In this document: piece after piece, positions 1-64,000 of the stretch | How the letters are laid out: every line of letters begins with the position of its first letter | Position numbering within the stretch: the stretch's first letter is position 1 | From: Diplonema papillatum | Taxonomy: Eukaryota; Euglenozoa; Diplonemea; Diplonemida; Diplonemidae | Assembly: GCA_030068145.1 (NCBI GenBank) | Contig: JAPJBO010000662.1 | Location: 62,001-126,000 of the forward strand | Length of the DNA stretch: 64,000 bases | Direction: 5' to 3' | The notes under the pieces: generated by a model | What the model saw: only the letters and a program-made list of their open reading frames with translations | The model's database searches: none | Told to the model about the DNA's origin: nothing | Translations under genes and position numbers: made by a program

Positions 1-985
1 TAGGCTCTAAAAAGTGTGGTAGGCGCTTGGTAGGCGCTTTCGACAGCGGGTTTTCAAATGGATATTTTCTTCGGACGAGAGGAGGATCGCCTTAAATCGG
101 CAGCGCTCATACTGCGAACACAGTTCTTAAGCGATAACTTCTGCTCCACGGTGCCATGGAACAGGCACCAGACCTGGTCCATGTTCCTTTGCCGCTGGAG
201 AGAGTCTGCCAGCTCATCCGCGACAGGTTTCAGCGCGCTGTGCGCCTTGCCCGGTTCGGTCCCAGAGTCTTTTCACTGACTCGCAGGTGGTCGATCCGAA
301 GAATGAACGTTTTTCTGGGAGAAGGTGGTCAATGATCTCGTTCCCTTCGAGTCAAGCATCGCTCGTGTGGATGCGGCGCCCAAGGCCTGGCCTTGGGTGT
401 CCTTCGAGTGCTGCTTTGGAAGGTGGTTCAGGGTCTTTCCAGGTTTGTCGTTGAGTCCAAGTGCGTCAGCAAACTCAGTTTCCGCGTCAGTCTTCGTCAT
501 GACTTTCTTCCCTCATGGATGTCTGCAAGTTCTTCAGCAAGGTCCCGGCCTGCTTTCGAAGCTTTTCTTGGACGCCAATGTGGAGCTTTGAGCATGGAAG
601 CCCGCAGCACGGTGGGTGACGGCGCCGCAGGTACAGCCCGAGGTATCCTGACAGGCGCGAGAGTCTGACTGGAATATCGTCGTCTTGTTGTTGCTGCGGG
701 CCCACCTCCTTGTCCACCGCGCATTGCATGTCTGCTAAGCCCAGGCCTTGAAGCAGCCGAAGCCAAAAAGTAGCCTGAGATCGACTGAACCACCCATTGC
801 CCAAAGCGCCTACCGCGCCTACCAAGCAGCTACCAACAGGATTTTGGGGTTGGTAGGCGCCGAAAATGCGGAAACGCGCCTACGAAGCGCCTACCATGAG
901 CCTAAAAAGCGCCTACGAAACGCCTACCAAGAGCCTAAAAAGCGCCTACGAAACGCCTACTAAATTCACACGCCTACGGTAGGCA
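1..985. repeat. TAGGCGCTT-module element, left end cut by window
   Basis: The first 45 bases carry TAGGCTCT and two GGTAGGCGCTT modules. Bases 835-985 carry the same modules in the opposite orientation (AGCGCCTACC, AGCCTAAAAAGCGCCTACG), repeated several times. This is the layout of a small transposable element whose ends are inverted arrays of one short module. The interior (about 60-780) holds only short unconvincing reading frames and I see no gene in it. The element lies downstream of the last PKA exon I can find, so it may sit in an intron of that gene or have replaced its 3' end. Family unknown. Confidence 0.5.
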
Positions 986-1441
986 TCCATCTATGATATG
1001 GGCAGCGCTTGTGATTGGGCAAGGAGTACCCAGCTATCTGTTCCACGTCTGTTCGCTCGGCAGCGGTTTCGCCAGACAGTAGGTAGGGGCAGAGGTACCG
1101 TATGCGTTTCCACGTTTTTTTATCATGAACCTCCCAATCCAGGGGACTTTAGCTCTTTGTCTGACCGAGCAAAAAAGCCGGTTTCAGCCAAAAACCCGGT
1201 TTTGGGGTCTGTGGTGCCTGAGAGTGGGTGTCTGAGTGCCTGGAACCGTCGCCCCGCGCACGCAAACAAGGGAACGGAGGGGGGTGCGTTTATCAAACTA
1301 CGGAGATGGTGAGTGACAAGCTTCGAATAACAGTGGCACACCGTGACGCGCCACGTAACTGCAGTACTGTACACTGATGGGACAAGATACCGTGGCGCGG
1401 GTGATATATATACCAGGGAAGAAATGCGAAAAACGACATAC

Positions 1442-3309
1442 AGCAGCGCCAGCTCTCCAAAGTACTGGCCGGCTCCGAGGACGCTGATGTTGCCGTCAGC
1501 CCGCGTTGAGACCTGCACTTTGCCAACTTCAATGAAGTAGAAATTGTCACCTTCTGTGTCTTCTTCGACGATGATTGTGTTCGGCGGGTACTCAACGGGC
1601 TCCAACACATCTGCAATACGTGCCTTCTCGTACGGCTCCACCGAGCTGAGTATCGGGATATCATCGAGGAAATCCATGTACTGATCCCGCTTCTTCATCG
1701 TCACGTTCAACAGGACACCTCTAAACGATTCCCGATCAAGCACCCAGCACACAACATCGGTTCGAGCAATAATCGTGGCTGCTCTAGGTGTCCCATACAT
1801 GAGGCCGAGTTCGCCGAAGCTGTCGCCCGTACCGATGAACCCCACAGTCTGCGTGGTGGTTCGTGGTGCGAGAGTAAATAGGGAGCAAAAATCGCTTCGC
1901 CTAGGAGGATCTAGAAGGAAAATAGTAACGAACAGACGAGGTTGCAAACGGAAGAAGGCAGGCGCTGGACTGCTCCGTGTAATGTAAGAGCCGGTAGATG
2001 TAAAGCTGGAGTTGAGAAGCGGGTGTCACACCCGCTTTTCGGGTGTGGATTTACACGCGTTTTGGTTGTAGCACACCCGCTTTTCGGGTGTGACTCGGGC
2101 ACACCCTCTTTAAACTCCGCTTCTGAGGCTGGACCTCTTCGTGTAAGACTCCGAATGACAGTTGAGGCGGTGTCGCGGTCCATGATAACGTGAGGAACCT
2201 AGAAGAGAAGGGTGTGTTCGCTACGCCAGTGCCCGCGCGGTAACGGCAGCATGCAAAGTTTGCAGTCGACGATGGCATACCTTCGGTTCATCTTCGTCTT
2301 CGTCTTTTATCGTGATTTGACACCGACCCGCTTGGATGACATAGTAGCTGTCCCCGTCGTCCCCTTGCGTGATGATCGCGTCACCTGGCTTGAAGTCTTC
2401 CTGGTCGAGAGCGTCCATGAGAACCTTCCGGTCTCTCGAGTCCAGAGACGCGAAGAGGATGTTGTCGTGGAGGATCTTTTCGATCTCTTGGATCTGCTCT
2501 GCTGACTTCTGGTTCCTTCGTGACTCCCAGTGAACTGTCGCCTGGTTGCCGGCCTCCGACGAAACAGCTTGTCTCCTCAGCTTTTCTTTCAGTTGCGAAG
2601 CACTCGACGCGTCATCCTTCGAAGGCGTCGCCAACTCAATCCCCGTGCTAGCTATTCGCTTCGCTGCTTCGACCGGGCCCAAGATCTCCTCCAACGTCAG
2701 TTTGTCGATGGGCCTGTCTTGCAGACTAGCCATCGTGCGGGGAGGAAACGTGTAGCTACGCAGGGCGATTTGGAGTTCGTTCGGGGGCGCCAAGAACTCG
2801 TCGCACTCCAGCCCAAGAACTTCGTACAGCTCCATTGTGGCCTGCATTGCGTGCGAGGAGGAAGTGCAAGAAGTGTGCTCGTGGTAGCGGCACGGTTGGC
2901 TGTACGCACTGTGTTTCGGTTCCTTTCAGCCACGGCCACATTAAGGCGGCCACCACCAGAGCCTCGTCTGCGTGTCTGGAGACAGGACAGCGACTGAGTC
3001 TGATGCAGACTGCTGTTCGCTAGCTTGTCACAGGGCCGCTCATCATCAGGACAACAAAGATCCGAGGATCCTGAGAGAAAGTCGTTGTGTGCATACATGT
3101 TTTTCGTCCTTGCGGAACTTGCCGATGCGCGCCCGCTGATCCTTTGCCAGCTCCAAGGCTTGCTTGATGACGGTTTTGAAGGTCGCCGGCTGCGAGTTAG
3201 ACGGCTCCTGAGTCGCTTGCACCGGCGGGCTTTGTGCCTGTGTGTGTGTGGGGTGTATCCTACTGAACCTTTGTTCAGAAACTGTCACAATAACCTTCTT
3301 GGAATGATA
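1442..3309 (-). CDS. cAMP-dependent protein kinase regulatory subunit, three internal exons (partial)
   Basis: The product binds cAMP and inhibits the PKA catalytic subunit. Exons on the minus strand are about 3309-3097, 2842-2281 and 1848-1442, all joined in phase 0. Donors are GTATGC (3096), GTATGC (2280) and GTATGT (1441); the acceptor at 1849 reads ACGCAG. The middle exon carries an RI-type pseudosubstrate RRQAV (near 2577), with Ala at the phospho-site, then the first half of cyclic-nucleotide domain A (NILFASLDSRDRKVLMDAL). The next exon completes phosphate-binding cassette A, FGELGLMYGTPRAAT with Glu and Arg present, then domain B as far as YFGELALL. The end of cassette B and the C-terminus are not found in bases 1-1441; they lie beyond the window or are lost. 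No docking/dimerisation domain is recognised. The 5'-most acceptor is uncertain (TAG at 3310-3312 keeps phase). Confidence 0.8.
2021..2092. repeat. paired small hairpins in PKA intron
   Basis: Two copies of the hairpin CACACCCG-CTTTT-CGGGTGTG occur at 2027-2047 and 2072-2092, within the intron 1849-2280. No function is evident; they look like debris of a small foldback repeat. Confidence 0.6.
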
Positions 3310-3736
3310 CTATGACGAAATGATCTAATTTCGAAAACGGCATCGAAGCCATTCTGCTCTGCTTTACAGCGCTGATGAGTACTCGTTCTCACCAGGCTAA
3401 AGCCCACGACATCCCCGTTTCTGCGGAGGAGTAGCTGCGCAACTTATCCCTCCGAGTGTACTGCCCATCAACAGCACTGACGGTGACTGGGCAACGAAGC
3501 CACGAGACTACGGACGGGGCAAGCTTGTTGAAGCTGCGTTTCCCCTCGTTACTGCAATACTGGAGGCATTCTGGTCTGGAGGCTGTTCGTGTCATTCTGC
3601 AGATGCTTTGAGCTTTAGTCGTTAGGTATAACCATGGTCAAGCGCGCGCACTTGGTGTCAGTCGAAGCTTGGTGAACGCTTCGACGGGGCCGGCGTGATG
3701 TATGAACTATTCGTATGGCACTTTCTTTTGATTGGG

Positions 3737-3836
3737 CGCACTAGCGGAACTCACCTGCTTTGGCAAAGTTCGTGTTGTACGCTGCCAACTACCACAACTA
3801 TCAGTACCAACAACAATGTGCCATTTGTCAAAACAA
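3737..3836 (+). repeat. dispersed repeat, copy 1
   Basis: About 100 bp (GCACTAGCGGAACTCACCTG...) recurs at 11183-11279 with scattered substitutions. On the minus strand it contains a good splice donor (CAG|GTGAGT), lost in copy 2, where the same bases read CAG|GCGAGT. Probably a short interspersed element. Confidence 0.6.
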
Positions 3837-4375
3837 AAGAAAGAAATAGGGGAGCAAACCTGCAACTCCGGAGCGATTGCGTGCTTGCTCAGCGGGCTCC
3901 GCGGGGGGGGGTGCGGTGACGGGGCGGCCGCGTTGTCCGGCCGGTGGCCCGCGTGCCGCGCGGCCTTCGGCGGCGGGCACGCCTGCGCGGCGGCGGCGGC
4001 GGTGTTGTTGTTGCCGTGGGCGCCGCCGCCGCCGGGGGGAAAGGCCGGCTCCTTGTCTTCCGAGCCGTGCGCCTGCGCGTGCGACGGCCGCCGCGGCGGC
4101 TTCGGCTCCTGCGGCGGCTGCTGCTGGTGGTGGGACGGCCGGTGCTGCTGCTGCTGCTGCTGCTTGGCGTCGTCGGCCTTCTTTTTCCGGCGCTGCTTCG
4201 GGTCCCCGCCGCCGCCGTTGTCGGGCACCTTCCGCTCCCCCTTCCGCTGCTGCAGGCCGGGCCCCTCCGACCGCGCGTCCTTGACGCCATCAAACCCGCT
4301 GCTGTGCCGGTCTTGCACATACCTCGGTTTCCCGCCAGCACCCGGCCGCGTAGGCACACTTTGCCCTCCACCCAT
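3755..4375 (-). CDS. candidate first exon, N-myristoylated low-complexity protein (possibly PKA regulatory N-terminus)
   Basis: A minus-strand ATG at 4375 with A at -3 and G at +4 starts MGGGQSVPTRPGAGG, which fits an N-myristoylation signal (Gly2). A basic, Gln-, Pro- and Ala-rich disordered stretch follows, with a poly-Gln run near residues 73-78. Two donors are possible, both in phase 0: CAG|GTTTGC (exon end 3860) and the stronger CAG|GTGAGT (exon end 3755). Either phase fits the next exon at about 3309, so this could be the N-terminus of the PKA regulatory subunit, giving a membrane-anchored form as known for some apicomplexan PKA-R proteins. The link to that gene is inferred; it could equally be a separate gene. 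Confidence 0.45.
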
Positions 4376-4627
4376 TTTCTTCTTATTTTCGGCGCGCCGC
4401 GCGCAAAAGAACCCGCGATCTCCAGCGGTTTGCTCTTTGCGATCGAGCGCCGGGGGAGGATTGGTGGTTATGCTTGTCCCTCTTTTCCAGCTTGCAAAAA
4501 GGAGCACCGTCGAAGGACGGGTGTGCAAGGCGACTCGCTTCGCACCAGTGGTCCCGGGCGGCGCTGCACTCTGCACGATCCGGTCCGAAGACGTGTGCCT
4601 TCTACGCCTTCGCCCCGAATTGGGAGC
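4376..4627. other. upstream region of the MGGG exon, no gene seen
   Basis: The minus-strand frame stays open upstream to 4576 but without recognisable domains. It probably holds the promoter or 5' UTR. No clear TATA box was found. Confidence 0.3.
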
Positions 4628-5490
4628 AGAGGGCCGGCAGCTGACGGCGTGTGTGCGATTTCTCCGTACCTTGCTGAATATCTTCCCTACGTTCGCTGAC
4701 TCCAGCCGGCGCGCTTCGCGCCGCGCGATTCGAAGCGCGCTGGGATACGTATTTCTCGCTTTTGCCCCGCCGATATGTGAAGAGAGGGCCGGCGGCGTGT
4801 GTGCGATTTCTCCGTACCTTGCTGAATATCTTCCCTACGTTCGCTGACTCCAGCCGGCGCGCTTCGCGCCGCGCGATTCGAAGCGCGCTGGGATACGTAT
4901 TTCTCGCTTTTGCCCCGCCGATATGTGAAGAGAGGGCCGGCGGCGTGTGTGCGATTTCTCCGTACCTTGCTGAATATCTTCCCTACGTTCGCTGACTCCA
5001 GCCGGCGCGCTTCGCGCCGCGCGATTCGAAGCGCGCTGGGATACGTATTTCTCGCTTTTGCCCCGCCGATATGTGAAGAGAGGGCCGGCGGCGTGTGTGC
5101 GATTTCTCCGTACCTTGCTGAATATCTTCCCTACGTTCGCTGACTCCAGCCGGCGCGCTTCGCGCCGCGCGATTCGAAGCGCGCTGGGATACGTATTTCT
5201 CGCTTTTGCCCCGCCGATATGTGAAGAGAGGGCCGGCGGCGTGTGTGCGATTTCTCCGTACCTTGCTGAATATCTTCCCTACGTTCGCTGACTCCAGCCG
5301 GCGGCTTCGCGCCGCGCGATTCGAAGCGCGCTGGGATACGTATTTCTCGCTTTTGCCCCGCCAATATGTGAAGAGAGGGCCGGCGGCGTGTGTGCGATTC
5401 TCCGTACCTTGCTTAGTATCTTCCCCACCCAGCCGGCGACTTCGCGCCGCACGATTCGAAGCGCGCCGGGACGCGTAATTCCGCTTTTGC
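4628..5490 (+). repeat. 148-bp tandem repeat array (about 5.5 copies)
   Basis: The unit starting GTGTGCGATTTCTCCGTACC recurs at 4650, 4798, 4946, 5094, 5242 and 5390, an exact 148-bp period for the first copies, the last being degenerate. Each unit contains the inverted repeat GCGCGCTTCG...CGAAGCGCGC, able to form a strong GC hairpin. Reading frames through it are by-products of the repetition. It lies directly upstream of the minus-strand MGGG exon, so it may affect its promoter. Confidence 0.95.
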
Positions 5491-5601
5491 CCCGCCAATG
5501 TGGGAGGAGACACGGTCGTCAGCTGGTGGGCGCGTGCAACTTCTACCCTTGTTTTTGTGTGGTTTTCCTCCTTCCGCTGTTTCCAGCCGGCGCTGCGCAC
5601 C

Positions 5602-5604
<3 letters not shown>

Positions 5605-5662
<58 letters not shown>
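5605..5662. repeat. (AC)29 microsatellite
   Basis: An uninterrupted AC dinucleotide run at the edge of the degenerate repeat region. Confidence 0.98.
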
Positions 5663-5664
<2 letters not shown>

Positions 5665-5689
5665 TTTCACCTGCAGAAGCCCCGCTGAT

Positions 5690-6260
5690 CGAAGAGAGTC
5701 GGGCCGCCAATTGATGACGCGGGTAACACTCGCGCCTGTAGAGGTTATTTTCACGATGTTGCTGTACACGCACACCCGGAAGTTGTGTGCACGTTAAACT
5801 CGCGCCCGCTGCGGTGGTGCGGGCACTTCCCCTTGTCCAGCCTGACGCACGCGCGTCGCCGCTGTCCGAAACGGTTTTCGCTGCAGTCCGCGCCGTCAGT
5901 TGATGGCGAAAGCGATGTTTCACACGCGCACGCACACTTGGGATGTGCCGGGTTTGCTAGGTGCCGTCGTCCACGCGGGTGATGAGTAAGGCGGCCAGTT
6001 GAAGGCGAAAGCGAGTTGCGGGGTTCCCCTTGTCCAGCCGACGGTTGACAACGCACGCGCAGCCCGCACTTGAATGCGCCAGGTTCGCTTTTACGCCGTC
6101 GTCCGCGCGGGTGCGAAGAAGGGCTCGCCAGTTGATGGTGCGAATGCGATATCGATCGTCGCGCCTTGTCTGCTAAGTTCCTTTCTCGGCAAACAAGCCG
6201 CGGGGGTGTGCTGTGAGTAGGACCGCCAGTCGATGAGGCGCAATCAAAACACCGCGCGCC
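5690..6260 (+). repeat. degenerate tandem repeats (CCAGTTGATGGCGAAAGCGA module)
   Basis: Variants of GCCAGTTGATG(G)CGAAAGCGA recur near 5703, 5896, 5995, 6129 and 6226, with CCTTGTCCAGCC and GTCGTCCGCGCGGGTG motifs between them. It is an older, diverged satellite next to the 148-bp array. Confidence 0.55.
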
Positions 6261-7900
6261 GTGTTTGCTAGTTTCCTTTCTATCCCCGAGCAGGCGTTGC
6301 TTTTGCCAACGATGTTCACGCGGGCGGGTAAGGTCCCGCGTAGCCGGTCGTTGTTTGCAGCTGGATCTCGCGGTCCCTGCTCAATGGTCTTCGGTCCGGT
6401 GCTCTTCTTCGCGCGCGCGGGAAAAGGCACGCAGCGGCACGAACATGTGTGTGTGTCGGCGGCTAGTGTTTGAGAGTGAAGGTTCGCTTGCGAATCCTGT
6501 GATTTCTTTTTTTGAAGTCTCCGGGTTGTGTAGGGAGGCGTGCAAATGAGGTTGCACTGCTGTTCTTTCGTGTCGTTCTGGTGCAAACTCACAGTTTGCA
6601 CAGCGCCCCAACTTCGTCTTCTGCACTGTGGATAACCGCTGCTTGACGCCCGTGCCACTGCAGTACAGCTGTAGACGTAGAGCTTGACTTGACCGTGTAG
6701 CAGGCTTCCCCGGCACGTGCTCGCAACAAGGGGAGGTGTCGCCGTTCACCAGCTAAATCCGTTCCGAAGTGCCACTTCGGAACAGCGCCGTGTCACTTTC
6801 GAAAAGGGCCGGACACTGTGAGCACCCTTCCGAATTGCTTCTCCGAGTACCTACAAAAAAAGACTGGCGCTTCGTTTCGTCCGCGTGTCGGTTGATCATT
6901 TCCCGCTTGTATTCACCTTGTTTTCAATGTCATGTTAGAAACCTGATCACCAGCATACCACGCGGTCTACGTCTTTGTGGCGTGGTGTGTACAATACGTT
7001 GTAGGGCAACCCGCAAGATTGTTAACACTAAAAAAGGAAGAAATGGAGCAGTAGCACCTTGCTTTGAAATTGTCGGCGAAGGGCGAGGAAACAGAGGGAG
7101 AAGCAAGACAGCAAGACAAGCGAGAAATGCTGTCTGGCGGATGACACATGGGCCTAAGTCTAACATGAGAAAAGCGCGTCCGATGCGGGTAAAAGGGAGG
7201 ATCAGTCTTGCCGTCAATGCGCAAGCGTTGCATTTTGCCCGAAGTGTCCGCTGATTGCCAACGGCGACGTTACAACGGGCTTCTGCCACCTCCTCATTTT
7301 CTGGCTTGGACAGCCAGCTCCCACCTGAAACCCGACGAGAAGAGCAACGCCATGCTTTGTTTCTATTTCTAAATACACAACAAAAAAAAAACGGTTTCGA
7401 CTTGTTTTGTTTTTTTTTTTTTTTTTTTGCTGGGAAAGAAGTGCGTAGTCTTGTTAGGAGATGGAATAGAACGACGCAAACACACGAGAAACTCGCTTGG
7501 TGGTCACGAACGGCCGGCTCTAAGGCCAAGTAATGACCGTCTCTGGGACCGGCTGTCTTTTCCAAGAGAATGGACAGAGGGCCGGGGTTCTTTCTGGTCT
7601 AAGCTTTTGCGGCCAAACGGCTGGAGGCAGCCTGCTCTTCAAAAACTACTCCCGGCAATCGATCAACTTCCCGGACAAGCTCGCCCCAACGCGAGAGACA
7701 AACGAAAGCGAGAGCAAAGTGGATTTCAAAGGCCGGCCTTGCGTGTACCGCCAGCAACTTACGCCGACCATCATGCCCTCGTCAGCCGTTCATACGGACG
7801 CCTGCCGATTCTGTTTTGTTTGAAACAGACTGAGGCTCAGAGCCAACATTTTTTTCGAGCAGCAGGTACCAGGTTGTCGACTTCCATTCATAGATGGGGG
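6260..7900. other. no gene recognised
   Basis: Only short reading frames without domains. Features seen are an A-run and a long T-run around 7381-7430 and otherwise unique sequence. Confidence 0.4.
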
Positions 7901-7907
7901 TCGGTGA

Positions 7908-9778
7908 TCAGTCGTCCAGGGCGCGGTACATGGCACGCACTCTGTCGAGCATGTTCTGGTACATTTGACCTCTTTCGGACGCAGGCTTTGCGGGTGAGGA
8001 CGATTGCGACGATGAAGGCGGGTTCATGGGGTACGGCTCGGGGAGATTTGCAGGCGGTTGCGGAGCGGGCGAGGAGATACTCGGCGAAGGCGGGTGGTGC
8101 TGCTGCTGCTGCTGGTGGTGGTAGTTTTGCTGCTGGTGCGGGAGAGACGTCCAGCACGCCGAAGATGAAGGCGGGGGGGGCGGTGGTGACGGCGGGGGGG
8201 GCGACGGCGGAGGGGGCGGCAGCGGTGAAGCCGATGTGTCGACGCGGGTCATCGACCGAACCGACGGCTGAGAGACTCTTGGACCACCTTGCGCATGACC
8301 ACGAGGAGACGCATTACCTTGCCCACAGGTGGCTTGCCACTCGCCGCCCTGCCCGTAAGCAGGCCCCGCTTCCCTTGTCGGGCTTCGCTCCGAAACGCCC
8401 AAGGAATCGTGTCCCTCCGGCACGCACGTTGAAGCCCCGCTGTACCGCCGGCTTTCCTGCCATCGGGACGTCCCTCTCTCTTTTTCGATACCTAATTCAG
8501 ATACCAACCGCGATGCCGGGGAATACCCTGCCGGTCGACCGGCAAGCGGGTACCTCTCCTCGGTATCCTGCTCGGAATCTCGTGGCAACCCGTGGCCATA
8601 CGTCGCGTCGCTGCGGTATGATGCCTTTGCGCTTGCCCTCCCGCCGCCCGGGAAACTGTCGACGCCTGACGGCAACGGCGTGGCTTCGGGATCAGGGTCG
8701 GTCGCGCTGTCGTACACGATGGAAGGTGCCGAGCCGGGGTTCAGCGGTTGCTGGGCGGCGTACGACGGGACGTGGGCGGGCAGGGCGGCGTCGCGGCGCT
8801 GGTGCAGGCGGTGCGGCGCGTCGCGGCGCGGGTCGGGACCGCCCTCTTGGTAGATGGGCGAGTACCGCCTGGGCGGCTCCCGGCGCGGCTCGTCGTCTTC
8901 GGGTCCGCGGGTTTGCCGGGCGTACGCGGAGGCGTCGCACTCCTCGTCGTCATCCGACGACGAGTCACGTTCGCTCTGCGCGGGGGAGTACGCCGGGGCG
9001 CCCCCGGGCTGGCCGGCTTCGCCGTCGAGGCTCTCGGGCTGGCTCTGCCCCAGGAGCTTCATCCGCTTCGCGAGCTGGCGCGCCTCGGCGCGCTTCGCCA
9101 TCGCGTCGCGCGTGCTCCGCCACGCGTCGGTGCACACGTCACCTTTCTGCGACGGCATTCCGCACGCGCTGCCCCCTTGCCTCTTCGCGGCTTTGGGCGC
9201 GGCTGGCGACCGCGTCCTGTCTCTCCTCTGCTGCGCGAAGGACGCGCCGTTCTTCGCGCCCGCCGCCGTCTTCTCGGCCCTCCCGCGCCCCCAGGGGGGC
9301 TTCGGCTTCGGCTGGGATCCGGGGGAGCGGGTGCTGCTCGCGGGTTGGGACGGCATCGAGGTTTCGTTGGCGACTTTGTCATTCGCTCCGTATCCCTTGC
9401 CCCGGGATGCGGGCGGCCCGGGCTTGCTGACGGCGGGGTGGTAGGCTCGGATGACGGGGTCTACGTCGGTGTGGGAAGGAGGAGGGGGAGGAGGGGACGC
9501 GTGGCTGGGCCAAGCTGATGCTTTCCCGCGCGCCTGCGGCTTTGCGGGAAGGTGTTTCGCTGACCCTTTGTCGGACGGCACGGCGGTGTTCGTCACGTTC
9601 CGGAGGGCGGCTCTCCCTTTGCCAGGAGGTGCTGCGCCTTGTGGCGCCCGTTCACTGCGGGACGCCACCTCCGCGCGCAGCCTCGCGTTCTCCCTTTCAA
9701 GCGCGGTGACATCGCCGTGCAGTACTGTCAGTTCGCGCTGCAGGTAGTCGACTTCGATCGAGTGCTGGTCGACGACCG
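7908..9778 (-). CDS. coiled-coil, Pro/Gln-rich disordered protein
   Basis: An open minus-strand frame of about 620 codons starts at a likely acceptor (TTTCCCCACACTCAG at about 9779) and ends with TGA at 7908. The N-terminus is a leucine-heptad coiled coil (DYLQRELTVLHGDVTALER). The middle is disordered, rich in Ser, Pro, Arg and Ala with an acidic SSSDDDEE patch. Next come polyproline runs, a poly-Gln tract (QQQQQHH) and a short amphipathic C-terminal helix (MLDRVRAMYRALDD). This frame is preferred to the overlapping plus frame because it shows heptads and coherent composition. No enzymatic domain is visible. The first exon is not resolved. Confidence 0.6.
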
Positions 9779-10035
9779 CTGAGTGTGGGGAAACTGAAGT
9801 TATCACCCAATCCGCGAAAAAGTGCGGGAAAAACAACTTTTGCGCTGATTTTTGCATCGGTAGCCCCCCTACATAAAAATAAGGCCACGGGTAACGGGGG
9901 GTAGCGTGAAAGGTTCCGCTGGGTCAGCTGGGCCCTCAGGTCCGTCATGCTCGCAGATAGGGGTTCAGTGCTTGGTTGTGTACATTAAGACTGTCAGAGG
10001 GGCAATTTGCGCTGAGAGGACCGGAAACTCCTTAC

Positions 10036-10221
10036 CATGGCCCGAGACGGCCTTCCCGTTTTCCTCCGCGAAGGTGGAATATTAGGGTGTTGGCCTGACA
10101 TGAAGGAGGACTTCGTTTGAGTCACTTCGGTCAACACTCGTTGGGTCGGTCGGGTCGGGTCTGTCCCAGCGGAAGCCATCTCGCTGCCTGCCGTGGACCT
10201 GTTTTGAGACGTAGAACTCAT
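10036..10221 (-). CDS. candidate short 5' exon
   Basis: Reads MSSTSQNRSTAGSEMASAG and onward, Ser/Thr/Arg-rich, and ends at a consensus donor ATG|GTAAGG (GT at 10035-10034). It may be a 5' exon of the coiled-coil gene, but the phase (0) does not match the phase-1 acceptor at 9779, so an extra exon would be needed. Function unknown. Confidence 0.3.
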
Positions 10222-10484
10222 GCAGGATGCGTCTGCACGCACGGTGGCCGTCGGAACGTGGTGGCAGACAACACCGCTAGATTTACAAACAAACGGGTTC
10301 GGTTGCAGAAGTTCGGCGTCAGACAGAGTATTTCACGTTAGTGTTCGTCAACGAAATAGACACGCAGCCTCGAATCGACGCATCTGGTTGTGCGATAGCC
10401 TCGTCTTCTCATTCCCACTTTGAAAGTCCCTGATACCTCCACCTTCAGACAGATAGATTCTGTGAAGAACTGAAGTCTTCCACT

Positions 10485-10580
10485 TTGGACTGTGGACCCA
10501 CCATGGACCCATGGACCCACCGTGGACCCACTGTGGACTGCGGGATCACCATGAATCCATGGACTGTGGACTCACCGTGT
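10485..10580. repeat. short TGGACCCAC/CCATGGAC repeats
   Basis: Imperfect 8-12 bp repeats of ATGGACCCA and GTGGAC(C/T)CAC in tandem, several of them palindromic around CCATGG. No coding sense is visible. Confidence 0.6.
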
Positions 10581-10805
10581 GAGCCTCGAACAGCCTCTGC
10601 TATAGCAGAAGGGGGCAGGGGGGAGCACACACCCGCATGGACACTCGTGCTCCATTCCCAGTCACGCCAAGTCAAAGAAGATGGCAAATCTGCCACGGGA
10701 CGACCCGTAGTCCGACGTTAAGGTGTAGAGGGCAAGGTTTACAGCAAAAGTGTGGGGGATATATGAATAGCAAACTTGGGCCGTCTCCCAAGTTTACTGT
10801 TGACC

Positions 10806-11010
10806 TACCCCCCCCCCCCCCCCCTGTGCATAAGATGGGATAGCCAAACCCCCAATCCATCTTAAACACGGGGGTGAGGTACCCCCGTGTAAGGCGACTA
10901 CACTGTAGTCTACAGTGCCCCCGTGTTTAAGATGGATACCCCCCTTGATTAACATGGATACCGCCAAAACTCGAATTATTCATCCATCTTATGCACGGGG
11001 GGGGGGGGTC
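10806..11010. mobile_element. nested fold-back (MITE-like) element
   Basis: Two nested inverted repeats. The outer pair is poly-C plus TGTGCATAAGATGG (about 10808-10840) and CCATCTTATGCAC plus poly-G (about 10983-11008). The inner pair is CCATCTTAAACACGGGGG (about 10857-10874) and its perfect complement (about 10917-10934). It is about 200 bp, non-coding, bounded by C/G homopolymers. The poly-G end motif TGCACG(G)nTCGTTGT recurs at 21865-21892. Confidence 0.65.
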
Positions 11011-11340
11011 GTTGTTGTTGGTGCTGGTTTGTGGGATAAGGCAAGGAGAAAAAAAGGGGTGAATTTTTTGCGGTGGTCTCCGCTGGCCTGGTAGTCCGTG
11101 CTACCTCCTTTCTTTTACACTCGTTCTCTTTTCTACTCACTACTTTACGTCCTCTTTCACTCTTTTACTCTCTTTGTTGTGTGCACTAGCGGAACTCGCC
11201 TGCTTTGGTAAGTTTCATGTAGTACGCTGCCAACTACTAATTTTTAGTACCAACAATGCATTGTTAACACAAAAAAAAAGACTCCTGCGACCGACACCAC
11301 GAACACATTCGCAATGAATGTGGCCCTGGGCCCCCCACGT
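11010..11340. other. no gene; contains dispersed repeat copy 2 (11183-11279)
   Basis: Pyrimidine-rich sequence followed by the second copy of the repeat seen at 3737-3836. Confidence 0.5.
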
Positions 11341-14300
11341 GCGTACATGCTGAGCATTGAGTTCTTTTAAGCACATGAACCACACGGATCAACATGCACT
11401 GCCTTGAAAGTCAGGTTATCGGATGACGTCGTCACCTGCCATTGCGTCGTCAAGGTCGAGCATTTGTGGAGCTAGCGGGGTTTGGCTTTCTTGCGATTCC
11501 GAAGACTGAGTCGGCGAGTACGATGGCGGGCAGGAGTGCCCGTTTTCCACTTTCGAGGGCATTGGTGTGCCCGTGGTCCCCGGTCGTTTCTGAGAGCTGC
11601 TTGCCCTCGGTACCTTCTTCTTCCTTCGATGCACCCCTGAGTCGGGGGTGGTCGCCTTCGTCTTCTTCCGCTTGCGGCCGGCGATCGGGCCTTCCTTCGG
11701 GGTGCCGAGCACCCTCTTCTTCCGCGCTGGTCGTTCGCTGGTTCCTGGCGTTGGTGGCGGCCTCTTGGTTGCCCGTCCGGTCGACGCTGTTTCCTTTTTC
11801 GTTGCCGCGAGCGGCGCTCGCGCCGCTCGCTTTCCTACTGGCGTTTCCCGCTGTACACTCACCTGGGTGGGTGAGGAGGGCCTCTTCTTCTTGCTGCGTC
11901 CGGGGGTTGACTGGACGTTCGTCTTGTTGGACTGGTGGTGGCCGCGGCTGCAACATGCCGCCGGTCGCCTCTGCGTCAGCGTAGGGAGCCTTCTGCACTC
12001 TTGGCAGGTGGCTCTGCCATGCGTGCGGCAGGCATGATGCCCGCTGCGGCAACACGCCGCCGCCGTCTTGCACTCGCCGCACTTCGTCGTGCTGTGCTCT
12101 GTGCACACCGCGATCGGCTGCCCATCGTTCGCGTGGTGATGGTGCCGGCAGCACATCTCTACCGTGGGAACGTCCCTTCGGACGAGTGCTTTGCACGCCT
12201 CACACTTCCCTTTGTGATGGGTCGCGCATGTGACGAGTGCCTTCTCTTTTCCGACTCCCGGCATATGCACGGGGTCTGGGTGTAGTTGTGGTGGGGCAGG
12301 CAGGGCCCACCTCGCCGCTCTCCCGATCGTCCAGTCAGGGTACGTCGGGCACTGCGTCCCTACATCGCTTCCTTTCACTTGTTCCTCAAGTATCGTCCCC
12401 GTGTGTGCCTCGCGAAAGCGTGGCCTGGGCCGTATACCCGATATCCCCGTGATGCCCATGAACGACAGCGACGTCGTCGGGCACACCCTCTCTCCTCTCA
12501 TGCAGCTTCCCAGCCCTTGCTGTGCCGCCAGCTTGTCCAACGCGCTCATCATGCAGCGCAGGACGTTTCCCCGTTCTCTCACCCCCTTCGGCGCATTCCC
12601 GTGCAGCGGCATGCTGAGGCCCGAGAAGAGTTCAAAGTCGATCGCAAGCTCCAGCATTGACGCCTGCCCGTTCTCGGTCCATTGCATGTCCGACAGCCAC
12701 GCTACCAACGCATAAAACGTCGGTAGTCCCCAGGTCTTGTTCCGCTCCCACGCCCATGCCGGGGCAATCCGCGCGAAGGGGTGGTCAAATTTCTCGGCAG
12801 GCATCGCATCCGCTCTCGACCAGGGGGTCGTGGGGTTCCTGGCCACCCAGCCACGTGCTTCGAGCCCAGCCCGTTCCGCAAGGATTTCAGCCATCATCTC
12901 CTGGAGCCGCCTCGAGAATTGGGCATTCTCGGGTACTACCACACCGTGTTCCAGCGTGCATCTGGGCCAGTCGGCCCGGTTGGCTGCCATCAGCTCGACA
13001 TGTGCCTCTCGTCGCCGTATGTGCGAGTACGCTCCGCAGTCCCAGAATACGTGTTTCTCGTCCTCGGTGTCGCCGCTTCCACAGTGCTTGCAGCTGGGCG
13101 CCTGCGGCTCAGCTCCGGCCTGCCTCATCCGCGACGTGTACTCAGCCGTGTTCACACCCCCCGCCAACGCTACACGTATTAGCCTCGCGGTGTGCGCGGG
13201 ACATTCACGCATCCTCCAGAAGGTGTTCGTCCGCTCCAGGTCGGCTCTCTGTATGCCCTCAAATCCCGGCCGCCTCGCCACCAGTCGGGACCACGTCTTC
13301 GCCCTCAAGTCCGCCCTAACTTCATGTCCCCTCTTCGAAGGTGCCGAGGCTAACGGGTCATATGTTGCACCATTCCTCAGCGTGCGAGACAGGGGCCCGG
13401 GTCCCCATACGTATCCACACTCCTCCATGCTCCTCATCGCCAGTCCGACTGGCCCCAGGGGTAGGTCCCCCTCGGCGTATCTTCCCCGGATGCTCTCCAT
13501 CAGAGGCAGCAGTCGTGGCAACCTCTCGCACGCCGCGTAAAACGCTGTCGTCACCCTATATGCTAGGCATGTACCGGGATCCGTCAGGTGGCCCTTCTCC
13601 TGAAAGTTTAGGACCATCTCCCTCGCGCGCTTCGGGTTGGATCCACCCCAGATCAGTCCCATCACCGACGTCGTCAGCCGTTTCATCGCCACTTTCGATA
13701 CCGGCGCGAAAGAGCATCCTGACAGCGCCGCCGGTAGCACATTCGACTGCACAATCCGGACCCGCTTTTCGTACCGGAACGGCGCATGGCGGAGGCCTTC
13801 CGCCAGGGAGTCGTCTACTACGTCCACTCCCTTTTGCAGGGCGGCCTCCGACAGCCTGGACAGCAGTGTGGCGTCGTCCGCGTATGACTTTGGACTCACA
13901 CCCCCCGCTTCTCTCTTGACCGTTTTCATCACTACCGACAGCAGGGCATTGATGAGTATGACGGATACAGGGCACCCTTGAAGGATACCGTTGGTCACCC
14001 TGAACTCCCTGCCCACCCCTAATGGTAGCTTGAAGCGTCTCGCGAGCAGTCTGTAGATAGCCCTCAGCGGCTTGAGAACCCGATTGTGCAATCCTAAGTC
14101 CTCGGCTAAGCGCAGTACTATCTCTCGTGGGACCATGTCGAAGCATTTCCGGAAGTCCAGCGCCACACCGTAGAGCGGCTCCCCGTCTAACAAGGCGTCC
14201 TCCATCTCGAGCCCAATTTCCATCAAGACGTCCTCGATCCGGTGACCTGGTCGAAAGCCTTTCTGTCCTTCTTCGATCCATTCCTCTTGCCACAGTACTA

Positions 14301-15407
14301 TGTCCGCCAGCCTGCGGCAGGCCCATAGGCGGTACACGGCGGATGTGACGGTTATCGGTCTTGTGTGCAGCGGGTCTTGACTCTCATCCTTCGGCACCAT
14401 CGACACCAGCGCAGTTGTCATGCTTGCCGGCCAGTCTCCAGTTGCTTCGACCAGGTTCATGACGTCTGCAAGTGCATTCAGCAGGGGGAGCGGCAACTCC
14501 CGCAGTTCAGCCATACGCCAGCCATCCACCCCTGACGCGCTTTTCTTCGGCTTCTTCCTCAGCAGAATTCGCAGCTCCTCCCCCGTGATTGTTCCGGCTT
14601 CCATCATATGTGGGCCGATGTGATCCCGGAACCGATCCCGAAACGGCTCGTACTCCGGCTCTGGCCCGTCCTTGTACTTACGCAGGATAGGGTCCCACGC
14701 AGTGTTCAGCACCTCGTCCATCTCGTCAACATTTGCAGTCACTCCCGCCCCCTTTCGCAACACCCCCGACGGTTCAGCGCGCCCGGCGCAGATGGTTGTC
14801 AGACATCGTCTGCTCGCATCGGCCCTCTCGTTCAGCTTGTCTCGGTATTTCGTAAACCTGGCCGCCGATCCCTCCTTTCCGAGCCTGCTCGTCTCTTCCC
14901 GCAATGCCGTGAGAAGCTGCTTCGCCTCCTCATGATCCGGGAATCCTTCTGTCCCTTGGCCATCTTTCATGCACGCCTGTGCCAGCCGCCTGCTGTTCTG
15001 CCAGCAACGGGATACCTCATGCGGAACTGCCTCCGGCCCGCGCCGTTGCGCAAGGTAGCTGCAGATGCGTTCCATCCTGTGGATGGCCTTCCGGAGCCGT
15101 AGCTGTCTGCTGTTCGCCGCCCCCGACCCGTCGCTCGCAGTGCTTGCCGTGATGCAGACTCTCTTAGGTGACGTCTTTACCCCCGTCCTGTACTTCTTCC
15201 CCTTTCTTCCGCAGGGATTCCGAAGGCATCCTGCAAGTACTGCTCACTGACTCGTGACCACTCGAGCCAGGCCTCTTCCACGCGTTGTGCTGCCAGCCGT
15301 TCTGCGGAATCGGAGTTGGCTAGTCTCTGTACGGCTTCTCTGTAAGCTTCTGTGTCCGAGAGGCCCCACTTGGGTCCCCCTTGAGCATTGAGTTCTTTAA
15401 GGTGCAA
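11341..15407 (-). mobile_element. LINE-A, 5'-truncated non-LTR retrotransposon
   Basis: The minus-strand element begins right after the 3' end of another LINE tail (about 15384) and ends in the family's 3' motif ACTTAAAAGAACTCAATGCT near 11355-11375. It lacks ORF1 and the endonuclease; the first recognisable residues (near 15390-15180) align with the linker between endonuclease and RT of the LINE at 42.8-48.2 kb. It encodes RT, a CCHC knuckle and a Cys/His-rich tail. One frameshift lies near 15180. Confidence 0.85.
11416..15075 (-). CDS. LINE reverse transcriptase with Cys/His-rich C-terminus
   Basis: Catalyses target-primed reverse transcription in related elements. RT motifs: RPITVTSAVYRLW (about 239-251), GFRPG (273-277), motif A VALDFRKCFD (Asp307), motif B NGILQGCPVS (362-371), motif C YADD (398-401). 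About 65 residues present in the 44.8-kb LINE are missing right after KGVDVVDD (about 422), removing motif D and following sequence, so this copy is probably dead. A CCHC knuckle follows (C662, C665, H675, C680). Three Cys/His units with CCRxxHH...CxxH...CxEC spacing (about 958-1048) resemble B-box fingers. The last 170 residues are basic and disordered. The frame continues upstream of the ATG (TGVKTSPKRV...), past a +1 shift near 15180, into residues reading LNAQGGPKWGLSDTEAYREA. Confidence 0.85.
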   Translation of the reverse strand: MERICSYLAQRRGPEAVPHEVSRCWQNSRRLAQACMKDGQGTEGFPDHEEAKQLLTALREETSRLGKEGSAARFTKYRDKLNERADASRRCLTTICAGRAEPSGVLRKGAGVTANVDEMDEVLNTAWDPILRKYKDGPEPEYEPFRDRFRDHIGPHMMEAGTITGEELRILLRKKPKKSASGVDGWRMAELRELPLPLLNALADVMNLVEATGDWPASMTTALVSMVPKDESQDPLHTRPITVTSAVYRLWACRRLADIVLWQEEWIEEGQKGFRPGHRIEDVLMEIGLEMEDALLDGEPLYGVALDFRKCFDMVPREIVLRLAEDLGLHNRVLKPLRAIYRLLARRFKLPLGVGREFRVTNGILQGCPVSVILINALLSVVMKTVKREAGGVSPKSYADDATLLSRLSEAALQKGVDVVDDSLAEGLRHAPFRYEKRVRIVQSNVLPAALSGCSFAPVSKVAMKRLTTSVMGLIWGGSNPKRAREMVLNFQEKGHLTDPGTCLAYRVTTAFYAACERLPRLLPLMESIRGRYAEGDLPLGPVGLAMRSMEECGYVWGPGPLSRTLRNGATYDPLASAPSKRGHEVRADLRAKTWSRLVARRPGFEGIQRADLERTNTFWRMRECPAHTARLIRVALAGGVNTAEYTSRMRQAGAEPQAPSCKHCGSGDTEDEKHVFWDCGAYSHIRRREAHVELMAANRADWPRCTLEHGVVVPENAQFSRRLQEMMAEILAERAGLEARGWVARNPTTPWSRADAMPAEKFDHPFARIAPAWAWERNKTWGLPTFYALVAWLSDMQWTENGQASMLELAIDFELFSGLSMPLHGNAPKGVRERGNVLRCMMSALDKLAAQQGLGSCMRGERVCPTTSLSFMGITGISGIRPRPRFREAHTGTILEEQVKGSDVGTQCPTYPDWTIGRAARWALPAPPQLHPDPVHMPGVGKEKALVTCATHHKGKCEACKALVRRDVPTVEMCCRHHHHANDGQPIAVCTEHSTTKCGECKTAAACCRSGHHACRTHGRATCQECRRLPTLTQRRPAACCSRGHHQSNKTNVQSTPGRSKKKRPSSPTQVSVQRETPVGKRAARAPLAATKKETASTGRATKRPPPTPGTSERPARKKRVLGTPKEGPIAGRKRKKTKATTPDSGVHRRKKKVPRASSSQKRPGTTGTPMPSKVENGHSCPPSYSPTQSSESQESQTPLAPQMLDLDDAMAGDDVIR

Positions 15408-15684
15408 GTGCCATCAAGGCAGGCGAGCACTGTTCACGGGCTAGCGTTACTTTATGACGTCGTCCGTCGGGAGAGTCAACGATGATGAGGATGTGGTCAA
15501 ACTAGCCATTTCCAAGTCAAGTTCAATTCCCGCTCGCTTTCGCGGTGCGGACTTTCCGGGCCGGTTTGGCTGTTTCCGGGTCGACGATGGGGAAGAAGTC
15601 AGGCATTCCATTTCGTGATCGAGCGTAGAGTTGTTCACGGCCTGCCGCGATCGCTGAGCAGGGGTTGCCATGTAGCCCGTATAG
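15384..15684 (-). mobile_element. short LINE 3'-tail copy
   Basis: Encodes 74 residues, from MATPAQRSRQAVNNSTLDHE to TLPTDDVIK (15671-15447), almost identical to the C-terminus of the ORF at 41480-42640, then the 3' end CTTAAAGAACTCAATGCT. Compared with that copy it lacks about 960 bp, yet its 5' flank (ATACGGGCTACATGGCAACC) is the same. LINE-A abuts its 3' end. Confidence 0.8.
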
Positions 15685-15689
15685 GTCTA

Positions 15690-16049
15690 AGTCAACACTG
15701 CTACTTTCATGGGATGTTCACCGGGGAAGGGTCCGACCTAACCGTTAGTCAACAGCAACGTCGAAAAGGGGGAGGGGAAAGAAGATAGAAAATCGGTGGG
15801 GTTGACAAGCTCGTAGGTGGTTGTTTGTAGATCAGTACAACCTTAAACTACGCCTAGCACGCGGCCAGGCGGTCTTTAGCGGACCTCCAGTACATTAAAC
15901 GCAAGCCGGCAGGTCGTCATCAGACGCGGCACGAAAAGCAAACTTCGCCGGCGCAGCACTTCAGCCTTGCGTCCTCTTATTTACAGCGGGCACCGTACCT
16001 GACCTCAGCCCCGCTAGGCCGAGATTCCGGTTGTTCCGCAGGGCAAACA
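15690..16049. other. no gene; sequence between USP stop and LINE tail
   Basis: Non-coding sequence that may include the 3' UTR of the PLE-USP element. No repeats noticed. Confidence 0.35.
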
Positions 16050-17390
16050 TCACTCCCCGAAGTTGACGTACGTGCAGAGACGTTCGTGCGCACGCAGGCC
16101 TCTGAGGCCCCGGAACAATCGACCGTCCTTGTTGCGGTCGGTGAAGCAGCGCTTGCAGCGCAGTTCCGAGGAGTCCTTGGGCTGTCCAGGTGGCTGGCCG
16201 TGTGCTGTCAAAGCGGCGTCGGGAGGCATGGGTTGGCAAGGTTCCAGATTCGCGTCGGTAAAGGGCGGACTAGAAGGCATCAGCGGGACTACTGTCGTAG
16301 CCATCATCGTAGGCGATAGCAAGTGTTCGACCACCTCGTGGGACGCATTGGGGATTCGTACGTATGCGGCGAGGTATACGTCAGTCCAAGGCACGTTGTC
16401 GACGTGCAAGACTCGTTCGTCATCGAAAAGCGTCCATTGCATCCCTTGCAAGACGTAGGTGACAAAATGGCCGTTGGTCGTACTTTGTCCCGTGTGTACA
16501 ACCACCGCGGAAAGGCGCAGTGTGCTGTCCGGCAGTCGCAGGAGGAGCGGTAGGGAAGCGTCATTCCGTAGTCTCGCACCATCGCTTGCGCAAATGCCGA
16601 ACTGCAACAGCAAGCACTCGGAGGCCACATGCACGTTCATGCTCTCCACAACGGATCCAGCAGCTCCGCAGTCACACCTTCTCTCCGGATTCATGATTCC
16701 ACGAACACAGAATGCGTCCTTCACCGGCCTTCCCCGAGGGACTTGCAAACACTGTACCGGCTGATGGCGGGTGGAATCGGGGCCACAGGCGATACATCGT
16801 GTTGTAGTCGTCACCGTGTTCTCCAGGCACGTCTGGAAAAGCCGCCGATCCGGACAAGCCTCCTCCGTCTCGTCCGGCCCTAGGGAGCTGTCTGTCCTAT
16901 CCGGAATCGCAACCAAGGCCTCGTGTGCGTCGTGCTGTCGCGCATCGCAGAACATTGGGAGCATGGCGAGGATTGTTTCAGCCCCTATCCTTCGGCTGTC
17001 TTGGCTGAGCCGGCTCCTCCCCGAGCGCGAGCTTACCAGTAGGACGAAGTACGTCAAGAACTCCTTCAGGAACCCCCGGAAATTCAGAGGATTCTGCGCA
17101 AGACTGTAATACATGTTCTCGATCGGTTCCACACGCATCAACAGCTGCAGTACCGCATTGAGAAAGCAGGTATTCCCAAGGTTCGGGAGGCCGGCAGGTT
17201 CAAACGGTGACGGGTCGAACATGCGGGAGGGCCGTTGGACGCAGTTGACAGCCTGGCGGCTGACAGCGGGTGAAGATTCCAGCATGTCAGGCACTGCATG
17301 GGACACGTCGCAGCACCGCTTCGGTCCAGCCTGAGCAGCCTCATCGTCCCTGCGCTTGCGCTTTCCTTTAGTCGTCCCATCCTGGGGCAC
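16050..17390 (-). CDS. ubiquitin-specific protease (USP) domain of PLE-1, with C2H2 finger
   Basis: A deubiquitinase of the USP (C19) fold. Cys box LPNLGNTCFLNAVLQLL (catalytic Cys75, codon 17168-17166); QQD-box variant CDARQHDAHEALV (149-160); zinc-ribbon-like CIAC and CDC pairs (about 199-241); His box TNGHFVTYV (His308) and LFDD (about 321-324). A C2H2-like finger CKRCFTDRNKDGRLF...HERLC ends the protein. The marked start is a GTG; no ATG start is convincing. Upstream the same frame runs on through one TGA (17444-17442) into the PLE C-terminal region to 17819. In PLE-2 the matching junction is open, so this is a fusion with a nonsense codon here, or a readthrough site. The catalytic residues look intact. 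Confidence 0.85.
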   Translation of the reverse strand: MPQDGTTKGKRKRRDDEAAQAGPKRCCDVSHAVPDMLESSPAVSRQAVNCVQRPSRMFDPSPFEPAGLPNLGNTCFLNAVLQLLMRVEPIENMYYSLAQNPLNFRGFLKEFLTYFVLLVSSRSGRSRLSQDSRRIGAETILAMLPMFCDARQHDAHEALVAIPDRTDSSLGPDETEEACPDRRLFQTCLENTVTTTTRCIACGPDSTRHQPVQCLQVPRGRPVKDAFCVRGIMNPERRCDCGAAGSVVESMNVHVASECLLLQFGICASDGARLRNDASLPLLLRLPDSTLRLSAVVVHTGQSTTNGHFVTYVLQGMQWTLFDDERVLHVDNVPWTDVYLAAYVRIPNASHEVVEHLLSPTMMATTVVPLMPSSPPFTDANLEPCQPMPPDAALTAHGQPPGQPKDSSELRCKRCFTDRNKDGRLFRGLRGLRAHERLCTYVNFGE

Positions 17391-17441
17391 AAGATCACGA
17401 CGCTGCTTCGGAGCCGCAGTGGAGGGCCGATCGGGCGTATC

Positions 17442-18762
17442 TCATTCCGTTCGTGTGCCAGGTCGAGGACGGTCCCTGTATCTCACGAAGGCCTTCTCAG
17501 CGAGCAGCCTCTCGACCGCTTGGTCGATGGACTCCAAGTCGGGCATCTGCAAGATGCGTTCCACTTCATGTACGAGCCACACGAAGTGCGCACGGATCTT
17601 CTCGCAGTGGTCACCAAACTTCGCTTTTGGGTACGTGTCCAGTAACCATTTGCGAAACCCACTTATCAGGACACTCTTGCGGTCCCGTCTCATGAGCTTC
17701 AGCACCGTGTTGTTCATCTCGGTTTTAAAGTCATGGAGGTTGTTCGCAATCCTGCCGTTACGCACGAGCGCTCCGATGAGGATACTCGACCCAAAGTTCG
17801 ACGGAGCCGTAGAGAGCACGGATGTGTACGCTAAGGGTTGGTACCGTTATGCCTTCGCTTTGTCGAGGACTGACAGGCGCATGTATCTCCTCCCGGACAT
17901 CTCGGAGACCTCATGTCGAATCCGAGTACCAAGGAAAGTGGCGTCCCCAACCTTGGCGTTTGTCTGTTTGTACCTCATGTTGTACACAGATTCCGGTGGG
18001 GGTTTTGTGCCGAAACACAACAGATCGTCAATGAAGCGGCGTGTCAGGCTAAACAATGCCGCACGTTGAGTGTCCCCGTCTTCCAAGAGTCGCATCATGT
18101 ATTTTCGCTCTTTCGCATAGCAAAAGAGGTTGGCGGTGTCGAGAAGCGTTCGCACCCATTGGGATGCCTAGCGTCTGCCTCATCAGTACCCTGTTGACCA
18201 GAACATAGGTATTCGCCAAGCAGAAAGACAAGAGGGTTTGGAGCTCCTGTGCCGAATACGCTGCTTCATGTGACCTAACCTCCGTGTTTACCATAAAGGC
18301 GAAACAGCGCTTCTTACGAGTCGGCGGGTGTTGGCTCTTCGGACGTACTAATGCGAGTCTTCCCGCGTCCACGTTCAACCGTGCAGCTTCCGCCGCGAAG
18401 GCCTCATTTATCGTGTCCGCAACCGCATTAAGCAGCTCTTCAAGCTCCAGCTGGTCGTACATAGTTGTAAAGTCAAATGTACCAGCGTCCAGCTGCGCGA
18501 GTTCGTCCGCGTGTGTCTTCAGGAAGAAGGCCGTGTCGTCGCTCGACTCCGTGATCCAAAAGTATCGGTAGCCTGTCGCGTTGAACCGAATGCCGGCTCC
18601 CACCCGGGAAAGGTCAACCGTGGCTAGTATCTTCCTCCGTATCATCCTCGCGAAGTGCCGAGGGGCGTCCTTGAATTGCTCCTCAACGAACTGGGTCACA
18701 GCTTTTTGTCGACCTCCCTACAAACGGCTTCTTCCCCACTGTCCGGTCGGAACTTGCGATCC
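17442..18762 (-). pseudogene. PLE-1 reverse transcriptase and C-terminal region, broken
   Basis: RT motifs: A-like FDFTTMYDQLELEELL (about 18485), B-like LGIPMGANAS (about 18170), C-like RRFIDDLLCFG (about 18030), then ATFLGTRI and the conserved C-terminal block FGSSILIGALVRNGRIANN (about 17790). The upstream block ELISLFDKDRKFRPDS (about 18780-18740) is in another frame. Frame changes occur near 18700 and 18160, and a TAA lies at 17847. The FIDD/YIDD active site and GIPMG block are PLE signatures. Not functional as it stands unless the shifts are sequence errors. Confidence 0.75.
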
Positions 18763-20178
18763 TTGTCAAAAAGCGAAATCAGCTCGCTTGACGTCTTGAG
18801 GAGGTTGTGCCTGCCCGCACGCATGCCCTTGGATGTGGTAGCCGTCTAGAAGGTAGCGTTGGCAAGGGCATTCGTCAGGGGGAGGGGCCGGGGCAGAAAT
18901 TGTTAGTCGCGAAACATCCGTGAAGTTTGACAGAAGGACCCCGAGGGGAGGATTGAGCGACGTGGAAACCCTCGTGTTCACGAAGTCCGTTGAGTCCGCG
19001 AGCACTTCACGGAGTTCGGTATCGTGACAGAAAACGGTGGCTAGCTTCCTTTCATCCATCATCTTGCTCACGTGTCGTATGCAGAACCAAGGCGTTCGTG
19101 CTGCACTCTTCTTTTTCTTTGCAAGATGGTTGATTTCACAAAGCCTCGCCGTGAGTAGCTCGTCCAGGATTGCTACCTTCGGGTGCTGCAGGTGCTCAAC
19201 CATGAACATTCGCACCCAGGTACGAACTCTGTAAACCCGGCTCTTCATCCACGGGTTCACGTCGGATGCCCGCAGGGTGTCTTCATCGAGTCCGAACATG
19301 TGATGCAGCTGCTTCCGGATGCCGAAGTATCGGCCTCGACTCTGGTCCACGTGGATCTGCCAGGCGTCTCCGCGCTCCCGGGGATTTTCCGGAGTAGACT
19401 GCCCGCCGTCCGGTTTGCCCTTGAACGACGGAGGAGATCGCGGCTTCGTACCTCGCTTGTTAAAACCGCTTGCAGTTTTAACCATATTGCACTGCGGCTT
19501 TAGCCTCGCGATGAAAGCCATCTCTATCGGCTCGGCAACCTGGTCGAAGTTACCCCCAGCCGCATAGAACGTCTGGGATGTCGTAGAGGATGAACGCGTA
19601 AGGCGGCGAGGGGAGGTTCTGCAAGTGTCGCTTGAGCCTGTCCTGCTTGGTTTTCCGGCCAGACCAATGCTTTGTAACCCGCTCCTGCATCGTCTTGCTC
19701 GTCTTGCCGATGTATAGCAGGTTGGCGTGGGCGTCAACTAGTCCGTAGATGAGACCCGTGGCGCGGTAGTTGTTTGCGTCTGTCGGGCGCTGGAGTCTCA
19801 TCGTCGCGTACGTGTGGTCCAGAAGCCTGCGATACCTCTTCTGGAACCGGGCCGTGAAAATAACTCGCCCTGCTCTTTCCACTTCGGCCAATCTATCTGT
19901 GTCATCTTCTCCGTTTTGCCACGTACACAGTCAGTCTGGAAGAACGGCGCAAGAAAGGGCTTTGCGAACTCCGGGCGTCGACGCATGTCCGCGTCAGCTG
20001 GTGGCAAACGTACCATGTTGACCGCGAAGCTCTTGCGAGGATTGTGGGGTCGGGTCCGTATCGCAAGGGGTAGTGATCTGTACAGGGTCGGAGTTGCCGG
20101 GGGTAGTAGAATTGGTCGGCTGCGGTGTTGACGGAACGTAACGGAACTGATTTGAATTGCTTGGGGGAGGCTGTACAA
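18763..20178 (-). pseudogene. PLE-1 GIY-YIG endonuclease and zinc-finger region, broken
   Basis: The nuclease core GLIYGLVD...LLYIGKTSKTMQERVTKHW lies in 19891-19550. Its final helix (EMAFIARLKPQCNM, near 19530) is in another frame, reached by a shift near 19570. Further on, DECPCQ...H...HAC (about 18870-18810) forms the CxC-type zinc finger usual in PLEs with N-terminal nuclease. Upstream, a basic segment (NPRKSFAVNMVRLPPADADM, near 20040) joins by a frame shift near 19860. The nuclease nicks target DNA in active PLEs. Confidence 0.7.
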
Positions 20179-20249
20179 AGGGGTGGTAACATGGCTTGGG
20201 TGGTGAGCGGGTTGCCGTTCTGATTACTGGCGGTACTCTTCACGCGACG

Positions 20250-21060
20250 TACACGGTGTTGTTGTTAAGGGTGTCGGTTTGTTGCTAAGCTCAAGTCTTA
20301 GCGCGCTTTTTTCGGGGGGTGCGTTTTGTGGTCTTGGTTGGGGGTTTTCCCGGTTTGTAGAAGCGAGGCCGCACGGGGGCAGGATGGCACCAAGCCTAGA
20401 CTCTGCCCGGTCTCGTTGCCGATGTCTTGTGGTACAGCGGGGCGAAGTTAATGCGATTTAACCGTCTCCCTACCTGTACCGGTTGCGTTTCTTCGTCGGT
20501 TGTGCCATGGGCAGTTGGTTTTCGACCTCCGTACGCTGTGTCAGAGGTCTCAGATCGTGGGCGGGTTATTTGTGCGAGAGGTCCCCCCGCGGCGTTTGAG
20601 GGGACTGGGTGGGTACGGCCGCCAATCCACCTAGACTCCGCCCCCTCATTCCGTCCTAGCATGAAGCATTGACCACGGACATTTCGGGATAGGAGTCACC
20701 TTTCATTCTTGAGCGAAACCACACTCGAAAGGTACTCGCCCTCATCCAGAATTGCTGCTTTGCGTCTATTGTCTTCGTCGACATTTACATCTAAAACTAT
20801 GTACAAGGGAGTGCGGGGGTTGTTACCAGTCAGCGCTATCGCACGTCGCGCGATCGATCAGGCGGAGCGGTCTGGCAGTCAAGCGTCTGTTGTCGCGGCA
20901 ACTGAATAGCCCAGTGTCGTACACACGTACTCAAAAACGTCATTACTCTATCAGCGCACCAATCATGCGAGTTGCTAACGTCAGCAGGGTGTACCGATGG
21001 CCTCCAGGGAGGAGTTACGGCTCCGGCGACGTAGCGTTCGGGCGTGAGTGTTGAACGTCG
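20250..21060. other. no certain gene; possible PLE-1 N-terminal or 5' region
   Basis: A minus-strand frame at 20662-20396 is open but has no recognisable domain. It could be PLE-1 N-terminal sequence. The rest is unassigned. Confidence 0.3.
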
Positions 21061-21892
21061 TTCGTCGGGCGTGGGTGTTGAACGTCGTGTAAAACCGAAG
21101 TGGTGCCGTGGAGTGTCGTCGAAGCAGTAGCGTCATGTAGGGTTTACTGTCTACCGTCAGTGTGAGCCGCCTGAAGTGAAGTGCGGGTGGCTGGTGTTTA
21201 AGTCCAGTGTTTTGCATCGGCCTACTCTTCACGGCAGGGGTAGGTCACGTCTGCTGGGTGCGGATGTCGGACAAGCGGCAACGTATGGCGTAGAGTACGT
21301 GTGTAACGGATGTGGGGAGGGTAGTGATGGGTAGGTTGCATCACGCAGGTTCACTGACTACCGCCAGTGCGAGCCGCCTGGAGTGGTGCGCAAGTCCGGC
21401 GTTTTGCATCGGTCTACCTACACGGCAAGGGTAAGTCAGGACGGACAGCGACGTCTGAAGAGTGGATGTTGGCCACGCGGCAACGTACGGCGCAGAGACC
21501 GTGTGTAACATATCGTCGGGAGATGGGGGAGGAAGGGATGGGGCAGGTAGCGTCAAGTAGGTTCTCTGACTACCGCCTGTGCGAGCCGCTTGAAGTGCGG
21601 GTGGCCGGTGTGCAACCCCAGCGTTTTGCATCGGTCTACTATACACGGCAAGGGGAAGTCAGGACGGACAGCGACGTCTGATGAATGGATGTTGGGTACG
21701 CGGCAACGTACGGCGCAGAGACCGTGTGTAACATATCGTCGGGAGATAGGAGAGAGGAAGGGATGGGGGTAGCGTCACGTAGGTTCTCTGACTGCCGCCT
21801 GTGCGAGTCGCCTGGAATGCGGGTGGCCGGTGTGTAAGTCCGGCGTTTTGCATCGGCCTACTCTGCACGGGGGGGGGGGGTCGTTGTATAAT
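21060..21892 (+). repeat. about 190-228 bp tandem repeats, four copies
   Basis: The anchor GCGTTTTGCATCGG(T/C)CTAC recurs near 21211, 21397, 21625 and 21842. Each is followed by ACACGGCAAGG, GGACGGACAGCGACGTCTG and CGGCAACGTACGGCGCAGAG, with length differences of tens of bases. The array ends in a G-tract with TGCACG(G)nTCGTTGT. It lies between two same-strand PLE copies, so it may be a PLE-associated or target satellite. Confidence 0.8.
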
Positions 21893-22096
21893 GGTTTAGC
21901 TTGAAGGGTGTTGGAAAGGTTGAAAAACGTTTTGGGGGTCACCGTCGGTTTGTGTTACTATTTTTTTCTGTTTATATTTTTTTGGGGTAATTATTTTTTC
22001 GGGGGTTCGCGTAACCCTTCTTTTCCGGAAGAAGAAGCAAGTCGGGTAGCCGATCCTGAGTAGGAAGCACCATGGAGGGTGACGGGGCACGGACAG

Positions 22097-23289
22097 TCAT
22101 GTCGTGGGCATCCGGGGGATCCGGACAAAGGCCGCGAGGTAAACGTCACCCCACGGAATGTCGTCGACGGAGGTGACGTGCAGGTCGTCGAAGAGGATCC
22201 ACCCCGTGTCTTGCGCAACGTACGTGACGTAGTGTCCGCTAGCCGTATCCTCCCCCATGTGCACCACGACGGCTGCGAGGCGTAGCAGATGGTCCGGCGG
22301 TCCGAAGAAGGGGGGCAATTTCACGTCATTCTGGCGCCTGGCACCGTTTCTCGTGTAGATGCCAAACTGCATCAGAACACGTTCAGCTGTCAGACGGAGA
22401 TCCATACTTTCAACAACCGTACCTACAGCCTTGCAGTCGCATACTCTCTCCGGATTCACAAACCCGTGCACGTGGAGAGAATCTTCCAGCTTCCTTCCGC
22501 AAGGAATTTGCAAACATTGCATTACCTGACTGCTGGAAGAAGTGCGTCCACATGCATTATGAGTTGGTCCAGCCGTTCTCCAAGCATGTTACGAAGAGTT
22601 GGTAGCCCGCAGGGGGTCCCCGTTTCGTCCGGACCCAGCGTCGCACTAGTCGCGCTGAGTATCGCTACCAGAGCTTCGTGCGCATCGTGCTGCCGTGCAT
22701 CGCAGAAGTTTGCGAACATGCTCAGGATGGCTTGGACACCCATTCTCCGACAATCCCGGCTACGCTGGTCACCACTGTCGCGAGAGCTTGACAGCATGGC
22801 AAAGTAAGCCAGGAAGTCCCCGAGAAATCCACGGCAGTTGGGGAGGTCCTGCGCAAGGCTCCAGTACATCTCTCTGATCGGCCCAACCCGTAGCAGGAGC
22901 TGCAGCACCGCACCAAAGAAGCACGTGTTCCCCAGATTCGGGAGGCCGGTGGGGCCAAACAGCGTCGGATCATGCCTCACGGAAGGCGGGTGTGTACAAA
23001 CGACTGATCGGTAGCACGTGGATGGAGGGGCAACTGTAAGAACCGGTTTGTGGACATTCGAGCGGCGTCGCTTTGAAGCCCGTTGTTCGTCCTCTTCAGC
23101 CTGGCCTTTCCGCGTGGACTCACGGGGGGCGGTCGTGTCAGCCTGTCGGGTCGGTGCTTCGGTGGGCGGTGATCGGGGGGAGTCATCTTCAGCTTCCGGG
23201 ACAGGTTGGGGGCGGCCATTGTACTTCACGAAGGGTCTTTCAGCCAGAAGGCGCTCGATCGCAAGGTTCATCGCGGCCGGCTCTGACAC
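22097..23289 (-). pseudogene. USP domain of PLE-2, one frameshift
   Basis: A deubiquitinase domain fused downstream of PLE sequence without a stop. Cys box LPNLGNTCFFGAVLQLL (about 22950), CDARQHDAHEALVAI (about 22690), then after a frame change near 22530 the blocks QCLQIPCGRKLEDS, CDCKAVGTVVESMD, the His box ASGHYVTYVAQD (about 22230) and LFDDLHV. Key Cys and His residues are kept. The linker before the USP is basic and Ser/Thr/Pro-rich (ASKRRRSNVHKP), similar in character to PLE-1. It lacks the C-terminal C2H2 finger seen in PLE-1. Confidence 0.8.
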
Positions 23290-23895
23290 TTCATTGCGGG
23301 CACAACATGCAAGAAGGCCTGGAAGAAATCAGGAGCCGCGGGTAGCACCCGAGAGCGCCACTCACAGCACCTTCAATCTGAGCCCAGACCTGACCCGCAC
23401 TGACAATCCCGCATGTGTCCTCAGAGCCAATCCTTTTCCCGAAGTTACGGATCCAGTTTGCCGACTTCCCTTACCTACATTGTTCTGTCGGCCAGAGGCT
23501 TTTAGCCTAGGAGACCTATTGCGGTTAACGGTACGGCCCGATGCAAGAGAATGAGATCTCCCCTGTTTTTTCCATGCACATCCACAAGACATTGGCAGTG
23601 ATAGAGAGCGTTCCACCTCGTGAATGAGCCAGAAGAAATGCCCCCGCACCTTCCCGCAATGCTCGCCAAATTTGGCCTCTGGGTATGTGTCCAGGAGCCA
23701 TTTGCGGAATCCACTCTTCAAAACGCTCTTCCGGTAACCACGCCGCATGAGTTTCAAGACCGTGTTGTTCATTTCGGTCTTGAAATCATATATGTTGTTG
23801 GCGATCCTACCGTTGCGAACGAGGGCCCCAATGAGGATGCTCGAACCGAACTGCACGGCGGGGGGGGGGGGTAGGTACCGGGAAAAAATGGGCAA
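22097..23895 (-). mobile_element. PLE-2: truncated Penelope-like copy with USP
   Basis: The 5' end is cut at FGSSILIGALVRNGRIANN (about 23850), preceded by a G/C homopolymer. The PLE C-terminal region (FRKWLLDTYPEAKFGEHC) is interrupted at about 23590-23295 by some 290 bp absent from PLE-1, either an intron-like or an inserted segment. It then continues as AAMNLAIERLLAERPFVKYNG straight into the USP domain. There is a frameshift near 22530. It has diverged clearly from PLE-1. Confidence 0.75.
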
Positions 23896-24290
23896 GGGTG
23901 GATGGGCAAGCGAGGGGTAAAATTACGGTGTTTTTCTCGGGAGCGACGGGGTAATAACCTTTGTACAAGTGTCAGTTCTCGTCGGATTAGTAAGGTGTAA
24001 TGCCCTTATATCCAGGTTAAAAATGGGTCTGAAATTTGGGTGAAATTTTGGTTCCAATTTTGGGTCTAATTTTGGGTCCACATTTTGTGGTCCAAAATTT
24101 GCAACAAAACAACCTTCCATTACCTGGTCCAGACAAAAACTTCGGGGAGTTTCGGGAAACTTCGGGGAGGTTCGGGGAATTTCGGAAAGCTTCGGGGAAT
24201 TTCGGGGAATTTCCTTTGTGGCGACCACTTTCCCTGCAGCCGGCGCGATTCCCCCACCTTGCACAGAGCGGCCCTGTGGTTGGCTATGCC
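23896..24290. repeat. TTCGGGGA and TTTTGGGTC short repeats, no gene
   Basis: Runs of (A)TTTTGGGTC (24020-24080) and of CTTCGGGGA(G/A)TTTCGGG (24135-24215). A G-tract lies at 23862-23873. Confidence 0.6.
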
Positions 24291-25312
24291 CCATAGCAAC
24301 AGCCCGAGCACGACCAGCAGAAGAGACGGGAGCGGGCCTTCGCCCCGGGGACGCTTGAAGCGACACCGAAGCCTAGATACAAGCTGCGAGCGCCGGTGCC
24401 GCTACCACAACACCGCCATCGAGAACGCTGCAGCAGGCGACAACACCAGGACGGCTGCTGGCAACGAAGCGGCGGCGGAAGGACTCGTCATACATCGAAG
24501 ACAGATGGCGTGCACTCCGCGGCGGGCAGAGGTGCAAGAAAAGGTACGAAACAAGGTGGCACGAAACGACCGCCCGAGACCGACGAGCCAGAAGGTAACA
24601 GGCGCCGGAAACATGACACGCGGTGCGCTCTAGAGGTAAGTCACGAAAGAGAGCAGAGGCAGAGTATCGCCACAGGTTCTTTGCATGCTAAGCCAAACTA
24701 CCAGAAGACGGCAACCAGCGAGGAGTAAGGTTGATAACCAAAAGAGAGGCACGATGGCCGATGCTTGGCCGAGGATAGGATGGCTATGGCGGCTGGGACA
24801 GAGAGATAACCTGAGAGTCCTCCTTGTGGGGTAGTCACGCCTTCACAGTCCGAGGGCCTCCCCCACCTGCATACGGTCGTCGACTGATCTTTCTCGAGAA
24901 GGACGAGTTGGCATGCGGGTGCCATCTTTCCGGTGATTTCCGGTTCCTCCCGTACTTTACAACTCCCCACATAAGTGGACACACCATTCAACCGACCTTT
25001 CAACCGGGTGCACGAATTCAGAATTCCCTTCCCCACCCACCCGCCCTGAGCCCACAGATAATGGGCTCGACATACACCTAGGGCTGGCGCCTTTACCCTT
25101 GGCAAACTCTACACCTGGCGGAGTGCATGTTTTCAAAATTGTGCCCATTCTCGAACACACTCAGCTTTTTCCCCAATCTCGATACCGGTATTTGTCATCG
25201 GGAATCTGGAAATACGGTATACCCGATATGATACCCGGTATACCCGGGCATCTATGTATAACATATAGCAATTTCGATTAATACGAAAAGAAGGAGTTTG
25301 CAAAAACAGTAC
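24290..25312. other. no gene recognised
   Basis: A plus frame to 24633 is open but has no domain. Near 25185-25250, short repeats of GATACCCGGTATACCCG occur. Nothing else is supported. Confidence 0.35.
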
Positions 25313-25487
25313 CATCGAGTGTCGTCTGTCCTGTAGTCACGAAGTCGTTGACGAGGTGGTGAAGAAGCTTCATGAGGCTCAGGATCTCCTCTTTGACCTT
25401 CCCGAACAATGAACGCACGTGGCCGCGCGAGCTATTGCTGACCAGGCGCAGCGTCTGCTCTTCAGCTTCCTGCAGCCGGACGCCGAG
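25313..25487 (-). CDS. candidate internal exon encoding a helical segment
   Basis: The minus strand reads LGVRLQEAEEQTLRLVSNSS...VKEEILSLMKLLHHLV, an amphipathic/coiled-coil-like segment, between an acceptor GTAAACGCAG (25488) and a donor ATG|GTACTG (25312). A further minus frame rich in Glu/Arg (EPGEPEDCEEVERRRARVV, about 26010-25873) could belong to the same gene. No family is recognised. Confidence 0.3.
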
Positions 25488-25872
25488 CTGCGTTTACGTT
25501 ATTAGAATTGGTTGTGCTCGAAAGGGGCACCGCCTTATCATGTGGTCATCTCGCCTTGGTGGCGCTCTGCTTCGTGCAAGTAACAATGCTATGTTTATGC
25601 TCAGTGAACCCACTGACCCGGACCGTGCTATCGGGTGCACGTCTCCTTTGCCTACTTGTTATGAGTGTGAGCCAAACAGGCGAATCGAAGCACTCTCAAT
25701 ATAATTGCCCGGAAGAAACTGCCCCCGCAAGTACACTTGAATCGAGCGCATCAGCGGCAATCATGATTAGCGGTGCGCATGATGGCAAGTCCGCAGGGTT
25801 GCCCTTACTCCTGACTCATCGCACGAAAAAAGCACAGTTCAAGGAACGCACGTGTTGCAGTCCTTTTGACTA

Positions 25873-26570
25873 CGCCTTCACGTCGGCACTCTTCAAGCGG
25901 GCCCCCTTACGAGCCACTCCTTCCAATGCGGTAAAAACAACAACAACGACCACTCTTGCACGTCGACGCTCCACTTCCTCACAATCCTCGGGCTCGCCAG
26001 GCTCACTCCCTGTTGCATGAACGTCCATTTCTGCGCTATCCGGACTGAGTCGCTTTTTTTGTTCTCATCTGGAACACAGGGCATGAGTGGCGGGGGCGGA
26101 CACCGGCGGCAGGAGAAGAACTTCCGGCCGAACACGTAAACCATTCTCCCGCGGAGCAGGTTCACCCCGGTGCACTTGTGCTCGCGAAGAGGTGTCGCTG
26201 CTCACTTGCCAGATCTGGTTTGAAGTGGCCCGGCCGGATTCGCGCTGCCCCTGTCTAACGGCTCTTCGAGAACTCAAAAATGACGAATGAAAAAGGCCGC
26301 ACGAACACGGAGATCCACACCTTCTCTCGCCATTCCTCCGGCAGCACGATCGACTTCGGGAGGACGATCCTCCTCCGCGGATGCTCCATTGCCCCCCTCC
26401 AGCCCGGCGAATCCGTGGCCGCCCCCCTCCCCAACAACTCCACTGTTCCTGCAGAGGTGCTGAGATGCTCCGGTGAAAATGTGTCAGTTCGCGTGTTTGG
26501 GGTCTGTTATCACGTGCCGCACCCAGCCCCGGCGAGCCGCGCGGAGGATTTGGCTTTTGCACCCGCTATG
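25873..26570. other. possible coding remnants, unresolved
   Basis: Open frames exist on both strands (plus from 26280 with MTNEKGRTNTEIHTFSRHSS; minus through the same bases). I cannot decide which is real and see no domain. Confidence 0.25.
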
Positions 26571-26574
26571 TAGA

Positions 26575-26760
26575 AAGGAGACTTCCGCTAATAGTTTCTG
26601 CCATGGGAGAAATTGCCTTCTAAAAGAAACTTCCATCACGTTCCTGCTATGAATAGTTTCCGCCATGGGAGACTTCCGCCAATAGTTGCCATGAGTAAAT
26701 TTTCATCAGTGTCAAGCTTCCGCCATGAGAATTCCCACCCGCAGGTTCCGCCAGAGCCGC
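26575..26760 (+). repeat. TTCCGCCATG(G)GAGA short dispersed repeats
   Basis: The motif CTTCCGCCATG(G)GAGA or close variants occurs four to five times with variable spacers (TAATAGTT...). No gene. Confidence 0.5.
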
Positions 26761-26945
26761 TACAGACTACCTCTTTGCACGCGTCGTGTCATGCTTCGAT
26801 CGCTTCTTGTCCCGCGTACTGTTTGTCTCCGGTGCCATAGTAGTAGTTTCAGCTTAGTGTGAGTTTGATCAAAGTAACATCAAGGCAGCCCTTACAAAGA
26901 CCAGCCACAGTCAACGCCGTGTGGGTGCGGGCTTTTGATATGAGT

Positions 26946-28553
26946 CGATGCCAAAAGGGGGGGGGGGGGGGTTTGGGCGGAAAAATCCCCGCATAGTTCA
27001 CCAGGGTCTGACGGGTACTGAGGCCCCATACCCTTCCTAAAACATCATTCTGCGTTCAAATACGCCCTCAGAAGCCTCCGGAGAGCCTTCTATGATGTCC
27101 CAAATGCGATTTTGTGGGTTTTTAGGGGGTCCCCCCGTCTGCTGGCCGTAAACCGCCATAGAAGACACATATGCAACCTGATGCTGGGTCGCTCCTCGGA
27201 GCAAAATCTCGGCCTAAACACACGTTTTCGGCGTTCTCTATCATTCTCCAGGTGCATTCGACCCTCCGACTTCATAAATTATCTCGCTTACAGGTGTTCC
27301 GGGGTGTGCAAAAACAAGGCGAATGGACCCTACAGACCGTACCACGCCCTGCCTGTCTATACAGGCTTTGGGGTCAAATTGCGCCGCCTTGGCGCCATGT
27401 GCACCGTTTTGGTCTCGTTCGTGCTGCTTTGGGATCCACTAAGAACTCTGGTCTGATTTGCGGGACGCTTTGCTCGGTTTTGGTGCCCACTTTCACCGTT
27501 CAAAGTGCATCCAGTGGTGAAGACTTTGCGCCGAAGCAGGAGAGGAAGCGACCCAGTAGGCGCCACTTCACCGTGAGCGGGTCTCGGAACAGAACTCAAA
27601 CTGTCCCAGGTGATACTGCCGACCATGGCGGGTGTGTGCGCCACACAGTTTGTCTGACCAAGCTCACTGCACAGGAGCTTGCCACACATCCCTCGGGTCA
27701 TGTGCCGCCTCTGCAAAGTCATCCAGCGAGAAGCACTTTGCAGCCATGGGTGAGAAAGGTGCCAGAAGGGAAGACATTGCCAGGAAAGCTCTGAAAGCCT
27801 GCCCTGAAAGCGGTGAAGCCTGCTTCAAAATCATGAAGTGAACGCGTCGTAGTCAACCGCTTCGACGACGTTTGAGAACGGCTGATGATCGCCTGTTACT
27901 TAACGCTTGTCCTACTTCGTTCACCAAGCCTTGCAGAATCACCAGAGTAGCATAACATGATGCAGGTAGAAGCCTAAACAGGCCTTAGAACAGTGAAAGT
28001 GGGCGCCAAAACCGAGGAAAGCGTCCCGCAAATCAGACCAGAGTTCTTAATGGACCCCAAAGCAGCACAACCGAAGCCCGAAACGGTGGATGTGGCGCCA
28101 AAGCCGGTGCAATTTGACCCCAAAGCCTGTATAGACAGGCAGGGCGTAGTTCGGTCTGTCCCCAATGCAGGGGGCCATTCTCCTTATCTTTGCACGTCCC
28201 GGAACACCTGTGAGTGAAAGAAACCACGAAGCCCGAGGGTCGAATGCACCTGGAGAATGATAGAGAACGCCGAAAACGTGTGTTTGGGCTGGGATCTTGC
28301 TCAGAGAAGCGACCCAGCATCAGGTTGCATATGTGTCTACTATGGTGGTTTACGGCCAGCAGGCGGGGGGACCCCCTAAAACCCCACAAAATCGCATTTA
28401 AGACATCATAGAAGGCTCTCCGGAGGCTTCTGAGGGCGTATTTGAACGCAGAATGATGTTTTAGGAAGGGTATGGGGCCTCAGTACCCGTCAGACCCTGG
28501 TGAACTATGCGGGGATTTTTCCGCCCAAACCCCCCCCCCCCCTTTTGGCATCG
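26946..28553. mobile_element. 1.6-kb element with about 560-bp terminal inverted repeats
   Basis: The ends are CGATGCCAAAAGG plus a G-run (26946) and its complement ending GGCATCG (28553). The arms 26946-about 27505 and about 27985-28553 are imperfect inverted copies over their whole length (e.g. CATTCTCCAGGTGCATTCGA against its complement). The central about 480 bp shows no transposase. Very long TIRs and no coding capacity suggest a non-autonomous MULE-like or foldback element. No target-site duplication was visible. Confidence 0.85.
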
Positions 28554-29334
28554 TACCATATTAACCCCTTACGGACGGAGGGGGGAAAATCTTAGTTTCG
28601 TGTTCAGGCGCTACTTGCCTCTAAGTGTTTGATGCTAGCATCAAGTCTTCTTCGCGGAATGCAAGGGGTTCAATTTTGGGGAACTTCGCAATCAAAAATT
28701 GGTCGCAAATGGAGAGAATGGGGGCGCATTTTAATGATTTCGCAGCCGATCTTTCAAATGCGCACCTCAGAATTGAACGCGTACACATGCAGAGTGACAC
28801 AGGAGACACATGGTCACAGGAGACACCTGGTCGGAAAACCCAGCACAAAATATCGAACAACGCCTAGAATTGTTGTCCAAAAATAACCGACGAACCCTAC
28901 AAACAAAAATATGCAGGCCAAAACACAATTGATGAACAGAACTACTAAAAATGGTGAAGAAGAGTGTGCGCTTTGCCGAAGACATGTCGGAGGAGCCAGA
29001 CACCTCCTCCGCGTCACACCACACGCCATACCATGGCGCAACATCTCTTCGATGACCCAACCATGCAAGGCACCGTTGACCGTTTGAAGGACCCCAACAG
29101 CCGGCACTTCAAGAGAGGGAGGGATCGTATACTGTCGGCTGGCCACAGAATCAGCAACGTTGCAAAGAAGTAGTGGAATCAGAGACCCTTTCTCCCCGTC
29201 GCTGCACCAAATCAAATGATCATCTCTTCGCACGCCTGTTTTTCCCTGTCCGCGTTCGAGCACTCACCCCCCGTCGTGTCCCATGCTGGCTGGGTCCCGG
29301 GTTTCGCGGTGGCATCTGTTCGTCACACGCCCGG
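28554..29334. other. no certain gene; one small ORF at 28951-29055
   Basis: Plus ATG 28951 opens a 34-codon frame, MVKKSVRFAEDMSEEPDTSS..., whose KSVRF matches the PP1-binding RVxF pattern. It may be an exon or chance. The rest is unassigned. Confidence 0.25.
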
Positions 29335-29640
29335 GCAACAGTTTTGTCAGATGAAGGGCGCATTCGAAAGATCTGTGACGTATCTTTCCATAGAAGCAAA
29401 CATCGACCACTTTAATTGGATATGCACTGGCTGGGTGTGGCTTGGGTCCCTGGCACGTGCCAGAGCTTGGGTTCTGTAATGAGCACAGGCAAGAACTCGA
29501 AAAACACCCATTTCTGGCCAGGCCCCAAGTTTTGCAGTGACGTCTGCTTGGCAGCTCGGGCAGCAGTTTTGTCCGATGAAGGGTGATTTTGAAAGATTTG
29601 TGACATATCTTTCCAAAGAAGTAAGTATGGATCACTTTCG
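29335..29640 (+). repeat. direct repeat pair about 222 bp apart
   Basis: GGGCA(A/G)CAGTTTTGTC and GATGAAGGG...GAAAGAT(C/T)TGTGAC(G/A)TATCTTTCC appear at about 29333-29412 and 29555-29640. Confidence 0.7.
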
Positions 29641-29715
29641 TTGTGTCTTCATAGGCGAGATGATCTCCGCAACCTGATTTTTCAACATGAAGCACGGATT
29701 GGAAACGATAGTTTT

Positions 29716-30030
29716 ATAAAGGGTAAAGTCCCTTGGATGGACACCTGACTTTGAAAAAGTCCCTTGTATGGACAGCAAACTTTCGAAATTCCCTTGTATG
29801 GACACCTGACTTTGAATAAGTCCCTTGTATGGGGGTGATTCCCCATTATGCTATTAAAGTTTGCTAATTTCCCCATTATGCTATTAAAGTGGTGCTAATT
29901 TCCCCATTATGCTATTAAAGCTGCTAATTTCCCCATTATGCTATTAAAGCGGTGCTAATTTCCCCATTATGCCATTAAAGTTTGCTAATTTCCCCATTAT
30001 GCCATTAAAACATTTTGGTGTAATTCCCTT
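29716..30030 (+). repeat. two minisatellites (about 30-bp units)
   Basis: AAGTCCCTTGTATGGACA-type units occur at 29727-29835. Then six to seven units of GCTAATTTCCCCATTATGCT plus ATTAAAG follow with alternating spacers to about 30010. Confidence 0.85.
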
Positions 30031-30033
30031 ACC

Positions 30034-31706
30034 GTCTTCGGAAAAATATTGGATAGGAAAAATATCCAAAATTTCTGGGACGGCCATTTTATCCAAAATA
30101 TTTCCTATCCAAACATTTTTCCTATCCAAATATTTTTCCGGTCCGATCAAAGTTCAAGGCGATTTTCCGGTTGTTAAGTCCAGAACGTATTCCCCCACCC
30201 CCTAATTCTGGTTTCCCCCCGCGCCTCATGAGCCACGGAATCCTAGGCTGAGAGCGCTTTGGACGCTCCGACCCAGCGGGTCTGGGTCTCGGTTCGCGGC
30301 CGGTACTAGGAAGCAACGGGGACGCTGATGGTTCGATTCGCAGAAGGAAAAGCGCTTGCTGATGGAACCGTTTCTTGCGCCCTCACCATCTTCGCCCACC
30401 AGTCGATGTACTGCTTTGTTGTCGCGGTGTTGGCCCATTTATTCGGGGTCGAGGTCAAGTGGAACCCCTTCGTGTCTGCGACCTGGGGAATGATCCGGCT
30501 CGTTTTCCCCGCAAAGATCACTTGGTACTACGGGGATGGGTGTCCCGTCCGCAGCCCCACCAGTCACAACAGTGTCGCCCATAGTCAATGTGCACATCAC
30601 GAGTACCTTTCGGGGCGAGTGTCGCATGGCATGAAATGCGCCGCAGCATGGTCGCAGTTCAAGACGCAGCTTTGTCGGACATCGTTACTCCATTAAAGCA
30701 GGATGAACAGCTGGCCGCATCTCTTCTTTCTTTTGTTCCGTCTGGGTTTCATCCAGTACTCTGCTTGTCTTCGTCGTCTGTACGTAGTTGTGCTTCCGAC
30801 ACCACTTCCGAGCCCATTCTGTGCTAAGTTCTGAGATTACATGACTGGCAACCCAGTAGTTCGGGTGACGGTCGCGCGCGCAAGCACGCTCACGAGCGAG
30901 TAAGTGACAGCGGCCCCGTTCGTTCGTTTTTCGCTCGATCAGTTCTAAAAGGATCACGGTCTCCTTTTTTCTTAATGACAATAGACGGCCTCTCTTGGCC
31001 TTTTGTTCGTCAACGTCGATCGGTTCACTCCGACTTCCGCCTAGAGCGTGCGCAATGGAGTTAGTTTTTCCCGTACAGCGTACGAGCGCGAGTGGTCGTT
31101 GCACGCGAAACCTTCTTTTTGCCTGGCATGCTGTTCCACTTCTGCATCTCTCCCGTGAGTCCTAGACGGCAACAAGCTCACCTATTTCAAGGTCTCTTTC
31201 CTCCCACGAGCTGTACTCCCGCGCTTTTCTGCGGTGCGTTCTGCGGTGTTGCTCGTGCGGTATATCTGATTGATATCCCTGGTTCGTTTTGTGCTGCATG
31301 GCACTGATGCGTAGCCTTCTTATTTGACCATTTCTTACACCCCGGACTTCAGCAGCCATATACTAAGTCAATGCGGGAGTGAAAAAGTGCGGGAGTGGCC
31401 ACTCCCGCATTGAGGAGGTCCCACTCCCGCATCGAGGGAGTGAGGCCGACCGCACAAATGACCGCAAAACTACTACCCCGCAATCCGGAGTGGGAGTCCG
31501 GGGTGTACATCAAGAGAGCTGAACAGAAAATCCCGTCCGGGTAAAGCAGCTACTGCTGTGCGGGCACTCAGAGGAGACATAAATTCACAACAAAATTTCC
31601 GGGAAAATATCCAAATGTTCCGCGGACGGCCGTTTTATCCAAAATATTTCCTATCCAAATAATTTTCCTATCCAAATATTTTCCTATCCAATATTTTTCC
31701 GAAGAC
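30034..31706 (-). mobile_element. pogo/Tigger-like DNA transposon, decayed
   Basis: The perfect terminal inverted repeat GTCTTCGGAAAAATATTGGA plus ATAGG starts at 30034 and ends at 31706. Both ends also carry TATCCAAA(T)ATTTTTCC motifs in both orientations. The interior encodes a broken transposase on the minus strand. No clear TA duplication flanks the TIRs. Confidence 0.65.
30306..31104 (-). pseudogene. pogo-like (DDE_1/CENP-B family) transposase remnant
   Basis: First block (about 31000-30690): HPNYWVASHVISELSTEWARKWCRKHNYV, the end of a CENP-B-type DNA-binding domain. Second block (30627-30530): KVLVMCTLTMGDTVV...GAADGTPIPV. Third block, one frame over (30521-30306): VIFAGKTSRIIP, then W-A-N-T-A-T-T-K-Q-Y-I-D-W-W, matching the start of the DDE domain in pogo-type transposases. 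At least two frameshifts; the later catalytic Asp residues are not found. Confidence 0.55.
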
Positions 31707-31734
31707 AAGCAAAAATCCGTTCTATAAAAAAGCC

Positions 31735-32490
31735 TTTATTTCCTGCCAGGACTATAAATTTTTTTAGTCCTAGGAACAGTGGCTAACCTCACTTTTGGTG
31801 AGGAATTCCAAAACCTGTTTGGGGCTCGTTTTTTTGTGCCCCCAAAATTTTTTTTCCCCCCCCCGTGTTGTGCAGGTTATTAGCTTCGCTTTTAGAGTGC
31901 AAGTTCGCTTAGGGGCTTCGCTTTTGTCTTGGATTCCCTACCAACCTTTCTTTTGCCGCTCTGAGACCGAGAAAGCTTTTCTCCAGGGGGGGTCCGGGGG
32001 GCTCTGCCCCCCGGCGAACGGTACGGTACAGGTGGAGAAAGTTTGCACTTCTCAGTCTGTTTGTCACAATAAACACTGCACATTCCTGGAGGCAACAGCC
32101 CATTTCAAATTCAACCACCACTCGATACTGCGTGCTGGTGAATCATTGGCACGAGTAGACGCAGACCAGAGATCACATGGAACAAGGCACTTGTGTCGAC
32201 TCGGAGAGAATCTGTCAAGAAATCCAGGGCTGCTTCTGATCCTCGACTCTCTTTCTCGGCTCCAGCCCCCGTGGCAGCCCCAGACTTCTGCCCGCCAGCC
32301 CATGAGTAGACTGTGATGCAGTGCTTTGGCTACACGATACCACCAACGGGAAAAAGGTGAGGAATTCCTCATGAGGAATTCCTCACCCTCTTTTTTCGAG
32401 CCTCTTTTTTTTTGAGGAATTCCTCGCACTTTTTCGTTAGCGGGAGCACTGCAGCCTAGGAAATAAAAATTTTATTTCCTGGACATTTTT
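31735..32490. repeat. palindrome-rich non-coding region
   Basis: Hairpins at both ends (AGGACTATAAATTT...AGTCCT near 31748; AGGAAATAAAA-A-TTTTATTTCCT near 32458) and a 32-bp perfect palindrome at 32356-32387 built of GAGGAATTCCTC twice. A related GGTGAGGAATTCC occurs at 31788. It may be a small foldback element. No gene. Confidence 0.5.
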
Positions 32491-32630
32491 ATGCACGAAA
32501 ACGACAAAGGTGATGCACCCAGTGCGCTCGTGGCTCGGGGTTGCAAACCCCCCCTCGGGCCTCCCTCGGGACTAAAACCGACACCTCGACAAAATAAACG
32601 GAAATTATCTTGCCGAATAAATGCTTATTA

Positions 32631-33017
<387 letters not shown>

Positions 33018-33429
33018 GAATTGGCAGCTAGCTTCTGGCCTCATCGCACTTGGTCTCGGCTTGGTTCATCGAGTTCATGCTTAGATCACATTGGGGCAAG
33101 GGAGGGCGGGAAGAAAAATTCAGTCTCAGTAGACCCACCTCAACCCACCCGAATTCTCCTGTTGTAGGCTCGGGTCATCCTGCCATGCGCTTTGCTCCAG
33201 TTCCTACCGTATACTAAAGTAGTAGTAGTAGGTGTCGTCTGCCGAAGCAGCCAGAGACAGCAGGCGCAGGGGGTTCCCGTCCGTAAGGGGGTACTTTTCT
33301 CTTCGTCATGGAGACCCGCCCCCGGCATCCCGACTGTCGCGAAAGGTTTGTGCCTGTAGTGATGAGGTGGTCGACCAAACCCCCACGAAGCCTTATACAC
33401 AACACGGCTACATCACGAGGATGCAGCCT
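33018..33429. other. no gene recognised
   Basis: Sequence between the microsatellite and the rRNA-like segment; nothing supported. Confidence 0.35.
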
Positions 33430-34125
33430 GACCAGCTACTAGATGGTTCGATATGTCTTTCGCCCCTATACCCAGCGTTGACGAGCGATTTGCACGTCAA
33501 CACCGCAACGGACCTCCAAAGGGTTTCCCCCGGCTTCGTCATATCCAGGCATAGTTCACCATCTTTCGGGTCCCAACAAGTGTACTTAACCTCAAATCCC
33601 TTTCCAGTAAATCAGGATCGGGCTGTGCTGCGTCCTCAAGGGCTGGCATATCTCCCTTTCAGTGCGGTTTGTGGGTTGACGCCCTAAGCCTCGCACACGT
33701 GTTAGGATCCTTGGTCCGTGATTCAAGACGGGTAGTAGAAGATCGTTGTGTCTGACATGAGTCTGCGAGCGTTTAACCACGTCAGGCCAGCGGGAGCAAG
33801 AACGTTGTCCGAAGACGCCGACACTTACCCTTCGCTGACGATGCCGCGGGTCACCTCCTCACCTCATTCCTATCCTGGTCCACCCGAGCAAAATTGAGGC
33901 AGCCGGCAAGCCGTCTTGCGGCAGAAGCTTGGACAATCCGAATAGGTCCAGACGTCTCAACCATAAACCCCAGTGAAGGAGCAATGATTAAAATTTAAAC
34001 GCTTCTCCAACTCTTACCACTCATCGGTTTCAGGGACTTTTAACCCTGTTTTCAAAGTTCGTTGCATCTTTCCATCACTGTACTTGTTCGCTATAGGCCT
34101 CTGGGAAATATTTAGCCGTAGCAGA
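33430..34125 (-). rRNA. divergent partial LSU (28S-type) rRNA, probably pseudogene
   Basis: Read on the minus strand, conserved LSU landmarks occur in the right order: GGCTAAATATT, then TAGCGAACAAGTACAGTGAT, GGAAAGATG, AACTTTGAAAA, GGACCAAGGATCCTAACACG, GACCCGAAAGATGGTGAACT, GACGTGCAAATCG, GGGTATAGGGGCGAAAGAC and CGAACCATCTAGTAGCTGG. The stretch is the 5' third of LSU rRNA, around the D2-D3 expansion segments. Substitutions at normally invariant sites (e.g. GAATCACGG for GAAACACGG) and loss of flanking LSU sequence at both ends suggest a decayed rDNA fragment or retroposed copy. Confidence 0.8.
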
Positions 34126-35820
34126 GGGATACCTGCCGATCCGCGTCGCGTCAAAGTACATGATGCTGGGGGGATCGGCAACCGCAACTCAATTAAGGTG
34201 CGGTCAACAGTGTCGCCTCGTGAAGGCCTCCCATGACACCCCTCCTCAGGAGATGCCACTGCCGGCGGTGCGCTGCAAACGGGGATGCAGCGCGTGTCTG
34301 TCGTCCAGCGGTAAAGACTGCACAGAACCCCATCGGGTTTGACACAACAAGCCTCGGGCCCAGCAGGAGGTCGCTGAGACATGAGCCAGGCTATTGGGAG
34401 CAAAGCCGATGTCGTCGCCGTGCCACCAGTCACCTCCTACGAATTCCAATCCAATCAATCCGACTCTCTCGATTCCGAGCGAAACGAAGGCAGGTTGATC
34501 AAAGCTTGAACGATTTGGAGGAGTGGCGCGAATTTCCTGTCGGCTAGCATCTCTCCAAAGTGCAATCCTAGAGTTGCGGCCGCAGTGGCAGCCTCAAGAG
34601 AACGGCAGAGACCAGTCACGAATGACCGGCCCACGGTGTACGGGGTCGCGGGCGGCAACAAGTGAAAGCAAACGAGAAGGTGAACCGCGAGAAGGGAGTA
34701 CTGCCTGGCGACAGCCCTACCATGCGGATAGTGTCTGTATCCTTACCGACTCGACAAAAATGAACCGGCATCAAGCTGGTCATGTGATATACCCCGTAGA
34801 TATGGATCCGACCGTGGACGATGACTGTGCGCCAGGGGCACGAACATGGGGTTTCGCGGGTAACCAATGATTCCCCAATAGCGCAATACAGACTCTGTGA
34901 ATGTCTGGACAGGGAGGGATCGAATCTAGCCATGATTTCTACAATATGTCGAGGCACTGGCAGAGTAGTTGAGAATCTGGAGCACCTGACCCCTGCCCGT
35001 GGAAGCAGCTGATACCGCCCGGTACGGATCTGCGGCAGGTGAACGGCAACAAATCCCCGTGACATGCGAGCACAAGTGCACCGCAAAGCCACGAGCCTAC
35101 GGGTCAAGTCGATTTTCAAAAGCCAAAGCATCAAGCGTGGCGTACCTTGGAGCTTGGGGCTTGCCTGACACGAGCCAGTAGAGAAGACGATCGACCACAG
35201 GGCAGAGCGGACGGGGTTGTTGAACGCTTCTCCGACTCAAGTTTTTGTGTGCTGCGGCTGACTGTTACGCTCTTGCCCCTCTTCAGCCAGGGGAGCTCTC
35301 GTTTCCGGCCATGGATAAGTCGCTGAGCGACGGCATGTCGCTTTGCAAACCCTCAAAAAGTGGCAGCGTGGCTCTCTGCGCTGCCCGATCGCTGCCAGTG
35401 GCGGTCGTTAACGTGTCTGCCAGCTTTGAAGGCAGTCCCGGCACCACTCACAGCTCAATCGGGCAGTCCGGTGTGCCTTGCTGGAGGCTGGAGGAAAGAT
35501 CGGAAACGGACCGGCTCCCTCTCTCCAGGCGCTGGTGCTTCGCCGGCCGCAACGGGGTAATGCCAGGCAGGCTGTCTTCGTCGTCGTCCTGTTTGGTGGT
35601 AGCATGGGGTGTTTTGACTCCATACCCCTGATATATTTGTCATTTGTTTGTGTTACTGGGGGGGCAAGGGTACCTGTAAAGGGGGGGGGCGAATAGTTGT
35701 ACTTATTCGACAGACACCTGTATGCCAAAAAGATTTTGTCTATTTGACCCCCCCAAGTATTTGCAAGACAGAGACAACAGTATGCGAAGGACAGCAGTCA
35801 GGTAGCACCCAAAAATTACC
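34126..35820. other. no gene recognised
   Basis: Short frames only. I looked for SSU, ITS and 5.8S continuation on the minus strand and found no convincing match. A G-tract lies near 35681-35690. Confidence 0.4.
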
Positions 35821-35825
35821 CTCCC

Positions 35826-36636
35826 ATGTTTCCAGCAGATTTGCGTCATTTGCACGACCGACGGACGACGATCGAGCCGGTGCACATTCCTCGCGAGCTC
35901 AACAAGGATGCGGACGAACTGTCCAACCGCGCCATGGACACCGCACAGCGACAGGCGGCACAGGCCTACAGCGACTCGGCGACCGCGAAAGGGTGGGCGA
36001 TGAGGACCGCGCTGAGCAGGTTGGGCAAGATTGCGCGCGTGGAAGCCGTCCACCCGGCCCTCGAGATGCGCGTCAACCACCTCACCAGCCTCGGGGGACC
36101 CATCCTCCAGGGCCTCAACAAACGGCCGCCGATCAACAACCGAGAGGGTGATGCGGGCGTTCGAAGTCGCCGCCGTACGGCACGTGCCCAAAAAGATGGC
36201 GAACAAAGGACGGGGCGACCAGAGCGGCCACTGGGAGAAGGCGGGCGTCCTGGGTGGCAACACAGCGGCGAGAAGTGGAAGGCACGGGCAAGACACGACC
36301 GGGCAACGCACCGCCGCGCACGCGGCGGCAGCAGCCGCCACCTTTGGGACGGTCAACCAACCGCCTGACAGCGGCTGCAGCGGCAGCAACAGCGGCAGCG
36401 ACATCGACAGCGGCGACGTCGCGAGAACGCACGGAAGGACCCGCGGCACAGCACCAGTCCATTCCCCACGCGGGGGGGGGATGGCCGTGGAACCCTCCCT
36501 CGGGATGACGAAGGCCGGGGAGAGCCGGGGGCAGTGCCGCGAACGGTGGGTGGTGACCCCTTCGAACAGCCTCCTTGGCCCTGGCCACCGCCTGATGCCG
36601 CAACCCCTTAACCCGGGCGGCGGCGCTTTGGCATGA
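35826..36636 (+). pseudogene. retroelement RNase H C-terminal fragment
   Basis: Starts DLRHLHDRRTTIEPVHIPRE, then LNKDADELSNRAMDTAQRQA, the typical end of a retrotransposon RNase H (HIPRE-N-x-x-AD-x-L-x-NRAMD). It continues as a helical segment (VHPALEMRVNHLTSL) and, after a frame change near 36145, VMRAFEVAAVRHVPKKMANK followed by Ala/Gly-rich disorder. The upstream RT is absent. The long minus-strand frame over the same bases is an antisense by-product. Confidence 0.55.
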
Positions 36637-36639
36637 GCC

Positions 36640-37102
36640 AGGAGCCTCAAGGGGAGCAGCGCGAGAGGCATCATCCACGCTTTCAAAGGCCCACACACTA
36701 ATGCAACAAATTTACCAACTACCGCCGCCAAACACAACTCGCACTTCTTCCCCTGGGGTTTGCTCTTACCGAGCCTGCGGCGGCCTCGGCTTCTTCGCGT
36801 GCACTTCCACCTGCTTGCACGTCGTCGCGTCCGCGCTTTCACGGGCAGGCGCCGTCCGTCCTGAACGCACGTTAACCGTTCATCGGTGGTCCTGCGGTCG
36901 ACCCGCTTGCCCCGACACGCGCCCGATCCGTTGGTTGTGGGCCCTGTGGCCGCGGCTTCGGCTCCGGCACCCCCTGCCGGCCAGCGGTGAAGCCTCGCTT
37001 CACCGCTGGCCGTGCTCCGCGGTGCTCTCGCTTGCAGCACTGCCTGGGCCTGCGGCACCGCACGTCCTCGTACCGCATGAGTAGTCATCAAACAGAGTTT
37101 TC
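36640..37102. other. no gene recognised
   Basis: GC-rich sequence with an open minus frame (Arg/Ala-rich) lacking domains. No support for a gene. Confidence 0.35.
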
Positions 37103-37309
37103 ATGCAGGTGTTGGCGCAGATTGGGGACGGACAAAGCACCTGCAACGGCCTTTGGCAGGTGAAAATGGCCTTGACGCTGGACTTCCCTTACACAGACCA
37201 AACGGCCCTCAGGTCGCTGGGTGTGTTTCACAAGAAAACAGGACCCAACTACTTCGCCGCCGGGTCCACTTCCTGGCTCGAACTTCTGCGGAGCTGGGGA
37301 TGCTGTTGA
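37103..37309 (+). CDS. short hypothetical ORF
   Basis: 68 codons reading IGDGQSTCNGLWQVKMALTL, then FPYTDQTALRSLGVFHKKTG. It looks protein-like but has no recognised domain, and it overlaps the 3' end of the LINE fragment on the other strand. Possibly part of an unknown element. Confidence 0.2.
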   Translation: MQVLAQIGDGQSTCNGLWQVKMALTLDFPYTDQTALRSLGVFHKKTGPNYFAAGSTSWLELLRSWGCC

Positions 37310-38200
37310 AGGCCTAGCACAATGCCAATCCAAGGGACCTCTCCGCGAGTTGTGGATGCCGCGCCTTTGCGCAGTATCGCGTATTGCCTCCGCTGTGTGC
37401 CGGCCGGCGTGAGGGTCAGGCCGCTGTGCAGCTCAAAATCGACAGCGAGCTCGAAATACGAGATGGAGGCCTCCTTGCCGGTTTCGGACCACCGCTTCGT
37501 CCCATCGCGTCCTTGGGCATGACGCCGCATAGAGCCATGCACGGCTTCATCTCGGGCCGCCGAGCGAGCACATTCGGATACGCGCCGCGCACGTCGCTCC
37601 ACTTGACGCAGTCCCACCACATGTGTTGTTCGTCCTCCGGGACACCAGCGTCGCAGAATCTGCAGGTTGCTTGCTCCCATCGCTTGCCGGTGTGTACCGC
37701 CGCGTTGGCAATGACAGCTCTGACCAGGCCCTGCTGGAAGCCGCAGGTCTCGCGTGGCGCCCCCGTCGATGCCGTCCTCGATGTCGAGGAGGGATGCCCT
37801 CGTCTTGACCACCTCCTTGTAGCGCATCGTCCGCCCGGCCTCCCGTAGCTCGTGCTGGAAGTTGTGCCGAGCGGTCTGCGCCCGCTGCCTCCTCTTTGTC
37901 GTCAGCGGCTCGACGTTCTGCACCACCGTCCATTCGCGCCGTCGGCCCGTTCCTTCCTGCAGGGTGTCGAATCTGGGCCACGTCCATCCGAGTGATCGCT
38001 TGCTCGAGCAGGAACACTGGCCCCTCCTTGCTTCGCCCCGGTGCCTCTGGAGCGCCGGGGGGGCGGTCCCGCCTAATGCCTGTTGCTCCGTTGCGGTGAT
38101 TTGAAAAGTAGGTGACTTTATGCTCAGCAGTTCTACGAAGCATGTTCGTACTTTCAAACTTAATGCCATGATGTTCTACATCCTGATTCGTGATGGACTG
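37249..38200 (-). pseudogene. LINE-C: 3' fragment of a LINE RT protein
   Basis: Aligns with the post-RT region of LINE-A in three frames: NVEPLTTKRRQRAQTARHNF, the knuckle CRFCDAGVPEDEQHMWWDC (about 37650-37600), and ISYFELAVDFELHSGLTLTP (about 37460), the last matching MLELAIDFELFSGL. At least two frameshifts. RT core and tail are missing. Confidence 0.65.
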
Positions 38201-38431
38201 TAACAACCTTCACCCCTCTACGCCTTCCTGCATCTGTTCATGGGCAACCCAATGACCCAGAGGATCCTCCTTTCCTGTTGCTCCTTGCCGAATTGATGAC
38301 GTGAAACAATGTCGGACATGGAATGGTAAGAAACTATATACGGGGAATTTATAATGCAGACACACAAGGAACTAATCGGGTTTGCTTGTTGATCCTTCGA
38401 TTTCGGCTCTTCCTAACGATTTCGGCTCTTC

Positions 38432-39361
38432 CTAACCGAGACAAGCAGAATTGTCTAAGGGATTGTTCCCCCACTGACAGGGAAAGTGAGCTGGGTTTAG
38501 ACCGTCCAAAAAAGAGAACGAGCATACGTCCTCGTCTTCCTCTTCTTCGAGGAACACGACCTCGGAGTGCGGGCGCTTTTTAGTCCTCGCGGAACGTCGG
38601 GGGGCGGACGCGGGCTCGGAAGCGTCGATTTTAGGCTTCCATGTGCCGTCGGACTCGACGATGATGCTTTGGATGGAGGTATCGTTTTCGATGGTCGGGC
38701 TGCGAAGGACCCCGTTGATGAACGAGTCGAAGATGAGAGATGACAACGGGGCGGGTTCCTGGCATTCGGGGCAGCTCCAGACCCGGGATGTAGTGCAAAA
38801 GTCGATGTAGGTCCGGAGATCGAGCGCGTTGATGTGCGCACATGTTCTACTTCGCACCGGGAACGTGACCCGACGAAGCGTCACCGGATCGCAGAGGGTT
38901 ACATCTGTTTTAGACAAAACAACCTGCTCGCCCACGTCCTCCTGCGACATCCGCAGTGCCAACGGCCTGGTGTCGCCGTTCGGGCAGTGGACGTCTTCAA
39001 GGATGCGAGCGCGAGCTTCTTCGAAAACTGCGGTCACACCCTTGTTTTCGACGACGCACACCGCCAGTATGACGGTGCTTTCCACCTTCGTCGCTTCGAG
39101 CGACACGTTGAGTGTGCAGGTCAGCGGAGAGACGAAGCCGGTGAGGTCGACCGGGCTGACGACACGGTGCCACGACTTTGTTTCGTCTTTCGGCCGCCAC
39201 GAGGCGTGCGGCACTTCGGCTTCCTTGCCATCGACGGTGATTGTGAGATGGTCAGGCCACTGCGCTGGCTCCAGGTCACGGCTCAGGCACGCGAGGTGCA
39301 GGCGAGCCGACTGCTTCCGCGCGTTGGTGACCATCCGGTGCTCGTTCGTGGTGAGAACCAC
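38432..39361 (-). CDS. PIAS/Siz-type SUMO E3 ligase (SP-RING)
   Basis: SUMO ligases of this family bring the SUMO-charged E2 to substrates in the nucleus. The SP-RING reads VTLCDPVTLRRVTFPVRSRT, then CAHINALDLRTYIDF and VWSCPECQEPAPLSSLIFDS (about 38860-38700), with the Cys/His pattern of the family. A PINIT-like beta-rich region precedes it (about residues 40-110). The tail is basic (APRRSARTKKRPHS) followed by a SUMO-interacting motif, VVFLEEEEDED, near 38530. No SAP domain is seen. The marked start is a GTG; the frame is open slightly upstream and an acceptor GGCAG lies just before it, so a 5' exon is likely. Confidence 0.75.
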   Translation of the reverse strand: MVLTTNEHRMVTNARKQSARLHLACLSRDLEPAQWPDHLTITVDGKEAEVPHASWRPKDETKSWHRVVSPVDLTGFVSPLTCTLNVSLEATKVESTVILAVCVVENKGVTAVFEEARARILEDVHCPNGDTRPLALRMSQEDVGEQVVLSKTDVTLCDPVTLRRVTFPVRSRTCAHINALDLRTYIDFCTTSRVWSCPECQEPAPLSSLIFDSFINGVLRSPTIENDTSIQSIIVESDGTWKPKIDASEPASAPRRSARTKKRPHSEVVFLEEEEDEDVCSFSFLDGLNPAHFPCQWGNNPLDNSACLG

Positions 39362-39523
39362 GCGCAGCTGCTGCCGAATTCGCAGTGATGAGCTGCTCGC
39401 CCGTAGAGCCGCGATTGCCTATTTTGTTTATGCGTTTTTCGAGGTTCGAGATCCGGTAGGGTGAAGTCTCCGGAAAAGTAACCACGTAGCCCTTTCTTGC
39501 TCTAAGAGTACCCATTCATGAAT

Positions 39524-39576
39524 GGTCACACGGAGACCTAAAACCCCGGATTTTCAAGCGAACTTTAACTCTAAAA
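39524..39576 (+). promoter_or_regulatory. repeated leader upstream of USP-3
   Basis: 53 bases beginning GGTCACACGGAGACCTAAAA and ending at the ATG of the USP ORF recur at 48299-48352 with few changes. This is probably a promoter/5' UTR shared by a transposon family. Confidence 0.6.
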
Positions 39577-41265
39577 ATGCTCTACCCCCCATGGCATGCC
39601 TGGCTAACCGAGGAGTTCCAACGGCTACCGCGACTCTTCAACCAGCTTAAACCTTTCCTGGGGTACAGCATAGCGCGTTACAAAAGCGGCAAACCACGAA
39701 TCAGCGAGCCAGAATACGCCGGTAAGCACCCCCCCGTCAACTTCCACCCAGCGGAGCTCCCCGGCACACCAAACGAGTTGGCCACCCCGGCGGACGATTG
39801 TTCTACTACGACCACCGAACGAGAAGACAGCCTCGACGCAAACCCCCCGCAGCCCACGTTAAACTGGAGCCCGAAGATGAGAGTAGCCAACCTGGTCACT
39901 GTCATCACCCTCGCAGCAGCAGTCGCAGCAGGTGGTGCCAGAACCATGGCAAAGGTTTCTCGGCACACTACGACCAACTCCTGCTTTCTGCAAGCGGCAA
40001 TGAACTTGATCGCCGCGACGGACATGGCTCAACAAGTCGTGATGTACCAGAAGTGCCCACATCACGCGAAGGGCGAATGCACAGCGGCCGTATACGAATG
40101 GGTTACGGGCAATCGATCGCAAGCGACGCGCCTGCACGTCTTTGCTAGCATCGACGGACCATTCGGCTACGGCCAACAGTGCGACCTCGGGGAAGTGCTG
40201 AGAGCAATCATCTCCGTGCTACTCATCGAAAACTTGGCACACCGAACCTGTCGGCACCGCCAAGACTTCTTCGATTGCTTATGGCACGAGACCACGGTTG
40301 CCACGACCTGCTCAGTGTGCAATCACACGAAGTCGAACCGGCCCGAACCGCAGGATATCACTTTCCTACCACCCGCTGAAGCCGCAATACAGGGAAGTTT
40401 GAACCATGTCGGCCAGTGGCGTAAGGCTGCCGACTACAAATGCGGCGCATGCAAGCACATCAACACCACATCAACCAAAACTGTCTTTCACACCGTCAAC
40501 AAGATGGTTATGATTCAACTCCAAAGGGTCAACAAAGACGGAACCGCAAACCGCACCGCCGTGCACCCAGAACACTCAATCCGGTTACCAGGGCTGGGCG
40601 CGCAGCTTAATTTGAAAGCAGTTGCGGTACACACCGGCTTCAATGATGCTGGGCACTACCGCATCCACGCCTACAACGCTATCGCAGACACCAACCAGCG
40701 GTGGACGTGTTTTGACGGTTTACAAACGTGCAGTACGGCGACACCCCGCTTCTCCGACAACGAGACCTACCTATGCGTCTACCAGCCCGTGGACGATCAC
40801 ACAAACGAAGCCCCATCTGTGGTTCCCTTACCTTCCGACGACCAACGCGCACGACCAGCAGACTCGACGCAAGACCTACTCGAAGCCTTACGAGGAGACG
40901 AAAAATCCCAAAACCCAAGCACCGCAGAATCCCTGCAACCCACTACGGAACCAGAATCTAGCGACGAAGATGAACTCCAGTGCCCGCACTGCCTCACGCG
41001 CACGACGGAAACAGGGGAGAAGTTCAAAGGTTTCCAAGGCCTCCGAACCCACCAACGACGATGCAAGAACAAACACCGCTCACCAGCACGGACGAAATCG
41101 ACGTTGTCAAACACTGCGCTTAAGAGAGAAAGATGTCCTTTTTGTCACAGCGACGGACGAACCGCGGGGAAACCGCTTTTCAACAGTCTACGACACCATA
41201 AACCGTGGTGCAAAAAGAGGCATCAAAAACTGAGAACAACCAGAAGGAGTCCTTCAGTCGAATAA
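39577..41265 (+). CDS. USP-type deubiquitinase with two C-terminal C2H2-like fingers
   Basis: An intact 562-codon ORF starting with ATG just after the repeated leader. It has an unusual Cys box TTTNSCFLQAAMNLI (Cys136) and no obvious QQD box. A zinc ribbon follows (CSVC about 244-247, CGAC about 287-290), then KMVMIQLQRVNKDG and the His box NDAGHYRIHAYN (His360), then WTCFDG. Two fingers follow: CPHC...HQRRC and CPFC...H-x3-WCKKRH. USP enzymes remove ubiquitin from proteins. The finger after the USP matches PLE-1. No RT is attached here; a LINE tail follows 180 bp downstream. Divergent from the two PLE-borne copies. Possibly an ORF of a separate mobile element. Confidence 0.75.
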   Translation: MLYPPWHAWLTEEFQRLPRLFNQLKPFLGYSIARYKSGKPRISEPEYAGKHPPVNFHPAELPGTPNELATPADDCSTTTTEREDSLDANPPQPTLNWSPKMRVANLVTVITLAAAVAAGGARTMAKVSRHTTTNSCFLQAAMNLIAATDMAQQVVMYQKCPHHAKGECTAAVYEWVTGNRSQATRLHVFASIDGPFGYGQQCDLGEVLRAIISVLLIENLAHRTCRHRQDFFDCLWHETTVATTCSVCNHTKSNRPEPQDITFLPPAEAAIQGSLNHVGQWRKAADYKCGACKHINTTSTKTVFHTVNKMVMIQLQRVNKDGTANRTAVHPEHSIRLPGLGAQLNLKAVAVHTGFNDAGHYRIHAYNAIADTNQRWTCFDGLQTCSTATPRFSDNETYLCVYQPVDDHTNEAPSVVPLPSDDQRARPADSTQDLLEALRGDEKSQNPSTAESLQPTTEPESSDEDELQCPHCLTRTTETGEKFKGFQGLRTHQRRCKNKHRSPARTKSTLSNTALKRERCPFCHSDGRTAGKPLFNSLRHHKPWCKKRHQKLRTTRRSPSVE

Positions 41266-41441
41266 ACCACAGGTACCCAGTGTACCCAGAGTGCCTAGGC
41301 TGTGGCGAGCAACGAACAGCCCAACATTCACCGCCCTTTCAAAAAAAGCTATCAGCTCAATAAGTCCCTTTAACACACAACTACGTAGTAGAAGACACAG
41401 ATAACAATCAGATGGCCGCCAAGGCAACAACTACCAGGACA

Positions 41442-42765
41442 CTAGACCGATACGGGCTACATGGCAACCCCTGCTAAACATGGAACCGGACCTGGAACCC
41501 AGACCCCGACACCGGATGCCCGCTACAGGAGGAATCGTCCAGGAACAGTTGAAGGGGAACGGAGCCTACGACAATGGGTCCGTGTACAACGACGAACGAC
41601 GCGCGAGGGCAGGCCGGTGGCCCGCCCCCCAGAGACCTGCCGCAAACCCGGACCCCGTCCATTTTCTGGGCGCGGTGGTCGACAAGAGGAACGCGACGAA
41701 GTGCGTCGCGCACTACAAGGGGAAGTGTGAGATCTGCCGCCGCCTCGGAGACAAACAGGGGCCCACCGTGCAGGCGTGCTGTCGGCACCACCACGCCGCC
41801 GACGACGGGCTACCCATCGCGATCTGCGACCGACACCGAATGTCCAGGTGCGCGGTCTGCAACACGCCGAAGACATGCTGTGCCGCAGGGCACCACGGGT
41901 GCCGCGAACACAACCGCGGCCCGTGCGAAGGGTGCCGCCAGCTGCCGACGCTCGCAGAGCGACGACCCGCCGCGTGCTGCGGCAAAGGGCACCACAGTGC
42001 CGACGAACCGAAGGCTACGAAGCCCGCCGCACCACCCAACACGAACACGCCGGCGCCCGCGGCCACGCCGCGCTCGCCTGCGGCTGAGCAACTGTCCGAG
42101 TCGCCCAGGAAGGGGCGGAAGCGTATCCTGCAGGAGACCCCGCGACCGACCACCCACCGGGGGCCGAAGCGCCCGGCCAAGAAAGCAGCGACGCGGCAAC
42201 GCACGCGAACGGCGCGGTACCTCACCAGCTCACCAACCTCCCCGCCTTCATCACCGTCATCATCACCGTCGCCCAAGACGTCATCAACGGGGAACATCAT
42301 CCCCATACAAACAACCCTTCCGCGCACGCCAACCGGCGAGCCCAAAGACGCGCCTCCCAGAAGGAGGCGGAAGCGACCCCTGCAGGAGTCCTCGAAGCTC
42401 GCATCCCCGACAGGGAAGCCACGAAGATCGAAGCGATCGCGGCAGGCCGTGAACAACTCTACGCTCGATCACGAAATGGAATGCCTGACTTCTTCCCCAT
42501 CGTCGACCCGGAAACAGCCAAACCGGCCCGGAAAGTCCGCACCGCGAAAGCGAGCGGGAATTGAACTTGACTTGGAAATGACGAGTTTGACCACATCCTC
42601 ATCATCGTTGACTCTCCCGACGGACGACGTCATAAAGTAACACTAGCCCGTGGAACAGTGCTCGCCTGCCTTGATGGCACTTGCACCTTAAAGAACTCAA
42701 TGCTAAACATGCAGTGCATGCTAATCCATGTGGTTCATGTACTTAAAAGAACTCAATGCTAAACA
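41442..42765 (+). mobile_element. LINE-B: 3'-tail copy
   Basis: A 5'-truncated LINE that keeps only the C-terminal part and the 3' end. The 3' terminal motif CTTAAA(A)GAACTCAATGCT appears twice (about 42690 and 42745). The 5' flank, TAGACCGATACGGGCTACAT and on to CCCCTGCT, matches that of the tail copy at 15384-15684. Confidence 0.8.
41480..42640 (+). CDS. LINE C-terminal Cys/His-rich protein segment
   Basis: Matches residues about 880-1219 of LINE-A. The Cys/His units read CEIC...CCRHHHAADDG, CDRHRMSRCAVCNT, CCAAGHHGCREHNRGPCEGC and CCGKGHH, B-box-like. A basic tail with SPRKGRKR- and PRRRRKRPLQES-type repeats follows, ending TLPTDDVIK. The ATG is within the truncated frame, so this is probably a fragment rather than an independent gene. 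Likely binds nucleic acid or protein; function unproven. Confidence 0.7.
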   Translation: MEPDLEPRPRHRMPATGGIVQEQLKGNGAYDNGSVYNDERRARAGRWPAPQRPAANPDPVHFLGAVVDKRNATKCVAHYKGKCEICRRLGDKQGPTVQACCRHHHAADDGLPIAICDRHRMSRCAVCNTPKTCCAAGHHGCREHNRGPCEGCRQLPTLAERRPAACCGKGHHSADEPKATKPAAPPNTNTPAPAATPRSPAAEQLSESPRKGRKRILQETPRPTTHRGPKRPAKKAATRQRTRTARYLTSSPTSPPSSPSSSPSPKTSSTGNIIPIQTTLPRTPTGEPKDAPPRRRRKRPLQESSKLASPTGKPRRSKRSRQAVNNSTLDHEMECLTSSPSSTRKQPNRPGKSAPRKRAGIELDLEMTSLTTSSSSLTLPTDDVIK

Positions 42766-42940
42766 TGCTGTACTTTATTGGTGGCTTACCGTGGTCGCCA
42801 GCAAGCCTCCCTCGGGTTTGTTAGGTATAAAACGGTACCGGACCCCTCCGGTGAAAGAAGCACACCACGAGAGCGCGGAGAGAAAATCAGTAAGAAGAAG
42901 AAAGTCAGAAAACAGACCCAGAACGGAACCCAGGGAAAAA

Positions 42941-44408
42941 ATGGAGGAGATCGAACAATACCTCCAGAAGGCACAGCGACTCGCTGAGGAGGCGGAAGAC
43001 GAAGCGCAGATCAGCGCGGTGTTCGGGATCATCAAGGTCCTGCTCATCTTGACCGAGAAGGCCGGGCAGAAGCGAGCCCGAGAACGAGGGATGGCGACGC
43101 CCCAGACGAAATCGAAGCCGAAGACAACGACGAACCCGAAGGCCGGGCAGAAGCAGCCCGAGAAGGCCGGGCAGAAGCATCCCGAGAAGGCCGAGCAGGA
43201 GCAGCCCGCGAAGCAGACGACGGCGGCGCCCATGAAACATACGACGGCGGCGCCCGCGGAACAACCGAAGCAAGGTCGTCGCCCACGCGAAGGAGCTGAC
43301 CGACCTGGAAGCAGACGGCGTCGCCCTCGTGGTCATCACCCCGAAGCCGGCAGACGAGGAGCGCTCGACGTACGAGATCGTTTTCTCGACGGACGGGACG
43401 CCGTCCTACAGATACGCCACCCTGTGTGGAGACGCGCGGGCCGCCCAGGGGAGGATCGGGCTCAAGAAGACGGCCAACGAGACGCAGGTGCTGGTGTTCA
43501 CTGCCCTGCACCGGGAGCTACCGAAGGAAACCGTGACGCTGCTCACCGACAAGAAGAAGGGGGCCGGTGTGATCGACCGCATGTGTGCAACGGCGGCAAG
43601 GGACAACGGCGCCGAGATCGAGAAGCGCCACCGATGGCGACACGCGGACCTGCCGGAGAGGAGCACCTGCATGGTGCGAGTGACGCTGGCGCAGGCCAAC
43701 AAGCTCCTCGCCTGCAGCGGGAACGGAGGCCACTTCTGGTCAGCCCCCAGCTTCGCACGGGGTGGAGAAACGGACAGCGTCCTTTGGCTCGACAAGGCCG
43801 CCACCCTCGACGACGCACTCGCCCTGGCGGCCCTGCCTGGCACCAACGGGCTGGCTGCGGCGGTGACACGCCTGGGGGTCCGCTACACCGGCGACGAAGC
43901 ACTGGAGGAGCTGCAGGAGGCGGCCGGCGACCTCGTCGCCCCGCCACGATACGGCGGAGGGCTGGCGTACTTCGTCACCGGCGGGCGGAACGAGCACGCC
44001 GCGGACATCACAGCGGCGCTCAGAGATGTCGGCTGGAACGGGGCGCAGAGGAAATCCTTCACGAAGGAAGGGAGGACGAGGCTGATCGTTGTGTCGCAGC
44101 AGCCGCCGCCAGCCACAGTAGTGTCGAGGATGGGCCGCGACCCTATCTTCGTACGCCCGATCGCAAGGGGGGACGAACCGCGCGGCGGGGCGAAGGCGAA
44201 CGTGTGGGAGGGGCGAATCCCCAGGGCCTCGCTGCCTAAGCAGGCACACGTGTGGCAGGAGCCGGAGCGGAACAAGGGCACGCAGGAATGCGAAGAGTGC
44301 GAAGCACCCCGGCAGAACGGGACGATGATGCGCACATGCTTCTGCGCTGCCCGCATCTGTGGTACGTGCTACACGGCCGCAAGCAAGAAAGTGCAGGAAG
44401 TCTGGTGA
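42941..44408 (+). CDS. LINE ORF1 protein (coiled coil, RING-like end), one frameshift
   Basis: The ATG at 42941 gives MEEIEQYLQKAQRLAEEAED, an acidic coiled coil. Four KAGQKQPEK-type repeats follow, then a +1 frame change near 43275 (EQPKQ to KVVAHAKELTDLEADG). The C-terminal two thirds are globular with no named domain. It ends in a Cys-rich motif CEEC...CFCAARICGTCY (about 44290-44370), RING- or zinc-knuckle-like. In other LINEs ORF1 binds RNA and packages the element. The stop is TGA followed by CTC. Confidence 0.65.
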
Positions 44409-44840
44409 CTCGTGAACTCGACGCTGGTGTCACATGGGGCTGGTGAAGACCAGCTCCATGTTGACTTCGAGGCGGTCTGCTGGACCAGCCACGACCTCTC
44501 CGGTGCCCCTGCAACCGCGCCACCTGACGCGTCACTTAACCACCACGACCCGAAGACCTCGGAACCAGCCGTCGCCTGCCTGGCGCCACTGCGATCCGAA
44601 CGCGACCCCGCGACGCGCCTCACACGGCGACGACTGTCGGCGCGGCGCTGTTGCAGACCACGAACACCTGCACGCACCTGGATACACCTTTCCCGCCGTT
44701 GCCCCCGGATGCATCTACCGCCCCTGTCGCCAACACGTACGACGTCCCAGTGCAAACGACACAGAAGACGACGCCGCCACCGATGCGCACCGCCCGAAAC
44801 CGCCCGCCCCGTAGGGAGGGGACGGCGATCGCTCGCGGAG

Positions 44841-44894
44841 ATGGCGAAAAAGCTTCTTCTGCTGGGGGGTGACGTAGAGACGAACCCCGGACCG
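44841..44894 (+). other. 2A-like ribosome-skipping peptide
   Basis: Encodes MAKKLLLLGGDVETNPGP, containing the invariant D-V-E-x-N-P-G-P. Ribosomes skip the Gly-Pro bond at such sites, releasing the N-terminal peptide. Here the 2A begins at the first ATG of ORF2, as in some trypanosome and sea-urchin non-LTR elements. Confidence 0.85.
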
Positions 44895-47800
44895 CGAAGT
44901 TTGACGATCGCGACGTTGAACCCTACCTCGTTGCTGGGGTACCTGCCTGCGGTAGCATCCATCCCTGCTGATGTTGTATGTTGTCAGGAGGTGTCGCTTC
45001 TCGAGGCGAAGAGACCCGAAGCCGAGCTGCATCTCGAAGCGTGGAAGTGCCATTGGGGGGCGGAACCGCTCGGACGCAAATGCAGATCGTCCGGCATCAG
45101 GTCGGAGACGAGCGCGACAAACGGAGGTGTCTGCACACTGGTCCGGAAGCCTGTCCCTGCGTACTCGCCCGCCACGCTGCATGGTATGACAGGAGCCGCC
45201 TTCGCCGACGCGCGCCTTCTGCACACGGCGGTAGCGACGGGAAAGGGAAGCACATTCGTCCACGTGCTCAACGTGTACTGCCCGTCGGGAAACGGCAGGG
45301 CAGAGTGCGATCGGAGGGAAGCGCTGCTCGAGAGCGTCCTCTTTGCCGCGGCGGACAGCCTAGGCGACGTGCCGATTGTCGTGATTGGTGACCTCAACAC
45401 CGATGAAGAACGATCCCCGGTACTTCGGAAAGCACTGCGCAACGGATGGACGGATTCCGCGCAACTCCACGAGGCAAACACAGGCACACCGCCGGACCCT
45501 ACATTCACGACGACCGGAACCATGGGAACGCGGATCGACCGGATTCTGCTGAACAGGGTATCAGCACTGGCGTTCGCAAGCTGTAAGACGACGGTCGTGA
45601 ACGTTCCTGGGCATAGGTTAGTATCGGTGACCCTGGACTTGGAAGCGTTTGACCAGCGAGTCTTACGCTACCGACTACCGAGACCTATTCCGGTAGGACC
45701 GCAACAGCAGCGAGACGCGTCGCAGGAAGGCCTGGCCGCGGCACGCCGGCTGCTCGACGAATCTCGGCTCGCACAGGACATCGCGGACGGGGACGTTGAC
45801 GCAGCATGGCGAGAATGGGCGGGTGCAGCGGAGGCGTTTCTACTGGACTCATGCAATGTGCAAGCATCGGAGCGCCTGCGGTTCACAGGGCGGGGCCAAC
45901 CGAGGGATCCAATACGGGCAAGGGCAACGGCAAGAAGTGCGGCCGACGGGACCGGGGCCGCTTCTGGGCTGCAGCTCCGACTGCGAAATGCAATCCACAG
46001 ACTGGAGCAGATCCAGAGATACCTGGCACGACCGGCAGGACCGGGCGCCTGCACAGTCCACATCCGAAACTGTTGGCAGAACTGCAGGAGGTTGGCCCGG
46101 GAGTGTGCGGCGCTACAAGACATCCCGGTAGCGGCATATGCGAACCTCCCGACCGCTCAGGAATGTGGAACCTTGCTGCGGGCAGTCCGGGACCGCAACA
46201 ACCGGCTCGGACGAGAAGGCATGGCAGCCCGCCACGGCAAGTACGTCAGGGAGGCGGTGAACCGCGCCGACACGGACCGGCGAGGGCTTGCCGCCTGGTG
46301 CCGGCGGCAGCCGCGACGAGAAGCAACGACGCTGAGAACGGACCGGGTCACGGCGAACGTCGATGAGATGGATGCCGTCCTGCAGAGCGCGTGGGATCCG
46401 ATATTCCGATCCTACAAGGAGCAGCCGGAGCCGCTTTACAACCTCTTTGCCGACCGCTTCAAGAGCTACATCCACCGGCAGCCGATGGAGGTGGAGGAGA
46501 TAACGGGCGCAGACCTGCGTGCCCTGTTGATGAAAAAGAGTGCCAAAGGGGCGTGTGGAGTAGACGGGTGGAGAATGGCAGAGCTGAAGGCGTTGCCTGA
46601 CCCGATGCTGGACGCCCTCGCGGAGCTGTTGAATCTGGTTGAGAGGACCGGCGAATGGCCACGGGCACTGCAAACAGCCCTGGTCACCATGACGCCGAAA
46701 GGTGACGACAACGACCCGGTGAAGATGAGACCGATCACGGTGACCTCCTGTGTTTACCGTCTCTGGGCCTGTCGACGGCTCAAAGACATAGTGACCTGGC
46801 AGGAAGGCTGGATCGAGGACGGCCAACACGGATTCCGCCCTGGCCACCGCGGAGAAGACCCTCTGATGACGATGGCGATGGAGATCGAGTATGCCCTGTT
46901 AAGCGGAGACCCGCTCTACGGGCTCTCCCTTGACTTCTCGAAGTGCTTCGACCGCGTGCCGCACGAGCTGACGATGCGCCTGATGCAGGAACTCGGGCTG
47001 CATGAACGAATTATGACGCCACTGCGGGGAATATACGGGGTGCTCGTAAGGCGTTTCAAACTGCCGCTGGGAGTCGGGGACGAGTTCGAGGTGACGAACG
47101 GGATCCTCCAGGGCTGCCCGATCTCAGTCATCCTCATCAACGCGTTGCTCTCCATCCCAATGAAGGCGGTGAAGGCAGAAGCACCCGGATTGCTCACTGA
47201 ATCGTACGCGGATGATGCGAATCTGATGACGAGGATCTCGGAAGCAGCCCTCCAGAAGGGAGTCGACGTAGTAGACGAGTTCTGCCGGCTCACCGGCATG
47301 GCGTTGAACATGGACAAGACGTTTGTGTTCACGACCGTCCGTGATTACGTGTCGCGACTTCAGCTCCGGAGCACGGGGAGGAAGTTTCCCCAGGCGACAG
47401 CGCTAAAATGCCTTGGGGCCAAACTGAGCACCTCACGGAAGGGGCGCGACCACAACGACACGGCCAGGCTCGAGACCGCCACCAGCACCGCCCACAACCT
47501 ACGTCACGTCCCGATTCCGCAACCGAGCAGAGTGCTCTTAGTACAATCCGCGATCCTCCCAGCCGCGCTGGCGAGAGTACCCTTCGCCCCAACGACCAAG
47601 GAATCCGTTGAGAAGCTGACGACCGGAGTCATGTCGGCGGTATGGGGGACGAAGAACCCGAAGCGAGCACCCGAGGCAGTTCTGGGAATCCTCGAGAAGG
47701 CGCATCTGACGGATCCGGCGACCCGGATGGCCTACAGCATAACGGGGCAATTCTACACCGCATGCCAGAGACTCCCGCACCTCGTACCACAAGCAGCAAA

Positions 47801-48131
47801 GATACGGGAGATGTACGGGCCCCGCGTGACGGCGGCGCTGGGACCCGTAGGAATCGCTGTGAAGTACGGACTGGAGCCGTGCGGTCACGACTGGGCAGGC
47901 GGCCCCCTCGACGATGTAAAACGAAACGGTGAACCGTACTTGCCATTGGGCAAGTCCCCAGCAGAGCGGAACCACGATATCCGCTCCGACCTGAAGACGC
48001 GGCTGCGGGCGAGACTCGTCGCGAGGCGCGGCAGTTACGCCGACGTCGACCTTGACGCCACCAACGCGTTGTGGAAATCGCGGGCCTGCCCACCCCAGAC
48101 CGCGCGGCTCATCAGAGTGGCGATCGCCTGA
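44841..48131 (+). CDS. LINE ORF2: 2A peptide, AP-type endonuclease, reverse transcriptase
   Basis: After the 2A, the endonuclease/exonuclease/phosphatase domain (about 44900-45650) shows TIATLNPTS, VVCCQEVS, VLNVYCPSG, VVIGDLNTD, GTRIDRILLN and GHRLVSVTL, all catalytic positions present. The RT (about 46500-47350) shows GVDGWRMAELK, MRPITVTSCVYRLW, HGFRPG, LSLDFSKCFD, NGILQGCPIS, YADD (47205-47216) and GMALNMDKT. The ATG at 44841 is preferred; the same frame is open upstream for 143 codons to the ORF1 stop (TGA, 44406-44408). The C-terminal knuckle and Cys/His tail seen in LINE-A are lost after 48131. The best-preserved RT in the window. Confidence 0.9.
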   Translation: MAKKLLLLGGDVETNPGPRSLTIATLNPTSLLGYLPAVASIPADVVCCQEVSLLEAKRPEAELHLEAWKCHWGAEPLGRKCRSSGIRSETSATNGGVCTLVRKPVPAYSPATLHGMTGAAFADARLLHTAVATGKGSTFVHVLNVYCPSGNGRAECDRREALLESVLFAAADSLGDVPIVVIGDLNTDEERSPVLRKALRNGWTDSAQLHEANTGTPPDPTFTTTGTMGTRIDRILLNRVSALAFASCKTTVVNVPGHRLVSVTLDLEAFDQRVLRYRLPRPIPVGPQQQRDASQEGLAAARRLLDESRLAQDIADGDVDAAWREWAGAAEAFLLDSCNVQASERLRFTGRGQPRDPIRARATARSAADGTGAASGLQLRLRNAIHRLEQIQRYLARPAGPGACTVHIRNCWQNCRRLARECAALQDIPVAAYANLPTAQECGTLLRAVRDRNNRLGREGMAARHGKYVREAVNRADTDRRGLAAWCRRQPRREATTLRTDRVTANVDEMDAVLQSAWDPIFRSYKEQPEPLYNLFADRFKSYIHRQPMEVEEITGADLRALLMKKSAKGACGVDGWRMAELKALPDPMLDALAELLNLVERTGEWPRALQTALVTMTPKGDDNDPVKMRPITVTSCVYRLWACRRLKDIVTWQEGWIEDGQHGFRPGHRGEDPLMTMAMEIEYALLSGDPLYGLSLDFSKCFDRVPHELTMRLMQELGLHERIMTPLRGIYGVLVRRFKLPLGVGDEFEVTNGILQGCPISVILINALLSIPMKAVKAEAPGLLTESYADDANLMTRISEAALQKGVDVVDEFCRLTGMALNMDKTFVFTTVRDYVSRLQLRSTGRKFPQATALKCLGAKLSTSRKGRDHNDTARLETATSTAHNLRHVPIPQPSRVLLVQSAILPAALARVPFAPTTKESVEKLTTGVMSAVWGTKNPKRAPEAVLGILEKAHLTDPATRMAYSITGQFYTACQRLPHLVPQAAKIREMYGPRVTAALGPVGIAVKYGLEPCGHDWAGGPLDDVKRNGEPYLPLGKSPAERNHDIRSDLKTRLRARLVARRGSYADVDLDATNALWKSRACPPQTARLIRVAIA

Positions 48132-48298
48132 GATCGCTTTCCTCGCGAACGTGAACTCGGTGTCGGTCACAAGAACCATGGATTTGGCAAAGCACATAGG
48201 AAAAAAGAGCGCGCGCTAAAGTAAGTCGAATAGTCGGCAATAGGAAGCAAAGATATACACACAAACATACAATACCTTAAAGGAACCGTTATGACTAC

Positions 48299-48352
48299 GG
48301 TCACCCGGAGACTATAAAACCCCGGATCCCTAAGCGAACTTGCACTCTAAAG
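48299..48352 (+). promoter_or_regulatory. second copy of the repeated leader, with TATAAAA
   Basis: GGTCACCCGGAGACTATAAA, then ACCCCGGATC and on to CTCTAAAG before an ATG at 48353. It matches 39524-39576. The ORF that follows is only a few codons long, so the downstream element is decayed. Confidence 0.6.
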
Positions 48353-49178
48353 ATGATGGTAGTGAAAAGGCTGGAATCATAAGAAACCCGTATTTTTTGC
48401 TTTCCCCCCCGTTTTTCAGCATAAGGCAGGGGTCTTTAAAAGTTTGGGTGTTGGAGCGGAAACCCCGGTGTCAGCCAAAACCCCGGTGTGCGGTCACCTT
48501 TTTTTTTTCCAACACTTGGACATTTGCGTGTCGTGCCCACTAGAGCACCGCCGAACGGCACCCCTCGCGGCCCCGTACTTCGGATGCAAATATGCATCGC
48601 AAATGCTGAGGCGTCATGCTATTGCTACGACAGAATAGTTCAAGGGGACTCCGAAAAAGCAATAAACTCCGAGGAAGAAACCACCGAAGACGCCGAAGAC
48701 CCCAAGGTCGACGCCGAACGAACGGAAGAGGGCTGCAAGCGACAGTTCAGAAGATGATTCCCAGGTCTGCGCTCTGGCAGACTTCGTTGAAAGCTTCGTC
48801 GTGAAAAAGCCGGGGGGCGTTTCTTCATCATCAGCTTGTTTCTGCTCTTTCCCTTCTTAAGTGCCATTCTCAGGTGACAATCGGGTATTGGGGGGGCACA
48901 AGGGGTAATGGGAAAGTCGTCGAAGCATGTTGCGGAGGTGGGAAAGACGCTGGTGGCCTCGCGGATAAACAGCGGCCTCAGCAACAACAAGTGCGGGCAA
49001 TTCAATGCCACGCACAAGCGACGTACAGGCATGTCCATGCGCAGTTCAAAGGGGCATGTGACGAAGATGGAGATGCCTCAGAAGAAGGCCGCGGGAAGAG
49101 GCTGTCTCGCGGGCTTCTGGGAGCATTCCTGTTTCTTGAGCAAAAGGGTTGAGGTGGTGAGACACTGAGCTGCCGCTC
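48353..49178 (+). other. degraded coding remnants
   Basis: Short plus frames (DSEKAINSEEETTEDAEDPK about 48650; GKSSKHVAEVGKTLVASRIN about 48910) look like pieces of one protein broken by frame changes. No domain recognised. Confidence 0.3.
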
Positions 49179-50063
49179 ATGGGCGTTCTGTATTCGGACG
49201 GCTACGCCTACAACGGACTGCGGTCAAGAAACGCCCGTGTGCGCCTGTCATTCGGTCTCAGCAACGCCACCGCTGGGAAGTATCTCCCAGCCATTACCGT
49301 GGTCGATCGGAAGAAGGCGGCGTACAGGCTGTACGAGAGCTTCCTGCTCATCGATTCTGCCGACGGACTGCACAACACGAGGGTTGTGACATGCGGATAC
49401 GAGGTGCGGGTGTACGTCACCACCCTGACAGGAGATCACCTGGAGAGGTGGTGCACGATGGAAAGGTGTGGCGGAAATGGGCACCGGTGTTGTGTTTGCA
49501 ACATTCCGACTTCAGAATGGTTGTTGAACACCCACCGCTTCCCGCATCTGAGCCTGGGGGAAATGCAGGCCGCATCTGAGCCTGGGGGAAATGCAGGCGG
49601 CCGGTTTTGGATCGATTTCGGGGGTGTTGCTGGAGCCTGGTGGGTCAGCCCTGCCCTCCACGATTGTAAGGGAATGGCTATGAAACGAATTAGTGTGCTG
49701 GACTCCGAAGCTAACAGGGTACTGCAGGCAGTATGCAAACGACTCTGCTTTGACATCTCGCAAAACGCCAAAGGAAGTCATGTACGAGACGTTGTAAGAA
49801 TCATGTCATCGGAGAAAGGGTATGCAACGGTATCCAGGTGGCTTTTTATCTGCCTTGCTGAGCTGATCGACTTTCGGTACTCGGACATCCCCTGGGGTTT
49901 CTGGGGCAAAAGAGAAGCATCCTACCGCATCCCCTTCCTCCGAGCCAGAGTCGCAGGTCTTTCTGATGTTAATTTTTATTTCCCTTCTCTTGGAGAACCA
50001 GCCGCCAAGCCTCGCTTCCATGAACGTAAGAAAGAGGGAGAGAGACACAGAGAAAGACAGTGA
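49179..50063 (+). pseudogene. unknown transposon-like protein, possible Tnp2-type remnant
   Basis: 294 open codons. Visible features are YVTTLTGDHLERWCTM, a Cys/His cluster CGGNGHRCCVCNIP, and later ALHDCKGMAMKRI. The order TGD, C-x2-C-N-P, then H-D-x-x-K-G is reminiscent of CACTA-type transposases, but I cannot confirm this. A perfect 28-bp tandem duplication at about 49544-49599 changes the frame within the ORF. The last 30 residues (KEGERHRERQ) look non-genuine. The family is uncertain. Confidence 0.35.
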
Positions 50064-50800
50064 GGGTTTGGAGGAGGACGCTGGCGTGCGTCGGGGCCGG
50101 TGAGAAGCACCGGCCACCTTGCTAGATAAATCCTGCCGCGGAAGAGGCAACCTTTTACTCGCTGGGGTCGGCACCCTTGCGGAGACGTGCCTCCACGCGG
50201 AAGGAAACAGTACCTTTTTAACCCGGCGGAGGTCAACTGACCGGAGCGACCGGAGAGAGTGTGCTTGCGTTATGTGTGCGCGCCGACGTTCGTGCGGTAA
50301 GTTGATGAGGTTATGTATCGATTGTCAGATGAGCTTGAGGCCCGCATGGGCGCTTGGTTCCGTGTGCGCGCCGCCCGATGCACACGGGGATTCGTTTGCG
50401 ACAATAAACCCTGAGGGAAAAAGACTGCGTGTTTATCTCACTTAAGGACAAAAGCCTGGGTCGACTCGCATTGCATACTGCCGCAGTCTGGAGCATTGGT
50501 GGGACCCACTGGATGCGCTGCCTTTTGCCAGAAATGGTCCCTCCACCGAGCGTATTTCTGTGGAGTCCCAGAGCGGATTGCGGGAGTACCAGAGCATTTT
50601 GTGTTTGCGACTGCGTGCAGGAAGAAGCTCGCACTACACACTCTCTGCTGCCAGCTTCACATCGTTGCGCGACATGCGTTTGTTTTTCGCGGTTTGGGAT
50701 GTACGATGTTCCGATTCCCGGAGGGAAATGGATCGGTCCGAGTCTGCGCCTGCGGCAAGCAATTCCGCACTCAAGGGCTTGAGCTGTTTGTTGACAGCTT

Positions 50801-51210
50801 TTGGCTGTACGTCTCCTCAGAAATTGGAAAGTGAGGCGCGTGTGGAGTTGGAACAGACGGAGACTGAAGACGACGGTTCTGAAGATGAAGAAGAGGAAGA
50901 GGAGGAGGAAGAAGAAGAGGAAAGAGATGGAAGAGGTTAGCAGTTCTGACGACCAAGAGTGCCCCCTCTGCAAAAAGAAGCTGGGTACAGCGGCCCTTGC
51001 AGCCCACCTCGATGAGCGTCACCGAGTGCTGGTGAAATGCGTCTGCAAGATGAAGTGCCCACAGTGTAGTGCCACCATCAGTGTCAACGGTCTCAGCACA
51101 TGCACCACAAGCATCCCGCCTTTTTCAACGAAACGTTCAGATGCAGGCTGTGCTTCGTACGCGTGCAGAACAAGACACAATGGCATGCACACATTAAACA
51201 GCACAAATGA
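50801..51210 (+). pseudogene. three C2H2 zinc-finger ORF with frameshift
   Basis: A poly-acidic/poly-basic low-complexity stretch is followed by finger 1, ECPLCKKKLGTAALAAHLDE then RH (C at 50960). Finger 2 begins CPQCSATISVNGLS and, one frame over, continues HMHHKH. Finger 3 (new frame) reads CRLCFVRVQNKTQWHAHIKQ then H and a stop. So one frameshift near 51095 breaks an original three-finger protein. Probably part of the element starting near 48300. Confidence 0.55.
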
Positions 51211-51239
51211 TACTGCCAGGATGCGAAGTTAACCCCCTC

Positions 51240-52388
51240 TGAGGATTACGCGCCACTTTCCCTTCTTCTGTGATTGGCGTAGGCGTCGTTGGCGACTTTC
51301 TTTCGGATTCAAACACATCCGCTTCGTTCTTGCTTGTGCTGCCCACCCCAACCTCTAGCTTTTGTGCCCAGGCGCCACCATTCGCGCCCAGGCGCCACGA
51401 TGAATGTGTGGCAAAACCCCCGAAGATCGTTGTAGGCCCGCCTGTAGCAGGCGCAAAACAGCAACAGGGAGCCCTGGCTTAGCAAGACTGTAAGGGAGAC
51501 AACGTAACGGCGCTTTAGGTGGTACTCAACCGCTCTCAAACCGAGAAGTACCCGCTTTTCCGCAAGGACACTCCCGCATTGCAGACGCAAGGACATCGGC
51601 AGCCCCGCTTGAACATCTTTCTTCGACTTTGGCCCAGTTGTCAGAGCAACTCGAGTGCAGGATTTCGGGTGGGCGGTATCTCATTCGCTCGGGGGACAAA
51701 GGTGGCCCCGGTCCCTTCGGACCCTTTTTCGAAGTATCTTGGTGCTCTTCTCCATTGTGGGTGGACCACAACCAGAGTCTTCTCGCTGCGAGCTGCTGGG
51801 TGGAGGTGGGCGCCGAGCAGTCCAGGTAGAGGGAGAGATTAACCACGCAGGATAATCGATCCAAACGCTTCACCACTTGAATAGTTTGGTGGCATGCACA
51901 CTGCAACGCCACGACGAGCCTATTGACTACCACCCCTTCCGTTTCATTGTTCGTATGTGTGCACGAGGGGCTCGTGCATATGGAAGAGATGCGTAGTTTT
52001 GTTAGAAACAAAGATCATCTTTCTGGGCCTCCCACGTCAATGCTATTGTGAGATCAAGTGATCACGCAGACCGTTCAGCAGCGGCTGTCTAATTCATGCC
52101 GTGGCACCGTTCTTTGCGCGTTTACTCGGCGTTGATACAAAGCAATGGAAAGTTGGGAGAGGAGGGCATACGTCGCCACCAAGCCATCGTAGAGTTGGCA
52201 GGTGAGGTTGTTGATGTCCGTTTAATTGGGAGCTGGTGATCAGGCGCTCGGAGATGCGACCAATATCCTGCACGTTGGAGAGTTGTGCGCTGGGCGAAGA
52301 AGTGCGTAGTTTTTTGTTTTCATCCTCTGAGGCAAGTGCGGTCAACGATTCACGCTGTTCTGATGTCTGGTTTGCATACCGTATTTCT
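51240..52388. other. no gene recognised
   Basis: Unique sequence with short frames on both strands and no domains. A small tandem GCGCCCAGGCGCCAC-type repeat lies near 51368-51400. Confidence 0.35.
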
Positions 52389-52469
52389 AAAAATGTTGGC
52401 CGGAAATAAACCTGGCGCCCCCCCAAAACACGGGCAAAACCGCCAGGTTTATTTCCGGCCAACATTTTT
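52389..52469. repeat. perfect 29-bp inverted repeat, 23-nt loop
   Basis: Left arm 52389-52417 (AAAAATGTTGGCCGGAAATA...) and right arm 52441-52469 are exact complements. Could be a tiny MITE, a hairpin RNA gene or a terminator-like structure. Confidence 0.9.
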
Positions 52470-53612
52470 GCAGGTTTTTTGGGTACTTAGCAGATTTCCC
52501 CCCCTCAACCACCCATAATCGTAAGCAGAGCTTGGCCCGCAAGCATCTCTCACTCCCTGACTGACCCTTGTTCGGGTACTTGTCGCCGAATTCGAAACTA
52601 CACGTGGCTGGGACTGCCCCCGCTGGACAGCTTCTAGAAAAGGATCGGTGCCGCCCCGCGTTTTATCGAGTGACGGTGAACGCGCTCATCACACAAGCAC
52701 TCTTCCTTGCCACATCGACATCATCGGTCGTCATCTCCGTCAGCTTCTCAAACGGCGAGCACACTACTGAAACATCGTCGCAGTCTCGGGTGTCTCGTCC
52801 TCTCGCGCCCACTGCAACCGGAGTGGACCGAATGGGGCCCTCTTCGCAGCTTTCGGGGTCCCTTTAGAGCTGCTGGCCCGCAGGTCAACAGAATCCACGT
52901 GACACGGAATGCGTTTCGTCGAAACATCGGCTGAGGCTGACAATAGAGTCAGTTGCGGCCACACCTCGCCCGTTCACAGAAAGTCTTCTGTGTCGCTGAC
53001 GTCGCCGACGATCTGACCCAAAAACGTCCGAATCCATTCTCCACAAAGTCAGAAATAGTGTCTCATTCAAACATTTGTCGACAAATACTGGGTTCGGGTA
53101 TAGTGACACAAATTGTCAACGCTGCGGGATATTGTGATGCTATACCCTCAGAACCCCGTATTCTGAGGCTGAGTGGGGGGCCCTTATCCCTTCTTCTGAG
53201 CATAGAACCCGGTTTCGCTTCAGAGGTCGCACACCCCACATGCACAGCATCGTACTTGCCGGAATATTTCTGCCCAAACCCCTGCCATCGTCTCATATTC
53301 CTCTCTTTTGGTATAATCGGGGGTCCTGAAATCCCACCTTTTTGCCTTGGGCCCGGGGAGAGGAGCAAATACTGCGCAGGATACAAGCCACCCTGCATGC
53401 CATGGGATGCTCCTCAAAACCCGGAGTAATTCTGAGAGTTCCTGCAGGAAAGGTAAAAATAAAAATGGACCCCACCCTGAGTTCTGCCGGGTTTCTGCCG
53501 GGTTCTTAGCGACTTCTTTCCGACTTTCTACCGGGGTCTGGATCACACCATTTGTGACGCTTTTTTGCCTTATAAATTGACTCCCCCTACCCCCTCCCCC
53601 CCCCCCCCCCCC
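52470..53612. other. no gene recognised; poly-C tract at the end
   Basis: Short frames only. Small palindromes such as CATTTGTCGACAAAT near 53070. A C-tract (about 53594-53612) marks the start of the tandem elements. Confidence 0.35.
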
Positions 53613-54590
53613 GGGTCCGCTTCGTTTACTTTTGGAATCGGTTCGTTTCTAGTTTTGGAATCGGTTCGTTTCTAGTTTTGGAACCGGTTCGTTTACTTTT
53701 GGAAACTTCGTTTCTAGTTTTGGAATCGGTTCGTTTCTGGGCTCTTTTTGGGCTGATTTAGCTTGGGGAGTGCTTCGTTTACTTTTGGAACGTTCGAAAC
53801 TAGTTTTGGAAGGTTCGTTTCTAGTTTTGGGTGGCTCGTTTACTTTTGGAACCGGTTCGTTTACTTTTGGAACCGGTTCGTTTCTAGTTTTGGAATCGGT
53901 TCGTTTACTTTTGGAATCGGTTCGTTTACTTTTGGAATCGGTTCGTTTACTTTTGGAATCGGTTCGTTTACTTTTGGAAACTTCGTTTCTAGTTTTGGAA
54001 TCGGTTCGTTTACTTTTGGAATCGGTTCGTTTACTTTTGGAATCGGTTCGTTTACTTTTGGAATCGGTTCGTTCACTTTTGGCTGTTTTTGCAGGAGTTA
54101 CCACAGTTTTCCACAATTTCCATACTTTTCAGATTTTTGCCAAATTTTCCAGATTTTGGCCATTTTTGCCGGATTTTGGCCATTTTTGCCAAATTTTCCA
54201 GATTTTGGCCATTTTGCCAAATGTTCCAGATTTTGGCCATTTTTGCCGGATTTTGGCCATCTTGGCCAAATTTTCCAGATTTTGGCCAATTTTTGCCAAA
54301 TTTTCCAGATTTTGGCCATTTTGCCAAATGTTCCAGATTTTGGCCATTTTTGCCGGATTTTGGCCATCTTGGCCAAATTTTCCAGATTTTGGCCAATTTT
54401 GCCAAATTTTCCAGATTTTGGCCATTTTTGCCGGATTTTGGCCATTTTTGCCAAATTTTCCAGATTTTGGCCATTTTGCCAAATGTTCCAGATTTTGGCC
54501 ATTTTTGCCGGATTTTGGCCATCTTGGCCAAATTTTCCAGATTTTGGCCATTTTTGCCGGATTTTGGCCATTTTGGCCAAAATAACATAA
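53613..54590 (+). repeat. 21-bp and 21/30-bp tandem arrays of E1
   Basis: The 21-bp unit alternates between TTTACTTTTGGAATC and TTTCTAGTTTTGGAA variants. Then come GATTTTGGCCATTTTTGCCG units of 21 and 30 bp. All periods are multiples of three, which keeps several frames open. Confidence 0.95.
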
Positions 54591-55245
54591 GGAGTATGCC
54601 GTGGCATACTCCTCGACTGGGCACAGGAGCTGTACGTGCAGCCCTACCGCCTTCGACGAGACTTGCGCAGGTTGCGTGTGCGTAGTCTCCGTGATGAGAG
54701 GGGAGACAGGGCGTCCTCCTCGCGCGGCACTCATCTCGATTGCAGAGCACATGGCTGCGGCGATGCAAGGATCAAGTCTGATGCGCGAACTCCCAGACGT
54801 CTTCCGAGAAGTCTCTGCGTTCGCTCGAATTTATGTGGCTGCTGACACCGCAGCACCTGCTAAACCATCATCGAAAAGAGCACGAGCAAAGCCCGCGAAA
54901 CCCTCAGCGAAAGGAAAAAAGGGGGCCGCGAAACCCGCAACATCCCGTCGAGCTTCTGTATCGTCGTCCGCATCGTCGTCCGCACCGCCGTCAGTTGTTG
55001 GCACAAAACGGTGTAAGCCGTCGCAAAAGAAGCCACCCGCAAAGAAGCCGCACTCAAAGCCTTCTGTATTTTCGTCCACATTGTCGTCCACATCGTCGTC
55101 CGCATCGTCGTCCGCATCGTCCGCATCGTCGTCCGCACCGCCGTCAGTTGTTGGCACAAAACGGGGTAGGCCGTCGCAAAAGAAGCCACCAGCAAAGAGC
55201 TCGAAGCCGCACTCAAAGCAGTCAAAGAAGCCGAGATCCTCGTAG
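54590..55245 (+). pseudogene. C-terminal remnant of the E3-type protein in E1
   Basis: Matches the last about 210 residues of the E3 ORF: VAYSSTGHRSCTCSPTAFDE, then the basic Ser/Lys-rich tail with two SVVGTKR(C/G)(K/R)PSQKKPPAK units. It begins at a 22-nt-class palindrome (AGGAGTATGCC-GT-complement, 54590-54613). The tail has 12 bp more of the Ser-rich repeat than E3. Downstream, a block of about 174 bp (from about 55263) is duplicated. Confidence 0.8.
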
Positions 55246-55706
55246 CAGCCGGGGCCAACCTCCTTAAAACCACCGGGACCAGTCGAAAGAGCCGCTTTGA
55301 AGAAACTGCCGAAGTAGTGCATACGCGTGGGCACCCAGTCGTCGTCCGAACTTCAGTCCCCCACCCCTCCATCTCCTATCAGCTCCGTCATCAACATTCC
55401 ATCATCAGCACCCTTCACCTCCCTCGCAGCAGCCCCTTAAAACCACCGGGACCAGTCGAAAGAGCCGCTTTGAAGAAACTGCCGAAGTAGTGCATACGCG
55501 TGGGCACCCAGTCGTCGTCCGAACTTCAGTCCCCCACCCCTCCATCTCCTATCAGCTCCGTCATCAACATTCCATCACCGGCACCCTTCACCTCCCTCGC
55601 AGCAGCCGGGGCCAACCCCCTTAAAAACCCCGGCTGGCCTCTCAAAAAAAAGTCTAAAAAAAAATTGTGTTTCCGACTGAGCGAACGTCGCCGGAAACAC
55701 AAAAAA

Positions 55707-56400
55707 AAGGGGGAAAACGCCACCCAGGGTCACAAGGCCTGGGCGCATGCTGCAAGGCCGTTGCGAGCTGTTGAGTGACCCTGGGTCGGAGGAATATTTC
55801 TGATGGATGCTAGCTGGTTGTGTACTGGATCGAAACAAGCATTGTAGCTATTTTAGACTATTAACACTGCATTCTTATAACTAACTAAATTCTTTCTATC
55901 CTAGCGGCTATTAGCATACACGATAACCGGATGACATAAAATTGTCCGCAAATACACACAGCAGATCAAAGAAAGGGGGGCAAAGGTGGAAAATGCAGAT
56001 CAAACGGGAGTAGAATGTGCACACGCTTATCCGACTCTTGACTTACTATGCCGTGTTCTGAAAGCTGTCGAGGGGCCCCTCCATAGGTTCTCGCATGATT
56101 CGTTCGCCTTTGTAACACTATCCGTTTGTAGTACGCTTCGCAATTGTGTTCTTGCACTCTAGCCGAATGGCGGGTGGCGGATTTCCGCGCTCGGGCGCAA
56201 GACACGATTATGCTGCTTTTGCAGTGCAAGCCGAACCCGGTTCGCGACTTCGGTTGCGGTAAAGTGTTACGAAGTCTTCGGCTTTCAGATCCGGATACGC
56301 GTATGCAACAGATAGTTAGAGGTCACTTGAAGGATACCCGTGTGCAGCGTTCGAAAGAGTTTGCGTATCTGGCGTCTTTTTTTTGGGGGGAACTCTTTCG
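55707..56400. repeat. 1.2-kb shared 3' segment (copies at 59397 and 63541)
   Basis: Begins at the ACGCCACCCAGGGTCACAAG block and continues through AATGCAGATCAAACGGGAGT to the inverted array. The three copies are nearly identical, differing by single bases (e.g. GACACGATT/GACACAATT) and the 64-bp deletion in E3. Open frames on both strands (e.g. minus 55966-56229) are conserved only because the copies are young; no domain. Confidence 0.8.
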
Positions 56401-58300
56401 ACCCTCTTCGCAGGTTCGTTTCTAGTCTTGGAAGGTTCGCTTCTAGTTTTGGAAGGTTCGTTTCTAGTTTTGGAAAGGTTCGTTTCTGGTGGTCGCAGTC
56501 GATTTTTGACACGATTCCCTTGGAATTTCGGCCGATCTCGTTTTAGTTTTGGAAGAGGTTTCTAGTTTTGGAAGAGGTTCGTTTCTAGTTTTGGAATCGG
56601 TTCGTTTCTAGTTTTGGAAGTGGTTCGTAACTTTTCGAAAAAGTAAACGAACCACTTCCAAAAGTAAACGAAGTAAACGAAGCGATTCCAAAAGTAAACG
56701 AACCGATTCCAAAAGTAAACGAACCGATTCCAAAACTAGAAACGAAGTTTCCAAAAGTAAACGAACCGATTCCAAAAGTAAACGAACCGATTCCAAAAGT
56801 AAACGAACCGATTCCAAAAGTAAACGAACCGATTCCAAAACTAGAAACGAAGTTTCCAAAAGTAAACGAACCGATTCCAAAACTAGAAACGAACCTTCCA
56901 AAAGTAAACGAACCCCACACCCCCCCCCGGGTCCGCTTCGTTTACTTTTGGAATCGGTTCGTTTCTAGTTTTGGAATCGGTTCGTTTCTAGTTTTGGAAT
57001 CGGTTCGTTTACTTTTGGAAACTTCGTTTCTAGTTTTGGAATCGGTTCGTTTCTGGGCTCTTTTTGGGCTGATTTAGCTTGGGGAGTGCTTCGTTTACTT
57101 TTGGAACGTTCGAAACTAGTTTTGGAAGGTTCGTTTCTAGTTTTGGGTGGCTCGTTTACTTTTGGAACCGGTTCGTTTACTTTTGGAACCGGTTCGTTTC
57201 TAGTTTTGGAATCGGTTCGTTTACTTTTGGAATCGGTTCGTTTACTTTTGGAATCGGTTCGTTTACTTTTGGAAACTTCGTTTCTAGTTTTGGAATCGGT
57301 TCGTTTACTTTTGGAATCGGTTCGTTTACTTTTGGAATCGGTTCGTTTACTTTTGGAATCGGTTCGTTCACTTTTGGCTGTTTTTGCAGGAGTTACCACA
57401 GTTTTCCACAATTTCCATACTTTTCAGATTTTGGCCATATTTGCCAGATTTTGGCCATTTTTTGCCGGATTTTGGCCATTTTTGCCAAATTTTCCAGATT
57501 TTGGCCATTTTGCCAAATGTTCCAGATTTTGGCCATTTTTGCCGGATTTTGGCCATCTTGGCCAAATTTTCCAGATTTTGGCCATTTTTGCCAAATTTTC
57601 CAGATTTTGGCCATTTTTGCCGGATTTTGGCCATTTTGGCCAAATTTTCCAGATTTTGGCCATTTTGGCCAAATTTTCCAAATGGCCATATTTGCCAGAT
57701 TTTGGCCATTTTGGCCAAATTTTCCAAATGGCCAAATTTTCCAGATTTTGGCCATTTTTGCCAAATTTTCCAGATTTTGGCCATTTTTGCCGGATTTTGG
57801 CCATTTTTGCCAAATTTTCCAGATTTTGGCCATTTTTGCCGGATTTTGGCCATCTTGGCCAAATTTTCCAGATTTTGGCCATTTTGGCCAAATTTTCCAA
57901 ATGGCCATATTTGCCAGATTTTGGCCATTTTGGCCAAATTTTCCAAATGGCCATATTTGCCAGATTTTGGCCATTTTGGCCAAATTTTCCAAATGGCCAT
58001 ATTTGCCAGATTTTGGCCATTTTGGCCAAATTTTCCAAATGGCCATGTTTGCCAGATTTTGGCCATTTTTTGCCAAATTTTCCAGATTTTGGTCATTTTT
58101 GCCGGATTTTGGCCATTTTGGCCAAATTTTCCAGATTTTGGCCATTTTGGCCAAGTTTTCCAAATTTTGGCCATTTTGCCAAATTTTGGCCATTTTTGCC
58201 ATTTTTCCGATTCTGGCCATTTTTGGCAGATTTTTTTTTTTTGGCCATTTTTTGCCAAATCCATTATTGCTATGTTTTTCCAAATTTTCACACACACACA
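56400..58300. repeat. E1/E2 junction: inverted 21-bp arrays and GCC-ATTTT array
   Basis: Plus units at 56400-56635, minus units 56640-56915, then from 56929 plus units again to 57370, then the GGCCATTTT array to 58300. The switch at 56916-56929 is the join of two elements. Confidence 0.95.
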
Positions 58301-60735
58301 GAGCTAGCCGATGTCTTGAACCCGTCGGTTGCATCTGCTGCTGTTACTGACATTCGTAAATTGAAAAGGAATCGGAATCTTCGCTCTTCCGTTTTGTGCC
58401 GAGGAAGGGCACGAGTAGCCGGGAAGAGTCGGCTGGATTCATATCGTTCGAATAAAACAAAACTACGCGGTTCTTTCCATTTTACCTGAGTTTTTCCAAT
58501 GAATGACTATCGGCCCTTCCTTTCGAACTTCGAACCGAACCATATTTACTTTGTGTGCGACATAACCCATGACCTGTCTCTAACTTGCGTCGTGATATAG
58601 TCGATTGTTGAAAGATGAATGCCTAGTGGAACTCATTCAGCTTGTACTAATTGCATATTCCTTGTTTCGATCCGGTACGAAGCCTTTAAGCATGAAAACG
58701 AAATCTAGTCTCACCCCAAAAAGGAAACAAGATGTCCACTTCTTCAATGGAGGCTTTGCTTCGGCTCGTGGAGTTGAAGCAGGCGGGTTACGTGAGCGAG
58801 TCTGAATTTCAGATCATGAAATCGGACATAATGACAAATGCTGCGCGCAACAACGCCGGCCTGCCAGCCGCACTCGGACCGCCCCCTGTCTTCGAAACGC
58901 CACCGCCCATGCCTGATCCGGTCGTTCCACCACCTCCACCTGCACCATCGCCAGTCACCCCCGCGCCTGTTGTCACACCACAACCATCACCAATCACACC
59001 AGCGCCTGTCATCCCACCATCACCAGTCACCCCTGCGCCTGTCCCACAGACACCAGCGCCCATGCCAAGCACCCAGGCACAGGAAGGGAGTGCCACAGAG
59101 ACTGGCCCAAGCAGAGATGACACACCACGACGCACCCACCTTGCCAGACCGGCCGCCCCGACGATGTACACCGAGGGGGAGATGAAGCAACGTGGGGTCG
59201 TGCTCGGGGGCTCCTTTGTCGGGAAAACTGGGAGGGAGATGCAGTTTGCATGCCGACGCACCCTCAAGACCGAGGTGGAAGCTACTCGCGTGGCGGAAGC
59301 CCGCAACCGACTGCGCCAAGAGCTGGACAGCGACCCCGCGCTCACGGAAGCCCAGGTAGCGTTGAAGATGCGGAAAGAGAGCACCGCAGAAGAAAAAAGG
59401 GGGAAAACGCCACCCAGGGTCACAAGGCCTGGGCGCATGCTGCAAGGCCGTTGCGAGCTGTTGAGTGACCCTGGGTCGGAGGAATATTTCTGATGGATGC
59501 TAGCTGGTTGTGTACTGGATCGAAACAAGCATTGTAGCTATTTTAGACTATTAACACTGCATTCTTATAACTAACTAAATTCTTTCTATCCTAGCGGCTA
59601 TTAGCATACACGATAACCGGATGACATAAAATTGTCCGCAAATACACACAGCAGATCAAAGAAAGGGGGGCAAAGGTGGAAAATGCAGATCAAACGGGAG
59701 TAGAATGTGCACACGCTTATCCGACTCTTGACTTACTATGCCGTGTTCTGAAAGCTGTCGAGGGGCCCCTCCATAGGTTCTCGCATGATTCGTTCGCCTT
59801 TGTAACACTATCCGTTTGTAGTACGCTTCGCAATTGTGTTCTTGCACTCTAGCCGAATGGCGGGTGGCGGATTTCCGCGCTCGGGCGCAAGACACAATTA
59901 TGCTGCTTTTGCAGTGCAAGCCGAACCCGGTTCGCGACTTCGGTTGCGGTAAAGTGTTACGAAGTCTTCGGCTTTCAGATCCGGATACGCGTATGCAACA
60001 GATAGTTAGAGGTCACTTGAAGGATACCCGTGTGCAGCGTTCGAAAGAGTTTGCGTATCTGGCGTCTTTTTTTTGGGGGGAACTCTTTCGACCCTCTTCG
60101 CAGGTTCGTTTCTAGTCTTGGAAGGTTCGCTTCTAGTTTTGGAAGGTTCGTTTCTAGTTTTGGAAGGTTCGAAACTAGTTTTGGAAGGTTCGTTTCTAGT
60201 TTTGGAAAGGTTCGTTTCTGGTGGTCGCAGTCGATTTTTGACACGATTCCCTTGGAATTTCGGCCGATCTCGTTTTAGTTTTGGAAGAGGTTCGTTTCTA
60301 GTTTTGGAATCGGTTCGTTTCTAGTTTTGGAAGTGGTTCGTAACTTTTCGAAAAAGTAAACGAACCACTTCCAAAAGTAAACGAAGCGATTCCAAAAGTA
60401 AACGAACCGATTCCAAAAGTAAACGAACCGATTCCAAAACTAGAAACGAAGTTTCCAAAAGTAAACGAACCGATTCCAAAAGTAAACGAACCGATTCCAA
60501 AAGTAAACGAACCGATTCCAAAAGTAAACGAACCGATTCCAAAACTAGAAACGAAGTTTCCAAAAGTAAACGAACCGATTCCAAAAGTAAACGAACCGAT
60601 TCCAAAAGTAAACGAACCGATTCCAAAAGTAAACGAACCGATTCCAAAAGTAAACGAAGATTCCAAAAGTAAACGAACCGATTCCAAAACTAGAAACGAA
60701 CCTTCCAAAAGTAAACGAACCCCACACCCCCCCCC
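56929..60735 (+). mobile_element. E2: tandem inverted-array element with SHOCT-like ORF
   Basis: Same ends and same 1.2-kb 3' segment as E1, but the interior (58300-59396) is different and carries the ORF at 58732. A second inverted array ends it at 60735. Its length is about 3.8 kb. Confidence 0.8.
58732..59493 (+). CDS. SHOCT-like, proline-rich protein of E2
   Basis: An ATG start and 253 intact codons. The N-terminus LLRLVELKQAGYVSESEFQI then MKSDIM matches the short SHOCT helix-hairpin (L-x-x-L-x-x-G-x-(I/V)-(T/S)-x-x-E-F-x-x-x-K), found in oligomerising proteins. The middle is (PAPV/PSPVTPAP)n repeats. The C-terminal helical part (TEVEATRVAEARNRLRQELD) runs into the segment shared with E1 and E3 (TPPRVTRPGRMLQGRCELLS). 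It may act like an ORF1/accessory protein of the element. Function unknown. Confidence 0.6.
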   Translation: MSTSSMEALLRLVELKQAGYVSESEFQIMKSDIMTNAARNNAGLPAALGPPPVFETPPPMPDPVVPPPPPAPSPVTPAPVVTPQPSPITPAPVIPPSPVTPAPVPQTPAPMPSTQAQEGSATETGPSRDDTPRRTHLARPAAPTMYTEGEMKQRGVVLGGSFVGKTGREMQFACRRTLKTEVEATRVAEARNRLRQELDSDPALTEAQVALKMRKESTAEEKRGKTPPRVTRPGRMLQGRCELLSDPGSEEYF

Positions 60736-61550
60736 GGGTCCGCTTCGTTTACTTTTGGAATCGGTTCGTTTCTAGTTTTGGAATCGGTTCGTTTCTAGTT
60801 TTGGAATCGGTTCGTTTACTTTTGGAAACTTCGTTTCTAGTTTTGGAATCGGTTCGTTTCTGGGCTCTTTTTGGGCTGATTTAGCTTGGGGAGTGCTTCG
60901 TTTACTTTTGGAACGTTCGAAACTAGTTTTGGAAGGTTCGTTTCTAGTTTTGGGTGGCTCGTTTACTTTTGGAACCGGTTCGTTTACTTTTGGAACCGGT
61001 TCGTTTCTAGTTTTGGAATCGGTTCGTTTACTTTTGGAATCGGTTCGTTTACTTTTGGAATCGGTTCGTTTACTTTTGGAAACTTCGTTTCTAGTTTTGG
61101 AATCGGTTCGTTTACTTTTGGAATCGGTTCGTTTACTTTTGGAATCGGTTCGTTTACTTTTGGAATCGGTTCGTTTACTTTTGGAATCGGTTCGTTCACT
61201 TTTGGCTGTTTTTGCAGGAGTTACCACAGTTTTCCACAATTTCCATACTTTTCAGATTTTGGCCATATTTGCCAGATTTTGGCCATTTTTTGCCAAATTT
61301 TCCAGATTTTGGCCATTTTTGCCAAATTTTCCACATTTTGGCCATTTTTGCCGGATTTTGGCCATTTTTGCCAAATTTTCCAGATTTTGGCCATTTTGCC
61401 AAATGTTCCAGATTTTGGCCATTTTTGCCGGATTTTGGCCATCTTGGCCAAATTTTCCAGATTTTGGCCATTTTTGCCGGATTTTGGCCATTTTTGCCAA
61501 ATTTTCCAGATTTTTGGCCATTTTGGCCAAATTTTCCAGATTTTGGCCAA
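60110..61550. repeat. E2/E3 junction arrays
   Basis: As at 56400-58300: plus units, minus units (60355-60715), then plus units from 60736 and the GGCCATTTT array to 61550. Confidence 0.95.
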
Positions 61551-64000
61551 GTATGTGGGATTGCACATGCGCGAAACCACCAATGACTGGTGTAGCTGCA
61601 AACGCTTCAACCAGTTTGGGATTTGCCCATGCCTGATTGAACTGAGTACGAAGCACTGGCGTGGAAACAACCGCGCCAACAGTGCGCTGTTTACTCAGAC
61701 AGCACCGCAAAAGATCCTGGGAAAGGTGACGACGAAGAAGCCACGGGAGTCCGAGTTCGTGTGCGAGCTGTGTGACAAGAGGTTTGGGTCAAATGAACAC
61801 AATTACAAAGCCCACATCGAATCCTCTTCGCACTTCTTGCAACTGAGCAACTATAATGGCGAGGTAGGAGCCGTTGCCCCCCGATGGATCAGGATGTCCT
61901 TGGAGAAGGACAACCTCCGCCGCGGGACAACTTGCACTTTGCTGTCGGTTACGTCGACATGTCTGAGTCACATGTTCATTTATTTGAACATGCCTGGCGA
62001 ATGGCAAGGAGACCCGAACCGTTTTCAAAGGTTCGAACGATGGTGCAGTGGGGGTTCAACGCCGATCCCCCCGGTTGTGATGGCGGATGCTACCTTTAAC
62101 AGCGAAATTGGGTTTTCCCAGTACGCTCCTGGCGTCGCCACCGCGACGACGCAGCCCAGCTCCTGCTGCGTGAACGCCGCTTTGGCACCTTATCTTGTAC
62201 TCAGTCTCATAGATGAACTGGGCGCACAGTACGACAAGATCGCGCACGTGGTTCTCATCGTGGGCGCAGTGGTGTATGACGAGGAATTCCTGCCACGTCT
62301 TAGTGGTGCACATGGGTCCGGCTACGTGCTTCCAGACGAGCCTGCTGCGAAGGTGGGAATCAAGGCGCTCCTCTGCTTGGGAGCAGCACCGACCCTCAAC
62401 GGTGCGGACCCCGGGCTGGCCTCTAAGGTGGCCGCCCTCTTCGTCCCCACGGGCCACCTGGCCTATATGATCTTTACGACGGGGGCCTACAGCTTCGTCG
62501 CGTGGCGGGCAGGGACGGCTTGGTTCGTCTTTGATAGTCACAAAACGAACCCCCTGCTTGTTACACAGCGAGCAGATGACGCATTTGAGCACATTGCTGC
62601 TCGAATCAAGGAGTATGCCGTGGCATACTCCTCGACTGGGCACAGGAGCTGTACGTGCAGCCCTACCGCCTTCGACGAGACTTGCGCAGGTTGCGTGTGC
62701 GTAGTCTCCGTGATGAGAGGGGAGACAGGGCGTCCTCCTCGCGCGGCACTCATCTCGATTGCAGAGCACATGGCTGCGGCGATGCAAGGATCAAGTCTGA
62801 TGCGCGAACTCCCAGACGTCTTCCGAGAAGTCTCTGCGTTCGCTCGAATTTATGTGGCTGCTGACACCGCAGCACCTGCTAAACCATCATCGAAAAGAGC
62901 ACGAGCAAAGCCCGCGAAACCCTCAGCGAAAGGAAAAAAGGGGGCCGCGAAACCCGCAACATCCCGTCGAGCTTCTGTATCGTCGTCCGCATCGTCGTCC
63001 GCACCGCCGTCAGTTGTTGGCACAAAACGGTGTAAGCCGTCGCAAAAGAAGCCACCCGCAAAGAAGCCGCACTCAAAGCCTTCTGTATTTTCGTCCACAT
63101 TGTCGTCCACATCGTCGTCCGCATCGTCCGCATCGTCGTCCGCACCGCCGTCAGTTGTTGGCACAAAACGGGGTAGGCCGTCGCAAAAGAAGCCACCAGC
63201 AAAGAGCTCGAAGCCGCACTCAAAGCAGTCAAAGAAGCCGAGATCCTCGTAGCAGCCGGGGCCAACCTCCTTAAAACCACCGGGACCAGTCGAAAGAGCC
63301 GCTTTGAAGAAACTGCCGAAGTAGTGCATACGCGTGGGCACCCAGTCGTCGTCCGAACTTCAGTCCCCCACCCCTCCATCTCCTATCAGCTCCGTCATCA
63401 ACATTCCATCACCGGCACCCTTCACCTCCCTCGCAGCAGCCGGGGCCAACCCCCTTAAAAACCCCGGCTGGCCTCTCAAAAAAAAGTCTAAAAAAAAATT
63501 GTGTTTCCGACTGAGCGAACGTCGCCGGAAACCCAAAAAGAGGGGGAAAACGCCACCCAGGGTCACAAGGCCTGGGCGCATGCTGCAAGGCCGTTGCGAG
63601 CTGTTGAGTGACCCTGGGTCGGAGGAATATTAACACTGCATTCTTATAACTAACCAAATTCTTTCTATCCTAGCGGCTATTAGCATACACGATAACCGGA
63701 TGACATAAAATTGTCCGCAAATACACACAGCAGATCAAAGAAAGGGGGGCAAAGGTGGAAAATGCAGATCAAACGGGAGTAGAATGTGCACACGCTTATC
63801 CGACTCTTGACTTACTATGCCGTGTTCTGAAAGCTGTCGAGGGGCCCCTCCATAGGTTCTCGCATGATTCGTTCGCCTTTGTAACACTATCCGTTTGTAG
63901 TACGCTTCGCAATTGTGTTCTTGCACTCTAGCCGAATGGCGGGTGGCGGATTTCCGCGCTCGGGCGCAAGACACGATTATGCTGCTTTTGCAGTGCAAGC
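60736..64000 (+). mobile_element. E3: protein-coding tandem inverted-array element (right end outside window)
   Basis: Starts at the junction GGGTCCGCTTCG (60736). After the arrays it carries the 1.06-kb segment missing in E1 plus the shared C-terminal segment, then the common 3' segment, cut by the window end. Versus E1/E2 it lacks 64 bp after GGAATATT (about 63630), between TATT repeats. Confidence 0.8.
61567..63252 (+). CDS. SWIM-like + C2H2 + C76-like cysteine protease protein of E3
   Basis: The open frame starts at 60886 within the array but has no ATG before 61567. The ATG-based product starts MRETTNDWCSCKRFNQFGIC then PC: a SWIM-like finger (CxC-x8-CxC, Cys replacing His) as at the C-terminus of MuDR/MULE transposases. 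A C2H2 follows, CELCDKRF...H-x5-H (C at 61762). The next domain has SSCCVNAALAPYLVLSL (Cys at 62164-62169) and, about 123 residues on, WFVFDSHKTN (Asp-x-His, 62533-62541). Spacing and D-x-H recall peptidase family C76, known from herpesvirus tegument deubiquitinases and from eukaryotic relatives. The tail is basic with an AT-hook-like GRPSQKK. The transposase DDE core is missing. Confidence 0.7.
   Translation: MRETTNDWCSCKRFNQFGICPCLIELSTKHWRGNNRANSALFTQTAPQKILGKVTTKKPRESEFVCELCDKRFGSNEHNYKAHIESSSHFLQLSNYNGEVGAVAPRWIRMSLEKDNLRRGTTCTLLSVTSTCLSHMFIYLNMPGEWQGDPNRFQRFERWCSGGSTPIPPVVMADATFNSEIGFSQYAPGVATATTQPSSCCVNAALAPYLVLSLIDELGAQYDKIAHVVLIVGAVVYDEEFLPRLSGAHGSGYVLPDEPAAKVGIKALLCLGAAPTLNGADPGLASKVAALFVPTGHLAYMIFTTGAYSFVAWRAGTAWFVFDSHKTNPLLVTQRADDAFEHIAARIKEYAVAYSSTGHRSCTCSPTAFDETCAGCVCVVSVMRGETGRPPRAALISIAEHMAAAMQGSSLMRELPDVFREVSAFARIYVAADTAAPAKPSSKRARAKPAKPSAKGKKGAAKPATSRRASVSSSASSSAPPSVVGTKRCKPSQKKPPAKKPHSKPSVFSSTLSSTSSSASSASSSAPPSVVGTKRGRPSQKKPPAKSSKPHSKQSKKPRSS

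Follow-up and report, generated by a model that had tools for sequence, protein, structure and literature searches.

Penelope-like elements (PLEs) in the genome of Diplonema papillatum encode a predicted deubiquitinase (DUB) downstream of their reverse transcriptase (RT), within one protein. Judged from the encoded domains, the DUB-bearing PLEs of this genome comprise at least three families with a USP-type DUB (F1, F2 and F5) and one family with an OTU domain (F4). We lean towards the view that in these PLEs, which carry an N-terminal endonuclease, the DUB would be a working module of the polyprotein, exerting its effect in cis on either the transposition complex or the target chromatin.

PLE-USP copies in the window and across the genome

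The window, a 64,000-nucleotide stretch of D. papillatum DNA, contains three PLE copies with a USP, all of them broken or partial. Their features are as follows.

15655..21870, minus strand: copy 1, F1 subfamily A (GIY-YIG/RT/USP PLE), degraded (blastn against the intact copy L014)
19628..19756, minus strand: N-terminal GIY-YIG endonuclease core of copy 1 (Pfam PF01541, 1.1e-5)
18790..18870, minus strand: CxC linker motif (CPCQ...HACG) after the GIY-YIG domain of copy 1 (from sequence)
18448..18477, minus strand: RT motif FDFTTMYDQL of copy 1, presumably holding the first catalytic Asp (from sequence)
18018..18035, minus strand: RT motif FIDDLL of copy 1, which we take to carry the catalytic DD (from sequence)
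17724..17795, minus strand: PLE RT C-terminal block of copy 1, named in the sequence-only reading (from sequence)
16395..17192, minus strand: USP (peptidase C19) domain of copy 1 (PF00443, 4e-22, residues 84-349 of 16050-17441)
17154-17192 (Cys), 16914-16937 (QHDAHE), 16455-16472 (His) and 16419-16436 (FDD), minus strand: USP boxes of copy 1 (from sequence)
16074..16157, minus strand: C2HC finger (Cx2C...Hx4C) at the C-terminus of copy 1 (from sequence)
21871..23850, minus strand: copy 2, F1 subfamily B, 5'-truncated (blastn against L020: 23850-23593, 23288-22037, 22032-21871)
22112..22947, minus strand: USP of copy 2, frame broken near 22560-22616 (PF00443, 2.6e-9 and 2.2e-9 on two pieces; tblastn; boxes)
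39490..41265, plus strand: copy 3, family F2, with PLE C-terminal block, USP and two C2HC fingers (PF00443, 1.2e-6)
39970-40773 (USP), 40981-41064 and 41134-41211 (C2HC fingers), plus strand: parts of copy 3 (from sequence)

Copy 1 aligned with L014 in three blocks (18607-15655, 21277-18594 and 21870-21388) at 93-95% identity, and tandem repeats of ~222 bp form its 5' end. The sequence-only reading had placed the RT, its C-terminal block and the USP in one frame broken only by two stops. With an intact copy as the tblastn query, residues 786-1485 indeed fell on 18140-16053 (minus strand) in a single frame at 93% identity, with stops at 17847 and 17442; however, the damage extends to frame changes, and ~144 RT residues are absent (query residues 480-623 fall between tblastn matches). 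Copy 2 is nested within the 5' repeats of copy 1 and is flanked on both sides by a C-tract (G-runs on the plus strand). It is 96.5% identical to subfamily B over 23283-22609, includes ~300 nt at 23289-23592 that match nothing in the element, and keeps the junction from the RT end to the USP within the open reading frame 22522-23328, as had been read for this diverged copy. Copy 3 had not been listed in the sequence-only reading, and its frame holds no RT.

Across the genome, F1 falls into three subfamilies (A, B and C). It had been considered that PLEs elsewhere might end before the USP and that the two junctions of the window might be unrelated insertions, but of the RT matches that were scored, 86 in all, 66 are followed by a scored USP, at a spacing of 352-358 nt in 65 and 484 nt in one. 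These genome-wide copies exclude a chance juxtaposition. Among the 20 RT matches that lack a scored USP, 10 score the same as subfamily C. Two of these 10 were fetched, and both encode a USP; the other 18 of the 20 were counted by score alone. Conversely, 47 of 113 element-type USP matches have no scored RT upstream, which, for these matches taken as a group, would be expected from 5' truncation and capped scoring. The 113 are our choice from 149, by score and place, and one of them, C39, has stops and may be a host gene. Used by itself as a query for homologues, the USP of the window returned two matches.

Intact copies, which had been proposed as a check, do exist: GIY-YIG, RT, USP and C2HC finger lie in one whole open frame, with every catalytic motif checked, in 16 of 22 fetched copies, most of which were picked for long open frames. 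All 16 fetched frames of at least 1500 aa retain GIY-YIG, FIDDL, Cys, DAHE, His, FDD and the finger. In subfamily A, the main blocks of the copies are 99.07-99.97% identical, with a common 3' endpoint and varied 5' starts. Copies that are almost the same in sequence thus vary in how far they are truncated 5' but all stop at a common C-rich 3' end past the USP, which shows that the USP is mobilized as part of the element.

This pattern bears on the idea that the fusion is only apparent and stems from host USP genes lying beside PLEs or from an assembly artefact. The NCBI annotation "putative ubiquitin carboxyl-terminal hydrolase 16" would fit such an origin, but the 66 RT-USP pairs at near-constant spacing, the three subfamilies, the common 3' end, a second family and a second source all speak against it, and we regard its probability as negligible. 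We rejected it, as the copies have different flanks.

C-runs of at least 7 were found at 16 of 18 3' ends (37 nt scanned; L026 and L027 left out, as their computed end is not the element end) and in 9 of 15 5' flanks (up to 71 nt scanned; L009, L014, L015, L026 and L027 left out, as their 5' edge is not fixed, and the edges of L016, L019, L020 and L022 being less sure), versus ~1% of 60-bp stretches in the window. The C-run at the 3' ends may be the element's own tail. As regards the pseudo-LTR/tandem arrangement of N-terminal-endonuclease PLEs, tandem repeats occur at the 5' end of the element, and one copy, L027, is preceded by a partial 3' end.

Relationship to N-terminal-endonuclease PLEs and other DUB-bearing families

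PLEs with an N-terminal endonuclease (N-terminal-EN+ PLEs) are typically characterized by a CxC motif between the EN and the RT, an insertion in the fingers domain of the RT, no known hammerhead ribozyme and a bias towards insertion in microsatellites; in the Chlamys clade the EN is not known to have a CCHH motif. Such elements (Chlamys/Naiad) were reportedly described by Craig et al. in 2021. In F1 (P0003), Pfam places GIY-YIG at residues 88-130 (9.8e-5), with the RT motif at residue 821; in F2 the GIY-YIG motif is visible at a Pfam value of 0.026, below the cut-off, and in F5 the domain is found in gene model P0014 (6.8e-5). The N-terminal position was read in these three families, the F4 locus being partial. 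The CxC motif is present in F1, F2, F4, P0008, P0013 and P0015, with both Cys invariant in an alignment of six proteins, and was not apparent in the gene model of F5. The RT homologues P0011, P0012, P0016 and P0023 also have an N-terminal GIY-YIG, some under Pfam cut-offs, and we take the RTs of these elements and homologues to be of PLE type. No hammerhead ribozyme was found at E values up to 1 in L009, L013, L016 and L019, inspection by eye showed no CCHH motif in the EN of F1 (the tree included no Chlamys reference RT), and the C-run bias at element ends fits the microsatellite bias. Taken together, the N-terminal GIY-YIG, CxC motif, RT kinship, lack of a hammerhead and C-run bias indicate that F1 is an N-terminal-EN+ PLE. 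Compared with the known organization of N-terminal-EN+ PLEs (Chlamys/Naiad), with which they share the N-terminal GIY-YIG, CxC motif, PLE-type RT, simple-repeat insertion and (at the four loci) absence of a hammerhead, the Diplonema elements add a C-terminal DUB (USP or OTU) and a C2HC finger, a long repetitive N-terminus in F2, and C-tract targets.

The proposal that a PLE lineage carries a USP and a finger holds and can be widened to the four families, except that the finger is C2HC and not C2H2. F2 has 94 matching places in the genome, one of them within a 2663-aa frame, in the order GIY-YIG, CxC linker, RT, USP and two fingers, with the repetitive N-terminus. The F5 USP scores 58.6 bits (Pfam, 9.3e-16). 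In F4, an OTU domain (1.1e-8) occupies the slot that the USP has in the other families, ahead of a like C2HC finger; it scores 36.1 bits in L051 and 41.4 bits in L049 against a cut-off of 23.3 bits, its closest match is OTUD3, and the Asp ahead of GNC is kept in L049 and replaced by Asn in L051. Further OTU frames of 1876-2130 aa were noted, and one 2.2-kb piece (L055) was read. In P0008, a PLE from another source, the RT is 43% identical and a C-terminal USP is present (UCH, 3.4e-15), with the fingers preceding it. The USPs of the window F1 copy (79.5 bits), F2 (38.7) and P0008 (56.8) all exceed the Pfam cut-off of 23.9 bits, and the catalytic triad of Cys, His and Asp/Asn is kept in F1, F2 and P0008 (alignment) and in F5 (by eye). 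A like-spaced finger occurs in F1, F2, F4, P0008 and P0013. It had been suggested that USP and finger were captured as a single unit; this is not supported, as the finger also accompanies the OTU and is present in P0013, in which no DUB was detected.

In the second of two RT trees, which had 20 rows, including 11 of the 25 non-clade homologues of the first, the DUB-bearing rows and P0013 form one group (91/90). F5 is represented there by the RT portion of P0014, a chimeric gene model, and was counted as DUB-bearing on the evidence of L052, where a similar RT end continues into a USP. The position of P0013 would mean either that the DUB module is not strictly required or that this predicted protein is incomplete. 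In the USP tree, one cluster (88/93) unites F1, a gene with a metallo-beta-lactamase (MBL) and a USP, and the F2 USP of the window; the branches of P0008 and the window F2 row are very long, and no host donor stands out among the host rows (17 of 18 candidates, one being too short). The MBL gene appears to be a single-copy fusion to a PLE-derived USP. Profile comparison placed the F2 USP nearer the F1 USP (E 6e-13) than the host sets tried (best 9e-8) and the F1 USP nearer canonical host USPs (best 5e-22), and tied the P0008 USP to none of the other USPs. Given this and the different order in P0008, independent DUB captures are possible. A search of viral contigs with six P0003 peptide patterns gave no match.

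Selection on the DUB and its proposed role

Between subfamilies B and C of F1, dN/dS is 0.198 for the USP (95% interval 0.135-0.294), 0.061 for the RT, and 0.355 and 0.565 for the linkers. In F2, it is 0.13 (0.079-0.20) for the USP and 0.39 for the linker. The USP is under purifying selection in both families. For the F4 OTU, the value is 0.149, without an interval and with a broken frame in one of the two copies.

These values weigh on the reading of the USP as a passenger, that is, a transduced host gene, or as a protease processing the polyprotein, in either case with no role on host ubiquitin. PLEs are able to transduce host DNA, according to the accessible part of PMC6431247, and the USP evolves faster than the RT, with dN/dS 2.6 to 3.2 times the RT value in F1 and F2. 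Yet dN/dS is far below 1 in the F1 and F2 USP and low in the F4 OTU, the catalytic residues are kept, and two DUB families occupy the same slot. Self-processing in particular is unlikely, as Pfam found no ubiquitin-like substrate domain in the five proteins scanned (P0003, P0004, P0005, P0008 and L047). We therefore consider this reading improbable.

A stronger contender is that, instead of the element's own proteins, the main targets of the DUB are chromatin or DNA-repair proteins (histone H2A/H2B, PCNA) where the element inserts. USPs such as USP36, USP12, USP46 and hydrolase 16 have histone roles; the first three are the closest solved sequences, and the NCBI models bear the name "ubiquitin carboxyl-terminal hydrolase 16". 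DNA-repair roles were also proposed for transposon Ulp1/OTU domains in the Ginger paper (accessible part of PMC2836005). However, the best solved matches are weak (E 1.6e-9) and give no substrate specificity, and F4 fills the same slot with an OTU closest to OTUD3, so that we hold this to be possible but rather unlikely.

In the model that we favour, with the DUB as a working module in cis, the element would be transcribed through the DUB and its protein would bind its own RNA; the GIY-YIG domain would nick DNA at C-tracts, where the RT would prime; and the DUB would work in cis, with either the transposition complex or the chromatin of the target site as its substrate. It would either strip ubiquitin from the element's RT/endonuclease, saving them from the proteasome, or remove ubiquitin from histones or repair factors at the nick, while the finger might hold RNA, DNA or substrate. 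The DUB probably shields the transposition complex or acts on chromatin. Countering ubiquitin-dependent degradation is a plausible role, and we think that self-protection of the element's proteins is likelier than action on chromatin.

Ubiquitin/SUMO proteases are already known from other transposons. In the accessible part of PMC2836005, OTU or Ulp1 domains accompany the mobility proteins of Ginger1 DNA transposons (C-terminally), Helitrons and Mutator elements; unlike the PLE-USP elements, these are DNA transposons, described there with neither USP nor RT. The same source gives a Trichomonas vaginalis protein that joins transposase_11 to a peptidase C19, and hence a USP-type DUB to a mobility enzyme, although this is a DNA transposase with no PLE or RT. 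Utopia/NeSL non-LTR retrotransposons likewise carry a ubiquitin-like protease (Ulp1), but N-terminally, with a restriction-like endonuclease and in nematode families, in the accessible part of PMC4640811. Chlamys PLEs have been described in Ectocarpus (PMC12477816, accessible part). Literature searches, judged by titles among the matches listed, found no precedent for a PLE-DUB fusion.

The presence of a DUB in PLEs suggests that they interfere with a central control system of the host. PLE mobility is poorly understood, and the DUB is an accessory enzyme that would point at a host pathway. We see an even chance that a PLE clade depends on deubiquitination, with one ancestral DUB gain, kept by selection across hosts, and at least one USP-to-OTU exchange in the same slot. 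If so, a running contest would exist in diplonemids between retroelements and ubiquitin-based host restriction of retrotransposition. With two DUB families in one slot, why transposons carry ubiquitin/SUMO proteases becomes testable, and genetic tools have been reported for D. papillatum, a marine single-celled flagellate. For annotation, the D. papillatum "ubiquitin carboxyl-terminal hydrolase 16" models P0003 and P0004 should be read as retroelement polyproteins. The NCBI gene models of cluster P0005 (7 member sequences) retain only the start of the USP, which reflects a predicted splice, as the domain is complete in the DNA of subfamily C; this splice, if real, would give USP-less products.

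PLE copies in the window and their intact relatives

The window (G000:C662:62001-126000), from a 271-Mb genome, holds three copies of Penelope-like elements (PLEs):

20016-16053, minus strand: copy 1, subfamily A of F1, the main GIY-YIG/RT/USP family
21871-23850: copy 2, subfamily B of F1, 5'-truncated, with a C-tract at either end
39490-41265, plus strand: copy 3, F2, a family other than that of copies 1 and 2

Against an intact element protein, tblastn matched copy 1 in three pieces (residues 1-479, 624-784 and 786-1485), with GIY-YIG at the N terminus. The sequence-only reading had described a single frame that passes from RT to a deubiquitinase (DUB) of the USP kind and is broken by two stops; indeed, the third piece carries RT, USP and finger in one frame, and both stops lie in it. 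Frame changes and the loss of part of the RT, on top of these stops, make copy 1 a dead element. Copy 2 sits inside the 5' tandem repeats of copy 1. Such repeats, of ~222 bp, lie within the 5' leaders that subfamily A elements carry (window 21141-21870; 7507-8272 of the genomic locus L009).

The window also contains long frames at 11416-15243 (minus) and 44409-48131 (plus), which probably represent another retrotransposon family, since 13811-14742 is 66% identical to 47278-46347 and the first frame encodes an RT (RVT_1, 6.7e-15). Adjoining copy 3, a SUMO E3-type SP-RING/PINIT frame was observed at 38432-39418 (minus; PF02891, 1.3e-11); a minus-strand frame of comparable length (316 aa) occurs at a related locus, L045.

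Beyond the window, the D. papillatum NCBI protein P0003 is 100% identical to the RT stretch of L009. Searching the genome with a USP profile gave 935 candidates, 149 of them scored; by our own sorting 113 of these 149 rows are of the element type, and many of the 113 sit within frames 1562 or 1585 aa long. Among the 86 scored matches (87 rows) of 645 candidates in the RT search, 40 lie inside frames of at least 1500 aa and 66 have a scored USP downstream, at a spacing of 358 nt in 38 pairs and 355 nt in 25; conversely, a scored RT lies upstream in 66 of the 113 element-type USP rows. Half of the 20 RT matches without a scored USP share their score with a third subfamily, C (1590 aa when intact), and both members fetched from these 20 encode a USP. 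Every checked motif is kept in all 16 full-length copies found among 22 fetched F1 copies, a proportion that is not a genome rate because most copies were chosen by long frame.

Mobility and selection

Eight further subfamily A copies aligned to L009 up to one common 3' point (7679-7692), with 5' starts ranging from 19 (the locus edge) to 5416, and subfamily B copies showed the same pattern of a common 3' end and varied 5' starts. This end is a C-run, with at least 7 C in 16 of 18 copies and 6 C in the other two; C-runs also flank the 5' edge in 9/15 copies, against a background of ~1% of 60-bp window stretches containing a run of at least 7. The USP lies between the RT and this common end. 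These alignments argue that the USP-bearing F1 element moves as one unit.

Between subfamilies B and C, RT had the lowest dN/dS (0.061), followed by the finger (0.148), GIY-YIG (0.163) and the USP (0.198; 95% 0.135-0.294; dS 0.64); the RT-USP linker (0.355) and the post-USP stretch (0.565, 0.33-1.02) had higher values. In comparisons involving subfamily A, silent sites are near saturation. The F2 values were 0.13 (0.079-0.20) for USP and 0.39 for the linker.

Related families and RT history

F2, which matched at least 94 places in the genome (74 scored of 2444 candidates), is exemplified by locus L047, a single 2663-aa frame that comprises GIY-YIG (Pfam 0.026, under the family cut-off), CxC, RT, USP (1.1e-9) and two C2HC fingers, along with ~1200 residues of P/S/T/H-rich repeats. 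F5 has a USP (9.3e-16) after the RT end but lacks a finger. In F4 an OTU domain (1.1e-8), for which OTUD3 is the nearest solved chain (2.9e-5), comes after the RT, and a finger like that of the USP elements comes next. OTU and USP are distinct peptidase families, both papain-like. Outside this genome, P0008 (1662 aa, on an ENA contig of 6564 bases) is 43% identical across 92% of the RT query, and its C-terminal part has five C2HC fingers with the USP after them. In P0013, which shares 45% identity with P0008, RT and a finger are present and no DUB was detected; neither DUB nor C2HC finger was found in P0015. Separately, OTU profile matches number at least 150 genome-wide (scored, of 656 candidates; for example G000:C1760:17171-17479), and many belong to repeated frames, 1876-2130 aa long, resembling other transposable elements.

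The RT tree unites the DUB-bearing elements with P0013 (91/90), with P0015 next to them in a larger group (100/100); in an earlier tree of 32 rows the wider group had 98/97 support and the inner one 82/62. F2, F4 and F5 fall together (97/95), their branching order being unsettled. The DUB label requires two changes on the tree, and one change was found in 0/200 bootstrap trees. The simplest history is one DUB gain, one loss and one USP-OTU change. Independent captures are possible, because profile comparison, which among the element USPs covered those of F1, F2 and P0008, ties only the F2 USP to that of F1.

Predicted function, precedents and host genes

The Cys and His boxes are kept in the USPs of F1, F2 and F5, where the third catalytic residue is Asp; in P0008 it is Asn. 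We infer that the DUB is active and used in cis. Our first choice is self-protection, in which the DUB would shield the RT complex from the proteasome; the main rival is that it would act on ubiquitin of chromatin or of repair factors where the DNA is nicked. It is unlikely that the USP is a self-processing protease, because Pfam found no ubiquitin-like domain in the five chains scanned.

The 2021 paper by Craig et al. is reportedly the defining one on PLEs with an N-terminal endonuclease. Among the papers listed by literature searches on Penelope elements, also in diplonemids, and on retrotransposon deubiquitinases, none described a PLE-DUB fusion; Craig et al. may mention accessory domains. 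By term search, the D. papillatum genome paper (PMC10161547) uses neither Penelope nor ubiquitin in its main text. OTU and Ulp1 domains are already reported in Ginger1, Helitron and Mutator elements, as is a Trichomonas transposase joined to a C19 domain (PMC2836005); Utopia/NeSL elements carry Ulp1 (PMC4640811) and planarian Burro elements ubiquitination-related domains (PMC6431247).

Element pieces also appear to occur in a gene and in gene models. At L042:3002-5107 (G000:C9:544801-546906), a 702-aa frame fuses a metallo-beta-lactamase fold (PF00753, 3.2e-8), found at one place in the genome, to a USP ~55% identical to that of F1 (dN/dS against F1 0.196); the block after it shares 79% identity with the PLE 3' UTR. 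This resembles an old PLE insertion, truncated at its 5' end, that came to form part of a gene. PLE stretches also lie in the NCBI gene models P0007, P0009, P0010 and P0014, with names including Kinesin-like protein 3, RRP12 and magnesium/proton exchanger; these are probably gene-model fusions involving elements in or near genes.
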